This document shows, piece by piece, positions 1 to 64,000 of a stretch of 64,000 nucleotides of DNA. The notes beneath the pieces were generated by a model. The model saw only the letters and a list, made by a program, of their open reading frames with translations. It did not search any database and was not told where the DNA came from. A program made the position numbers and the translations under genes. The stretch is from Branchiostoma floridae. Its lineage: Eukaryota; Chordata; Leptocardii; Amphioxiformes; Branchiostomatidae. Within the stretch, counting starts at the first letter, position 1, and every line of letters begins with the position of its first letter. Location: NCBI RefSeq assembly GCF_000003815.2, contig NC_049996.1, forward strand, positions 15,358,828-15,422,827. The letters are read 5' to 3'.

Positions 1-285
1 AATGAATGAATAAATGAAGGCCATTTATTGCACACTTGCCCCATTGGGCTAAGTACAGGTCACATGTAAAAATCATATATAGGTAACAATGGAAACAACC
101 ATACACATCTATATATACAGATATGCGTCTAATCTATTCTAGGAGATTCGACTTCAACTCGCTTAATATAATACATACTAACAAACGGGAATACCACGGT
201 TCTCGGTTGTCATCGGGAATTTGATACCTTCCGATTTCTACGTTCAATATATGACTGCAGAGTTTTGCCTTCCTGGGTACTGTAC

Positions 286-450
286 TAGTCTCTACCAGAC
301 TCCGGATCGCTGGAAAATTTAGAAATGGAACAAATAGAGGAGTCGTCAGCCGGCCAGAGGGATATAGCCGGCTAGGGAACAGTGGATCGCGTGCTGTTCC
401 CTAGCCAGCTATACTCCCATGGCCTGCTGACTCCTCTAGCTATTACAGCA
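286..450. repeat. Fold-back MITE, family A, copy 1
   Basis: The left arm starts TAGTCTCTACCAGACTCC and runs through a block matching the copies at 3485-3690 and 22275-22470. The second half mirrors the first through the core (GATCGCG-CTGTTCCCT), but the outer right arm has decayed. It is a non-autonomous DNA transposon relic with no ORF. Confidence 0.75.
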
Positions 451-709
451 CTGTACTGTACCACTTCAAAATGTGTAGTCGAAAAGTACACACACATGAC
501 ATATATATGTGTCAGCTGGTAGACTTTGCAGCTTGATTGACGGGTGACCTGCGATGCACTCTGACCCCGAGCCCCCCACAGTGTGTTGTGAATCAAGGTT
601 GGGAACATACCTGCACCGGAAGGGTCAGAGGTCGCGTCACCCCACATAATTGGCGCGCCAGGTACGAACCCCCGGGCCACTCAGGGGGCATGTGTTTCTG
701 AACAATGAA

Positions 710-879
710 TACTGTAAATGCAGAATCTTCACCGCAAACGTATAACCACCGCGAACATTTTCCATGGCAGTAAGAGACTACAGTGCATGGTGCTACCGCG
801 AACTTAAAACCACAGCGAAAAGTCCTTTTTCCTGCTACCGCGAAATTGAATCCCCGCGAAATTAAATACATTTACAGTA
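710..879. repeat. MITE, family B (TACTGTAAATGCA ends), copy 1
   Basis: The element is about 170 bp with inverted ends TACTGTAAATGCA and TTTACAGTA. It contains several short blocks of the type ACCGCGAA/TTCGCGGT. The same element recurs at 2164-2306, 6963-7175 and, degenerate, at 34468-34677. Confidence 0.75.
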
Positions 880-1104
880 CGTCCGTACATGTACTGTAAC
901 ACAGAGGTGGTGGGGCGGGGCAATACTGTTGTCTTCGATAAAGAAATCATAAGATTGCTTTGCTATTCTGTTTTAATTTCAGCAAAGGAACAGGTCCGAA
1001 TTCTGAAAAAAAGCGCAACATTGTACAATTTGAATAAAGGAAAACATAAACTTTCTTTGTCATTCAGTACTTTTCTTTCAGACATGGAACTTTTGCTTCC
1101 CATT

Positions 1105-1441
1105 CCATAATTAATTTCTTGAGTACGTAATTTAATGAAATGCCAATAGTTATTAAGAAACGTGTAATATTGCACACGGGGCTGTAGTGTTTGGATATGT
1201 GATATGTAAAATCTGCGTATCATTAATTTCTTGAGTTCTTGATTTTATGAAATGCCAATAGTTATTAAGGAACGTGTGATATTGTACACGGGGCTGTAGT
1301 GTTTGGACATGTGATATGTAAAATCTGCGTATTATTAATATCTCGAGTTCTTAATTCAATGCAATGCCAAGAGTTATTAAGGAACGTGTAATATTGCACC
1401 CTGGGCTGTAATGTTTGGACATGTGATATGTAAAATCTGCG
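1105..1441. repeat. Three-unit tandem repeat, period about 113 bp
   Basis: Three consecutive units each begin near TTAATTTCTTGAG and end near GTAAAATCTGCG. They share the block GCCAATAGTTATTAAG and then GGGCTGTAGTGTTTGGA. Units start near 1108, 1223 and 1336 and differ by scattered substitutions. There is no coding potential. Confidence 0.85.
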
Positions 1442-1539
1442 CAGTTATCGGCTTGGGGGCTCTCTGCAGCTTATCGGAATGAGCAGGAGGCTTATCTGCG
1501 GCTAGCTTCACTCCTGAGGTTTTGACGCACACGACGCCT

Positions 1540-1772
1540 GGATACTCTGTGTTCTCTGTGCGTGTGTTTGTCTGTGTGTGTGTGCACGCGCGTCTGCATG
1601 TTTTTCGTGTTCGTGTGCGCGCGTGTATGTGTGTGTGTGTGTGAGAGAGAGATAGAGTTTCTGTGTCTGTGAGTGTGTGTCTGTGCGTGTGTGTGTGTTT
1701 GTGTGTGTGTGAATGTGTGAGTGTGCGTATGTGTGTGCGTATGTGCGTCTGTGAGTGTGCGAGTGTGCGTGC
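1540..1772. repeat. TG-rich microsatellite
   Basis: Imperfect (TG)n with CG, AG and TT interruptions. The His/Thr-rich open frames on the opposite strand are a by-product of the dinucleotide repeat. Confidence 0.9.
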
Positions 1773-2163
1773 GCAAATGAAACAAAATATTGAGTTCAAA
1801 TTTCTCAGCACCCACCTCAAATGAAGTAAAAGAAAAACTCGTGACACGAACTGTATGATAATCACACTCTTTTCGGGAAACTGTAGTTTGCCGTTTTTAA
1901 GCGGGGCAGTCTCTCTCTCTCTACATATATATAAACCTGCCATCATATTTTCCGTTGACAGGCCAACCTCCCCTCATCCACAATTCCCCATCCCTCTTCA
2001 CCCCCGGAACAGTACTGGATCATCCCTTAATATCCACTCCATTATCTCACATGTCAAAACATCCCACAATATTGAACACGCCGCGTTTTTACCGCAGTGA
2101 CCTCCGGGGAGTTGTGCGAGTTCCGCACCGGCAGCAGTCCACACAGACGCCGCGATACAGCGT

Positions 2164-2306
2164 TACTGTAAATGCATTTAAGTTCGCGGAGATTTGATTT
2201 CGCGGTAGCGGGAAAAGGGACTTTCAATTTCGCGGTAGTACCATGCACTGTAGTCTCTTACTGTTATGGAAAAATGTTCGCGGTGGTTTTAAATTCGCGG
2301 TATTTT
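2164..2306. repeat. MITE, family B, copy 2 (right end lost)
   Basis: It starts TACTGTAAATGCATTTAAG and contains the same TTCGCGGT blocks as copy 1, in opposite orientation. It breaks off after the ATTCGCGG block at about 2306. Confidence 0.7.
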
Positions 2307-2388
2307 TTCCAAGCCTCCTTCACCGGCGTCTCTGGGGATTTTGGCGTAATTTATTTTTATGGGGGGGGGGGGGTGCGATACAGCGTCA

Positions 2389-2831
2389 GGCCACGTTCAT
2401 GTGATTATGTGGATGACATCTTCAGGGAACCCCCAAACTGATGCGAGCGTGGGAATAACCACCAAAAAAAAGAGAACCAAATAAAAAAAAGTTGCCTTCA
2501 TTATGAAATTGTTCATTATGGAACCCCAAAGCTGATGCGAGCTAGCCTGAGTACCATCCTCCGTACCACACAGAATATAATATGCCGAACAATAGATTCT
2601 TCATTTTTGTTGTATCACGTTCCCTTTGACCTTGGAATATTCTATCATATTCTATGACATTCGTATACGTTTTCCGATATATTGTGTTGCAATCCACGGC
2701 ATAAATTTGCTTATTTTTAAGCTGTTTTTATGATTTACAATATGGTTAAAGACTTTTTTATTTTTATTTTTGGAAAAGGCCGAAAACTGATGCTCGCGCG
2801 GATGTCATCCATAGAATCAAATCAGCATGGC
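2389..2831. repeat. MITE, family I (GTGGATGACAT ends)
   Basis: The left end resembles GGCCACGTTCATGTGATTA followed by TGTGGATGACAT. The right end is the approximate inverted copy, ATGTCATCC then GAATCAAATCAGCATGGC. A similar pair of ends bounds 35244-35541, and a fragment lies near 34178-34230. The interior is AT-rich. Confidence 0.6.
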
Positions 2832-3484
2832 GTTATTTTCCCCCGAAACTCCGCGGATAGAAGTGGTGTTTGATGGATCGCATCGGATCCCGTCAGAGCG
2901 GACTCCGCGGAGGTGATGGATAGGGTGCCGGTGGATCTGGACCAAATCCCGTAGAGAACTCCACGTCACTTAGCGGGCGTGTAGCGGTTTCCCGTTTTCC
3001 GCTGGGTGGTCGTTTGTTTTAGCTTCCTCTCAGGCAAGTAAAGATACCGGAGAAAACAGTCTGCTAGGGGCGACTCAATGATGTCTCTGTGGTAAATACT
3101 TATCATATGACAACGAAACGTTGATGTTTTTTTTTTTACAAACCAACCATAGCTAAACCCATACAGTCCGACATTTTCACCATTACCAAGAAGCGAGAAA
3201 AAGCCGAACTTCTGTGTTAGACAAAATTTGTGGTACAAAACAAGCCAGAGATCTGCTTAGAGATTAACACTTGCACACATGTTTCTCGTGTGGCATGGCC
3301 TTGGCGTGTCCACCTCTTCCATCATTAATGGATCACCCCTCACCGTATCAGCATTTGGCGATTTTCAGCGAACCGCGAAACCCTGTCCATCCGTCATCTG
3401 GTTAATCCCCCACTCTCGTCACAATCAGATAACCCGTGTTTAAGACATTCTTAACACCTGCTCGGAAGTCGGGCCCAAAACCGC

Positions 3485-3690
3485 TAGTCTCTACCAGACT
3501 CCGAGTCGCTGGAAAAATCGTAGAAATGGTACAAATAGAGGAGTATGCCGGCCAGAGGAATATAGCCGGCTAGGCAACAGTAACGCGACCGCGGATCCTA
3601 GGATCGCGAGCTGTTCCCTGGCCGGTTATATTCCTCTCTATTTGTTCCATTTCTACGATTTTCCAGCGATCCGGAGTCTGGTAGAGACTA
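3485..3690. repeat. Fold-back MITE, family A, copy 2 (near-perfect palindrome)
   Basis: About 206 bp. The left arm TAGTCTCTACCAGACTCCG is mirrored by the right arm CGGAGTCTGGTAGAGACTA, and complementarity continues inwards through AATCGTAGAAATGG to a CCTAGG core. It could fold into a hairpin of about 95 bp per arm. Confidence 0.9.
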
Positions 3691-3699
3691 CACAACCGC

Positions 3700-5350
3700 G
3701 GCACAAGTCGTTAACTAACGCGCGCTTGACGTATATACAGACGACACAAATAGCCCAGAAACACGTGTTAATCATGACCAACCCTGGGCGACGTACTTAG
3801 ACCATATGGAACGTGACGTTTTCCAAAACGCGTTCTGGAAATGATTTTTAACAGGAGTGTTTTAATTGGCTGTTGGGCATCGCACAACATTCTGCTTGAT
3901 TTGCGTCATCAACTTTTCGGCTACAGGCAGAATGAGTAAGGTTGGAAGTGGAGAAACTGTGTAAAACGTCGAAGAAAGAGTGAATCTAGCGTTTTGTAAT
4001 GAAAAATTGCCGAATTCTCGTCCTCTAATCCTGATTAGATTGTTGCATTCTCTCCAGAAAGGTGTCCTTTGCGGAATGTTATCCTCGCCCGAGGCATGAC
4101 GGGACTTGAGACAAAGGAGGGCTGATGATGGATAACTTGTCGGTCAGGGGGTGACGCGGCTCCGCACAAATCACTCCGCCACAACAACAACAACAACAAC
4201 AATGCACAACACCGTAAACAACAAGTCTCTAGACAGACGTGTCAGCTGGATAAAAAAAGTAGACGAATCTGGCCAAATAGGGACAAATAAGTTACTATGG
4301 GTTTTCAGTCCGTCTTTTGCAGTCTATCCGGCCGGTCAATTCACTCCTAGGCCAATTAACTCCTAGCCTACTAGCCTACCTTGGATAAATTCCCCTATTG
4401 TAATACTATTCGGCCAGGCAGGAGTCTGGTAGAGACAAAGTAGTGTTGCTGTAGGGAATTTGAAATAGTTTAGAAATACTTTGTGTTGGTCCTTGTGATT
4501 TTGTATTATCAAACATGAAAGACTGTTGAGCTATTTTTGTAATGGCTATATAGTGCACACAATCTTATTTGTTGATAAACAGTCACCCACACTTCCGAAG
4601 ATCATTTCATCAAGTTGGGAGGGCATTGGGTAATGGAGTTTTCTTTCTCAGAACCAGTAAAGTCTCACCTTAGTACCTGCTTACGTTTCTGTACAAGTTA
4701 ATGTTTTCTTTTCAGCAAATAAAATCCCCCTGCCTGTAACATAGTGGCGTTCGGTCCAGTTTCAACTTGCTCTGCCGAGAGCTTCACAAAGAAGCTAACG
4801 TCCCTATTCAAAGTCTCTGAACTAGATCAACACTGCTGCACAGACGTAACAACACCAGACGTAACACTGCAGTACCACGGAAAGCCGACAGGAGGCCCTT
4901 TGATTTACAGACACCCACCGACATACCAAAATATTCATCCATTATTCTTCGAGTTATATGCTGTCTAAAGACACACGTACGTACAAAAAAAACATACAAA
5001 TGAAAACATAACCTTATTAGCAAAAACAAAAAACAAAAACGAATGAACGTAAAACATCAATATTTCCGGACTGCGGAACCATATTTAAAGACCCAAAGAA
5101 GCACCACACTAAATCCCGGCTACCCAGCACTCCGCATCCCATCCTCCCGCCAGAGCACGGACATTACTTATACAGCCATTTTTACGGCACCTTTGTTAGT
5201 ATGCGCTAATAACAACGGTCTTATTGGGCCCTGCGCAATAACATGGTCAATCTATTACTCCATCGAGCGCGATGCGAATAGACGTCTATGTCCATCAAGA
5301 GACACCATTTCCCGGGACTTTATTACACGGGTTAATGGAAATCTTATTGA
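3700..5350. other. Non-coding stretch, no gene recognised
   Basis: I see only short unsupported ORFs. There is an (ACA)n microsatellite at about 4180-4202 and a fragment of MITE family A (GGAGTCTGGTAGAGAC, 4421-4436). Nothing supports an exon. Confidence 0.5.
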
Positions 5351-5355
5351 GGCTT

Positions 5356-5451
5356 AGCGTGGAGAGCTCGCGGGGCTGTCGTTACATCGGGGTAGTCACG
5401 GGGAATACTGAGTAGGGCGCACAGCTACTCTCCATGCTTAGTTAGGCTCCG

Positions 5452-5493
<42 letters not shown>

Positions 5494-5600
5494 GGGGGCG
5501 TGAAAACCTCCCGGGGCTGTCGTTACATCGGAGTAGTCAGGGGGAATACTGAGTAGGTTCGCACTACTCTACAACACAGGTTCTTAGGCTCCCGCTAAAA
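5356..5600. repeat. Two-copy tandem duplication with GA and poly-G tracts
   Basis: The block GGGGCTGTCGTTACATCGG ... GGGAATACTGAGTAGG occurs twice, near 5373 and 5513, and each copy ends at a GCTCC(G/C)GCT junction. A (GA)n tract followed by a G-run (about 5455-5496) separates them. A purine-rich tract follows and leads into the assembly gap. Confidence 0.8.
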
Positions 5601-5719
5601 AAAAAAAAAAAAAAAGAAGGGAAAAAGGAGGGGGGGAAATATTGGGGAGACTTATAGAAAAAAAGGTGGAAAAAAGGAAAAAAAAAAAAAAAAAAGGAAA
5701 AAAAAAAAGGGGGGAAAGG

Positions 5720-5987
5720 NNNNNNNNNNNNNNNNNNNNNNNNNNNNNNNNNNNNNNNNNNNNNNNNNNNNNNNNNNNNNNNNNNNNNNNNNNNNNNNNN
5801 NNNNNNNNNNNNNNNNNNNNNNNNNNNNNNNNNNNNNNNNNNNNNNNNNNNNNNNNNNNNNNNNNNNNNNNNNNNNNNNNNNNNNNNNNNNNNNNNNNNN
5901 NNNNNNNNNNNNNNNNNNNNNNNNNNNNNNNNNNNNNNNNNNNNNNNNNNNNNNNNNNNNNNNNNNNNNNNNNNNNNNNNNNNNNNN
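5720..5987. other. Assembly gap (N run)
   Basis: A run of N bordered on the left by A/G homopolymer sequence. The low-complexity left flank is the probable reason the assembly broke, so the gap length may be nominal. Confidence 0.98.
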
Positions 5988-6013
5988 CCATGACGGACGG
6001 CCATTCAAAGCGG

Positions 6014-6221
6014 AACTGTATCGTCTGTACTCTATAAATTGAGTTATCTTCTTCTTTGTTTCTTTTCATAACACGTATAGAGAGGGAAAAATAAAATAAT
6101 ATTTGGTATGCAGGTTCGCACACTGTATCGTCTGCACTCTTCATATTGAGTCATCTCCTTATTTGTGTCTTTTCATATACACGTAGTAAAAAAATTATTT
6201 CTCTCTGTCTCTTCTATAATA

Positions 6222-6300
<79 letters not shown>
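6014..6300. repeat. Diverged two-copy repeat, then (TA)n(GA)n microsatellite
   Basis: The block TATCGTCTGTACTCT ... TTGAGTTATCT ... TCTTTTCATA (6018-6078) recurs at about 6125-6182. It is followed by (TA)n at 6222-6260 and (GA)n at 6262-6300. Confidence 0.75.
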
Positions 6301-6303
<3 letters not shown>

Positions 6304-6962
6304 GAAGTGATATGTGTTTTATCCCTCTAACTGATTGTTTGGAACTGCAGGTGCCTTTTTGTCGGAAATTTTGGATCTCATGTTATTTTTCTGATGATCT
6401 CTCTTGTCTTGATCTTTTCCTTAACGCATTTTTTCCTTTTTCTGTTCTCAAAAATCAGAAAGCCGCTTTGGTGTATTCCTTTTCGTCTCTAGAGGCTCTA
6501 GTTGCCATTCGCTACAGAATGAGTCATTTCGTATCGGGTTTAATGGGGGAAGCTGAGGAACATGAGAAAGAGTGCGTGTTTCCAAGATGGGTGATGGAGA
6601 TATATAGATAAGATATTGAGAGAGACAGAGACTCAGAGACAGAGAGAGGGGGGAGAAAGGAGAGATAGAGAGAGGGAGGGAGAGAAAGAGGAAAATGAAA
6701 GACCGAGGACCGCTTAGGCTAGCGTCACATTTCGGTCGGGCTGTTTGTTGAAACAAAAAATAGAAATGTATACACAAAATTTTGCCCAAATTAATAATGC
6801 CCACGACTATTCTCTTAACGTCTTGTATAGTTTGGTGTCTTTTATATCATACTTTTCGTTCCCGAAGGCCGGGCCCCGGTTTGAAAATGTGACGTAGGCC
6901 TTAGGTGAAAGACCTTCCCTACATCATTCCCAACCCCACCGACCGTATAAAAGCTACTTGGT

Positions 6963-7175
6963 ATACTATAAATGTATTTAAGTTCGCGGGGATTTAATTT
7001 CGCGGTAGCGAGAAAAGGGACTTTTCGCGGTGGTTTCAATTTCGCGGTAGCATCATGCACTGTAGTCTCTAACTGTTGTGGAAAAATGTTCGCGGTGGTT
7101 TTAAATTCGCGGTGAAGTGGCCACCGCGAAAACCGCGAAAATTAATCCACCGCGAACATTTCTGCATTTACAGTA
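6963..7175. repeat. MITE, family B, copy 3
   Basis: The ends are TACTATAAATGTATTTAAG and CTGCATTTACAGTA in inverted orientation. The interior has five or more TTCGCGGT / ACCGCGAA blocks. It is the longest copy of the family in the window. Confidence 0.75.
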
Positions 7176-7179
7176 TCCC

Positions 7180-9030
7180 ATCCTTCCACCATCAGTACAC
7201 GTATATGCATGCGTATCGACCGTAAATTTATGGCCGGGCTCTAAAAGCGAGTGTCGACTTCCCTTGTTGAGTTATTGACTAGCTCGTGCAAGAGTGTCTC
7301 CAAGGGGGGCACCCAGGTCGCGCAGACACACATATGAAAACAGAGCATCCAATATTTCAGGTTCGGGCCTGCTTTCACCTCTGATGGATCGCCTCTTGTA
7401 TCTGGACAATCATCTCCGCAAGCTCCATCAAAAATCGTAATAATCGATGTGCCGTAAATGGGCACCCCGCTGCGCGATACGCGAGTCGGAGTCGTAAAAT
7501 CAGGCGAATGAAACAAGCCGTGGGTGACAGGTCATAAATCCGACGGGCCAACCCCCCTTCGGGCCGGACGGCAAGTCCGCGGGGTTTGGGAACTACAAAT
7601 GTCTTCACAGAAGGACGGGAACGACCGTTACTGCTTCTGGACAAAGGGTAGGGAACAGCTAGAGCAGCGTGAAGTAACGCCAAGGAGGGTCCAGTTGTTC
7701 AGTTCTTCAACAACTGCATGGACCGTCCCCTGTTCACTCTAGCGACCCCAGTTCCGAGAACCAATGATGTTTTATGAAGAAAACTGCGGCAAGACAAAAA
7801 TTGGTCCCGTTTACACGGAAACAGATTGACTCAGGTTCCTAGAAACTGAAGAAAGGGCAAAGTTTCTTCTGTGCCAAAAATCAACTGTTGTTCTTTCCGG
7901 TAACGACCAAATTCAGGACTCAAGACGAGTCAAGACGAAATATGCTGCTCAGGAAACCGTACCGGCAAACCTGTTCTGACTGAAACTTGAATACAATTCC
8001 AGCTTCCAGTATCTAGATTTATGTACGGCCTCGAGTCTTGGATTGAACCCGACTTCTTCACTAAACCCGTTTTGACCTAGGAACTGTCAGGGCGATGAAG
8101 ATCATCAATTCCAAATGGCTGGCTAAACTCTAACTCCCCGCTGTGCGAGTAATCTTTAACACTAACTTCTTACACGGTTCATTTAGTCCCAACCACAACG
8201 TACGTTTCTCGGTCAGAACACGGCCAGTTGTAGTCTAGAACGCAGCCTGTGGGGAGTTGCGTAACCAAGGAAGGGTGAATGACTCACGTTCGAAAAGTAC
8301 ACCTGAAAAATTCAGCCCTGCCAAGATGGCGCCGCCTCCAGGCTATCAAATCGACGGGAAAGAAACGCTTCTGATTTTTCGTTCCCCCTGTTTGATTTTT
8401 ATGATATAAATGTATAACCCAAATATATATTTTGTTGAGCATTTCAGTTGCTTTTTGTATTTTTTTACTCTACTTTATTTCGCTGGACTTCAGAAACCCA
8501 AACTATGTTTCAAGTCCATACCGAGAACGGGGTGGGGTTGGGGTGAAACTTCAGTACACATGACGTGCCCCCTTTTACCTTATCTCTTCGTCATTGCTGT
8601 AAATCCCCAATGTTTTAGTTGTAAAATGTATCAGTTACAAGAAGTGGTTTGAGTTGATACGGTGTTTCCGCTGTAAGCCCGGTTAAGGTTTCCAGAGGAA
8701 TAAGACTACGACATACTCAAGGATGCAAATACAAGTCGTACGTAATAGCGCTTGCAACAGAAACTACCCGTACAGTATTACCCGCCCTCTTGACTTTGCA
8801 CTTGTCCAAGGTTATACAAATCAATGCTCACACAAAATCCGCACAACCGATCACGTAGCGGGTAAATCCGCGCTACTCAAGGCAAGATCCTTCAAGGGGA
8901 CTTCCTTAAACCCAGCGCCTTAAGTCACATCAAGGAGGTGCCGAGTCCCCAAGCTTAGCTAGCGACTTATGGGTATAACGTCACCTTAGATTGTCTGTGG
9001 TAATCTTAGATATGAACCTCAGCGATTAAG
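7180..9030. other. Non-coding stretch, relatively GC-rich
   Basis: No exon is supported. The motif AAGATGGCGCCGCC near 8323-8336 resembles a YY1-type initiator element seen at many animal promoters. I see no transcript to attach it to, so promoter function is only a possibility. Confidence 0.35.
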
Positions 9031-9054
9031 GCGTAGGTGGTAGGACGCGCGTGT

Positions 9055-9262
9055 TTGTGTGATTGTGTACGTGCTCTGTCTGTCTGAGTGTGTGTGTGTG
9101 TGCGTGAGTGTGTATGTATGTGTGTGTGTATGCGTGTGTGTGTGTGTGTGTATGTGTATGTGTGTGTGATTGTGTGTGTGTGTGTGTGTGTGTGTGTACT
9201 CGTATGTGCGTGTGCGTGCGTGCGTGCGTGTGCGTATGTATATGTATATGTATATGTGACCG
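9055..9262. repeat. TG-rich microsatellite
   Basis: Long imperfect (TG)n with GTGCGTGC and (TATG)n segments. Cys/Val-rich and His/Thr-rich ORFs across it on both strands are repeat artefacts. Confidence 0.9.
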
Positions 9263-9269
9263 TGTTGTA

Positions 9270-12200
9270 TCACAGGTGCCAGGCGGTGTTTAGCGCAGTG
9301 TAACCCGGCCCTGTGCTGTTGACACACCGGTAACTCCACCGTACCTCGGGTCGCGCTCGGGAATTTCAATGAGGCACAGCTGAAGACCGAGGAGGTGCCT
9401 CCATCCCCCTGCCAGGAGAGGAGAAACCGAATCCCACCCGAACTGCTACATGTTGCATGTGTAGGAGATGTGGCCAGAATCCTGAGTATTCTCGTTAAAA
9501 CCACTGACGGGGAAAATGGGTCTTGACGGTGCAAAAATGTCAGGTATCTAATTAGAAGCCGTCAGCAGTCAGGCTAGGGGCGCAGCACAGCTTCAACCTA
9601 AAACACGTTTCCTTCTCCAAACGTGTACGGAACTGCAACTTTAAAAACGCCAGGACAAAATCGTGTCCAGAAATACGCAGAAAATGTCCACAGACATCCG
9701 CTAACCGTACTTTAACATGGCTACACGCTTGTTAATGCTGCCTCACATCTGATCTGTATCGCCACACCGCATGTGGTGCACGGAATAGGGTAGCGACAAA
9801 TTTGAAACAAGGCATTTGCTTACCTGATAAATCAGAGCTGCAGCAGGTAGCCACATCACTCCTTACCCCCTGGGATCACGTCTTCTCCCGCTCCAGTGCC
9901 TCTACTTAGCTCCCACTAGGTGTCTTGTAGTGCTTACTTGGCTTATGAGGCAAGGCGCATTAAACGTTTGGACGCGCGCCCAGGCATATATAGACGGTCT
10001 CTAGCCTTTACCAGGTATATATGGGCACGACAGGGTGTCTACTGCCCCTGCCATTAACAATTACTACCAAGCCAATCTATAAGTCCAGATGGCATAGAAA
10101 CAAGGCCCTCCGGAACACTAGTAAGGGTTTTCTCGTAGCTTACCGTACTGAGGTTGGGTTGCAGGCGGCTTGGTAGAAGCCAGGCGCCGAGAGTGGAGAC
10201 TGGACGGGCCGGGACCCTCCCGTGAACGAAAAGTGATTTTCTGGGTCAGAAAGTCAGATGAAGTCTACGTCCCGATGTGACAGGTGATCATATGGTGAGA
10301 TCCTTAGCATCAACGTCAGCGACAAGCGGGAGGAACCAGAAACTATGCGGGGGGGGGGGGGGGCAGATAATTTAAGGGGAGGGACGGTATTATGTAGTCG
10401 ATGCTATCATAACTCAATAACAAACTCGAGCTGCGTGTTTGTCTAGAGAGACACGGCTTAAGGCCTGCTTTTGGAACTAAACCAACATATCCGGAGGGAG
10501 GACAGCATCTTTCATGGCCAAACCACATTCTACAAAAAAGGGGCTGTCAGCTCCAATTTTATACACTAATCTTTTCTTTTTTCCAACTCGATGAGGTAAT
10601 GATACGTAAAATTGTGAGGACAGGACAGGAGATGGGATTAGCACACGGAAAAGTGCACCTTTTTAAATGGCGTGACAGAGGGAGCGAAAATTACAGCAAT
10701 TATCCCGCCCTGCTCTACAAGCTGTCTGTCACACGTGCCAAACTGCCAACCCCAGACGGGCGTCACATCGCTCACAATCGCGCCATGTTAACGTCTGTGT
10801 ATGAAAACATGTCGAGATATGATTATGCTTATTTCTTAACGTTCAGTCGCCTTTTGTGTATGCTGTGTGTTATGTTTCGTGACGTGAACAGCAAACAGGG
10901 ATTATATCAGCACGCTATAGAATCATTCCTTTGTCTCCTTAATACATTGGCTAAAAACATAATTACACAACAGCCCGAGCTTGAATGAAACCCCAAGACT
11001 ACGAGGTTCATTCTTTCTCGTACGACAGCTTCTAGAAAAGACCACACGACAGTTTCCCATGCCCATAATTTGATCGGACAGCCAGGCTAGCACACATGAC
11101 CGGCGCTAAAATGAGCGCAAAATTTCCAAACGTCCAAGGCCTCCAACTGTAGACAACACGACCGCCATGAGATATACGATCCTGCCACAGGCCAAATAGT
11201 CCACATCGCTCTTTGACAACCCAGCTAAACAACTGCAGTATTTACGACGGCTAGCATATCTTTTCCGAATCATTAATCTTAAAACCAACAGCGCGAAACG
11301 CACAAGCTAGGAGAAGAAACCACTGTGCATTTCGCCTTAACAAACAAAGAAATTTCGACTTAAGTTTTGTGAGAACAAAATCTTTAAATTTTGAACGTGG
11401 GAAAAGTCGATTTATGTGAACGTTTCTGTCGTTTCCTGACATTCTTCGCGGTACTTAACGCATCAACATACGGCTTGATAAAGGACACATGTCTGCGCGC
11501 AGGCGGATCGGGCTTCGCCACTGCGTGCGGGTATGAAAACAGTTGTCTTTGCACGGGGCAATGTTTGGGCTGATCGAACCCAACCAACTGACCTCCAGTC
11601 GAGCGTGATTCATCGACAAATTGTTTTTCGGGACGGAAATTAACTCTTAAAGGCGCCCCACCAAACTTTGAATGAACGCAGCGCAAGTGTAAAGCACCGT
11701 TTCAGTATACAAGTGCTTTGACTAGGTTCTAGGGGTGGTGTTAGTTGAAGATTTGACGAACGGAGGGGTTAAAGTGATTGACAGGTGGCTAAACTCGTCT
11801 GGAAAGCCAGGATTGACGACATGCCGTGCGAACATGCCTGCCTTTCCGCCTCAGGTCACCTACCCACTGACTTAACACGCTGTGAAGCGACACACCCCGA
11901 ATCAACCCCCTGTTGGGGACCTAAACAAGCTCCAAATCACGCCAATTCCTACAAAAACAAACCCAGGCTGAACTTCGGATTTGTTCTCCGGCGAAGTGGG
12001 TGATAAAAGCCCGCAAACAGGTGTCAGAAAACCCCAAGTCAAACACCGAGTCACAAACCCCGGAAGAGACACCTACCTGAAAGTTCACTCACATTCTCCG
12101 CCATGTTGACATGATTACGATAACGTAATTAACGACAGGTCAAAGGTCACATGAGAAGCGCATCTCCCCACAAACTATCTAATCTTATAGGTCTAAAAAG

Positions 12201-12830
12201 CCAAACGTTTTCACTACTCACCGGAAAGTAGACCCGATTCTCTAGGTAAATCTCCTAACATCTGCTCTCTGTCAAACATTGCCTTGAATGGGAAACAGGA
12301 AGAAAATCGGACGACAGTTTGCAGTAGTGCCGCAAAACGGGCTGGTCCAGTAATGGAGATTTTTATCAGCACAAGTTGGGTGAGTTGTCCGTAACGTTCG
12401 CCGGTTGTTGCCGGGATTTAAGAACATGCAGACCAGCAAATCCCCTTCCTTCGCTGGTCGATAAGGGAAAGGATACTTCTAAGTGGTCAAAGAAGAGTTG
12501 ATTGGACGCTGAATGGTGTTTATCGATTCGTAAAATGACCCTCCGTGTGGCAAAAATTGCAGCCCTTGTTTTTTGGCGCGCGAAAACGTCGATTCGGTGG
12601 CAATTAAATTTTCCCTACCCGTATGATTAGGACTTCTGCCGTCGGAAAGTAAAAATGGACCAATTTTAGACCTTTAATCTTACCAGAATGGGTCGTAGGG
12701 CCGATTTAAATGCCTCTGCAGCTGCGTTTTAGAATGAATCGAAGATGATGTTAGGGGGAGGGGGGCATCGAAAGATGACAGCATATCTAGAAGAAACTTA
12801 TTTCGGTATGTCAGCGGTTGATCCTATCAA
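9270..12830. other. Non-coding stretch, no gene recognised
   Basis: There is a poly-G run at 10350-10363. A 129-residue ORF on the + strand (10599-10988) has no recognisable domain, splice context or biased composition, and I do not call it a gene. The rest is unique-looking sequence. Confidence 0.45.
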
Positions 12831-13269
12831 GTTGAAAAGCAGACATTTTTCCACTGTTGACAGCATGATCCTGTCAATAGTGGGAAATTGAACTACAGAC
12901 TGAATGATTTATCCTGTCAGTTACAATTTGTACCATATGTTATTGACAGGATGATCCTGTCAACAGTGCAAATATTACCCCAAATGATATTGTGATATTT
13001 GTAACACATTGTATAACGTTTCTGTTGTTATCGTCTGCACAAGAATTTTCCTCCATGGATCAAACTCGAAGGAGCAAATTAAAGTATGTACTGTAATTGA
13101 CAGGTGATCCCTGTATTGTAAATAAATGACAAAAGGGTCTACTGTATGTAATATGTCATAGAGATTCGGACAAGAATATTTCACTACATTTGGCACGGCA
13201 TTGCACCACAGTGACATTAACAGATTAACTGTCCATGTAACAATTACATTTGTAAATACTTTCACTTTT

Positions 13270-13440
13270 TTTTGGGACTACATCTGTTAGCAGCGCCACC
13301 TATGCTGCAGTACAATGGTGAATTACTAGTCAGAATTGCCCTGAAGAAAGTGACAGATGGTCACTGAAATGTTGGTTAAAAAACACTGTAGTGTAAAATT
13401 TTGTTATATGTACAGTGAATTGCCAACCTAATAAAACTGT
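13270..13440 (+). repeat. Probable retroelement 3' tail
   Basis: The block GAATTGCCCTGAAGAAAGTG, then a short GGTCACTGAAATGTTGGTT, is the kind of tail found at retroelement 3' ends. A related block (GTCAGAATTGCC, then TGAGGAAGGTCGCAGA) lies at 27935-27965. No reverse transcriptase ORF is visible. The assignment is from general resemblance only. Confidence 0.35.
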
Positions 13441-16400
13441 TCACGGACATACTTTAAATACAAATGTAGTCTTTTGCTTGAATGCAAGTTGTCAAATGCC
13501 TTTGCTAGAATTACTGTTCAACTTGTCATATGTTGTAACAAACAACTGTTGAACAATAGAGCCATTATGTATATAGACTGTCCACAAAGGAGCCATAATT
13601 AGCTACATAGACACTATGGAGTCTGTCATGTGTATTGGCAACCATAAAGACAACATTTACAGTGTTTGTATTGTGATAATTGTCATAGCATTTGTGAGTA
13701 TGATAAGACCAGCCATTGATAACAACAGATTGACCTATTCAAACATTTTATTGCTTTTACTGTCAGATTTGATTCAACTTGAACTTTAGAAATACCATTG
13801 AGCTATACATCATGTTATATGGCAATAAAAACTGTTGAACATTTAGAAGATTGTAAATTAAAAAAAGCTATCTTGATTGATCTTTATTATAACATTATGG
13901 TATATTTATAGTCTTTGGTCTTTGTGAATACACGCTTACTTTTATAGTCTTGCTTGTGGAATGTCTTGATGATTTGTTATCTATAAGTATTACTTGCATT
14001 ATGCAAATAATAGGCAGGAAGGTGTATTGCTGTAGGTATGAATGCTTACATATGGCTGTGTACCTAAACATAACATCATGTACAGGTATAGGCACCAAAG
14101 CAGAGGTTGTGGTCTTCAAATGTCTAACTTTCAATGACAATGATGATAGAAACAAAAATAATGAGTAAACAAATGTTTATTTTGATTTTTTGAGTGGACC
14201 TCAACTTCTCAGGTTTGTTTGTTTGTTTTGGTCTTTTGCCAACAATGAATTTTCATCTTTGCGATAGGAATAGCACATTTTTACTTTTAGTAACAAAGTA
14301 AGTATACATGGGAGCATAAATCTATCCATGTATAGTATCTGTAGTACGTAATGTTACATATGTATACTCTCCAAGGAGATGTTCAGCTCTTCTTGCTCGG
14401 AGATTACAGGTTAGTCTTACCGACTATTTCTTGTCTTTCACAGGTTTCTTAAAGGAAGACGTCTTGTAGCTGGCCAACATACCTAAGACCAACTGTGCAA
14501 CACCTTAGGTAAATTACAGGTGAGTTCCTCTCTCGTTTTCCTTTCCCCTCGTTAACGATTATGTGTGTCCACATCATTAGCCGTTGTCTGTCATTCTATA
14601 AGGTGTGAAGTAAGCGATTGTACTGCCCATCCCCCTCTGATGCTCCCACAATGGAGTTGTAACGATGGGAGGGAAAATTACTGATCTGTTTTACTTCACA
14701 GATTAGTTCCAACAAAAGCTCCACAAGATCATTCTCACACCACCCAGGCAGAAGAACACATTTTGGTCATTATGTGACAAATTAATTTCTTTTGTGTTTT
14801 GTGAGGGAAAATGTGTTGTAATTATAGTATTTGTTCTGGCTTCTGTGTGGGTGCATTTGGTGCTTTGTGAATAACAGTGGGACTTATTTCTCCATTTGCT
14901 AATTCTATTGTTGAATGTATGAAGTCATCCATGTTTTCCTGTGTTGCATGTAGACTACTGTAGTAGACACTTCCTCACATCCTGTCATACGTCCATTTCT
15001 GTCGTTTTCCCCATATTTGGTCATATCTGTCAGCCTTACTTTGTGTACAACTTGTTTCAAGGAAGCCAACAATCTTGTTAAACACATTGACTGTGTCTTG
15101 GAGAAACCTATAAATAGTTCTATTGTGCATGTAATTTCTCAAACTGCATTACTGGATATGCAGTTTTAAACTGCAAGAATGGGGACGGGTTATCTTGTGG
15201 TTAATTGTTTGCTTTATGGTTTCAACCATTTGAATATTAACAAATGTGTGCTATTATCATTGATAAACATTCAATGTAGAGACCCAAACATGAACATTGC
15301 ATGTAAGTTTTTTTCTAACAAATGAGTTACTTTATGTGAAATGATGCATTGGCATTGGTCTTATTATCATAAAACGGTAATGGAACAGTACAGTGCCTTG
15401 GGTATTGAGTAACATTATTGTAAGTTTGGATGGCACTTAAGACAGTTATAGAGCACTATCTAGAAATCAAAGTACAGTTTAAAGCCTTTGTTTCAACCTA
15501 ATACTTTCACAATGGCCATTGTAACCTTGTTCCAGCAGTAGATGCATGCTACAAAATAGGTGTGAAAAGCTTGTTTTGTGCTACCCACAGATTTTCAGGC
15601 TGTTAGTTTTGTCTGCGATGATGTGAAATTGTCTGCAAAGACCCACGCTGTGATTACACTATAACAGTAATGTGGCTGAAACAATGATAGAAGTAATTTG
15701 GGGAGTGCTGATAGAATTGGGTCCTCTTTGGAGACAGATGTTTTTGCAGACTAGTTGCAGTGTGTGTCTGGGTTCTAGGTACGATGGTAATGGCAAGGTA
15801 GCAAAGTGACCAATCAGGGGATGGTGTGGAAGGGGCTGTTAACTCTTCCACGATGTGGAGAGAATTAGGAAATGGGAGATGAAATGTTGACATTATTGTA
15901 ATGGTATTCATACCTGTTTACACTGCTTGTGATTAGAAGGTCTTTTGTCAGCTTGGAGGGTCATATCAACATTTTTTTACAGTGGGTCTGATATTGTAAT
16001 GTAAATACTAACACAGTTTTACAGAAATAATAGCATGGTAGCTAGAATCTTGTGTATAAAAGTTTGGTTTCCATAGAAGTGGACGTGTAGGCAAGCATAC
16101 ACATCAGACAATTTATTGGAGTACAGTATGGTACAAAGCTCGGGCTGCGTACAAAATGTTACATCAAGTACAGAGGTTTAGGTACAGGTCTTCAATGATA
16201 ACAGAAAAAGTAAACAAGACTGTTTATTCGGACTTTTGCATATCTAGTGCAAAGAACCAACTCTCACAAGAGGATGTTAACTTAAATCAAATATACAGTT
16301 TTTTTACATCTCTCAAATGCTCAGTTATCAACTCTGTGGTTGGAACTGCACACTGGTAGTATCAGAATAAGTAGATATTTGAGGAAGTATATTCCCCTGC

Positions 16401-16830
16401 AATTGTAGATTTTTTCCCTGTAATTTGCAGGCAGTATGTGTGTATTTTAAGCCAGGTGAATGCCTCAATCTCTATATACAGATATACATTTATAAACATG
16501 TAGTGGTAGATGTGAACAGAGTAACTGAATGTTACAAGCATTGATTACCTAATGGCATAGAAATATAACATTGTAGTAAAAGATGTTTTCACCCACAAAT
16601 GAGGATCAACATGTCTACCGTCTCTGAATCAAAAGAAATCACGCTAGTTTGAAATGGCTTAGAAATATGTCTGTGTAGAGATGTTTTCACCCACAAATGA
16701 TGATTTAGATGGTCTTCTATCTCTCAATCAAAAGAAATCACAGCAGTTTGACTATCGTGGTCCTCTGTCTTACTCTACATTGTAACATTCAGCTCCTCTG
16801 CTTACACTGACACTGTTGTTTACAGGGAGC
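13440..16830. other. Upstream region of TTI2, AT-rich, no coding exon seen
   Basis: No ORF with recognisable protein content. Between 16800 and 16843 there is a convincing 3' splice site (TGTTGTTTACAG then GGAGCG) 17 nt before the TTI2 ATG. A non-coding first exon of TTI2 is therefore likely somewhere in this stretch, but I cannot place it. Confidence 0.4.
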
Positions 16831-16843
16831 GATAACGTCCGCT

Positions 16844-18415
16844 ATGGCTGACCGCGTGGCCAACTTACCGCGCTTGCTCGAGCAGTTAGGTTTGAGCGAA
16901 ACCTCTGGAGACGACAACACCCGATCCGACCGTGACCACGTAGATTTCATCCTGAAAACGTACACTGTTGCAGAAGTACTGTCCGAGTTGTGTGCAGAAA
17001 TAGGGAAGGATGTTCCAAAGAAGGCGTCACTTCTCGATAAATCTTCACAGATATTCCAGCAAAGTCCTACAAGCTGGTTAGTACCAGATGACACTAACAC
17101 TGAGGCATTGTCCACACAATACGTTGCCTATGTATGCAGTCTTCTGTCCGCCATTCGAATCTCAGACCAAAGACCAAGTGAGGAGGAAATCATTCATGAT
17201 GAAGACTTTACAAATGTTCAGGAGGTGACACCAGATGTTCTTAAAGTCATTTGTGAGCTCCTGAGGGCCTTGGATAGAAATGAAGACTCCAACTACTGGC
17301 AGAGACTTCAAGACTTGAAGGGAAAGGTCTTTAAGAAAATTGCACCCAGTGTTGCATGTGGCTGTATTGCATACCTTGGAGCAAAACAGCCGTGGAGTAA
17401 TGACCGTTGTGCATCTTGTGCACAGGATACTCTGTCGCTAGTCATGCGATGTTGCGACTTTGAAAACGAGTCTGAAATGCTTTGTGGAGATGACGCGGGT
17501 AAAGTCGGCATCTTTGGCTCCATTCTGAGCTTGCTAAAACCAAACCTTGGGAGAGACACCTGGAAGAAGAATCTGTCCACTAGACATGTTTTCCACTGGT
17601 GTGTGCTCCGTGTAGCCCGCCCTCACCTGTCTGACTACGTCAATAGTGTCCTCCCCCCTGTTCTGTTGTTCTTGGACGATCACCAGCTGGAGAACAGACT
17701 GCTTGGTGTTGACTGCCTACAGCATGTGCTGAGGAACACCCCCGCTGCAGAGCTGAGATGGTACAACCGTGCTGGGGTCATCTACGATGCTCTTCAAGCT
17801 ACGCTGTACTCGCAGGAGCCGCGACTGGTAGAGAAAGCCGTGCCATGTTTGCTTGACGTTTGTGCAGTCTTGGAGAAGGTGCAGAATGAAGAAGGAGTTC
17901 CTCGAAAGGCGAGCCAATCGGACGCTTTACTCCGCCATATACTGAGTAACATGCAGCACGAAGGGAAGATAGCCATGAGACGTGCGTACTGCAAGCATCT
18001 GTATCTCATCATACAACACATGGGTATCCGCTGCGTGCGGCACCTGAACCGACTTCTACATGTGTTATACGAATATCTGGAGGTTTGTGACGGACCTGTA
18101 GAATCCGCGCGAAAAGACGTACTGATGGCAACGAAGACGATGATCATACACACATGGCCGCGTATGCCGTACCACGCACAGCCGTTAGCAAAAGCCTTGC
18201 TAAAGCTCTTGATCGATATGTCGATGGATGAGAGTAGGACGCCGGAAAATGTTCGGGAAGAGATCTGTGTGTCTGCCACGGAGTGTCTGGTGCTTTTGAA
18301 CAGATGTTGTGGAGGGAGGCTAGCAGATGACATGAGGGGCGTTGGAGAAGAACTAGGGATTGATGCAGTAAAGAAGTGTGTCAGAACAGTTTTGGAAGAC
18401 ATGGAAACTCCGTAA
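16844..18415 (+). CDS. TTI2: TELO2-interacting protein 2 (TTI2)
   Basis: 523-aa protein in one uninterrupted coding exon, close to the roughly 500 aa usual for animal TTI2. TTI2 works with TELO2 and TTI1 (the TTT complex), an HSP90 co-chaperone assembly that stabilises newly made PIKK kinases such as mTOR, ATM, ATR and DNA-PK. The chain is a helical, HEAT-like repeat protein. The family's conserved block lies at about residues 285-345, with features such as GVDCLQHVLRN, LRWYNRAGVIYDAL and VEKAVPCLLDVC. A second conserved part at about 370-470 includes RRAYCKHLYLII and WPRMPYHAQPLAKALLKLL. No signal peptide or membrane segment is seen. The start is the first ATG after a good 3' splice site (CTGTTGTTTACAG), which suggests a 5'UTR intron. 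Directly downstream, the last 31 or so codons plus stop recur as tandem copies. The family call is from recognition of the motifs, not from a search. Confidence 0.9.
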   Translation: MADRVANLPRLLEQLGLSETSGDDNTRSDRDHVDFILKTYTVAEVLSELCAEIGKDVPKKASLLDKSSQIFQQSPTSWLVPDDTNTEALSTQYVAYVCSLLSAIRISDQRPSEEEIIHDEDFTNVQEVTPDVLKVICELLRALDRNEDSNYWQRLQDLKGKVFKKIAPSVACGCIAYLGAKQPWSNDRCASCAQDTLSLVMRCCDFENESEMLCGDDAGKVGIFGSILSLLKPNLGRDTWKKNLSTRHVFHWCVLRVARPHLSDYVNSVLPPVLLFLDDHQLENRLLGVDCLQHVLRNTPAAELRWYNRAGVIYDALQATLYSQEPRLVEKAVPCLLDVCAVLEKVQNEEGVPRKASQSDALLRHILSNMQHEGKIAMRRAYCKHLYLIIQHMGIRCVRHLNRLLHVLYEYLEVCDGPVESARKDVLMATKTMIIHTWPRMPYHAQPLAKALLKLLIDMSMDESRTPENVREEICVSATECLVLLNRCCGGRLADDMRGVGEELGIDAVKKCVRTVLEDMETP

Positions 18416-18451
18416 TGAACGTCAAATTTTTTCAGGATGTTCAAAGATATG

Positions 18452-18842
18452 TTAGCAGAAGACATGAGGGGCATTGGAGAGGAACTAGGGATCGATGCAG
18501 TGAAGAAGTGTGTCAGAACAGTTTTGGAAGACATGGAAAATCCGTAACGAACGTCAAATTTTTTCAGCACGTTCTAACATGTGTTAGCAGATGACATGAT
18601 CATGAGAGTCATTGGAGAAGAACTAGGAATAGATGCAGTGAAGAAGTGTGTCAGAACAGTTTTGGAAGACGTGGAAAATCTGTAACGAACATCAAATATT
18701 TTCAGGACGTTCAAAGATATGCTAGTAGTTTAAAGTGAGTAAAAAAATCTATCACGATGCAGTGAAGAAGTGTGTCAGAAGTTTGGGAAAACATGGAAAA
18801 TCCATAACAAACTTAAAATTTTTTCAGCACATTCTAATTTCT
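18452..18842 (+). repeat. Tandem copies of the TTI2 C-terminal coding tail
   Basis: Three diverged copies follow the TTI2 stop, at about 18452-18547, 18584-18685 and 18754-18800 (partial). Copies two and three of the tail keep an open frame for about 30 codons (LAEDMRGIGEELGIDAV... and LADDMIMRVIGEELGIDAV...), each ending in a stop. Each is preceded by CAAATTTTTTCAG-like sequence, which looks like a 3' splice site. They could be alternative terminal exons or neutral minisatellite copies. Confidence 0.85.
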
Positions 18843-19659
18843 AAGATATAGTAATAGTTAAAACCAAAACAAAAATCTTTTCTGTATCTTTGTTGTATAG
18901 AGTGGTGCCTCTCTCTATATGTAGCCCCTGGGCCACACAGTTGTATGAGCGCTACAGCAGGTGTCTAGGCCACTGGTAGTCTAAAATATGATAAAAAGAA
19001 GATAAAGGAAAAGAGGAAAATTGTCCAGTTTGCATCTTCTACATCAAGCTAGTAGTAGTATGTTTTATGGAGAACCCTGTGCAAGTTCTAACTTCTAAAA
19101 GATGAATATGCCTTTGCTGAAAATTTTTTAGTAAACGAAATATGATAACATTAAAACTAAGGCAAATAACATTAAGTATTCAGTACATATTCCTTTCCCT
19201 TTTGATTCTCCAAAACTCTATCTTTTATCACTGTACACCAACATAGCACAACTGTCCTTGTGTAACTTTAAGTTGTAACTTTACTTGTATAACTAATAAC
19301 TTTGTGAATCCCTAAGTCACGTAAGTGAAAGGAAAGTTCTATAATGCTCATCTGCTGTAATAGTCACATATCGGTACAACTCCATCAAAAATGCATTAAA
19401 GTTAATGACATCAAATCATCTACTTCCTCTTTATAAAAAGAACATTCCTTATTCTCTCTAGATTACTATCGTTACATTAATACATAATTATAGTGCTGTT
19501 AATTACATGCAATTTTATTTCCAATCTACGGGGAGACATTTTGATTGCTTTTGCCCGCACAGCACTCAAGTCAGGACCTCATAGGTGGCATAAATATTAA
19601 AATTGGCGCCTGATGGTTCACAGTAGGCGATGGGTAGGGTGTAGGGGGACTTGTTGTAA

Positions 19660-20040
19660 GGCCTAGGAAAAAAAATGTTGTGTTTCCTGTTTCCCTACCT
19701 ACCCTAGAAAACCTGCCGACCCTAGACTTTTTTTCGTTGGGCAGTGGAGCCACATGGCTTCCAGTTAGAATTTTTATTCAGCCTGCTGCCTGTTGAAGTA
19801 AGAATGCTGCTTGACCTATCTAATGAAGGATAAATTATCTTTTTATGCACAAAATTTAAAGTTTAAGAGACAAGTATCCTCATGCTACATTTCAGTTTAC
19901 TTTGATCAACTGTATTGTAATATGTCACACTCGAGTTTTGGCCAGCCTAAAAATATTACAAGAAAAAAAGATAATCCCTACCTACCGACCCTAATTTCTT
20001 CAGGATCGAAACTGGAAACACAACATTTTTTCCAAGGCCC
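19660..20040. repeat. TIR element, family C, copy 1
   Basis: About 380 bp, bounded by GGCCTAGG(A)n-TGTTGTGTTTCC and the approximate inverse GGAAACACAACA(T)n-CCAAGGCC. Internally it has CTACCTACC and CTACCTACCGACCCTAA near the two ends. A second copy is at 35614-36039. Confidence 0.7.
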
Positions 20041-20104
20041 AACATAATTTGTTCCAATCCCTGAAATTTTGTCATCGAACAAGTTCTCTGGAACCTATTC
20101 CTTA

Positions 20105-20220
20105 CTTTGCTGGTCAATTGATGTTACCACCAAAAGGTTTGAATGCGTAAATCTCCAGACGGATAGCAGAAGCGAACATAGGAGAAAACTACTCTCTGGA
20201 TGGTACTAAGGCTAGAGGGT
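20105..20220 (-). repeat. Terminal fragment of the Crypton-associated TIR element
   Basis: Read on the minus strand, the segment matches the left end of the element at 47534: a TAG-CCT-GGTACCATC-like end, then TTTTCTCCTATGTTCGCTTC, CCGTCTGGAGA and CCTTTTGGTGG. Immediately downstream are further copies of the end motif (TAGCCTGGGTACTATC at 20220 and GATGGTACCCAGGCTA at 20309-20324), so this is a nested cluster of such ends. Confidence 0.7.
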
Positions 20221-20549
20221 AGCCTGGGTACTATCTGACTTCTCCTTACACTCGCTACCCTAAGTATTTTTTTAGGGAAGCGAGTGTAAGGAGCCCCGGT
20301 AGAAATCGGATGGTACCCAGGCTAGCTAGAGGGTGTAGGGGGACTTGTTGTAATCTTGTGCCGATCTTGATAAGACCACCTGTGGGTACAACATGCCCCA
20401 ACGAGGCACTAATTACTTCATCACAGATGACTGGGTGGAGCTCCACACAAAGGAGGATGTCCCCCCAACAATGCGCACAGATAAGGGTGCAGATGTGTTA
20501 GGGCATTATGGAGAATTACAGCAGATAAGGGTCGTCTAGACAATGATGA

Positions 20550-21420
20550 GCTAAGTGTGGGGCCTTTTGGAATTCTGCAGTGGAGGATGGATAACGCTGT
20601 GGTCAGACTCGTCATGTCGCATAACCTTATGCTGGGACATCATCTACATGGACGGAGATCTTTCATCATGGAGATGTTAGAATAAGGCCCAATCTAGACA
20701 CAGTTTTTACTGATATCTGTGGGGATGTCGGGAGGGATCTGGAACGTTGGCTGCGGGACACCCGTGGCGCTTGCAGTCATAAACAGCTATGTAGCCTAAT
20801 GAGCCCGCATTATATGCTAATGAGCCCTCCCGAAGTCGGGACACATCTACACGCGTGCGGAAGCTGTCGGGGACACCTGCTAAGCTATCGTACGAATGGT
20901 CCGGACCTTTCGGGAGAAATTTTCCCGATATCTTTATGGCGATATTGCAGTTCCATCTAGACGCTGAAAAAAAGCTGTCGGCGAGAGGTTGTTGGCTCGC
21001 CGATATTGTGAAAATCCGTGTCTAGATTGTGCCTAAGTGTGGGGCCTTTGGAATTCTGCAGTGGAGGATGGATAACGCTGTGGTCAGACCACAGGCGGAA
21101 GGCCATCCAGATTTTGTTGATATCAGTATTACTTTGCCATATTATTAAAAATCAAACTCAAACAGTGTGTACTTGTTCCACAGAGATTCCCAAGAATCAT
21201 ACACTACCCTTAACACACGCTGTGTAAACCGAAAGTTTCCCGAGAATCGGACACTAACACACACTGTAACGTTACTTTGGTCCACTGTGTGTTGAGTGTA
21301 TACGTGTGCAAAGAAAGCAACAGAGATTTTGACAAAAACTCTTATGTCCTATCGGTCAGACTTGTCATGGCACATAACCATATGCTGGGACATCATCTAC
21401 ATGGACGGAGATGTTAGAAA
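20550..21420. repeat. Local duplication split by a MITE (family J)
   Basis: The block AGTGTGGGGCCTTTTGGAAT followed by CTGCAGTGGAGGATGG occurs at 20553 and again at 21035. A further part of the same unit (GCTGGGACATCATCTACATG) occurs at 20632 and 21381. Between them, 20696-21033 is an element with inverted ends GGCCCAATCTAGACAC and GTGTCTAGATTGTGCC, flanked by TAA on both sides, consistent with a 3-bp target duplication. Confidence 0.7.
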
Positions 21421-21429
21421 AAGCAATCT

Positions 21430-22270
21430 TTCGTTGTTCATCATAAGTTACGTGGTTGGCCATGCCTCCTCCACTCCTGGAGAAAGAGATCCCTTCAGGA
21501 TGATGTCAAGTTTATGTGGTGCAGGCATATGGCTAGCCTGATTTAATCGCGCTTCTTAGGCCCGTCCTACATTGCCGCGCCGGGGAGTAGGCTACAAGCT
21601 CCGGATAGGGGAGTTTGCATTACACAGACTAGCACTGCCACTGAGTGGTGCAACCAATTATCAGAGATGACAGACATCAAAAGCAAGTTGCAAATGACTT
21701 AGAATACTCTACACAGAAAGCTGTTGCATAATTTGAAAAGGGTAAATAAGTGTCAAAATACTAGTCTCTGTATCTATATAGCCGATATAACCACCCTTTG
21801 GCATAACACACCATATTAGTAGTCATTCCCTATTGGCTGTCAAAATGTCTTCTATTTTCTTGTTTTGTGAACAGTCCACCACATGTCTTTCCCTCCTTGA
21901 ACATGTTTTCCCAAAGTCTTAACCCCCTTGACAGTAAACGGACAGTTTATTTACTTTCGCCCCCCTCCCCACCCCCAGATTTGCACAAGTCACCTTCCCA
22001 GGGGGTCAGAGGTCACAGCTGGCAGCTGGAAGATCTCCCTAACGAGTGGGGCGGGGAGTTTACACTATTAAAAGTCAATTTGGTTGAGGAGGCTGATAGA
22101 CTGGGACCATCTCATCAGTTCGGATGTTCTTCTCAAAGACATTTTCTAGCCTCCAAGCAAAACAGTTAACTAGTGTCTGTTCCGGTAGAGACAGATGATA
22201 AAATGTCATTTTTAACAAATGACAGATTAGGGAGTGTGTTTCTTGATACGTAAGTGTTTCTTTTGACTAA
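21430..22270. other. Non-coding stretch
   Basis: No supported exon or clear repeat family. It ends at the family A MITE. Confidence 0.4.
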
Positions 22271-22274
22271 GACT

Positions 22275-22470
22275 TAGTCTCTACCAGACTCCGGATCGCT
22301 GGAAAATCGTAGAAATGGAACAAATAGAGAGGAATATAACCCGCCAGGGACAGCTCGCGATCCTAGGATCGCGTGCTGTTCCCTGGCCGGTTATATTCCT
22401 CTGGCCGGCTTACTCCTCTATTTGTTCCATTTCTACGATTTTCCAGCGATCCGGAGTCTGGTAGAGACTA
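22275..22470. repeat. Fold-back MITE, family A, copy 3
   Basis: About 196 bp with arms TAGTCTCTACCAGACTCCGG and CCGGAGTCTGGTAGAGACTA. The central palindrome is CGCGATCCTAGGATCGCG. Flanks AAGACT / ACTAAG are compatible with a short target duplication. The left arm is shorter than the right by an internal deletion. Confidence 0.9.
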
Positions 22471-22959
22471 ACTAAGACTACTGATGACCCCACGTTTTTG
22501 TTGTGTCACTCGGTGCATGTAAAATCACAACAAGGTGACATTGGTGCAAGACTGTCTCTAAGACCTGCGTCCTAGTTCGGAAACTTTCTTGTTGGGACAT
22601 AAATAAAATGCAGGAAACAACAAAGATTGATTGCACAGAGATACAGAAACATAGTGAAACAAAACGCTGAAAGGTTCACTCTTTTTCAATAACTTCATCT
22701 GCCATTTTACTCCATTTTGAGCTCATTTTTAATTCTACATTTGCTGTCAAGAAGGGCTCTCCATATGTTTCGAAGATTGAATGAATACTGGTAAATAAAT
22801 AGATGTTGTGGCAGCAGGTGCGCGTAAAAAAAATAAGTCTGCGATTTATTTGTTGTCGGTAATGATAAGTTCATGTTACAGTCGTCACCGTGAAAATCGT
22901 GAACATAAAAGTACACCGAAAAAAAAAAAATCAGCATTTACAATATACAAAAGAAATAA

Positions 22960-23425
22960 AGGCTGACAAACTGAAAGACTATTGTCTGTTTTTGAAGATG
23001 ATCCGTTTAACCTGAAGAAATAATAGTTACGGACAAACTGAGTGACTGTAGTCTGTTTTTGAAGATGATCCATCCACCAATAGTTGACCTGAAGAAATAA
23101 TAGTGAACCTGAAGAAACAATAATTAAGGACAAACTGAGAGAATGATGTCTGTTTTTGAAGATGATCCGTTTAACCTGAAGAAATCAGGACAAACTGAGT
23201 GACTGTAGTCTGTTTTTGTAGATGATCCATTCACCTGAAGAAATAATAGTTAAGGACAAACTGAGTGACTGTTGTCTGTTTTTGAAGATGATCCATTCAC
23301 CAATAGTTAACCTGAAGAAATAATAGTGAACCTGAAGAAACAATAGGTAAGGACAAACTGAGTGACTGTTGTCTGTTTCTGGTTTTTGAAGATGATCCGT
23401 TTAACCTGAAGAAATAATAGCTAAG
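22960..23425. repeat. Minisatellite array, units of about 60-90 bp
   Basis: About six irregular units share GGACAAACTGAGTGACTG, GTCTGTTTTTGAAGATGATC and AACCTGAAGAAATAATAG. Some units have an extra CACCAATAGTT block or a doubled CCTGAAGAAA-CAATAG piece, so unit length varies by whole sub-blocks. There is no coding frame. The nearest recognised exon is far away. Confidence 0.9.
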
Positions 23426-24017
23426 GACATGTCTCCAGCTGGGGCAGAAGGCATCACGCCTCACAGTTAACAGGGTTAGGATTCATTCACTCGTGAGATG
23501 ACTTCATTAGGATTATAAAAGCCTCATTTCTGACGGAAAGGGCAAAATGAATTAAATCTTATCATGGACCAGATGGGAATAAATCTGTTATGATAATTGC
23601 TGTGTTTGATATCTCTAAGCAGATGTAGGGGTCTGGCTAAGTCACAGTGTTTTACACATGCCTTTTCGACAAAAAAGGTGTATTACAGTAAAGAATTACT
23701 GTAGAAGAATAAGATAAAACGAATGATCCTGTATCTTCTTGGAGATTATACTGTATTGTGGTTATACCACCAATAGAGGTGCTGGTATGAAATTTGCTTC
23801 TTAGGTGTATACAAATTTTACCACATCTGTCCAAAAAATCTGAACATTGAATTGATAAAAATGTATTTTTGTAAGCTTAAATGACATTTGACAAAAAATA
23901 ACATATTTGATTCTGAAAATGCCCTTAAACAATGAGTGGGACGGAAGAAAATTCAAAGCTGGAGACAGCCCTGATGAATAAAAAGCAATATTGCATTTTT
24001 AAACCATTCTATGAACA

Positions 24018-24184
24018 GTCAATGAAGGTTAGACATCTAGGTAATGAGATACGGCAAAGAGCAAGTACAACTGGATATGTCACCAACGAAAGGTAGTGGA
24101 ATCTGCCTGAAAGTTTTAGTGAAATGTGTGACAGTTTCCAAAATCATATCCAGTTGCTTGAGTAATTGCTATTTGGCGCATTCT
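24018..24184. repeat. MITE, family D, copy 1
   Basis: Inverted ends: TCAATGAAGGTTAGACATC ... GGTAATGAGATACGGCAAA, and AAAATCATATCCAGTTGCTTG ... GCTATTTGGC. It is related to copies at 29597-29680, 33968-34060, 39727-39930 and 50663-50961. Confidence 0.6.
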
Positions 24185-24579
24185 ATGAACGAACATCAAA
24201 ACATTTTTCTTGTTTTCAGTTTGATGTAGAATTAGTTTCCCTGTTTGTACTTCGATGTAGAAGCACATGTATGAGTAGTTCCTTGTTTACTGATTTCCTT
24301 CCTGTTTGCTCTGAAAAACTCCGCTGCGTCATTTTTGTGCCAGTCAGCAAATATTTCCCCAGACAGAATGTTTAGAATACCGTGTACCGTTCAGTAGCAT
24401 TCCTGGCTGTAGCATTTTGCCGGGAAGTGTATTTTTAGAGCTTTGTTGCTGGAGTCTTGGTCAATGTTTGTGTGTGTGCTGGCATGTTGGTGTTACAGTG
24501 TGAGGGAGATCTTGTGTAAACTCTGATTCTGTGTTTGAAGTTTTAAGGGAAACATGCTCTTGTAATAGTGGGCTTCAAG

Positions 24580-24714
24580 TAATCTCCAAGCAGATCCTAC
24601 GGTGCCATAAGATAGTATCAAAGCTGGCCAAGGAGTGTAGCTGGCTAAGGGAGTCAAACGGGCACGGGAAGTTTGATACTATACACTCCGCACCGTGGAT
24701 CTGGTTGGAGACTA
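24580..24714. repeat. Palindromic MITE, family E, copy 1
   Basis: The left arm TAATCTCCAAGCAGATCCTA ... GATAGTATCAAA is mirrored by TTTGATACTATA ... GGATCTGGTTGGAGACTA. A better preserved copy lies at 38114-38286. Confidence 0.7.
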
Positions 24715-24729
24715 GGCTTCAAGTGCCAC

Positions 24730-25330
24730 CATCTGACCAGGCCAATGGGTCTGGACATTTTGGCTTAGTGGTTAGGGCACGGTCACATGTAGGTCATTCG
24801 ATCGTCGATCGATTTTGATAATAGGATTTGTAAACAGGCAATCACATAGCCAGCCACCCACAAGGATCCAAGAGAGGGTTTTTTTGAGCAAGACAGCTGA
24901 ACATTATAGGACACATGCATGGCTGTCCTAAAAATGCCTCAAGTTAGCGATCGTAGGGCGATCGCACCAACTATGTGACAGCGCCTTAAGCGCATTGGTT
25001 TGTGAACTGGTGGTCCCGGGTTCGAATCCCGGAGGCTAGGAGACTTTCTACTCGCCTCTTGTGTTTCAGTGGTTCCCATGCCGACCCCGTGAGTAAAAGG
25101 CAAGATGTGTGACACAGGGATGTCAAGCTCAGAAATTTGAGAACGAAAATCAAAAAAGAGAAGACAAGAGGGAGTAGAGTAACAGTGGATTTCAAGTGTC
25201 GCTTACTGACCAGGCCAACAGGTCTGAACCTTTTGGCGCAGTGGTGATGGTGTTGGGTTAGTAAGCCTGGTGGGTCCAGGTTCAATTCCTGGGAGCCAGA
25301 CGACTGTTTCTACTCGATTCAGGGGCGCGA
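24730..25330. repeat. tRNA-derived SINE-like repeats
   Basis: Two related units start TGACCAGGCCAA(T/C)(G/A)GGTCTG near 24736 and 25208. The second carries pol III-like boxes: an A-box-like TGGCGCAGTGGTGATGG and a B-box-like GGTTCAATTCC (25280-25290). Between them, another B-box-like GGTTCGAATCC lies at 25019-25029. No intact tRNA cloverleaf was found, so I call SINE relics, not tRNA genes. Confidence 0.55.
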
Positions 25331-25429
25331 CTAAATTAATCTAACCCCGTAAGAACTTCCCCCGGCCTGTACCAATTAACTGTACGGGCGGTCACCCCTA
25401 CACCACCGAGCGCCTCAATGGTATGGTTC

Positions 25430-26200
25430 CCAGGCTAGTGTTTCACCCTCCTGTCCATAGTATTAGTACATTTGGCAGGGTGTTAAGCCCAGAAGCCAGA
25501 GGTCCTGGGTTCAAATCCTGTCACTTTACATTACTTTTCTCACTCTACCCATGTGAAGTAATGGGTACCTGACTTTGGTTGTGGAGGTAAAGGTGGTGGA
25601 AGGAGAGGGTTGGGCTCCGCCTCCCAATACCGTGCCCTAGACACAGTAGATAACAGACCACTGCTCCTACAGCCTCAAAAAGGCTGTGGGACTACCTTTA
25701 CCTTTACCTGGAGCTAAGGAAGCCCCTCCAAGACGACCCCCGGTCAAGCGACTGGTAAGCGGTAAGGAAGCTTGCAGGATGCAAAGCACAGTGGAAAAAG
25801 ATGAAGAAAGACTGAATGCAGCTATAGGACTTTCCAAAGACTGTAGAATGCAGTATGCAGTGACTGGTGGTGGTGGTTACCTTTAGCTTTAGCTTTGCAA
25901 ACACACACAACAGTAGACACAGTGGATAACAACCCACTGCCCCTCACTCACTCATTGACAGCCCATAACCACAGTGGTCATAGGGGCTCCACAACATCCA
26001 GCAACGGTGCCCATCTTCTTCTGTCCTCTGCCTCTCTGATGAGCTGTTCAGTGCTTAGGCCAGTTCAGACCTTTATGTTGTCCAGCCACGTCTTCCTAGA
26101 CTGCCCCTACTGCCTCAAAAAGGCTATTGGACTACCTTTACCTTTATTTATGTTTACAAACACACACAACAGTAGACTGTGGCGACCTGACAGGAAGCTA
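25430..26200. repeat. Composite dispersed repeat (SINE tail and CCTTTA-rich end)
   Basis: 25490-25640 has B-box-like GGTTCAAATCC followed by a tail (GTGAAGTAATGGGTACCTGA ... CACACTAG-type ending) that resembles the tails at 31380-31540 and 41440-41620. The block CCTCAAAAAGGCT-TGGGACTACCTTTACC occurs at 25673 and again at 26113. Confidence 0.5.
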
Positions 26201-27720
26201 TGTCCCCACCATGGTTTGTTTGACACCCCGCTGCTTGTGGTCCCCCCCAGTTTTGACAAACAGTTCCTGTGAAGACTCAGTCAGTTTCCCAGCAGCGATG
26301 ACAGGAAGCGAGCAGAGATGGAATGTCCGACATGCTCTGTGCTTGATTTATTTACTCCTTACCTCTACTGGTAGTCCATAGAGTTCACAGCAGGGGTGTA
26401 CTCATCTTTTTTTACTATAGCTACTTCAGTAGGGTAATAGTAGAGTAGGCGGCCTTCCCAGTGTGAGTGGCTCAAAAACTTGCTGTCCTTTGGTAGCACA
26501 TGGGGCAATTGCAATTGCTGTCGTATTGAGGTCACTTGAGTAGCGCTGAATGGCAGCCGCTCCAGACCCTTGCAACAGTCGTGTTGAGGTCATGATCACC
26601 TGAGTAAGCGCCGAATGGCAGGTGCTCCAGACCCTTGCGATTTAGCCTATTGTAAGATCCTCTCAATTCAGCCCATGGCTGCCAAGAGAGAGTAGTCATC
26701 GCACCCAATAACAATAACAATAACAATAACAATTAGCCAATATCTTAATTTGAAAGTTCAACTGTGTTGGTAAAGTCATCCTGAATCAGAATACAATTTG
26801 TAACTTCCAATACCAAAATAATTGGACTTGGTCTTTTGTTTGCATTTGTTACCATGTTTGTAGATGAACAACATAACTCAAGAAGCCATCGATAGATTGT
26901 TAACATGTATGTGATTAGGTTTTGACCTATGAAAAGAATGATTAGATTTCGGGACCACTGGTGACCTTTTCTTCTTAGCAAAACTTACTAGAATCAAGTA
27001 TATATTACAAGGAAATTGATACCAATTCAACTGACTGCAATATTAGACTGCATAAAACTCCTTTAATGTTGTTTGATTTCATACCAACACATATAGGTTA
27101 CGTAAACTTACTCCTAAACAAAAGGCAGAACATGAAATGTGAGAAAATCGTTCACAAGAGGGAGCCATGGGAAAACTAGAGGCCTGTCTCCTCACGATTG
27201 TGACTGACAGTGCTATCGCCCCCAACCCCACGGAGACAGACACTTGATCAGAGAAGTATTTCTCCTGTTGAAATCCTGGCAAGGTTTTGAAGGATGAAGT
27301 GCTAGAATGGTATGTTATCTGGTGTGCTAGTGCCTATAAATACCCCGTTGATGGAGTTGTTTAAGTTAGGGTTGAGTGATGGATGATTGGGGAACAGACA
27401 GGTCAGCAGTTGTGATGCTGTCAAGATGCAGCTGCAGTTTGAGGCTAATCTGATAGAGGGGGCAGCTGTACTGGTGTAACACCATCATACGTAATGGGGG
27501 TAACTTGGGTAGTTGAATTACCGAATAACAATATTCTTTATTCAGAATCAGGGAGTAACATTACAGCCAATGTTACAGCGCCAGTTGATAATCGATGGAA
27601 GTAAGCGGTTATGTTTTGCCTCATCTACAGTGTTCTTTCTAAACCCTGCTCATAAGCTATACTGTCATGTAGTAGTGCAGTGTTATAGAAAACATCAGTC
27701 TAGCTGTTAACACTGCAAAT
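26200..27720. other. Non-coding stretch upstream of the BTB-TLDc gene
   Basis: An (ATAACA)n microsatellite lies at 26706-26733. I see no exon, though a 5'UTR exon of the downstream gene must lie upstream of 28185 if the acceptor there is used. Confidence 0.4.
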
Positions 27721-27731
27721 ATCTTGTATTT

Positions 27732-27828
27732 TCAGGTAGGCTTTCACTGCAAGGGTAACCATGGGAACACAGGTTCCGCATTCCGCGTCGCTTCCCGACG
27801 GCCTGTTCTCGGGGCTGCCTAGCCTGTT
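27732..27828 (+). repeat. Decoy copy of the 5' edge of BTB-TLDc exon 1
   Basis: It duplicates the acceptor (CTTGTATTTTCAG), the leader, the ATG (27761) and about 22 codons of exon 1, up to the GGGCTGCCTAGCCTG block. The genuine exon has the same sequence at 28176-28280 with only a few differences. The copy then runs into non-coding sequence and lacks the BTB core. Confidence 0.9.
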
Positions 27829-28216
27829 TATTGTCTCCGTTTTGTTGTGTAACAATATCTGTATATGTGACAATATCTAACACTTGGGAGGACACTTGAC
27901 AGCAACATCTTAACTGCAGTGCAAAGTGAAATTGTCAGAATTGCCTTGAGGAAGGTCGCAGATACGTCAGCTCTTATGTGACTCCCTTGTTGTGGATGAA
28001 GAACACTGTTGTTCTGCCTTTGAGATTCCACCACATACGATTTGAGACTATGTGTCTGATACCATACTTTTTTTTGTTGAAAATTTTCAGGTAGGCACCA
28101 CAAATGTTACCTGTCATGCCTTTGAGATTCCTGGATTTAAAACTATGCATGTAAGTCTGACATTGCAAATATCTTGAATTTTCAGGTACTAGTAGGCTTT
28201 CACTGCGAGGGTAACC

Positions 28217-28435
28217 ATGGGAACACAGGTTCCGCATTCCGCGTCGCTTCCCGACGGGCTGTTCTCGGGGCTGCCCAGCCTGGTCTCTGACCTTCAGAAG
28301 CTTCTGGACGATCGCGACACGGCAGACGTGATGTTCGTGGTCGGGCGGGAGGAGGTTCCTATGTACGCACACAGGCTGATCCTGTGGGCACGGTGTAAGG
28401 GGTACCAGAGGTACAAGAGGGACTTCTGGAGCAAG
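28217..28435 (+). CDS. BTB-TLDc exon 1 (start, N-terminal BTB)
   Basis: 73 codons from ATG to ...KRDFWSK, donor AAG|GTAGGT, phase 0. The acceptor ATTTTCAG near 28185 precedes a short leader, so a non-coding exon lies upstream. It encodes the first half of the BTB fold with [12 protein letters not shown] and YAHRLILWA. Both edges are duplicated: the 5' edge once upstream, the 3' edge twice downstream. Confidence 0.88.
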
Positions 28436-31400
28436 GTAGGTTTAAGATATAGATTTAATTTGATATACTTGTTACTTTGTACAGTCATGACATCAAGCAT
28501 AGAAAAATAGAGGCAATAATGAGAATTCCATTCCTGGAAGTGAAAATGCATATAAAAGTGACATTTGAATTTTGGGCAAATGAAAAATCAGTTGGGGCAA
28601 GTCAATTTTTTATGTGCTTGCCCTATAGTAAAAGTGAATTTTTGGAAACTTGTCCAACCCTGGTACCAGAGATACAAGAGGGACTTCTGGAGCAAGGTAG
28701 GCCTATTTTAGGCACTTTCTTCTAGAATTATTCAATGTTCAAAGATATACGCAGTACCTTTGCTACACTAAAGTCTTGTAAAACAGAAATATGCACACCT
28801 AACAAAGGGAGACTTTTTCAAATATCTAATGTCATCAGCTAGCTACATGTACAATTTGATAACTGTAAGTTCGTCTTCACAAGTTTTACTGAGAAGAGGG
28901 AAGAAGCATGTTGAAATATAGATACACATTTTTTTTTGTATAAGTAGAACATAAAATATTTCACCTATCATTCTCTTTGTAAAGTTTGTATGCAAATTAC
29001 TGCATTTAGCCCCAAAGGTATGAGAGAGACTTCTGGAGTAAGGTAGGTTCAGGGTTGTGTTTAAAACCGGTTGTGTCACTCAAAAGTTAGAGATTCTGGG
29101 TTTGAATCCATTTGTGAGCAGGTCTCAATTTTTTTTCAATTCAGCTTTAGGGCTGCCTACCAAGGCTTGTACATGTACATTTGAATTGTTTTTTGAATGA
29201 TAAACCAGTCATCATCATCATCATCGTCATCATTTTTTTTTAAACAGGTTTGTGCCATGGAATAGTTTTGAATGCCTGAGGCTGAGAGGTAGCATTTTGC
29301 CAGCATTACACAACAATGCTATGCCCTTGAGAAAGGCACTTAATACGAACTCTCACTCCACTTCGTTGAAAATGAGTAATACTATCTATATTTAGTATTT
29401 TCAGGGAATTTTTGTTAACGTTACAACATGTCTGTCCATTTTACAGCTGTTGCCTCATTGTGCTATTTTCCAGGTGACAGGAATGAAGGGAATCATGACC
29501 ATCAAACAGCCCAAGTACAAACCTGAGGTCTTCAGGAGTGTTCTCAACTACCTGTACACAGGAAAGGTAGGGGCTCACTATTGTACAGACTACAATGGAA
29601 AATAGCAGTTACTCAAGCAACAGAATATGATTTTGGTGGCATATCTTATTACCTTGATGTCTAATCTTTATCGACGTACAGAGAAAGATATAAGGATGTG
29701 CAGCATGTACAATGTATCTTGTGTAACACTTGCATAACATTGCAAAGACTAAGGTACAAATTGTACAATGTAGGCACTTCATTCAGGTTTAATCCTCTAC
29801 CTATATTTCGTACAGATGACACTGAATGATACCAGTGTTTTAGATAGTTAACTGTGATGTTGTGTGCTATATTTTGTACAGATGACGCTGAATGATACCA
29901 GTGTTTTAGATAGTTAACTGTGATGTTGTGTCGTATATTTTGTACAGATGACACTGAACGATACCACAGTGTTTTAGATAGTTAACTGTGATGTTAATGT
30001 GTGCTATATTTTGTACAGATGACACTGAATGATACCAAAGTGTTTTAGGTAGTTAACTGTGATGTTGTATCCTATATTTTGTACAGATGACACTGAATGA
30101 CACCACAGTGTTTGAGGTGTTAGTGATAGCCCAGGACATGGGGGTACCAGACTTACAGTACAGCTGTGAGGAACACATCTCCAGTCAGCTGACCGTCCAA
30201 AATGGCTGCTTCTTCCTGGCGAATGCTTTAAACACTGTTCCCACGCTGACCACCAAAGGTTGGTTCTGTATTTTGAGATCTGTTTCTTTCTAGAGATATG
30301 TTCTGTCGGTCAGACTAGTTGACATGTTTTAGATTTTTGATAATTGAATGTAAGGCCACACCAATTTAATTTCTTGGTTCACGGATTTTTTCATAAAGAA
30401 TATGGAGCGAGAGGGCGAAATAAAAATGAAAATAAAAATTGTAAAATGGTTGGGGTAAAGGTAACGGCTAATCCAAAACATAAAGAAAAAAAGTTTTCAG
30501 CTTGATAAAAGTACAAAAACACTATTTTTGTACAGTAACAGCACCTGTACCCACACTTTAAGGAGCTTATGATATAAAGGCCAATTTGCTACACCAGAAA
30601 GTTGGTGAATGGTTTCATTAATGGTGAAAATTTGCTGAGTGGTAATTTTTATTTTTATTTTTTTTCCCAAAAAATAGGATTGAGCGAATCCGTGAACCAA
30701 GAAATTCAATTGGTGTGGCCTAATGTCAAGATTTTTTTGGGCACCCAATTTCTTTGGCAACCCTGCCAAATTATAGACTAATAGAGGCCTTCTCCACATC
30801 TATAAGACGTCTTTTAGGATTCAGCAACGTACCTATGATCTAGAAAACTTTTTAATACTTTAACAGTACACAGATCTATAAAGATTAGAAAAAACAAGGT
30901 TTCTTACATGCATATGTGATCCTTTTCCTTTTAACATCTTTATTTAAAACTTTCTTAAGAAGGAGCCAAAGAGATCTACCTCCTTAGGTTAGAAGAGACA
31001 GTCTTTTTTTAATTTGTGCATTTGTGAGAAAAATCCTTTTTACTTTTGTCTTGACATCTATAAACTTTCTTAAGGAGGAGCCACAGAGATCCATCCCCTT
31101 GTTGTCAGATGTCTTCACTTCATCGAGGAAAATGCAGAAGACTGCTTGAGAACGGAAGGGTTCTTACAGCTGCCGAAGGAGTCGGTCATCAGACTTGTGT
31201 CCAGTGATCAGGTCAGTTGCTGTTGTATTTTGCCCCCAAACTTATGAAGAAAACTAACGTTGACAATCTTGTGATTCAGCTAGTTAACTCCATATTAACA
31301 ACTTTACTTTGGTTCAGCTCCTGCTCGATCCAAGCTTGAAAGCCCCGTGATATCGTGCGGCGCTGTGGCAGTGTTTGTCGCATACCCTAGAGGTCCTGGG

Positions 31401-34400
31401 TTCAAAGCCTTTGATATGTCACCAACCTTGCGCCCTTGGAAAGGCACTTAACATGACTTTCCTCACTTCATTCAGGTGAAAATGAGTACCAAGCTTTAGC
31501 TAGGGCCATCCCTCAGATAGGACGTTAAATGGAAGTCACATGCTTGAGGAGAGCCACACCTACATAACTGACTACATAACAACATAGCAATAAGTAACAC
31601 TGAGACTGTAAAGTTGTGCCTAAGTTCCTATGTAATCGATAAATTTTCCAGAAAAAACAATCTTGGTTGTCCAGGCACTTTTTGGCAATACAGCCACAAA
31701 ACAGTTTCCTTAAGCCCCGTTTACAAATCAAGAATTTAGCTCGGCCGAGTTGTCAGCGAGCTCTAAATTACGGGGCTTTACCACATGGTGTAGTATAATT
31801 TTCCATAGCAGCTACATTATTCTGACAAAAATAGGAGAGAAACTACCATGAGCTCAAATTAGTTTGCTAAAGAAACAGTGACTAGGTTAACAATGTAATC
31901 AGTGACTTAAAAAAGTTATGGTTTAAAATGCGAAGTCTTAACATTTTTACCAAATATTTCAGTCTATGATCAGTTCAGTCTATGATAATGTTACATTTAT
32001 GAAAATTTTTTGAGTAATGTCCATTTATCAGACTGTTCTCAAGCAACTTTTACTAAATTTGATCAGGTAAGTTTGATAGTAAAATAAACGTTAAACCCAA
32101 GTAATACCAACAACCTTATCAAATATCAAGGAGACCTTATTAAGTAACAAGTAAGTAGTAAAAACCAACAACTACCACAACCTCTTAGAAAAATCTTAGT
32201 CTGATGTCAAGATGTTACAGTTCTAAATCATGCTTTACCAAACTCGGTAATTTCTGACTTTCTGTCTAACTACTGTGCCAGGTTTGATTTACCTAACTCA
32301 GTCAATGCACCAAAGAACCAATTTGCCCAACTTTGTGCAGTGGTCTATCAGCTCTACCTGCCTAACTATTGTAGTATACGAATCGGTGTTCCAGAGTAGG
32401 TTGCGTTTTGCCATATCTTGACATGACACTAGTGCCTATGTACTCTGTTTTCTTTCTGTATATATATAGAGACGGGCAAGTCCATCTTGCATGTCTGATA
32501 ATCTGCCTAACTATTGTAGCATGTGAATCAGCATTCCGGAGAAGGATTTGTTCGGTCGTATCTTGACGTGACAGCAAGTGGCGACTATGGCATAGACAGG
32601 AAGTGGGCTTCTCTTCAGAGCTTGCCTAACTGTGTGCAGAGTCTGTTCTGTCAGCTCTGTCTGCCTAACTATCGTAGCGTGTGGATCAGCATTTTGCAGA
32701 GAGGTTGCTTTAAAACTTAAATGGCTGTATCTTGACATGACAGTGCCTATATTCTCTGTTATTTTCTGTATAATATATAGACGGGAAGTCTATCTTGCTT
32801 GTCTATCTGCCTAACTATTGCACCCAGACACGATGCTGGGGATTGAGCTCTATCTGCCTAACTATTGTAGCATTTGGATCAGCATTGCAGAGAAGGTAGC
32901 GTTGGGCCGTATCTTAACATGACAGTGCCTTATATACTCTATTTTCTTTCTGTATATATATATATATATATATATAGACAGGAAGTGGACTTCTCTTCAG
33001 TGTTTGCAAAGTCTATCTTGCATGTCTATCTGCCTAACTATTGAGAATTTCAGAGAAGGTTGCATTTGGTCGTATCTTAACATGACAGCCAGTGGCGTGT
33101 AGTACTACATGATACATAAACAGGAGGTTAATTTGCCTGCATATGTGCTCTTGTGCTCTTAGCTCTATCTGCCTAACTATTGTAGCGTGTGGATGAGCAT
33201 TCCGGAGAAGGTAGCATTGGGCCGTATCTTGACATTCTCCTTGACGCGGAGCCAGACGCGATCCCGGGGGTTGAGCTGCAGGTACAGGGAGTTGCTGGTC
33301 ATGGCGTGGCCAGACATGTTCATGCCCTGCTGGGGAGGGGGGCAGAACACAAAAGTTTAGGATTCCAATCGAAGGACATGTTCCAATGTTCAAGGTCATG
33401 AACTTCAAGGCACAAGGTTTGCCCTGACTGAGCACTATTGTGCAATGTTCTGAATGATACCCTACTGGGGAGGGGGGCAGAACACAAAAGTTTAGGATTC
33501 CAATCGAAGGACGTGTTCCAAAGGTCAAGGTCGTAAACTTCAAGGCACGGCTCTTCAATAAAGATTTGCCCTGACCAAATGTTGTAGAGGGCTGAAGTTT
33601 CACATGTATGATGATGGCGTGGCCGGACATGTTCATGCCCTGCTGGGGAGGGGGGCAGAACACAGAGGTTTAGGATTCCAACTGAAGAACATTTTCCCAA
33701 GGTCAACTTGACACTAATGCATTTCAATAAAGATTTGCCCTGACCCTCTATTGTAGAATACCCTGCTGGGGAGGGGGACAGAAAACAAAAGTTTAGGATT
33801 CCAATTCAAGGGTATTTTCCAAAGGTCAAGGACATGAAGTTCAAGGCAATTCAATAAAGATTTGCCCTAAAACACTTTTTTGGAAGGACAAAGTTTCACA
33901 GGTATATGTATGATGATACATGAACATATCGTCTCTGTAGGTCAATGAATTAAGTCTAAACCTTTGATATGTCGATGAAAGTTTGACAGACGAGTATATA
34001 ATTAAGATATGCCAAGTAACAGTTAATCAAGCAACTGAATGTGAGTTTTGGCAAATCCTATTTGTTTCCAAAATAAATGATGTTTGGCGAATCCTCTATA
34101 GTTCCTCTTTTAGGACTCTATAACTCACTTTTGTCCAGGATTCCAGAATGACATATCCATGAAAATTTTTTTTTTTTAAATTTTGGAAACGGCCCAAAAT
34201 TGATGCGCACGCGGATGTCATCAACATGGCCTAAAACAACTCCAATGACCGGCAAAGGACATACCTGCAGGGACACGATGGTGACGCCGTTTCTGACCAG
34301 CTGGACCGGTTCGTACTGGTTCTCCGGGTGCTCGCACAGAACGTGGAACGTGAAGAAGTAGATGCCGGGCTTCTCTGACGTGAAGCTGTGGCCATCAAAA

Positions 34401-37400
34401 CCTGCAATAACAAATGGGATCCACCTCAGATGAAGTCAATTTTAGGATGTTTTTATTTTCCTGGGAATACTGAAGATGCAGAAATATTTGCAGTGGTTTT
34501 ATGTTTGCATTTTTTTTTGCTGTGGCTGCCTCACTGCGAACTCGGAACCACCGCGAACATTTCCATTATAATTTGTAGTATGTGCATGGCGCTACTGCAA
34601 ACACAAATCCACTGCAAACACTCCAATTTTCTTGCTGCCGTGAAATAAACCCCGTCAACATAAATGCATTTACAGTAGATATATCTTAATCTTTAGATTA
34701 CTTTCTTTTCCATACACAATGTGTTCCTTAATTGTTATTCCGATATTTCCAGACAAGCATCTTTCTTAGTTAATCTTTTTGTCAGGTTTACTGAGTGCAG
34801 CAGTTGAGTAGTAGAGTATCATCTTACTCCTTTCTTGACGTTTCATGCATATTCTTCGGACCACAAGTTTTTTGCTAAAAATGCTGACTGTTTCCAAATT
34901 CAAGAAAACGTAATATTCAATATCTACATAAAAGATCAATAGTTCCATGTTATGATTTTAGCCTTGTTAAACCTTGTACAGTTAAGAACTTCTAGAATAC
35001 TTCTTGCCCATTGCTTGTGTACGACAGCTTTGGTTAGTTGAAGACAAGAGAGCAACCATTGATTCCTTGTTGCCATCCAGTAAGGGAAAAAGGACACTGT
35101 CATAGCAAAGATCAGCATGTCACTGGAGAGACTACTATAATTACTTTCCATTTAATGCCCATTTGGACTTCATTTCTGCATGCCCCCTAACATGCTGCAG
35201 ACACAGTAAGAAGAATGCATGTACCCCAGCTTTCTGTCAGTAAGGCCATATTGATTTGATTATATGGATGACATCCGTGCGTTCATCAGTTTTTTTCCGT
35301 CCTTAGGAAAAGCAAGTTTTCAACCATATTATACTTTTATAGATAGTACAAAGTAGCTGTAAAATGCTGTATATTGCAAAAAAATATCGGAGAACAGACG
35401 CTAATGTCATACATTGTACAATGCCAAAGTCAATTTCAAAGTCAATGTCAAACAAAATTAAGAATCTATTGTTCGATGTCTAATTTTTTTGGTCAGTTTT
35501 AGAATTCCCAGAATATGTCATCCATATGATCAAATCAGCCTAATGTAAAACATTTGCACAAGCTTGGTTAAAGGTTTTAACAGCCCAGCAAGTCGGGAGG
35601 GGGGCAAGATTTAGGCCTAGGGAATAAATGCTGTGTTTCCTGTTTCCCTACCTACTCTAGAAAAAATTGCAGACCCTAGACTTTTTTGGATGGGCAGTCA
35701 CATAACTTCCAGTTAGAATTTTTATTCAACCTACTTCCTATTGAAGTAAAAAACACTGCTTGTCCTATTTTCTTCTTCTTCAGGTTGAGATGGCCAACAT
35801 CGTCATATTGATGAATATGCTAATGAAGGATAAAAACTATCTATTATGCTCAACATTCAAGTTTGACATTGAAAGACAAGTGTTGCATGCATTTTCTCTT
35901 TTGTTCAACTGTATTGTGATATGTATCACTAGAGGTTTGGGCCAGCCTTAAAGAAATCACAAGAAAAAAAGATAGCCCCTACCTACCGACCCTAATTTTT
36001 CAGGACTGAAACAGGAGACAACATTTTTTTCCTTTGCCTTATTAAACCTAAGTTAGGTTTTAACAGCCCGGCAAGTCGGGAGGGGGGCATGATAATGATT
36101 AAGAGCAAAATCAAGGCTGGCTGTGTCAAGACCACCCACCTCCTGTTCCCCGGTGACCTCTTGGTCGAGGTTTTTCTGTGAACAAAGTTAACAATGTGGA
36201 AACTTTAATCTGTTCAGTCAGGCTGAAATTGGTCAAGTTTAAGTCTTAGAGTATATCATCGGGACTAGTTAGTGATGCTTGCGCATTGCTGAAAGTTCAG
36301 AGAAAGATTGTATCATAGTTTTCCTAACATTTTAAGCGTTGAAACACCACCTGCAAAGCAGGTTAGTGCAGGTTGTGCACTGTTGTAACCTGCATCTAAT
36401 ATGTGCCAGCCACATGCAGCATTCAATAATTTGACAGCATATAAGGTGGCATCAGGACCACATTTATACATTTTTTTATGGACTGTAAGAAATCAAAAAG
36501 AGTAAGAATTTGAAAAAATTGTAAAATATTAGATTATACAATGTATCTATCTGTGTAGTTGCACATTTGAGAATGGTTTGACTATAGAATGAGACTGTTG
36601 AATACTAAGCTTCAGAAGGAGTGATCTGTGTGCATTTGCTCACCTGTTCCTGTGTTTATAAGCACTTTGTCGAAGATGATCCTATCCTGTCCGCTGGGCC
36701 CGCTCCCAGTGTGCACCGCTGAGAACACCACTGGCACAGTATCCGGTTTTGGGGTCACCTCAGGTCGTCGTCGCTGCGGGAATATCCGCTTGATGTCCTC
36801 CTCGCTGAGGCCAGGTCCAGGCGGCCCCGGCGGGCCAGCGGGACCCTGCGGCCCAATCTGCCCGGGTAACCCGGTTGGGCCGATCCACCCCTGTTCGCCT
36901 TTGCTGCCGGGAATGCCCGGGCCGCCGATGGGACCGGGGCTGCCGGGAGCGCCGATCGGGCCTGGGGTTCCCGGCGACCCGGGTTGACCCGGGGGTCCTG
37001 GTGGCCCGGGGTAGCTGCTGTAGCCAGACTGCGAGCCAGGCTGGGTGTACCCGGGTGTGCCCGGGGGACCTGGGTCGCCGCGGGCTCCTTTGTCTCCTTT
37101 TGCGCCCGGGACGCCGGGAGCACCCAGCATACCGGGTGGGCCGGGGACTCCGGGTTGGCCAGGTGGCCCGGGTAGTCCCGGACCTGCAGCGCTGGGATTG
37201 AAGCGACCGGTTGTAACGGAGGTGCATTCCTTGCAGAGACCAGGTAATCCTGGGGGGCCGGGGGGTCCTTGTGGGCCAGGGGGGCCTGGTCGGGCGGGTC
37301 CGGCGGGTTGGTCAAAATACGGACTTCCGTACGGCTCTCGTGGGCCAGCTGGTAACGATGGCCCCGGAGGGCCAGGCGGGCCAGGAGGTCCTTGAGGGCC

Positions 37401-40400
37401 ACTTGTGCCAGGCGGGCCAATCACTCCGGGTGCGCCGACAGGGCCAGGAAACCCCCTGGGGCCCCCTGCTGACCCCTTCTGCCCGGTTAACCCAGGTGGA
37501 CCCGGCTGCCCGGGTGTACCCGGGACCCCAGGCGACCCGGGTTCTCCAGCTGGGCCTGGGTCACCCTTCTCCCCCACGATAGGCAGGCTCACCCCGCCCT
37601 CCGTACCGGTGCACCGGATCTTACAGGTGGGCTGCGGTCCCGTGCTCTGTGTGGGCGGAACTGCAGGCTTATCGTCGTCAAACAGGAACCCCAACGTTAA
37701 CGGAAATGTCCAGAGCAAGAGAATGCACGTCTTCAAATCCATTGTACACTGAGAATGTCACCCTTGCAGCTTGACAATGTCTTGTTTCTGTGAAGCTTTT
37801 CTGTGAAGCTGAGCCACACTGAAAATGTTTGCCATATACTGAGAATGTCACCCTTGCAGCTTGTGTTGTCTCTGTGAGGCTTTATCTCTCAGAGTGCAGG
37901 AAATTTCTCAAAGTCCTGTGGCAGGCAGACCGTAGAACCCTGAGGCAGAGAGATGGACATAGAATAATTACCATTCCTCACTGGTACAAGACGTTGACAA
38001 CTTTAACATGCATAGCAGCACTAATCAACCATTCCTTGTTGGTACAATTGTGACAGCTTTCAAGACATGGGAGGGGTGATAAATGAGTTTGCGCCTCACC
38101 AAAAGGTAATAAGTAATCTCCAAGCAGATCCTACGGTAGCACAAGATAGTATCAAAAGCTGCCAGAGGAGTGAAGCTGGCCTAGGAGTGTGTTTGGCTAC
38201 CACTGATGACTCCTTTTGGCCAGCTGTAGTCTCCTTAGCCTGCTTTGATACTATCTTATGCCACTGGTAAATCTGCCTTGAGATTAATGATAAGGTACAA
38301 AACTTAAACTTCAGTGCATAATTATTAAGTAGAAAGCCTTTGATGAATGTCTACCAATTTTCAAATCTTTGTACCCCATTTTGCAGGTGACACCCAGTAA
38401 TGTTAGGTGAGTAAGACTGCAAACTGTGACCTTACATTTTGGGTCAGTTTTGCTCTGCTGAAAGTCAGATACCCACTTCTTTCTAGTTCAAATACAAAGG
38501 GAATCCTCATTAAACATTTTGACAATGTCTTCAAAGATTTGATGGCATGAGGAACTCGACTCACACAGCTCTGATCACAGATCATTGATCATGATGATTT
38601 GAAATCAGGTGGATATTGATTAACGACCTCATTACATGATTTTGCCACAAAATTTTAGTTCTATCTGCACCTTATTTCTGGGTGAGACCAAGAACTTATT
38701 GATCACCCCTTGTAACAGCACCAAGCAACATGCCACATATACATATTTTGCACTGGACACTTTCTGCTGCAGAAAACATAAATTTATTGTACAACAATTG
38801 TACAAGGTACCAAGCATAGCATCTACTGAGACTAATCTACTTAATACAAGAGTGCATAATATATAGTATGGGATGAAAATGGTCTTTTACAATCATTGGA
38901 GGCATTTGTAGCATCTAGACATTCTTTGATATATTTTCCTAAGTATACCGTGCAGGGGTTGTCGCATACTTATAGCTCAAGAAAACTGTAACTGTTGTGC
39001 TAAACATTGTATAAAACATTTTATCGAAAGAAAAGAGTTGTTTCTTGAATACATACCATCCAAAATGTCAGTTGCAATGGGAGAACTGGTCTTCACCCAG
39101 TGACACTTATGTCGGGGCCATGTGGGGGATAATCAGATCCTTTCCTCTGTTTGAGGGTGGGTAAGGGGTTTGGAGAGCCCTGCTATGGATGTTTTATTCA
39201 CATCATTCTAGTGAGTACCTCCTGTGTTTAGTATGTGTATTGAAGCCTAGTGCTGACTATGATGATTGAGAAAAATAGTCTGGTTAAATGTTGTGTTTGT
39301 AGACATACATGTACATTTGTACTACCATATCATAACCATAGAACTCAATAAAAGCAATTTGATAAGTTTTTCAAAGAAACTGGATGTATGTAAGTCAAGT
39401 AAGTCAAGGATGTATGCAATTGAATACATGGTAAAATCAAGAAGGTTATTATTTATTAACCTCCTTGGTAAGAAACTGGCATCCAAAACTGAATTCGATA
39501 GGGAAAATTTTTTAATGCCTTGACTCCCTTGAAAAGGACCCTTGTGTTGTATAGTCCCAAATCAATTCAATATGCGACAAGATTGACCATTGCCTTCCTC
39601 TCTTAAACATTAATATTATGATTTGATTGTGACTACAGTGAACAACCCTCAAGGAAAAACAAAATTAACAAAACTAGAGGTCTGTAGTTCCAAAAACCCT
39701 GAAGAAAAAAATAAGACATCATGTTATGTCAATGAAGGTTAGACAATGTCAGCTAATAAGATACGCCGAAAAGCAGTTACTCAAGCAACTGGATATGATT
39801 TTGGAAACGGTCAGCCATTCGGTGTTTTTACTTAAGACATCATGTTCCTTGGTAAACCCCAACACATCCCTAGCAAGTGCAGACCTGCTTTTCTTCCTGA
39901 CAGCCGGCGTGTTTACTGACCAACTGTAATAAACACAAGATATGGCAACAATCCGAGGCATCTGTTACGTTAGACAACACAAACAACTCTGCAACTGTTA
40001 CCGCAACGATTTTACCAGAAAAAATGTAAACTCTCTTTAGAAATATCACAACTTTTTCACAAGAAAACCTCCTTTTTTCAATTGAAAGTCTCTTAGAAAT
40101 AGTTCTGCTGACAATCTTCAGTGACATTTAGAACTTTAAACTTCCTACGTTACACCAAAATTTGTTCCAGACAACCAGTGTAGTACAACCATCCTGTGGA
40201 GCTGCTTAAATTTTTATTTTCTGCATTTGTGGGGAAGTCTAGGGGCCATAGGTGGGATTCCAAGGCAGACCCTATCTTTACTGTGAGTTTAAGACCATGG
40301 TGCACTCAATGTATCTAAATCAAATCAGGCATGCCTTTTTCTGTTAGACCTATTGAGCTATTTTAATTCACCATTAATCATATATATCGTTGTATAATAC

Positions 40401-43400
40401 CTAAAGATAGCACAAAGAAATGATTCTTGTCAATATAATGGTTCAAAGACTACCACTACCATTTAGACTCTTATTTTAGGAAAGAAGACCTATTTTGCAT
40501 TACTCTGTCGGTTGGAAACCAGATACTAGGAAACTTCTAATTGAAATTTGCTCTGTGGGTTAAAGTTTCAAGTTTTGTATCCTGACATTTTGATCTCTGG
40601 GTTAATATTCTTATTAAGATTCGGATGTTAGAATAGATAGATGAAGTACACATTGCAATATTTAAGTATAGCAAAGGTGACAACAAAGAAATATGTCATT
40701 AGAATTTTTTAAAGGAGATTTGTCATGCCATTCCTCACAAAAATGCTTCACACCACATACCAGTAAACAAATCAAGATAACTTTAGCGTTGTGCAGTTTC
40801 GGCTGCATGTCTGGCTTGCAAAAGCATGTTATGGCTTAAGGCCTTACCAATTGTATACATCGCTTATCAGCACTGTTGAAATAAAGATCATAATTTAGCT
40901 TTATTTCTCTTGTAATGTTGTATTGTTTCAAGTTTAAACTACAGCAGTTTTTCTCATCTAAATTAGAGAATTTATGTGACATGTAAACATGTCATTATCA
41001 CCTAGTCTTTCAGGTGCTGGGATAAAATCTCTGCAGTTTCTATAAAACTACAATCAAGAAAAGTTTGGACTATCCTCCAGCAGCTATTCATTGCAAAAGG
41101 CATGTGGTTAAAATTTAAAAGTACTGCAGCTCACCATGGCTACAAAGTTTGCCCCCCTCCCACTGTGACACCAAGTGTAGTGCCTCTGAATAAGGACCCC
41201 CTTGCCCTTAATTCACTGCGAAGTCAAAATCACGTCTGTGGAAATGTGAATTGGTTTAAAGTAACTGTTGCCAGGCCTTGCCATATGACCCGTCAAAGGC
41301 TAAAAGTACTGTCTTTACGTCTGCACACACATCTACGAATGTTCTAGATGTGGTGAGTTATGGGGACCTGTGTTGCATTATGCTTCTTTGTCTCTTATTG
41401 TCACCAGGTTTTTCTGGTTACAGTAGCAGGTTATCAGGTGTAGTGAGCATTGGGCTCAGAACCAATAAGTCCCTAGTTCAATACTTGTGCCCTTGGGAAA
41501 GGCTCCCACTCTGTCTCAGAGTGAAAACAGGTATCTGATTTGGGGTGGGGAGGTAAAAGGCAGGAGAAGGAGAGGGCTCTGTCTTGCCCTTCCAATAATG
41601 TACCCTAGACACACTGTCTATTCAGGAAGCTATGTATGCCACATGGCTGCCTCATCATATACTATTAGATGTTTCATGCCCGGCTGGGTGTCAGCCTTTT
41701 TAGCTTTACTCTGCTCTCTCTGTCTCTTTCCTACATGTAGTTACGTAAGCGGAACAAAGCTACATGTATACGAAGGCAGGCACCCAGGCTATGTTTCCTA
41801 GCTGCAAGAGACTTGTATTATATTGTATTATCATGGTTACATTCTGTGTTCTTTGTCTAAATACAGTTACAAGTCATTGGACAGATATTTAAGTTAAAGA
41901 TGAGATGCCAAAACTACATTGTGTAATATTAGACTGTAAGTTTTGTTATTTGTACATTGCCATACATTGTCACTGATGCAATTGTTGCACAATAGATCCA
42001 TCCATCAATCCATCCATTCCTAATCATAATCATAATCAATGCTTGTGTTGCTGCAGCTTGCCCTGGAGGAGGAGGAGGTGTGGAGACGGGTGCTGGCCTG
42101 GGCCAAGTACCAGGCTAAGGTGGAGAGCTCCCCGCAGAGATGGAGCCCTGAGGAGAAGGCTCGGGTGTGCCAGGTAGGTTCACTTTCTACAGGTGTGCCA
42201 GGTAGGTTCACTTTCTACAGGTGTGTGGCAGGTAGGGTCACTTTCTACAGGTGTGTGGCAGGTAGGGCCACTTTCTACAGGTGTGTGGCAGGTAGGTTCA
42301 CTTTCTACAGGTGTGTGGCAGGTAGGGTCACTTTCTACAGGTGTGTGGCAGGTAGGGCCACTTTCTACAGGTGTGTGGCAGGTAGGTTCACTTTCTACAG
42401 GTGTGTGGCAGGTAGGGTCACTTTCTACAGGTGTGTGGCAGGTAGGGCCACTTTCTACAGGTGTGTGGCAGGTAGGGTCACTTTCTACAGTTGTGTGGCA
42501 GGTAGGGCCACTTTCTACAGGTGTGTGGCAGGTAGGGCCACTTTCTACAGGTGTGTGGCAGGTAGGGCCACTTTCTACAGGTGTGAGGCAGGTAGGGTCA
42601 CTTTCTACAGGTGTGTGGCAGGTAGGGTTACTTTCTACAGTTGTGTGGCAGGTAGGGCCACTTTCTACAGTTGTGTGGCAGGTAGGGCCACTTTCTACAG
42701 GTGTGTGGCAGGTAGGGTCACTTTCTACAGGTGTGTGGCAGGTAGGGCCACTTTCTACAGGTGTGAGGCAGGTAGGGTCACTTTCTACAGGTGTGTGGCA
42801 GGTAGGGTCACTTTCTACAGTTGTGTGGCAGGTAGGGCCACTTTCTACAGGTGTGTGGCAGGTAGGGCCACTTTCTATAGGTGTGAGGCAGGTAGGGTCA
42901 CTTTCTACAGGTGTGTGGCAGGTAGGGCCACTTTCTACAGGTGTGAGGCAGGAAGGGTCACTTTCTACAGGTGTGTGGCAGGTAGGGCCACTTTCTACAG
43001 GTGTGAGGCAGGAAGGGTCACTTTCTACAGGTGTGTGGCAGGTAGGGCCAATTTTTACAGGTGTGTGGCAGGTAGGGTCACTTTCTACAGGTGTGTGGCA
43101 GGTAGGGCCAAGTACCAGGCTAAGGTGGAGAACTCCCCTCAGAGATGGAGCCCTGAGGAGAAGGCTCGGGTGTGCCAGGTATGGTTCACTTTCTACAGGT
43201 TTCTCCAGGTTGCGGGAAAGCAGAAATGCCCACTTGCACACTTACACACTTACACTTACTTAGGGAGTGAGTGACACTTACAAACACAACCACATTTTGC
43301 TTGGTGCAACATGGCTGAAAAAAAACACTAGTGCCAGGTACAGTCACTTTCCACAGGCTTCTCCAGTTGTCACCACGAGGGGGATGACAGCAAATTTTCC

Positions 43401-46400
43401 CTAGCTTTTCCTTTGTAAAGTCAGAAGAGTAACGACTTTGTATACATTGCACCAAACTATAGCATGATAGAAGGCACACAGATATTACTTAATGACAGTA
43501 ATCTCAGTTCTATGCACCTCCTTACTTCTTACTATGTTAGACATTCATCAGAAAGATAGATGACAAATAACCTTTGTGTCTGTTTCTTTCAGCACCTGTC
43601 TGGAGTGATAGAACATGTGAAACTGCTGCTGATAGACAGTAAGGTGTTTGCTGAAGAGGTGGAGCCCACTGGAGCTGTGCCCATGGAGCTATCACTGGAG
43701 AGGTAAACAAATAATTCAAAACCTAATAAAAGAGTATCTTCATTTTTCTGGTCTGTCTGCACTGTACCAGACACATGAATAAGTAAACTATATAAATTAT
43801 GTGTTCACACTGCTTTGACTTTGTTGCACTTTTGACAGCCCAGAAAGACCTTCCAGGGTACTGAGAACATTTGGTTTAGGTAGACAGGTGTGGTCACTTA
43901 TTACTATTAGACAAGATTCTTTTAAGAATGCTTGCTGTGTCATCAAAAAGTGGTCACATTTCCAAGGTCATCTTTATGTGGAGGTGGGTACTTGTACGGG
44001 TCTTTCTGAGTCAAATGCTGAGTGCTTAGGCAAGAAAGCAGCATGTACCCTTTGCTATGATGTACCCCACTCAATAGATAAAGGTTCCAACCATCCATGA
44101 CTCGGTGGGGATCAAACTCATGACCTACCCAACACTCTCCAGGGCTCGAAATTCATTTTGGGGATTAGGTGCACTGGTGCACCCAGCTTAAAAAATTGGG
44201 TGCACCAAAAACATTTTGGGTGCACCACTTAAATTTCAGTAATAACCTTATAATAAAACTTGGTTACAAGCTATCAAATCCTTAAACAAGTACCATGACA
44301 GACATTTTATTCTCTTTCTAACACTTAGAATATGATGCATACTAGTATACTTTGATATCTTTACATACATAAACCTAAGAAAATATTTGGGTGCACCCTG
44401 TGCACCCACAGAAAATAATTGGGTGCACAGCTCCAATTTTGTGTGCACCTAGTATTTCAAGCCCTGGCTCTCCAATACAAGTCAATAACAACAGGATTGT
44501 GATGCTTTGTCCCCAGGTATCGCATTGCAGCTGTACCCACAGGACTGAAGAACAGCAGAGACAGGAGGCTGACCCCCAGAGTCTCCCACAAACTCTTCAA
44601 AGGGACAGACATCCTGAGCAGGGAGAGACTGCCTCTACAGAGGGTACTCAACCAATGGTAAGGACCTGCCTCTGTAGAGCCTTTTGATGTAATGTGTTAT
44701 CTACAGTTTTGACCATGTTGGTGTCCCCATTAGCATTGGACAGACATTCTGAGCAGGGAGAGACTGCCTCTGCAAAGGGTACTCAACCAATGGTAAGGAC
44801 CTGCCTCTGTAGAGCCTTCATGTAATGTGTTATCTACAGTTTTGACCATGTTGGTGTCCCCATTAGCATTGGACAGACATTCTGAGCAGGGAGAGACTGC
44901 CTCTACAAAGGGTACTCAACCAGTGGTAAGGTCCTGCCTCTAAAGAGTCTTTTCATGTGATGTTCTGTCTACAATGTCAGCCATGTTGGTGTCCCTATTG
45001 GCATTTTATTATATCATAGCTGAAACATGTTTGGATGGACATTCTGATCAGGGACAGACTGCCTCTACAAAGGGTACTCAACCTATGGTAAGGTCCTGCA
45101 TCTAAAGAGCCTTTTAATGTAATGTGGTGTCTGCTTTGTCGACCATGTTGGTGTCCCCATTAGCATTTCATTATATCATAGCTGAAACATTTTTGGACGC
45201 ACATTCTGATCAGGGACAGACTGCTTCTGCAAAGGGTACTCAACCAGTGGTAAGGTCCTGCCTCTATGGAGCATTGTAAAATGTGACCTGCACTGTGTTG
45301 GCCATGTTGGTGTCCCTTAAAGTCATAGCTGAAACATATTTGAACAGACATTCTGAGCAGGGAGAGACTGCCTCTACAAAGGGTACTCAACCAATGGTAA
45401 GGGCCTGCCTCTGTAGAGCCTTGTCAAATTCAAATGATGTAACCATGTTGGTCTCCCTATTAGCAATATATATCTGAACCATTTGGAGCTATCAAGCAGC
45501 TTTCTGTAAAACTGTATAAAAAGTTTGATCAATAGCATTATGCAGTGTTGTAAGCAGTAAGATTGTTTCCCAAGCTCTTAAGGTAGACAAGCCAGAAGTT
45601 AATAATTGCTAATCAGGTACAAAGGAAAATTTAGAAAGAAGAGGAAAAGTAGACCACACAACCTTGGTATACCTCAGTATGTTAATTAGGTAATGTAATC
45701 CGAGTTGTTCTTTGAGTGTCTACCATCTTGCTCCATAGTGCAGCCCTGCTGTAATAAAGGTCCACGTTGTGACAGTTTCTGAGGGACCCCTTTGCAATCC
45801 TTGTGTACTTAACTGGTGTTATGTTTTCCCGTTGTGTTTAACCCCAGGTACGGGGACAGTAAGCAGGAGTGGAGACTGCTGTACAAGGCGTCCAGAGACG
45901 GTTACACGGCCGATGCATTCCACCAGAACTGTGACGGTTTCAGCCCCACCATTGTGCTCATCCTGGTGAGTTGGTCGTTTCACATGAGCGCCACCTAGTG
46001 ACTTTTGCTATTATTACATAAGTCTGGACTCTTATGAACATGTTTAATATGTTACTATCATGTCCTGTTGATATATCTGCCTATGTTGGTCAATTTATAT
46101 ACAACTCTTTTAAAAACGGGGAAAATATCATACTGTCCTGAAGCAGCACATAACGTTAGCCTGATTGTTAATCCTATTATCATTCGTAAAATAGATTAGT
46201 TTCTTGGAATTTTTTGGATATTAGCAACTCATGTAGTTAAACTGTTCTGTATGTATTGTATGTACAAGTTGCCACACATTGTAACCTTTACAGTTTCGTG
46301 CAATTAAGTTCTATCTTCTTCATGTATAAAAATAGAAGTACAGTATTTCTAAACAGCATTGTTATATAATTACAGTGGGTGAATATACACATCATGTACT

Positions 46401-49400
46401 GTTTTGGGTGTGCAGCTGGGTTTGGGTATATATCTCAAGAACCGCTGGATGGATTGTGATGGTTTCTGGTGGGTAGGTGGGGTGATCCCGACAGTGAAGC
46501 TTGATTTTGGGCCTCCTGGTGGTTGACTTTGGTACTACAGCAACAATTGTTTTGCATACATTTCGTCCTGGATGTGCTGTGGTGTTTAATTTTTGGTGTT
46601 GACATAAAGATCAAGTATTGTAAATTTTGGCCCCCTAGCTGTGGATCTGCTGGGTCATATTGTGTTTGTTTGTTTGTTTGTTTGTTTATTTATTCGCACA
46701 CAAGTATTACATTAAAACACAAAACGAAAACAATGGATAAAACAGGTGCAGGAGGAGGGAAAAAGCTTGTGAAGCTTATACTTAGCTCCCTCCTCCTTTA
46801 AACTAAACAAAATTGATTATGATATATAATAATAAAGTAAAGTAATACATAGAATGATATTGATACAATAAGGATAAACAAGTAATTAATGGTATGAATT
46901 AACAATGAATGATAAAGTAACGTAATATGTAGAAAATAATAATGATGCAATAAGGATAACCATGTAATTAATGGTTTGACTTAACAATAAATAATAAATC
47001 ATGTGTTAATGTGTGTCTATCCTGTCAAATATCTTAAGAACAGCATTTCTAGACAGCATTGTTAAACCTGTTTGTCCTGTACCCTGTATTGCTGTAGGGC
47101 CACAAGGGGAATGTGTGTGGGGGATTCAGTGATGTACCCTGGACAAGTAAAGCCCCCGCACAGGGGAAGTACATCGCTTCAGACAGGTAAGAGTGATGTA
47201 CAGTTTTTTACAGCAGTCAGATGTGCAAAAGTTAGGTGTGACTGGTTGCTCAGTGTATAATATGACCAACTGCTGCCGTGCCGCGTTCCTGCGAAGCTGG
47301 TGTGTTATGCGGAAGGGCAGTTGTACCGGCTATACAGATACAGATAGTTTTTGTTTTGATAGATTTTTTGTTGTTAGGGGTTGATATTCTTGGCTAATTC
47401 ATATGGCATTCCAAATGAACAAAAAAGTACCAAAATGTGCAAAATATTACACAATGATGTCCTGAACTGAACTGAACTGATGTCCTTTGACTTCTAACTC
47501 TTCTCTCTTTGACTTAACAATATGTCAATATGATAGCCTGGGTACCATCAGGATAGCTGTTTTCTCCTATGTTCGCTTCTGCTACCCGTCTGGAGACATG
47601 CACATTCACACCTTTTGGTGGTTACGTCAGTTCATGGGAGTGGGTTCTAGAGCACTCATTCGATGACAACAGGCCCTCCCGCAAGCGGACGGAGGGCCCT
47701 TCGGAAAGGCCTGTTCGAACGAGCGCTTGTACTCATACCTTAATTTGCTCATATGTAGGGACCAATCACCACCTGTTCAAAATTTGGACGATTAAAGACG
47801 TTAACATGGTTTGGGATCCCAGACAGAATGGCAGAGAAGCTATATATATAGTGTATAATGAATGTCAGAGCTAGAAGTGACTGTATACATAGAATACAAC
47901 ACGGTGTATTCTGTATCGCCCAAGGTATCAGCCTGACCGCGGGTTGGATCGCCCGACGGCCGAAGGCATATCATGCCAACCTGAGAAAACTCATGTTTAT
48001 CGCAAAAAAAGAGCAAAAACATGTCCTTGATGCACGTTGCGACAACAACTTTATTCGTCCATTCGAACAAAAGAACAGGGTAAAGGAACAGGCTTCGAAC
48101 TGGTTAACGGAACAAACTTCTATCTCACTACGAGTTCACCTGAGCTCAGCTAAATGTAAATTCATAATAACAGCTTGATTTGTTGCAACATTTGAAACAT
48201 TTGAAAGGCACGGCAGTCATAAGTTTCTACTGAATTTGAATCTGCTGGCTAGCCAATGCGCTGGAGCTCGAGGAAGAGCCGCCGAAGTTCCAGGTTCCCC
48301 CTTGGATCGTTGCTCCGGCAAAAGTTATGTGGACAGTGGGCTGCGTGGAAGGGGTCGGGAACACAGGCGATGGTGCTGGCGGTTTCTCGGCACTTCCCAT
48401 GATGATGTCATTCATTTCCTTTTGTTGCTCCTCAGTAGCACACGAGTAGTTGTTGACAGACTGGAGGTTCTTGTGCCCAGACAGCTGCACGATTCGCGTA
48501 GGGGGGAGGTCGGCGGACACGAGCGTTTGCATCATTGTCTTTCTTGCACTATGGTTGACCTTACAGCCCGACAGACCTGCTTTCTCAGCCATGGTGCGCA
48601 TGATGCTCCCGATTTTGTTCTTCCCCATCGACAAACCATACTTCAGCACCAGCTTTGCGCGCTTGGTTGATTCCAAGGTAAAAATGTGCCGTTGGATGCA
48701 TCTGCGTCATTGGTCTGCGCTTTCGGTACTCTCTGTACAAGTTGACGGGACATGGAGACGGGCGCTCCGGACATGCGTAGGCCCGTGGCCGAAATGGTCG
48801 TGAATCGGAGGTTGCACCGGTCCTGGTTTTAGTCGCCCGCTCACTGTACTCTAGTACACTCCGTCCTTGGCTGTCGGTTGTTTCTTCTATGTCCCCCCAG
48901 AGCATGGTGCAATGCTCCGCCCGGGACCGCATGCCAAACAGCATGGTGTTATTCAGCCACAGGGCGCTGATGAGGCTTTCGGGGTTGTACGGCCCAATAA
49001 GCCTCTTTTTTTCCAAGAGTTTCATTTGGGCTGCGCTCAGTGGCTCCGCACGGTTTGGCTTACTTCCCTTCCCTTCCTTCTTCAGGCTCTTCCGCTTCGC
49101 CACAAGGCATTCACGTGAATGCGCAAAACGGCGATCAGTCATGATCTCTGCTGGGTAGGCCTTCTCTTTTAGATAACGGGCAATGGACCGATGCTTGCTG
49201 GTTAAGCTGTCTGGCTCATATTCTTCGCCACTATCCTTGCGTATGCCTATGAAGAATCTTCCCAGCATCTCATCCAAGTCTTCCTCCGACATGTTCTCCG
49301 GCCTCCTCTCTTCTCCATTTGCCTCCAGGAACAACACGAAGTGACTGATTTCGGCCTCTGTCTTCCTCTTCGTGTTGAGGTTCTTCTCATTGTCAATGTA

Positions 49401-50641
49401 ACTCGAGCTTGAAACACTATCATACTCTTGGAAAAGAATACTTCTCTTCATCTTGGATGCTGCCATCGTAAAAATGTAACAATTTGGTTCGAGAAGCCAG
49501 TGTTCGATCGAATTTTCAACGGCGCGTTCTGTTTGATCGATGGGACCCTGTGTGATACAACTTTCGAACCCGGGCCGTACGGATAGTTATCATCCAGTCC
49601 GGACTACCCGTATCAAACGTTTTCGCGTCACAGGTATGATATAAATAGTATATAGTGAACGTCGGAGCTAACTATTTTCCGGATGGTACCCAGGCTACCT
49701 GGAACGTGTAGGACGTCCGTAAAGTTGGAACTTTTAACGCCTGATAGCCACATACCTGCAGATATAAATCGAAATTTACTCTTGATCTCTTGTAGGGCAT
49801 TTCTGTTCACCCTGGTAAACCAACAAGGGGTGGAGCCGACACGTTTCCACATCCTTAACAAGAAGTTTGCCACATCACACCATCCAAAGTAAGTATTAGC
49901 AGAGTTGGACAAGTTTTCTAAAATTCACTTGTCCTATCGAGCAAGTACATAGAAAATTTACTTGTCCGAACTATCTTTTCACTTGTCCGGTAATTTAAAT
50001 GACATTTGTCAAGTATTTTCAATTCCATCAATGGAATTTGTTTATTGTTGACTCAATTTTTCTGTGTTAAGCAATGCTTGATGCTATGACTGAAAGGTCA
50101 CATGTATGTCAAAATCTCTCTCATGGAAAAATCTTACTTGTCCGATCGGACAAGTGGCCATGCACTCACCTGATCAGCATTTTCACTTGCCCTGGACAAT
50201 CAAGCTAGTGGACTTGTCCAACCCTGATTAGCTGACAGCATTGTCCATGGAGTGTTGAGAAATATTTAAGCAATAACCTGATAGAAAGACGATTCCATAA
50301 GATTCTAAACTTTTATTTGTCTCCTTTTGGATGATAAGAAAGGGCATCTGGAGTTACTGTATTGATATCTTTCTATATAATCATACAGTATTGTAAAGTA
50401 TACATCATTGAGTATCATGTACTTTGACTTATGACAGGTCTTCACTCTGTTCTGCAGTTTTGGACCCATCTTCGGAGCGGGCGCGGACCTCTATATCGCT
50501 AACAACTGCCACACAGGCACGGAGTGTTACTCCAACTTACCGCACTCGTACAGCGGCGACAATGCCTCCTGCAGTATACTCATGGGGGATTATTACTTCA
50601 ACGTTCTAGACTACGAGGTCTTCACTCTGGGCGACCATTAA
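28217..50641 (+). CDS. BTB-BACK-TLDc domain protein (11 coding exons)
   Basis: Joined exons (28217-28435, 29474-29566, 30087-30258, 31075-31211, 42057-42173, 43593-43702, 44517-44657, 45848-45965, 47098-47186, 49796-49888, 50458-50641) give about 490 aa. All junctions are GT-AG and all phases close. The BTB/POZ fold is at about residues 28-135 ([28 protein letters not shown]). The BACK-like linker is at about 135-285 ([32 protein letters not shown]). The C-terminal TLDc domain is at about 310-490 ([49 protein letters not shown]). BTB-BACK proteins commonly serve as substrate receptors for CUL3 ubiquitin ligases. TLDc domains occur in OXR1, NCOA7, TBC1D24 and MEAK7, linked to oxidative-stress resistance and V-ATPase regulation. 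The joint role here is inference. The vertebrate TLDc proteins I know lack a BTB domain. No signal peptide or TM segment is seen. Several exon edges are tandemly copied into adjacent introns. Start: ATG in exon 1 in a good context (ACCATGG). Confidence 0.88.
28661..28702 (+). repeat. Decoy copy 1 of exon 1 3' edge with donor
   Basis: GGTACCAGAGATACAAGAGG and the following ACTTCTGGAGCAAG|GTAGGC match the last 36 nt and donor of exon 1 with two or three changes. It follows a fragment of MITE family H. Confidence 0.88.
29017..29050 (+). repeat. Decoy copy 2 of exon 1 3' edge with donor
   Basis: GGTATGAGAGAGACTTCTGG then AGTAAG|GTAGGT matches the last codons and donor of exon 1. It is shorter and more diverged than the copy at 28661. 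Confidence 0.8.
29090..29400 (+). repeat. SINE-like relic
   Basis: A B-box-like GGTTTGAATCC (29099-29109) is followed by a tail with CCCTTGAGAAAGGCACTTAA ... CTCCACTTCGTTGAAAATGA, which recurs in similar form at 31428-31490. A (CAT)n stretch lies at 29213-29236. Confidence 0.5.
29474..29566 (+). CDS. BTB-TLDc exon 2 (middle of BTB)
   Basis: 31 codons, [12 protein letters not shown] to LNYLYTGK, phase 0 at both ends, acceptor TATTTTCCAG, donor AAG|GTAGGG. It includes the [11 protein letters not shown] helix-turn typical of BTB folds. Its edges are not visibly duplicated, unlike its neighbours. Confidence 0.88.
29597..29684. repeat. MITE fragment, family D
   Basis: TAGCAGTTACTCAAGCAAC ... GGCATATCTTATTACCTTGA ... 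ATCGACG is the right-hand part of the element seen complete at 50663-50961. Confidence 0.6.
29801..30080 (+). repeat. Four decoy copies of exon 3 5' edge
   Basis: Four units of 66-71 bp each carry (TATATTTTG)TACAG|ATGACACTGAA, i.e. acceptor plus the first codons of exon 3, at ATG positions 29816, 29882, 29948 and 30019. The genuine exon starts at 30087. All decoys run into an in-frame stop within about 12 codons (TAA in the first two, TAG in the last two). Confidence 0.92.
30087..30258 (+). CDS. BTB-TLDc exon 3 (end of BTB, start of BACK)
   Basis: 57 codons plus 1 nt (phase 1 donor AAAG|GTTGGT). It encodes [19 protein letters not shown], ...QYSCEEHI (end of BTB) and then [12 protein letters not shown] (BACK helix). 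It is the only unit of its 68-bp array without an early stop, which identifies it as the functional exon. Confidence 0.88.
30354..30720. repeat. TIR element, family F
   Basis: Inverted ends of about 40 bp: GGCCACACCAATTTAATTTC then TTGGTTCACGGATT, and AATCCGTGAACCAAGAAATTC then AATTGGTGTGGCC. The interior is AT-rich and non-coding. It is a complete non-autonomous element of 367 bp inside intron 3. Confidence 0.85.
30948..30985 (+). repeat. Decoy copy of exon 4 5' edge
   Basis: ACTTTCTTAAGAAGGAGCCA then AAGAGATC repeats the acceptor and first codons of exon 4 (ACTTTCTTAAGGAGGAGCCA then CAGAGATC at 31065), with substitutions, about 117 bp upstream. Confidence 0.75.
31075..31211 (+). CDS. BTB-TLDc exon 4 (BACK)
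   Basis: 137 nt, phase 1 in and phase 0 out, encoding [19 protein letters not shown] and [17 protein letters not shown], typical of BACK helices (the L-P-x-x-x-V-I-x-L-V/L-S-S-D pattern). The acceptor CTTAAG is weak in pyrimidines just before AG. A 3-nt shifted acceptor (GGAG|GAGCC) would also stay in frame. Confidence 0.85.
31220..32340. other. Intron 4, first part: SINE relic and unique sequence
   Basis: 31335-31545 is a tRNA-derived SINE-like relic (GGTCCTGGGTTCAAAGCC, then CCCTTGGAAAGGCACTTAA). 31714-31785 has inverted ends AAGCCCCGTTTACAA / TTACGGGGCTT. No exon is seen. Confidence 0.45.
32345..33095 (-). repeat. Five copies of the C1q terminal-exon 3' end
   Basis: Units near 32363, 32500, 32660, 32850 and 33025 share, on the + strand, CTGCCTAACTATTGTAG ... 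ATCAGCATTCCGGAGAAGG ... GTATCTTGACATGACAG. This is the reverse complement of the end of the C1q exon ([18 protein letters not shown], stop) and what follows it. Unit spacing is about 140-190 bp, with (TA)n tracts in some units. The second and third units keep a translatable short stretch. Confidence 0.88.
33177..33329 (-). CDS. Collagen-C1q exon 3 (C-terminal C1q strands, stop)
   Basis: 50 codons and TAG, phase 0 in, encoding [19 protein letters not shown] and ...[13 protein letters not shown]. The acceptor is TCCCCCCTCCCCAG. It carries the conserved C1q pattern S-G-H-A ... L-x-L ... D-x-V-W-L ... F-S-G-x-L-I. Copies of its 3' end lie downstream and copies of its 5' end lie upstream in transcription order. 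Confidence 0.9.
   Translation of the reverse strand, partial: QGMNMSGHAMTSNSLYLQLNPRDRVWLRVKENVKIRPNATFSGMLIHTLQ
33177..37742 (-). CDS. Secreted collagen-like protein with C-terminal C1q domain
   Basis: Three coding exons on the minus strand (37742-36644, 34401-34265, 33329-33177) join with closing phases to about 462 aa. The signal peptide is at about residues 1-19 ([17 protein letters not shown]). Then comes an interrupted collagenous region at about 55-320 with dense Gly-X-Y triplets. Its interruptions include one with Cys-x-x-Cys (LCKECTSV) and two Tyr-rich ones. A short linker follows, then a globular C1q domain at about 338-462: [56 protein letters not shown]1q/TNF-superfamily proteins trimerise through the globular heads and collagen helix and act outside the cell in pattern recognition or signalling. 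Which branch this is cannot be told. The whole gene lies inside an intron of the BTB-TLDc gene, in antisense. Both edges of its last exon are tandemly copied. Confidence 0.9.
33455..33880 (-). repeat. Three copies of the C1q exon 3 acceptor edge
   Basis: The + strand block CCCTGCTGGGGAGGGGGG then CAGAACACAAAAGTTTAGGA occurs at the true exon edge (33325) and again near 33461, 33636 and 33762. The copy at 33610-33642 also includes about 10 exon codons (GGCGTGGCCGGACATGTTCA). Each unit also carries the AAGGTCAAGG ... TTCAAGGCA and AATAAAGATTTGCCCTGA blocks. Confidence 0.9.
33968..34060. repeat. MITE fragment, family D
   Basis: TCGATGAAAGTTTGACAG ... TAAGATATGCCAAGTAAC ... AATCAAGCAACTGAATGTGA is a diverged left end of the element at 50663-50961. 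Confidence 0.45.
34265..34401 (-). CDS. Collagen-C1q exon 2 (middle of C1q domain)
   Basis: 137 nt, phase 1 in and phase 0 out, acceptor TTATTGCAG, donor CAG|GTATGT. It encodes [20 protein letters not shown] and [13 protein letters not shown]. The P-G-I/V-Y-F-F pattern is diagnostic for the C1q fold. Confidence 0.9.
34468..34677. repeat. MITE, family B, copy 4 (degenerate)
   Basis: The ends TACTGAAGATGCAGAAAT and TAAATGCATTTACAGTA match family B in reverse. The internal CGCGGT blocks are mostly mutated to CTGCAA-like forms. Confidence 0.6.
35244..35541. repeat. MITE, family I, copy 2
   Basis: Inverted ends GGCCATATTGATTTGATTAT then ATGGATGACAT, and ATGTCATCCATATGATCAAA then TCAGCC. 298 bp, AT-rich interior, no ORF. 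Confidence 0.75.
35614..36039. repeat. TIR element, family C, copy 2
   Basis: It matches 19660-20040 along most of its length: CTGTGTTTCCTGTTTCCCTA at the left, CCTACCTACCGACCCTAA near the right. It carries a small insertion around 35780-35815 relative to copy 1. Confidence 0.7.
36644..37742 (-). CDS. Collagen-C1q exon 1 (signal peptide, collagen region, first C1q strand)
   Basis: 1099 nt, ATG at 37742, donor ACAG|GTGAGC in phase 1. It holds the whole collagenous region in a single exon. This differs from fibrillar collagens, whose triple helix is spread over many short exons, but is common in C1q/CTRP-type genes. It is markedly GC-rich compared with its AT-rich surroundings. The + strand across it is also open in several Gly/Pro-rich frames, a symmetry effect of GGN/CCN codons. 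Confidence 0.92.
37750..37890 (-). repeat. Duplicated 5' leader of the collagen-C1q gene
   Basis: ACTGAGAATGTCACCCTTGC then AGCTTG occurs immediately before the start codon (37749) and again at 37838, about 90 bp upstream in transcription order. It is the same kind of edge duplication seen at the last exon of this gene. Confidence 0.75.
38114..38286. repeat. Palindromic MITE, family E, copy 2
   Basis: TAATCTCCAAGCAGATCCTA ... AGATAGTATCAAA at the left is mirrored by TTTGATACTATCTTATGCCA ... TCTGCCTTGAGATTA at the right. 173 bp, no ORF. Confidence 0.8.
38300..41390. other. Intron 4, middle part: mostly unique AT-rich sequence
   Basis: A family D MITE lies at 39727-39930 (TCAATGAAGGTTAGAC ... 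AAGCAACTGGATATGATTTT). No exon, RNA gene or other repeat is supported. Confidence 0.4.
41400..41640 (+). repeat. SINE-like relic
   Basis: It contains AGTCCCTAGTTCAATACTTG, CCCTTGGGAAAGGC, TCAGAGTGAAAACAGGTATC and AGGAGAAGGAGAGGGCTC ... CCTAGACACA, matching the tail order of the repeat at 25500-25650. Confidence 0.5.
42057..42173 (+). CDS. BTB-TLDc exon 5 (BACK, upstream copy)
   Basis: 39 codons, phase 0 at both ends, acceptor GTTGCTGCAG, donor CCAG|GTAGGT. It encodes [17 protein letters not shown] and [15 protein letters not shown]. The last 73 nt are present a second time at 43105-43178, beyond the minisatellite. Confidence 0.88.
42164..43104 (+). repeat. 30-bp exon-edge minisatellite, about 31 units
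   Basis: The consensus unit is GTAGGGCCACTTTCTACAG followed by GTGTGTGGCAG. The first unit is 28 bp (GTGTGCCAG instead of GTGTGTGGCAG) and is the real donor region of exon 5. Unit variants are GGTTCAC, GGGTCAC, GGGCCAC, TTGTGTGG and GTGTGAGG, in partly higher-order order (a three-unit rhythm in the first nine units). Every unit has a donor-like CAG|GTAGGG and an acceptor-like CTTTCTACAG. No stop codon interrupts the frame continuous with exon 5. Confidence 0.97.
43105..43178 (+). CDS. Second, partial copy of exon 5
   Basis: Repeats the exon 5 block AAGTACCAGGCTAAGGTGGA through GTGTGCCAG with two or three changes (one gives Asn for Ser), followed by its own donor GTATGG. It has no standard acceptor of its own except those of the minisatellite. 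Either it is dead, or it is joined to exon 5 by read-through of the array, which stays in frame (1005 nt between equivalent ends). Confidence 0.7.
43593..43702 (+). CDS. BTB-TLDc exon 6
   Basis: 110 nt, phase 0 in and phase 2 out, acceptor GTTTCTTTCAG, donor AG|GTAAAC. It encodes [19 protein letters not shown] then [16 protein letters not shown], the end of BACK. Confidence 0.88.
44139..44466. repeat. TIR element, family G
   Basis: Inverted ends CCAGGGCTCGAAAT and TATTTCAAGCCCTGG. Internally there are repeated GGGTGCACC / GGTGCACCC blocks. 328 bp, non-coding, just upstream of exon 7. Confidence 0.85.
44517..44657 (+). CDS. BTB-TLDc exon 7 (start of TLDc)
   Basis: 141 nt, phase 2 at both ends, acceptor TGTCCCCAG, donor AATG|GTAAGG. 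It encodes [27 protein letters not shown] and LPLQRVLNQ. Its 3' half and donor recur five times downstream. Confidence 0.88.
44730..45425 (+). repeat. Five copies of the exon 7 3' half with donor
   Basis: Units with donors near 44793, 44935, 45088, 45249 and 45398 repeat GACATTCTGAGCAGGGAGAG then ACTGCCTCTACAAAGGGTAC then TCAACCAATG|GTAAGG, followed by a shared intronic block (CCTGCCTCTGTAGAGCC ... CCATGTTGGTGTCCCCAT). The exon part stays open and in the exon 7 frame in every copy. Confidence 0.93.
45848..45965 (+). CDS. BTB-TLDc exon 8 (TLDc core)
   Basis: 118 nt, phase 2 in and phase 0 out, encoding [20 protein letters not shown] then [16 protein letters not shown]. This is the most recognisable TLDc block (W-x-L-L-Y-x-A-S-R-D-G-x-x ... 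F-H-x-x-C-D). Confidence 0.92.
45980..47090. other. Intron 8, dispersed-repeat material
   Basis: 46370-46530 contains a segment (CTCAAGAACCGCTGGATGG) that looks like a dispersed repeat. 46664-46695 is (GTTT)n leading into TTTATTTATTCGCACACAAG, resembling a retroelement tail; a similar TTTATTGCACAC run is at the window start. No exon is seen. Confidence 0.4.
47098..47186 (+). CDS. BTB-TLDc exon 9 (TLDc)
   Basis: 89 nt, phase 0 in and phase 2 out, encoding [15 protein letters not shown] and GKYIASD, the GG-F/Y-x-x-x-x-W segment of TLDc. Acceptor TATTGCTGTAG, donor AG|GTAAGA. Confidence 0.88.
47534..49698. mobile_element. DNA transposon with TIRs carrying a Crypton-type recombinase ORF
   Basis: Ends are TAGCCTGGGTACCATCAGGA at 47534-47553 and its inverse TCCGGATGGTACCCAGGCTA at 49679-49698, 19 of 20 bp matching, each with a flanking TA. 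Inside lies a minus-strand tyrosine recombinase reading frame. An imperfect direct repeat of about 35 bp (47841-47875 and 49639-49673, core GTCAGAGCTA/GTCGGAGCTA) brackets the recombinase segment. Whether this is one element or a Crypton inside a TIR element is open. It sits in intron 9 of the BTB-TLDc gene, antisense. Confidence 0.65.
48227..49466 (-). pseudogene. Crypton-like tyrosine recombinase (DUF3504 type), frameshifted
   Basis: Two overlapping minus-strand frames, 49466-48585 (293 aa, starting MAASKMKRS) and 48676-48227 (149 aa), together make one protein of about 420 aa. The N-terminal part has a core-binding-like region. The catalytic domain follows with the first Arg in [16 protein letters not shown], then HSARKTM, then [13 protein letters not shown] with the candidate nucleophile Tyr. 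This order R...HxxR...H...Y is that of tyrosine recombinases, and the sequence style is that of the DUF3504 family (ancestor of domains in QRICH1, ZMYM and KCTD1-type proteins). The frame changes at about 48610-48640, between AEVWF and SMGKNKIGS. Such an enzyme would cut and rejoin DNA to move the element. A sequencing error cannot be excluded, since both parts look otherwise intact. Confidence 0.82.
49796..49888 (+). CDS. BTB-TLDc exon 10 (TLDc)
   Basis: 93 nt, phase 2 in and out, acceptor ATCTCTTGTAG, donor CCAAA|GTAAGT, encoding [20 protein letters not shown] and then ...KKFATSHHP. The F-L-F-T-L motif is conserved in TLDc domains. Confidence 0.9.
49902..50226. repeat. TIR element, family H
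   Basis: Ends AGAGTTGGACAAG and CTTGTCCAACCCTG, with many internal ACTTGTCC / GGACAAGT blocks. 325 bp. A fragment of the right end lies at 28564-28663. Confidence 0.75.
50458..50641 (+). CDS. BTB-TLDc exon 11 (end of TLDc, stop)
   Basis: 184 nt, phase 2 in, ending TAA at 50639-50641. It encodes [17 protein letters not shown] and then ...[18 protein letters not shown]-x-G-x-D-L-x-I and the terminal E-V-F are hallmark TLDc features, and the domain ends at the protein C-terminus as is usual. Confidence 0.92.
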
Positions 50642-50662
50642 ATATTCGGGTTCTTTTCCGCA

Positions 50663-50961
50663 TTCGCCAAATAGACTATTACTCAAGCAACTGGACATGA
50701 TTTTGAAAATGGTCAGACGTTTCAGGTAATAGCCACTACCTCTTGGCAATGACACTTGTTGAAGAAGAGATTTTATACCCTTACTATGAATGGTTAGGGT
50801 ATAGTTAGGGTAGAAAATCTGCTTTTCAACAAGATCATCTCAGTGTCACTGACAAAAGGTATTGGATGCTACCTGAAACGCCCGACCGTTTCTAAAATCA
50901 TATCCAGTTGCTTGCTATTTGGCATATCTTATTACCTGGATGTCAAACCTTCATCGACGTA
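50663..50961. repeat. MITE, family D, best preserved copy
   Basis: Inverted ends: CGCCAAATAGACTATTACTC ... AAGCAACTGGACATGATTTT, and AAAATCATATCCAGTTGCTT ... GCTATTTGGCATATC, extending to ATGTCAAACCTTCATCGACG. It lies just beyond the BTB-TLDc stop codon, within its probable 3'UTR or flank. Confidence 0.75.
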
Positions 50962-50969
50962 GCCTTTCC

Positions 50970-51970
50970 ACATTGTTTAGGTATGCAGCTAAAAGAAATC
51001 CCTATGAATTATGGAAAAGTTTTTTTATAGTTGTAACATTTGAGCGTTGTTCTAACAGAAAAGAAACACTCACCCTGAATTTTCAGTTGATCTCGCCGAC
51101 CCGCCGTCATAATATAATATATTGCCAGATGTTTGTCCCCATTCCCCTGGTTATATTCAACCAGAAGAAGAAAAAGAGTTCAATGGACACAGACGTTTGT
51201 CAAGAACAACACACATCAAAGCCTACGAAGAATACTTGAAGTTCTTTATTACATTGGTGATGCTGCCGGTAATCAAATCATATTACTGAACCCAAGTTAA
51301 AAAGCCTCAGCTAAGACGTACGAACTGTGATTTGCCAAACCATTATACGTGTCTAAAACTTGTAGGTTAGTCTCCAATTAAGATTACATTTGATAATGAA
51401 TTCTAAATATTATTAGAATAACTATCTGGTATTGCAAAGTAGTCTTTGAATTCCTTAGAAAGATTATTAAGAAAGACACATGTTCATGACTTAAGGATAA
51501 CGAACTCCCAAGGGCAGGAACTCTCCGAGGATAAACTGAAGTGGACTGATGCGTCATCATGATCGCTTACATCTCGTTGATGCATCAGAACTAAGTCTAC
51601 CTGCATGCAATTCAGACGTAATTAAACTCTCTAACAGCTACTACATTTACAATGTTGTACAATTGTTTAAAAAATGTTTGCTGGCATAACACACCTTGAG
51701 GAGAAGATTCCACCTTACTATACATGTGTATGACGAGTATCAGTTAAGCGCACAATAGTGTGTGATGATACATGCTGACATCTTAGAATCAACTCACAAT
51801 ATGAAAAGGCCCTTTCTATGACACGGACAGCAATATTAGAACAACACGGTTGAACACGTTTTCATATTCCATTATCGCCGTATTTGCATGAGTTTCTAAT
51901 ACAATGAGAAAATGCATTTTCTCGGCATGACTTGTACTGTGGATTAGACAGCAATATCCCAACAACACGA
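50970..51970. other. Intergenic, between convergent BTB-TLDc and RTK copy 1
   Basis: The two genes converge here. No exon or clear repeat is seen. The sequence is AT-rich. Confidence 0.4.
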
Positions 51971-51978
51971 TTGAACAT

Positions 51979-54858
51979 TCAAACTGTGGTTTCCTTTTCC
52001 GTAATCATCGTGTGACACATTTGCATGAGTTTCGTCTCTAGAACATTCGGAACCGGCCTTTCTGGTGGACTTTCCCGCCAACACGACATCATGACGTCAT
52101 ACATCTCTCCGGAACAATCCGGAGGCCTCCTCAGCCGGACTCCCCTCCGGAGTGTCCTGGCGAGCTGGTGGCAGGTTGGTTGGTTGTTGCCACCGTAACG
52201 CGGTTCTCGTCCCAGCGTGGCGATCTCCCACAGCAGCACGCCGAAGGACCAGACGTCACTCTGACAGGTGTACTCGCCTGTCTCTAAAGACTCCACAGAC
52301 ATCCAGTTCAACGGCAATACTTCATGTCCTACGTTGTTTGTATCTCGATCAGCCGGTTCTTTGCCACGTTTATCATTGGACACGTGTTGGACAGTGGTAT
52401 AGACGTCACGGGCCTGTCCGAAGTCGGCCAGCTTGGCCACGTTGTCGGCAGTGATGAGGACGTTCCGAGCGGCCACGTCACCGTGAGTGAGAGCCAGACG
52501 CTGGAGCTCCTGAAGAGCGCGGGCAATGTGTACGGCGTAGCGGAGATTACTATTATATGGGAGAGGCTGTGCGTGTGGTCGGTTTTGCCGTCGTTTCTGT
52601 TGCAGCAAACGTAAAAGGCAGCCTTTGGAAGCGTATTCCATGACGATATACGTTTTAGTCGACTCATTGACCAATGCCAACAGCTGGATGATGTTGGAGC
52701 GAAGGTTGTCGTGATGCCGATCCTCGTGCACGGCTACCAAGATGGCTGCCTCCCTGAAGAAGCTGCGGTAACACGGACCGTCTCGTGTGCGAACCTCCTT
52801 GGCAGCAACGGTGACGTCCCCGGCAGATGTCTTGAGCCTGGCCCGAATGACGTGACCGAACCTGCCCATACCTACCAGCTGACCGAGTGTCAGATGTCGG
52901 CTGGTCGTGCCCCAGCGCCTGAGCCAGCCCGGTCGGACGGCCTGCGCCAGATCTGACTCCACCTGCTCCAGCTGCAGAAGGGCTTCGGTCTCTCTGTCTC
53001 TGTCTGGCTGTCCACAACACAACTGTCTCCTTTTGTACAGCATTATTATTGTCGCTACGCATGCAGCCAGTACGATTATGGATCCAACTGGCACAAGGCT
53101 CTCCAGTAGTGGCACTGTTTGTTCTGCTCGCTTTTCGTCACAGTTCTTCCCTGTCCAGGGCGCAACGCACGTGCAGCTGCCGTCCACGTTGTCGCAGGTG
53201 GCGTTGTTCTTACAGGTGCAGGTCAGTTGGCATCCCAGACCGTGCCTGTATCTCGGACAGGGTACGTCACACCACAGTCCGTACCAGCCGGCCGTGCAGG
53301 TACACTTGCCGTCGCTGGGGCTACAGCTCGCACCGTTTCGGCAGCGGCACTTCTTCAGACACCGCTCGCCGAAGGTTCCGTTCCGGCAGGTTGCCTGACA
53401 CCTGGTTCCCGTCCACCCCGGGGGACAGACGCAGCCATCCCGCCAGTCACAGGCCGCGCCTTGGAGGCAGTCACAAGCTTCGTCACAGAACTCGCCTTTT
53501 CGATTAGGCGGGCACTTGGCAATGTCAACTACAATGGTTGCATTGAAGACATTTCCATTGGCGTCTGAAGCCTGGCACTGGTAGAGACCATTGTCTTTCA
53601 ACCGTATGTTGAAAAGAGTTTGTTCTAATCGAGTAGCATTGCTCCTAGCAATCTCTGATCCGTTTGCAAGTCGCAATACTAACATTGTGGCACTGACGTG
53701 ATGGACTTGACAGTGAACAGTGACGTTAGCGGAAATGTAGATATCAGAAGGGTCGCTAGGTATCGTCGTTACAGAAACACCAGGCTTTGGAATGTCACAG
53801 GCGACACCTTGCCACCCGGCTGTACATTTGCAGGCACCATTGAAGCCATGGCAACGGGCACCATTTTTACAGATGCAGATCTGATCACAAATAACGCCAT
53901 ATTTATCGGGATCGCAGCCGACCGGCGTCAAATCAAAAGTTAGGGTTTCAACATGCACAATGACGATTCTTCCAAATTGTTTTTGTGAAATTTCGACAGG
54001 ATCCAGCAGTGTCGGAAATTGGCAAACATAATGAGTTTTGCTTTTCTTTGGAAATGCGAAGGAAAATAACCATATTAAAATCGGATTCTGAAGTTTTTCT
54101 TTCAATTGAGGGATCTGCTGTTCTAAGTAACGCAGGTCTTCCCTTTGACTTTTGTGATTGTGGATAAGCTCTATTGACAGTTTTGGCAGTATGTCATCAG
54201 ATTTAGCACTACATGATAGGTACGAATTCTCTATCCTCTTCCACTGTCCTGACTCAAAGGCAAAGTCATCCAGTCTATGGACTGCGATTGCTATACGAGC
54301 CTGACACCTACTGTCTGTTGTAATTAAAATAGTAGGATCGTCCGTGTTCCATTGCTCAAGAGGTTTGCTAATTGTCTGCTCAAAAGAAACAACATCTCCG
54401 TCAGCTGTCTCAGCTTCTGCACTCAGCGAAATACTGAATAGAAATTCCTTAGACCGGTTCCCGTTAAGGTTGACCGGTGTTGCACACGTCTCGTTGTACA
54501 CAGGAGGATAGCCCAAAACGTTTCTCACATTTACTTTGATACTGACGACATGGTGACCAGGGTCTTGGAGCCCTCCGACACGAACCTTTAAAAGATACTC
54601 TGACTGTACTGACCAGTCCATCGGCCTGGCCACCACAACTGTACAGTTCGTACTCACAGAGAAGCGACCATAGCGATCCCCCTCCAACATCACACACGGA
54701 AGTTCCGCTTTCTTCTGTCCAAGCAAATTCGGCAAACTGACAACTCCTGTTCCAATCTCGGCATTTTCAAACACAGAAACAGTGAAGTTGGTGCCTTCAT
54801 CGGCCCGGCAAAGAAGAAAATATAGATCCAGCAGAAGTATGACACCTTTGATTGCCAT
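51979..54858 (-). CDS. Receptor tyrosine kinase, copy 1 (intronless)
   Basis: About 959 aa in one exon from the Met at 54858. An in-frame Met at 54936 exists, but the hydrophobic signal peptide starts right after 54858 (VILLLDLYFLLCRA), and copy 2 also starts there. Order: cadherin-like region about 22-120; a middle region with no family I recognise, 125-310; EGF-like 311-350; Ig-like 352-438; three EGF-like modules 446-573 of Tie/MEGF style; TM about 586-608; kinase about 655-940. Kinase landmarks: Gly loop GMGRFGHV (663-670), Lys in VAAKEV (687), catalytic loop HGDVAARN (792-799), DFG (812), WMSVESL, SDVWSFGVLLWEIATLG. The catalytic Asp is kept, but Arg of HRD is Gly. It probably senses an extracellular ligand and signals by tyrosine phosphorylation. 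It resembles Tie/RET-like kinases in parts, but I cannot name an orthologue. Confidence 0.9.
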   Translation of the reverse strand: MAIKGVILLLDLYFLLCRADEGTNFTVSVFENAEIGTGVVSLPNLLGQKKAELPCVMLEGDRYGRFSVSTNCTVVVARPMDWSVQSEYLLKVRVGGLQDPGHHVVSIKVNVRNVLGYPPVYNETCATPVNLNGNRSKEFLFSISLSAEAETADGDVVSFEQTISKPLEQWNTDDPTILITTDSRCQARIAIAVHRLDDFAFESGQWKRIENSYLSCSAKSDDILPKLSIELIHNHKSQREDLRYLEQQIPQLKEKLQNPILIWLFSFAFPKKSKTHYVCQFPTLLDPVEISQKQFGRIVIVHVETLTFDLTPVGCDPDKYGVICDQICICKNGARCHGFNGACKCTAGWQGVACDIPKPGVSVTTIPSDPSDIYISANVTVHCQVHHVSATMLVLRLANGSEIARSNATRLEQTLFNIRLKDNGLYQCQASDANGNVFNATIVVDIAKCPPNRKGEFCDEACDCLQGAACDWRDGCVCPPGWTGTRCQATCRNGTFGERCLKKCRCRNGASCSPSDGKCTCTAGWYGLWCDVPCPRYRHGLGCQLTCTCKNNATCDNVDGSCTCVAPWTGKNCDEKRAEQTVPLLESLVPVGSIIVLAACVATIIMLYKRRQLCCGQPDRDRETEALLQLEQVESDLAQAVRPGWLRRWGTTSRHLTLGQLVGMGRFGHVIRARLKTSAGDVTVAAKEVRTRDGPCYRSFFREAAILVAVHEDRHHDNLRSNIIQLLALVNESTKTYIVMEYASKGCLLRLLQQKRRQNRPHAQPLPYNSNLRYAVHIARALQELQRLALTHGDVAARNVLITADNVAKLADFGQARDVYTTVQHVSNDKRGKEPADRDTNNVGHEVLPLNWMSVESLETGEYTCQSDVWSFGVLLWEIATLGREPRYGGNNQPTCHQLARTLRRGVRLRRPPDCSGEMYDVMMSCWRESPPERPVPNVLETKLMQMCHTMITEKETTV

Positions 54859-54999
54859 ATTGCGGTCACGATTGTGCTCTATATCTAGACTTCCGCATCT
54901 ACAAACAGCGCTTCCTGATTTTGTTGAAGATATCATGTGTCAGTCATGGTTGATGAAGCAAAGGCACTGTATGCAACAATTCTGACCTTATATCACCCG

Positions 55000-56066
55000 G
55001 GAACATGGTTCGTTGCATTAAAACATGAGAGAGTACTTTTTTAAAGGAAAGCTTGCTCATTTCCTATAATTAGCCTACCGCTGCATTATAACGTCTAAAC
55101 GTATTGACTAATTTTTAAAGGCCGTTTTTTTTGGAGGACGTCGATTGGCTTGGTTGAAAATAGAAATTAATAGAATACTTGAAATCCTTGGACTTGAATA
55201 ATCTTGAATGTCATTTTACTTATTTTTAGCACACGGAAGTTCCGCTTTTGTCATATTCTGTTGACAGATCCTCAACGGACATAGCTTGTTCGTGTCACGT
55301 GGCTTTTCAGTCCTAATGATGTGGCAACAATGATACCATTTGGGGTACTTGGGAAGTCCTTATATGGTAAACTTCACCGTTACACTAGTGACAGCGGTGC
55401 TGGTGGAATTCTGGAAGGGCGTTTTGAGCCAGTATGTAAGATAACGGCAAGATAACATGTGGAACCTCTGTCTTATGTTACTACGAACTATATTGCATCA
55501 TCGAACTCCTCCCACTTTCACCTTTACATGTGTTCCTTATAAGGTGAAGTAAGGGGTAATAATGCCTGCCTGACACAGGTGTGATAATGTAAGAAACCTC
55601 ATGATCACAGTCAACCCAACTTAAAGAAATCACTGTGGACTGTTCCTCTTCAAAACGAAAGATTCATATATACCATAGAAGTCATGAGTACATCTGTTTG
55701 ATCAGGCAATATCGCATAAAATTCTTGTTTTATTCAGTCCATACCTGTAGGTTTTTTACAATTTAAATAACCACTTTGATCATCATTATGATTATGTAAG
55801 TGTTTTTATGCATGTGACGCTGTATGTTTCAGTCAGCTGTGCACATGGCCAAATATTTTAATGAAATGTATTTTAAATCCCTAACAGGTACGAAAACAAG
55901 TTATCGACGATAGTATTCACTGTATAACACCCTACTAAATCCTATAGACAGTTCTGTTATGATGGTACCCACCGAATTTTAGCACGTTTGTTCAACTTAC
56001 GAAAAGTCGCTAGCCTATTTGACTAATATGTGATGGACAGTAGCCCTCAACAACACACTTGAACAT
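55000..56066. other. Spacer between RTK copies 1 and 2 (duplicated)
   Basis: Large parts match 59550-60620: GAGAGAGTAC(T)TTTTTAAAGG, CCGCTGCATTATAAC, GTGACAGCGGTGCTGGTGGA then ATTCTGGAAGGGCG, and CAAGTTATC(G)A. The duplication unit therefore includes upstream flanking DNA and presumably the promoter. No other gene is seen. Confidence 0.75.
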
Positions 56067-57038
56067 TCAAACTGCCGTTTCCTTTTCCGTGATCATCGTG
56101 TGGCACATTTGCATGAGTTTCGTCTCTAGAATATCCGGAACCGGTCTTGCCAATGGACTTTCCCGCCAACACGACATCATGACGTCATACATTTCTCCGG
56201 AACAATCCGGAGGCTTCCTCAGCCGGATTCCCCTCCGGAGTGTCCTGGCGAGCTGGTGACAGGTCGGGTGGTTGTTGCCATCGTAACGCGGTTCTCGTCC
56301 CAGCGTGGCGATCTCCCACAGCAGCACGCCGAAGGACCAGACGTCACTCTGACAGGTGTACTCGCCTGTCTCTAAAGATTCCAGAGACATCCAGTTCAAC
56401 GGCAATACTTCATTTCCTGCGTTGTTTGTATCTCCGTTAGCCGGTTCTTTGCCACGTTTATTACTAGACACGTGTTGGACAGTGGTATAGACGTCACCGG
56501 CCTGTCCGAAGTCGGCCAGCTTGGCCACGTTGTCGGCAGTGATGAGGACGTTCCGAGCGGCCACGTCACCGTGAGTGAGCGCCAGGCGTTGGAGCTCCTG
56601 AAGAGCGCGGGCAATGTGTACGGCGTAGCGGAGGTTATGTGGGAGAGGCTGCGGTCCGTTTTGCCGTCGTGTCTGTTGCAGCAAACGTAAAAGGCAGCCT
56701 TTAGAAGCGTATTCCATGACGATATACTTCTTAGTCGACTCATTGACCAATGCCAACAGCTGGATGATGTTGGAGCGAAGGTTGTCGTGATGCCGATCCT
56801 CGTGCACGGCTACCAAGATGGCCGCCTCCCTGAAGAGGCTGCGGTAACACGGACCGTCTCGTGTGCGAACCTCCTTGGCAGCAACGGTGACGTCCCCGGC
56901 AGATGTCTTGAGCCTGGCCCGAATGACGTGACCGAACCTACCCATGCCTACCAGGTGACCGAGAGTCAGATGTCGGCTGGTCGTGCCCCAGCGCCTGAGC
57001 CAGCCCGGCCGGACGGCCTGTGCCAGATCTGACTCCAC
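56067..57038 (-). CDS. RTK copy 2, kinase exon
   Basis: Begins VESDLAQAVRPGWLRRWG after acceptor ATTACACAG and runs to the stop. It holds the juxtamembrane segment and the whole kinase domain in one exon. Confidence 0.92.
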   Translation of the reverse strand: MESDLAQAVRPGWLRRWGTTSRHLTLGHLVGMGRFGHVIRARLKTSAGDVTVAAKEVRTRDGPCYRSLFREAAILVAVHEDRHHDNLRSNIIQLLALVNESTKKYIVMEYASKGCLLRLLQQTRRQNGPQPLPHNLRYAVHIARALQELQRLALTHGDVAARNVLITADNVAKLADFGQAGDVYTTVQHVSSNKRGKEPANGDTNNAGNEVLPLNWMSLESLETGEYTCQSDVWSFGVLLWEIATLGREPRYDGNNHPTCHQLARTLRRGIRLRKPPDCSGEMYDVMMSCWRESPLARPVPDILETKLMQMCHTMITEKETAV

Positions 57039-59361
57039 CTGTGTAATTCATTGATGAATATGATATGATACATTATTGTTAAACGATGCTATTGATTGAG
57101 GTTAAATCATGTTGATTTGTATGTATGTGTGTTTGTGGACTAGATTACTCGAGGTTAGTTCTAATGGATAAAATGGAATTTCCAACTGCTACAAACACGT
57201 TCATGCAGTCGTTTGCTTTTGGGGTAGGCATGTTCTCTTTAACAATACATGGATGAGACCTTAAAGTCTTGAATAATGACATGATTACTTGGCGAAGGGA
57301 TGTGTTCTTAGAACGCTAGTTGATTGATGCTAAACGTGTAATTTATTGTATTATTATTAGTAGACAACTTTTCGCAAATAGTAGTTAATGGAAGAGGACT
57401 CCAGGAAGAGTAGTGGATGTATTTCAGCACTAATGGAGTCTCCTTGATGAACAAACAAACCAACAAACCTGCTCCAGCTGCAGTAGAGCTTCGGTCTCTC
57501 CATCTCTATCGGGCTCCCTGCCGCACACCTGTTTCCTTTTGTACAGCATTATTATTGTCGCTACACAACCGGCCAGTACGATCATGGATCCGATTGGCAC
57601 AAGGCTCTCTAGTAGTGGCTCTGCTTGCTTTTCGTCACAGTTCTTCCCTGTCCAGTGCGCCACGCACGTGCAGCTGCCGTCCACGTTGTCGCAGGTGGCG
57701 TTGTTCTTACAGGTGCAGGTCAATCGGCATCCCAGGCCGTGCCTGTATCTCGGACAGGGTACGTCACACCACAGTCCGTACCAGCCTGCCGTGCAGGTAC
57801 ACTTGCCGTCGCTAGGGCTACAGCTCGCACCGTTTCGGCAGCGGCACTTCTTCAGGCACCGCTCGCCGAAGGTTCCGTTCGGGCAGGTTGCCTGACACCT
57901 GGTTCCCGTCCACCCCGGGGGACAGACGCAACCAGCCCGCCAGTCACAGGTCGCGCCTTGGAGGCAGTCGCAAGCTTCGTCACAAAGCTCGCCTTTTCTA
58001 TTGGGCGGACACTTGGCAATGTCAAGTACAATGGTTGCATTGAAGACATTTCCATCGGCGTCGGAAGCCCGGCACTTGTAGGGACCATTGTCTCTTGACT
58101 GTAGGTTGAAAAGAGTTTGTTCTAATCGAGTAGCATTACTCCTAGCAATCTCTGATCCGTCTGGAAGTCGCAATGCTAACATTGTGGCACTGACGTGATG
58201 GACTTGACAGTGAACAGTGACGTTAGCGGAAATGTAGATATCAGAAAGGTCGCTAGGTATCGTTGTTACAGAAACACCAGGCTTTGGAATGTCACAGGCG
58301 ACACCTTGCCACCCAGCTGTACATTTGCAGGCACCATTGAAGCCATGGCAACGGGCTCCATTCTTACAGATGCAGATCTGATCACAAAGAATGCCATATT
58401 TACCTGGACCGCATCCGACCGGCGTGAAATCTAATGTTAGGGTTTCAACATGCACAATGACGTTTCTTCCAAATTGTTTATGGGAAATTTCGAATGGATC
58501 CAGCAGTGTCAGAAATTGGCAAACATAGCGCGTTTTGCTTTTTGTTGGAAATGCAAAGGAAAGTAACCATATCAAAATCGGATTCTGAAGTTTTTCTATC
58601 GCCTGAGGGATCTGTTGTTCTAAGTAACGCAAGTCTTCCCGGTGATTTTTGTGATCGAAAAGCTCTATTGACAGTTCTGACAGTATGTCATCAGATTCAG
58701 CATGACATGATAGGACCTGGTACGAATTCTCTCTCCTCTTCCACTGTCCTGACTCAAAGGCTACGTCTTTAAGATTACGGACTGCGAATGCCATACGAAC
58801 CTGACAGTTGTTATCTGTTGTGATTACAAGCTTAGAATTGTCGTCCATTTTCCATCTCTCAAAAGGTTTGCTAATTGTCGTCTCGTAAGAAACAACATCT
58901 CCGGCAGCTGTCTCGGCTTCTGCACTCAGCGAAATACTGAATTGAAATTCATTAGACCGGTTCCCAGTAAGATTGATCGGTGTTTCACACGTCTCGTTGT
59001 ACACAGGAGGATAGCCCGAAACGTTTCTCACATTTAATTTGATCCTGACGACATGGTGACCAGGGTCCTGGAGCCCTCCGACACGAAGCTTTAAAAGATA
59101 CTCCGACTGTACTGACCAGTCCAGCGGCCTGGCCACCACAACTGTACAGTTCGTACTCACAGAGAAGCGGCCATAGCGATCCCCGTCCAACATCACACAC
59201 GGAAGTTCCGCTTTCTCCTCTCCCAGCATCTTCGGCAAACTGACAACACTTGTTCCAATCTTGGCATTTTCAAATACAGACACAGTGAAGTTGATGCCTT
59301 CATCGGCCCGGCAAAGTAGAAAATATAGATCCAGCAGAAGTATGATACCTTTGACTGCCAT
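56067..59361 (-). CDS. Receptor tyrosine kinase, copy 2 (two exons)
   Basis: Ectodomain exon 59361-57469 (631 codons) and kinase exon 57038-56067 (323 aa plus stop) join in phase 0 (GAGCAG|GTTTGT ... ACACAG|GTGGAG) to about 954 aa. Architecture as in copy 1: signal peptide (IILLLDLYFLLCRA), cadherin-like, middle region, EGF, Ig, three EGF, TM (SMIVLAGCVATIIMLY), kinase. Kinase landmarks: Gly loop at 662-669, Lys 686, HGDVAARN from 787, DFG at 807, followed by QAGDVYTT. The tandem activation-loop Tyr pair typical of many RTKs is absent. All EGF Cys and Ig Cys appear kept and there are no premature stops, so it is probably functional. It lies 1.2 kb upstream of copy 1 in the same orientation. 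Confidence 0.9.
57469..59361 (-). CDS. RTK copy 2, ectodomain and TM exon
   Basis: Signal peptide to ...EALLQLEQ, then donor CAG|GTTTGT. About 1.9 kb of multidomain ectodomain without any intron is unusual for an animal RTK and hints at a processed (retrotransposed) ancestor. Confidence 0.92.
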
Positions 59362-59419
59362 ATTGCGGCCACGATTGTGCAAAGAAAGTAAGCAAAGCAA
59401 GTAAGCAAGCTCTATATCT

Positions 59420-60620
59420 AGACTTCCGCTTCGACAAACAGCACTTCTACAAACAGATCATGTGTCAGTCATGGTTGATGAAGCAAAGCAAATAGTCCTG
59501 GGAGCCACTGCATGCAAGGTTTCTAACCTTTTCACTCGGGAACATGGTCGGGTTAAAACATGAGAGAGTACCTTTTTAAAGGAAAGCTCGCTCACTTTTT
59601 AATTAGCATACCGCTGCATTATAACATCTAAATGTATTGACCATTCTTTTTAATGACGTTGTTTTGGAGGAGGTAGATTAGGCCCTTGGAGAATAGAATA
59701 CTTGAAGTCCTTGGACTTGAACGTCACGTTGCTTATTTTAAGTACACGGAAGTTCCGCTTTTGTCATATCCTATTGACAGATCATTTACGGACGTAGCTT
59801 ATTCGAGTCACGTGGCTTTTCAGTCCTAATGATGTGGCAACGTTAACAGTGATATCATTTGGGGTACTTGGGAACTCCTGATATGGTAAACTTCACCGTT
59901 ACACTAGTGACAGCGGTGCTGGTGGAATTCTGGAAGGGCGTTTTGGGCCGGTATGTAAGACAACGGCAAGTTAGCATGTGGAACCTCTGTCTTATGTTAC
60001 TACTATTTTGCATCACCGAACTCCTCCCACTTTAATAAATTTCTCTTTTACATGTGTTCCTCGTAAGGTGAAGTAAGGGGTAATAATGACTGCCTGATTC
60101 AGGTGTTATAATGTTTACAGGATGCCGCAATCACAGTCAACCCAAGAAAAATCACTGTGGACTGACAGGTGTGATAATGTAGGATGTCACAGTCAACCCA
60201 ACTTAAAGAAATCACTGTTGTATGTGCCTGGAAGTCATGAGTACATCTGTTTGAATCCGGTGATATCGTCTTTAATTCTTGTTTCATTGACTACATTGGT
60301 TTGTTACAACATAAATGCCTACTTTGATCATCGTTATAATTATGCAAAGTTTGATGCTTGTGACGCTGTACACATGACCAAATATTTGAATAAAATGTAC
60401 TATGTTAAATCCCTAACAGGCACTAAAACAAGTTATCAAGGAAAGTATTCACTGTATAACACCCTAGTAAAGTATATACACAGTTATGGTATGATCAAGG
60501 AGCTTTTATACTCCTTTGTATGTTGGTACAGTCTGAAATTTAGCACATTCGTCCAACTTGCGAAAAGTCCATTCTCGACTAATATGGGATGGACAGCAGA
60601 ATCTCAACAACACGTCTGCA
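59420..60620. other. Spacer between RTK copies 2 and 3 (duplicated)
   Basis: Homologous to the spacer at 55000-56066 over most of its length. It has an extra local duplication around 60060-60225, where GTGATAATGT / CACAGTCAACCCAA / GAAATCACTGT blocks are repeated. ORFs here have no recognisable product. Confidence 0.7.
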
Positions 60621-60623
60621 CAC

Positions 60624-61598
60624 TCAAACTGTGGATTCCTTTTCTATTATCATCGTATGACACATTTGCATGAGTTTCGTCTCTAGAATATCAGGACCCG
60701 GTCTTGCTGGTGCACTTTCCCGCCAACACGACATCATGACGCCATACATCTCTCCGGAACAATCCGGAGGCCTCCTCAGCCGGACTCCCCTCCGGAGTGT
60801 CCGTGCGAGCTGGTGGCACGTTGGCTGGCTGTTGCCATCGTAACGCGGTTCTCGTCCCAGCGTGGCGATCTCCCACAGCAGCACGCCGAAGGACCAGACG
60901 TCACTCTGACAAGTGTACTCGCCTGTCTCTAAAGACTCCACAGACATCCAGTTCAACGGCAACACTTCAATTCCGTTGTTTGTGTCTCGGTCAGCCGGTT
61001 CTGTGCCACGTTTTTCATTAGGTACGTGTTGGACAGTGGTATAGACGTCACCGGCCTGTCCAAAGTCGGCCAGTTTGGCCATGTCGTCAGCAGTGATGAG
61101 GACGTTCCGAGCGGCCACGTCACCGTGAGTGAGCGCCAGGCGCTGGAGCTCCTGAAGAGCGCGGGCAATGTGCACGGCGTAGCGGAGATTACTAGTATAT
61201 GGGAGAGGCTGTGGTCCGTTTTGCCGTCGTGTCTGTTGCAGCAAACGTAAAAGGCAGCCTTTGGAAGCGTATTGCATGATGATGTATTTTTTGGTTGACT
61301 CATTGACCAATGCCAACAGCTGAATGATGTTGGAGCGAAGGTTGTCGTGATGCCGATCCTCGTGCACGGCTACCAAGATGGCTGCCTCCCTGAAGAAGCT
61401 GCGGTAACACGGCCCGTCTCGTGTGCGAACCTCCTTGGCAGCAACCGTGACGTCCCCGGCAGATGTCTTGAGCCTGGCCCGAATGACGTGACCGAACCTG
61501 CCCATACCTATCAGCTGACCGAGTGTCAGATGTCGGCTGGTCGTGCCCCAGCGCCTGAGCCAGCCCGGCCGGACGGCCTGCGCCAGATCTGACTCCAC
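60624..61598 (-). CDS. RTK copy 3, kinase exon
   Basis: Starts VESDLAQAVRPGWLRRWG after acceptor ATTACACAG. It contains the complete kinase domain and the stop. Confidence 0.92.
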   Translation of the reverse strand: MESDLAQAVRPGWLRRWGTTSRHLTLGQLIGMGRFGHVIRARLKTSAGDVTVAAKEVRTRDGPCYRSFFREAAILVAVHEDRHHDNLRSNIIQLLALVNESTKKYIIMQYASKGCLLRLLQQTRRQNGPQPLPYTSNLRYAVHIARALQELQRLALTHGDVAARNVLITADDMAKLADFGQAGDVYTTVQHVPNEKRGTEPADRDTNNGIEVLPLNWMSVESLETGEYTCQSDVWSFGVLLWEIATLGREPRYDGNSQPTCHQLARTLRRGVRLRRPPDCSGEMYGVMMSCWRESAPARPGPDILETKLMQMCHTMIIEKESTV

Positions 61599-63915
61599 CT
61601 GTGTAATTCATTGATGTATATGATATGATGCATGTATTGTTAAACGATGCTATTGATTGATGTGAAATCATGTTAATGTGTATGTATGTCTTTGTTTGTT
61701 GACAGCAATACTCGAGGTTAGTTGGAATGGATAAAATGGAATTTCCAACTGCTACAAACACGTTTATGCAGTCGTTTGCTTTTTGGGTAGGTATGTTCTC
61801 TTTAGCAATAAATAGGTAAGACTTCAACGTCTTGAATAAAGACATGATTATTTTGCAAAGGAATGTGCTCGTGGGATTCTAGTTGATTGATGTTAAACGT
61901 GTTACTTATTGTATTATCGTTTTTAGATGGTAAGTGTTAGTAAGACAACGTTTTGCAAATAGTAGTTAATAGAAGAGGACTCCAGGAAGAGTAGTGGATG
62001 TATTTCAACACTAATGGAGACTCATTAAGAAACAAAGAAACAAACAAACCTGCTCCAGCTGCAGTAGAGCTTCGGTCTCTCCATCTCTATCGGGCTCCCT
62101 GCCGCACACCTGTTTCCTTTTGTACAGCATTATTATTGTCGCTACACAACCGGCCAGTACGATCATTGATCCGATTGGCACAAGGCTCTCTAGCAGTGGC
62201 TCTGCTTGCTTTTCGTCACAGTTCTTCCCTGTCCAGGGCGCCACGCACGTGCAGCTGCCGTCCACGTTGTCGCAGGTGGCGTTGTTCTTACAGGTGCAGG
62301 TCGATTGACATCCCAGGCCGTGCCTGTATCTTGGACAGGGTACGTCACACTGCAGTCCGTACCAGCCTGCCGTGCAGGTACACTTGCCGTCGCTAGGGCT
62401 ACAGCTCGCATCGTTAAAGCAGCGGCACGTCTTCAGGCACCGCTCGCCGAAGGTGCCGTTCGGGCAGGTTGCCTGACACCTGGTTCCCGTCCACCCCGGG
62501 GGACAGAGGCAACCATCCCGCCAGTCACAAGTCGCGCCTTGGAGGCAGTCACAAGCTTTGTCACAGAGCTCGCCTTTTCGATGAGGAGGACACTTGGCAA
62601 TGTCAAGTACAATGGTTGCATTGAAGGCATTTCCATATTCGCCTGAAGCCTGGCACTTGTAAGGACCCTTGTCTTTCAACTGTATGTTGAAAAGAGTTTG
62701 TTCTAATCGAGTAGCATTGCTCCTAGCAATCTCTGATCCGTCTGGAAGTCGCAATGCTAACATTGTGGCACTGACGTGATGGACTTGACAGTGAACAGTG
62801 ACGTTAGCGGAAATGTAGATATCAGAATTGTCGCTTGGTGTCGTTGTTGCAGTAACACCAGGCTTTGGAATGTCACAGGCGACACCTTGCCACCCAGCTG
62901 TACATTTGCAGGCACCATTGAAGCCGTGACAACGGGCACCATTTTTACAGATGCAGATCTGATCACAAAGAATGCCATATTTACTGGGACCGCATCCGAT
63001 CGATGTCAAATCAAATGTTAGCGTTTGAACATGTTGTACACTATATTGAGGAATCCTGAATGAACTCAGATATGACGGGAAATCGCACACATGCGTTTTG
63101 CTTTTTGTCGTAAATGCAAAGGAAAATAACCAGATAAACATCGGATTCTGAAGTTTGTCTATCACTTGAGGGAACTTTTGTTCGAAGTAACGTATTTTGT
63201 GCCATTCGCGTTTGTAAAAAAGCTCTATTAACAGCTCTGGCTGCATATCATCAGATTCTGCACTACATGATATGTTAAGATTCCATGCCCTCTGATACAG
63301 TTCTGATGCAATGGCTAAGTCTTTCAGACTACCGACTGCGATTGCCATACGAGCCTGACAGTTGTTATCTGCTGTGATCACAAATTTATTATTGTCCATG
63401 CTCCATCTCTCAAGAGGCTTGCTAATTGTCGTCTCGTAAGAAACAACATCTCCGGCACTCGTCTCAGCTTCAATATTCAGCGAAACACTGAACAGAAATT
63501 CATTAGACCGGTTTCTGGTTAGATCAACCGGTGTTTCACACGTCTCGTTGTACACAGGAGGATAGCCCAAAACGTTTCTCACATTTAATTTGATACTGAC
63601 GACATGGTGACCAGGGTCTTGTAGCCCTCCGACACGAACCTTTAAAAGATACTCCGACTGTACTGACCAGTCCAGTGGCCTGGCCACCACAACTGTGCAG
63701 TTCGTACTCACAGAGAAGCGGCCATAGCGATCACCCTCCAACATCACACACGGAAGTTCCGCTTTCTCCTCTCCCAACAAAGTCGGCAAGTTGACAACGC
63801 CTGTTCCAATCTTGGCATTTTCAGACACAGAAACGGTCAAGTTGATACCTTCATCGGCCTGACAAATTAGACAGCAAAGACCCAATAGAAGGAAAGTCTG
63901 GTAGTTACTTGTCAT
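60624..63915 (-). CDS. Receptor tyrosine kinase, copy 3 (two exons)
   Basis: Ectodomain exon 63915-62050 (622 codons) and kinase exon 61598-60624 (324 aa plus stop), phase 0 junction, about 946 aa. The signal peptide differs from copies 1 and 2 (QTFLLLGLCCLICQA), and the middle region (roughly residues 160-305) is the most diverged, with length changes. The EGF/Ig part, TM and kinase are nearly the same as copy 2. The kinase keeps GMGRFGHV, VAAKEV, HGDVAARN, DFG and SDVWSFG. Substitutions such as IIMQYASKG for IVMEYASKG in the hinge region set it apart. The pattern suggests diversified ligand binding with conserved signalling output. Confidence 0.9.
62050..63915 (-). CDS. RTK copy 3, ectodomain and TM exon
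   Basis: From MTSNYQTF to ...EALLQLEQ, donor CAG|GTTTGT. The ATG at 63915 is directly followed by a good hydrophobic signal, which fixes the start. Confidence 0.92.
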
Positions 63916-64000
63916 GGTGTAGCCGATGCGCTAGATCTGGACACGCTCGTACAACACATCTAGCACTTCATTCATTGTGTTCTGAAGAGATCTTGTGTCA

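Follow-up and report, generated by a model that had tools for sequence, protein, structure and literature searches.

Copied exon edges in an amphioxus BTB-BACK-TLDc gene are probably ordinary mirages, local duplications that happen to span exon boundaries

In a gene of the amphioxus Branchiostoma floridae, short copies of exon edges lie in the adjoining introns. Is duplication directed to exon edges at this locus, or does it merely happen to span them? The gene lies in a stretch of 64,000 nucleotides of contig NC_049996.1, called here the window. In our own exon model (window 28217-45965), eight exons, E1 to E8, join into 1095 nt with an open frame of 365 amino acids, and the product matches the Pfam profiles of BTB, BACK and TLD, all above their cut-offs. 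Further downstream, one frame resembles the C-terminal part of TLD. No exon linking E8 to this frame was located; the model is unsettled at this end and may still miss at least one exon after E8. The E4 acceptor at 31087 fits the phase and scores poorly (-6.6) in our splice-site scoring; a better-scoring alternative, the AG before 31109, falls outside the copied block.

Copies were detected as ungapped self-matches within 1 kb (score of at least 16 at +1/-1.5, microsatellites masked). With this detector, 6 of the 16 edges of the gene lie in a block that has a further copy within 1 kb, and 5 of 16 under a stricter overlap setting, while first-order Markov resampling of 30 kb of window sequence yielded 0 such duplicate segments. 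These six edges, namely both sides of E1, the acceptors of E3 and E4 and the donors of E5 and E7, are exactly those named in a preliminary description of the locus. The 5' side of E1 was counted at the start codon (28217), which is no splice junction. The likely 5'UTR acceptor of E1, at 28187, sits at the end of the copied block, and the detector gave no match there because a 6-bp indel shortens the ungapped match. The upstream copy of this side holds an acceptor-like TTTTCAG, 5'UTR, the start codon and the first codons. That description had also stated that each copy contains a splice site with neighbouring codons; the copies are real, and this holds for most of them. The nearest spacings are 456 bp for the E1 5' side, 261 bp for the E1 donor and 68, 115, 28 and 135 bp for E3, E4, E5 and E7, respectively. 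Copies are arranged head-to-tail in the E3, E5 and E7 arrays and are spaced at E4 and on both sides of E1.

Table 1. Exons, copied edges and associated features in the window, ordered by position.
Feature	Position	Strand	Remarks
TTI2 array	18321-18834	+	132-bp array repeating CDS end and stop codon; no splice edge
Upstream copy of E1 5' side	27710-27826	+	original 28160-28282; 97% over 91 bp
E1, coding part, BTB start	28217-28435	+	exon model and Pfam
E1 donor edge, original	28401-28440	+	self-match
Truncated dispersed repeat (first repeat)	28459-28662		between E1 donor copies 1 and 2
E1 donor edge, second copy	28662-28701	+	98%
Truncated dispersed repeat (second repeat)	28712-29012		between E1 donor copies 2 and 3
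E1 donor edge, third copy	29008-29047	+	80%
E2	29474-29566	+	both edges without copy
E3 acceptor array	29800-30113	+	original and 4 upstream copies, 66-71 bp apart
E3	30087-30258	+	donor without copy
E4 acceptor region, copy	30947-30985	+	original 31062-31100; 87%
E4	31087-31211	+	acceptor choice uncertain; donor without copy
Collagen-C1q exon 3 acceptor (33326) and three copies	33301-33829	-	
E5	42057-42173	+	acceptor without copy
E5 donor minisatellite	42165-43107	+	30-bp units, about 31; self-match
Distal copy of E5 tail including donor	43108-43179	+	
E6	43593-43702	+	both edges without copy
E7	44517-44657	+	acceptor without copy
E7 donor edge, five tandem downstream copies	44738-45425	+	133-162 bp apart
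E8, TLDc start	45848-45965	+	both edges without copy
Frame matching C-terminal part of TLD	50435-50635	+	weak: E 2e-4, 21.5 bits vs cut-off 24.5

The two spacers between the E1 donor copies are truncated dispersed repeats, and each runs up to the next copy, stopping no more than about ten bases from where that copy begins. This would be in line with an origin of the spaced copies from retrotransposons that leave long target-site duplications and, by inserting, restore the splice site. We fetched and aligned 20 copies of the two repeats and scored the flanks of the first. The first repeat (40 of 1643 candidate matches were scored) has 12 other copies in the genome, two of them with shared flanks, and its consensus ends, CAGGGTTGGACAAGT and ACTTGTCCAACCCTG, are as in a DNA transposon; the window copy moreover lacks the left end. 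Comparable flank repeats are missing from the other copies: the best flank match scored 6-12 in 12 of 12, compared with 36.5 for the window copy. The second repeat, which from its sequence appears to resemble the 3' part of a non-LTR retrotransposon, ends in the window before the tail carried by 8 of 8 other copies. The spacer that follows the E1 5' copy (27827-28159) gave only partial matches, of 43-112 bases. All of these features speak against target-site duplication, which was rejected as the source of the E1 donor copies once the flanks of the first repeat had been scored and which we consider extremely unlikely for spaced copies in general. Within the E1 5' spacer, a 63-bp piece (27900-27962) has matches of 79-83% at several places on different contigs.

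At the E5 donor the copies form a minisatellite. Between 42174 and about 43200 it contains 31 donor-like and 30 acceptor-like sites, the first being the E5 donor itself, and the distance from an acceptor to the next donor is 11 nt in 26 of 30 cases. Higher-order patterns are visible by eye, of 90 bp near the 5' end and 60 bp near the 3' end, and the first units are odd, as expected of unequal exchange or slippage. We considered whether the array is coding. The E5 frame is open across it (412 aa, window 42036-43274), splicing from the distal donor at 43178 would stay in frame and add 335 residues, mostly a 10-aa repeat, and our own gene finder chose the longer exon. A coding role was provisionally rejected because two other frames are also open and the substitutions show no constraint: relative to a 29-unit consensus, the exon frame shows 26 nonsynonymous and 5 synonymous differences, where 65:22 is expected for random single changes, and these counts are non-independent, 14 of them being one change.

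Splice sites were scored for the copies of the E1 donor, E3, E5 and E7, and the copies come close to their originals: 4.8-5.1 against 5.1 at the E7 donor, 2.4-3.7 against 3.7 at the E3 acceptor, 4.8 and 6.0 against 6.0 at the E1 donor, and 5.0-6.6 against 6.6 at the E5 donor. Such scores could mean that the copies are retained for a function, as spare splice sites that buffer or diversify splicing. However, young copies would retain their sites regardless, the E5 array lacks coding constraint, and exon-edge minisatellites of this kind apparently leave regular splicing undisturbed, according to a published account (PMC3087553). Retention for function is thus quite unlikely.

That account had already described exon-edge minisatellites of amphioxus under the name 'mirages' (PMC3087553), and the preliminary description, which drew the link to them, was correct to do so: the window copies match the published ones. 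There, mirages are reported for the globin genes BflGb6 and BflGb9, the units measure 10-72 bp in Adh3 and 150-160 bp in the globins, and mirages are proposed to give rise to new introns; the Adh3 mirages, with somatic instability, are credited to Canestro et al. 2002 (via PMC3087553). A mirage is recognized by a repeat unit lying across an exon-intron boundary and by splice signals in the copies. In the window gene the former was found at the six copied edges of 16 and the latter in the scored copies. Spacings of 30, 66-71, 115 and 133-162 bp match the published range of units, those of E1 (261-456 bp) being longer. The globin mirages described there share with the window gene tandem copies that span boundaries at 5' or 3' edges, many AG/GT sites and the exclusion of boundary units from homogenisation; the window gene differs by having six such edges in one gene, spacings of about 30-456 bp and an array of about 31 units. 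The Adh3 mirages appear to be of the same kind as the window copies, somatic instability being a feature reported for Adh3.

Two further published cases are related. In lancelet PGBD5, imperfect tandem repeats of 60 and 108 bp extend over 5' and 3' splice sites, as in the window gene; the passage describing them deals with one gene and carries no rate for introns (PMC3902484). Intron gain through tandem genomic duplication (PMC4974935) also relies on tandem duplication within a gene, but there it is linked to a new intron, whereas here existing introns carry spare edges. Among the matches listed in the open-licence literature, as judged by title and start of abstract, none gave a genome-wide count of mirages or a rate relative to introns.

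As a positive control we turned to Adh3. A class III alcohol dehydrogenase profile has one strong place in the genome (136 bits in one exon, below the whole-protein cut-off). The detector found copies at 3 of the 4 tested edges of this Adh3-like gene, in which two exons were called: the exon 2 acceptor and both ends of exon 3, with a 59-bp unit at its acceptor and a 33-bp unit at its donor. No copy extends across the exon 2 donor, and repeats start just downstream of it. This is a gene of the kind that bears the published Adh3 mirages, perhaps at other edges. The globin genes were uninformative as a control: nine matches gave no tandem rows, probably owing to the low scores of short edge copies.

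The copies might also be artefacts, false tandem copies produced when haplotypes are mixed during assembly. The analysis uses a single assembly, and a figure legend in PMC3087553 mentions one mirage that the genome draft of the time had assembled aberrantly. On the other hand, copies outside the E5 array differ by about 2-20%, and two copies are separated by different transposon pieces. An assembly artefact is therefore very improbable.

The preliminary description had extended the pattern to two neighbouring genes. For the nested collagen-C1q gene (our own exon model; the C1q match is weak, E 0.0018) this holds for one acceptor, which has three copies, and fails for three other splice edges, 36643, 34401 and 34264, where the detector found none; near its 5' end, a copy was found for the point 37757 and none for the ATG at 37742. 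A tandem array is present in TTI2 as well, but it lies on the stop codon and the detector found no copy at the 5'UTR acceptor, so that describing this gene as the same is only partly right. Elsewhere in the window, three related genes stand in a row on the minus strand (51982-63930), with EGF-like repeats, a membrane segment and a protein kinase domain recognized by eye and one protein kinase match among them; local duplicates cover at most 1% of 52001-64000. Overlapping open frames at 48588-49586 on the minus strand (333 aa) and 48227-48706 (159 aa) look like a tyrosine-recombinase-type element.

Are edges in the window gene copied more often than the introns around them? Local duplicates cover 22% of its introns, and 25% within 500 bp of exons. 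Six edges were observed to be copied versus 3.5 expected from circular shifts (P = 0.12). Coverage by distance from the edge, in bins from 5-50 bp to >800 bp, was 0.26, 0.19, 0.23, 0.22, 0.46 and 0.16, with no peak at the edge. Exon interiors of this gene are themselves 13% covered, and its exons are therefore not free of duplicates.

The same comparison was made on 25 stretches of 10 kb from the same genome, at positions fixed beforehand. The sample is unevenly spread, as three contigs (C1-C3) account for twenty of these stretches. Gene models came from our own gene finder, which uses codon use, splice sites and phase, without transcripts. Seven stretches were left out by hand as GC-rich, satellite-like or lacking a credible gene (L007, L008, L014, L021, L023, L026, L030), and other stretches had no gene call above the score used. 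The curated set also drops L025, the second half of a KLHL array and a number of exons that were weak or duplicated; of a duplicated exon in L010 it retains only the first copy, at 6266-6319, the one at 6533-6583 being dropped. There remained 13 gene entries from 10 of the 25 stretches, 12 of them checked against Pfam, the plus-strand entry of L029 standing outside that check. The Pfam types are ATP-synt_ab, WD40, methyltransferase, CDKN3, GSHPx, MACPF, Lon-type AAA, CRT-like, BTB-Kelch, ORC3, LRR and FG-GAP. This set replaced an earlier count (7 of 111 edges versus 5.3% of intron, with three of the seven in one KLHL array) because the gene calls behind that count lacked the Pfam check.

In the curated set, 5 of 101 edges (5.0%) were covered by local duplicates, as were 4.9% of 39,864 intron positions (3.8% within 500 bp) and 1.2% of 9,722 positions in exon interiors. 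The edge/intron ratio was 1.01, with a gene bootstrap interval of 0.00-3.28, and it ranged from 0.72 to 1.02 over six settings, with upper bootstrap limits of 2.5-3.8. Circular shifts, for which the one-exon L029 entry was set aside (12 multi-exon genes, 100 edges), gave 5 copied edges versus 3.7 expected (P = 0.32), and 11 versus 7.1 when pooled with the window gene (P = 0.08). In a larger uncurated set, coverage did not rise towards edges (0.046 at 5-50 bp, then 0.031, 0.042, 0.035, 0.051, and 0.137 beyond 800 bp). Edges in the sample thus behave like introns, and depletion is seen only inside exons. The array count at edges versus introns that the preliminary description had put forward therefore gave no separation when run on the window gene, on the sample or on both pooled, and its contention that random duplication would not give so consistent a pattern, and with it the need for an edge-tied mechanism, is not borne out. 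Its alternative, selection that keeps duplications leaving one edge intact, agrees with the depletion of sampled exons and sits less well with the coverage of exon interiors in the window gene.

The five events fall in three genes, and copied edges tend to occur where introns carry a high load of duplicates. The WD40 gene of L010 has 3 of its 12 edges copied, namely both edges of one exon and the donor of another, and 27% of its intron covered. A MACPF acceptor in L015 has a 22-bp match, and a KLHL donor in L020 a 51-bp array. Among the ten entries without an edge event, intron coverage is 0-3% in six and 6-11% in three, and one has no intron positions. Across genes, the intron load of duplicates runs from 0 to 27%. 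Its Spearman correlation with the fraction of copied edges is 0.42 (P = 0.17) in 12 genes and 0.57 (P = 0.04) with the window gene included. A short exon of the L010 WD40 gene occurs in two copies, at 6270-6333 and 6534-6597, 264 bp apart and 88% alike. The 51-bp array of L020 (9490-10000) is 96% alike, reaches the end of the stretch and was translated in frame by our gene finder.

We consider it probable that the window copies are ordinary amphioxus mirages, neutral local duplications that happen to span edges and are not directed to them. Duplication-rich genes would acquire local duplications anywhere in their non-coding DNA, mostly in tandem and about 25-160 bp long. One that falls wholly inside an exon would disrupt the protein and be lost; one that crosses an edge would keep one intact exon and splice site and place the spare copy in the intron, and would be tolerated because one intact edge is enough. 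The spare copy may then decay, take transposon insertions or expand into a minisatellite. As load is uneven between genes, a gene with a high load would display many mirages. Besides the neutral origin, we infer that the copy joined to the exon is the one that is spliced.

An edge-directed process is unnecessary for this pattern. One could nevertheless imagine a mutational process, such as breaks or template switches coupled to splicing or transcription, that favours splice junctions. The share of copied edges in the window gene, the L010 exon copied on both sides, the three Adh3-like edges and the pooled excess would all fit it. But sampled edges are covered no more than introns, coverage stays flat towards them, and the window gene and Adh3 were picked for showing the pattern. 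We therefore regard edge-tied mutation as unlikely. Three observations count against the neutral reading. In both sets more edges are copied than the shifts give on average (6 versus 3.5 and 5 versus 3.7), which together with the pooled P value makes a modest edge excess possible; some excess would be expected anyway, as constraint on one copy of each pair would make it longer-lived. In addition, the events of L015 and L020 occur in genes with little intron load (2% and 0%, respectively), and duplicates also lie inside exons of the window gene. With only five events in three sampled genes, the true edge excess could be as large as three- or fourfold.

Mirages have so far been described gene by gene, and we give here a first rate, about 5% of edges, introns being covered at about the same level. 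This similarity suggests that mirages need no special mechanism, and it shifts the question to the uneven load of duplication between genes and to splicing amid many equal sites. A broader reading is conceivable, if doubtful: some genes may be hot spots of local duplication, with introns filling with sites as strong as the real ones, as in the stretch after E5, and edges perhaps hit up to three- or fourfold more often than introns. With intronic sites equal in strength to the real ones, the choice of exons would then have to rest on position or exonic context, and such genes would continually supply new exons and introns. If this is true, the duplication hot-spot genes of amphioxus would be natural tests of exon definition.
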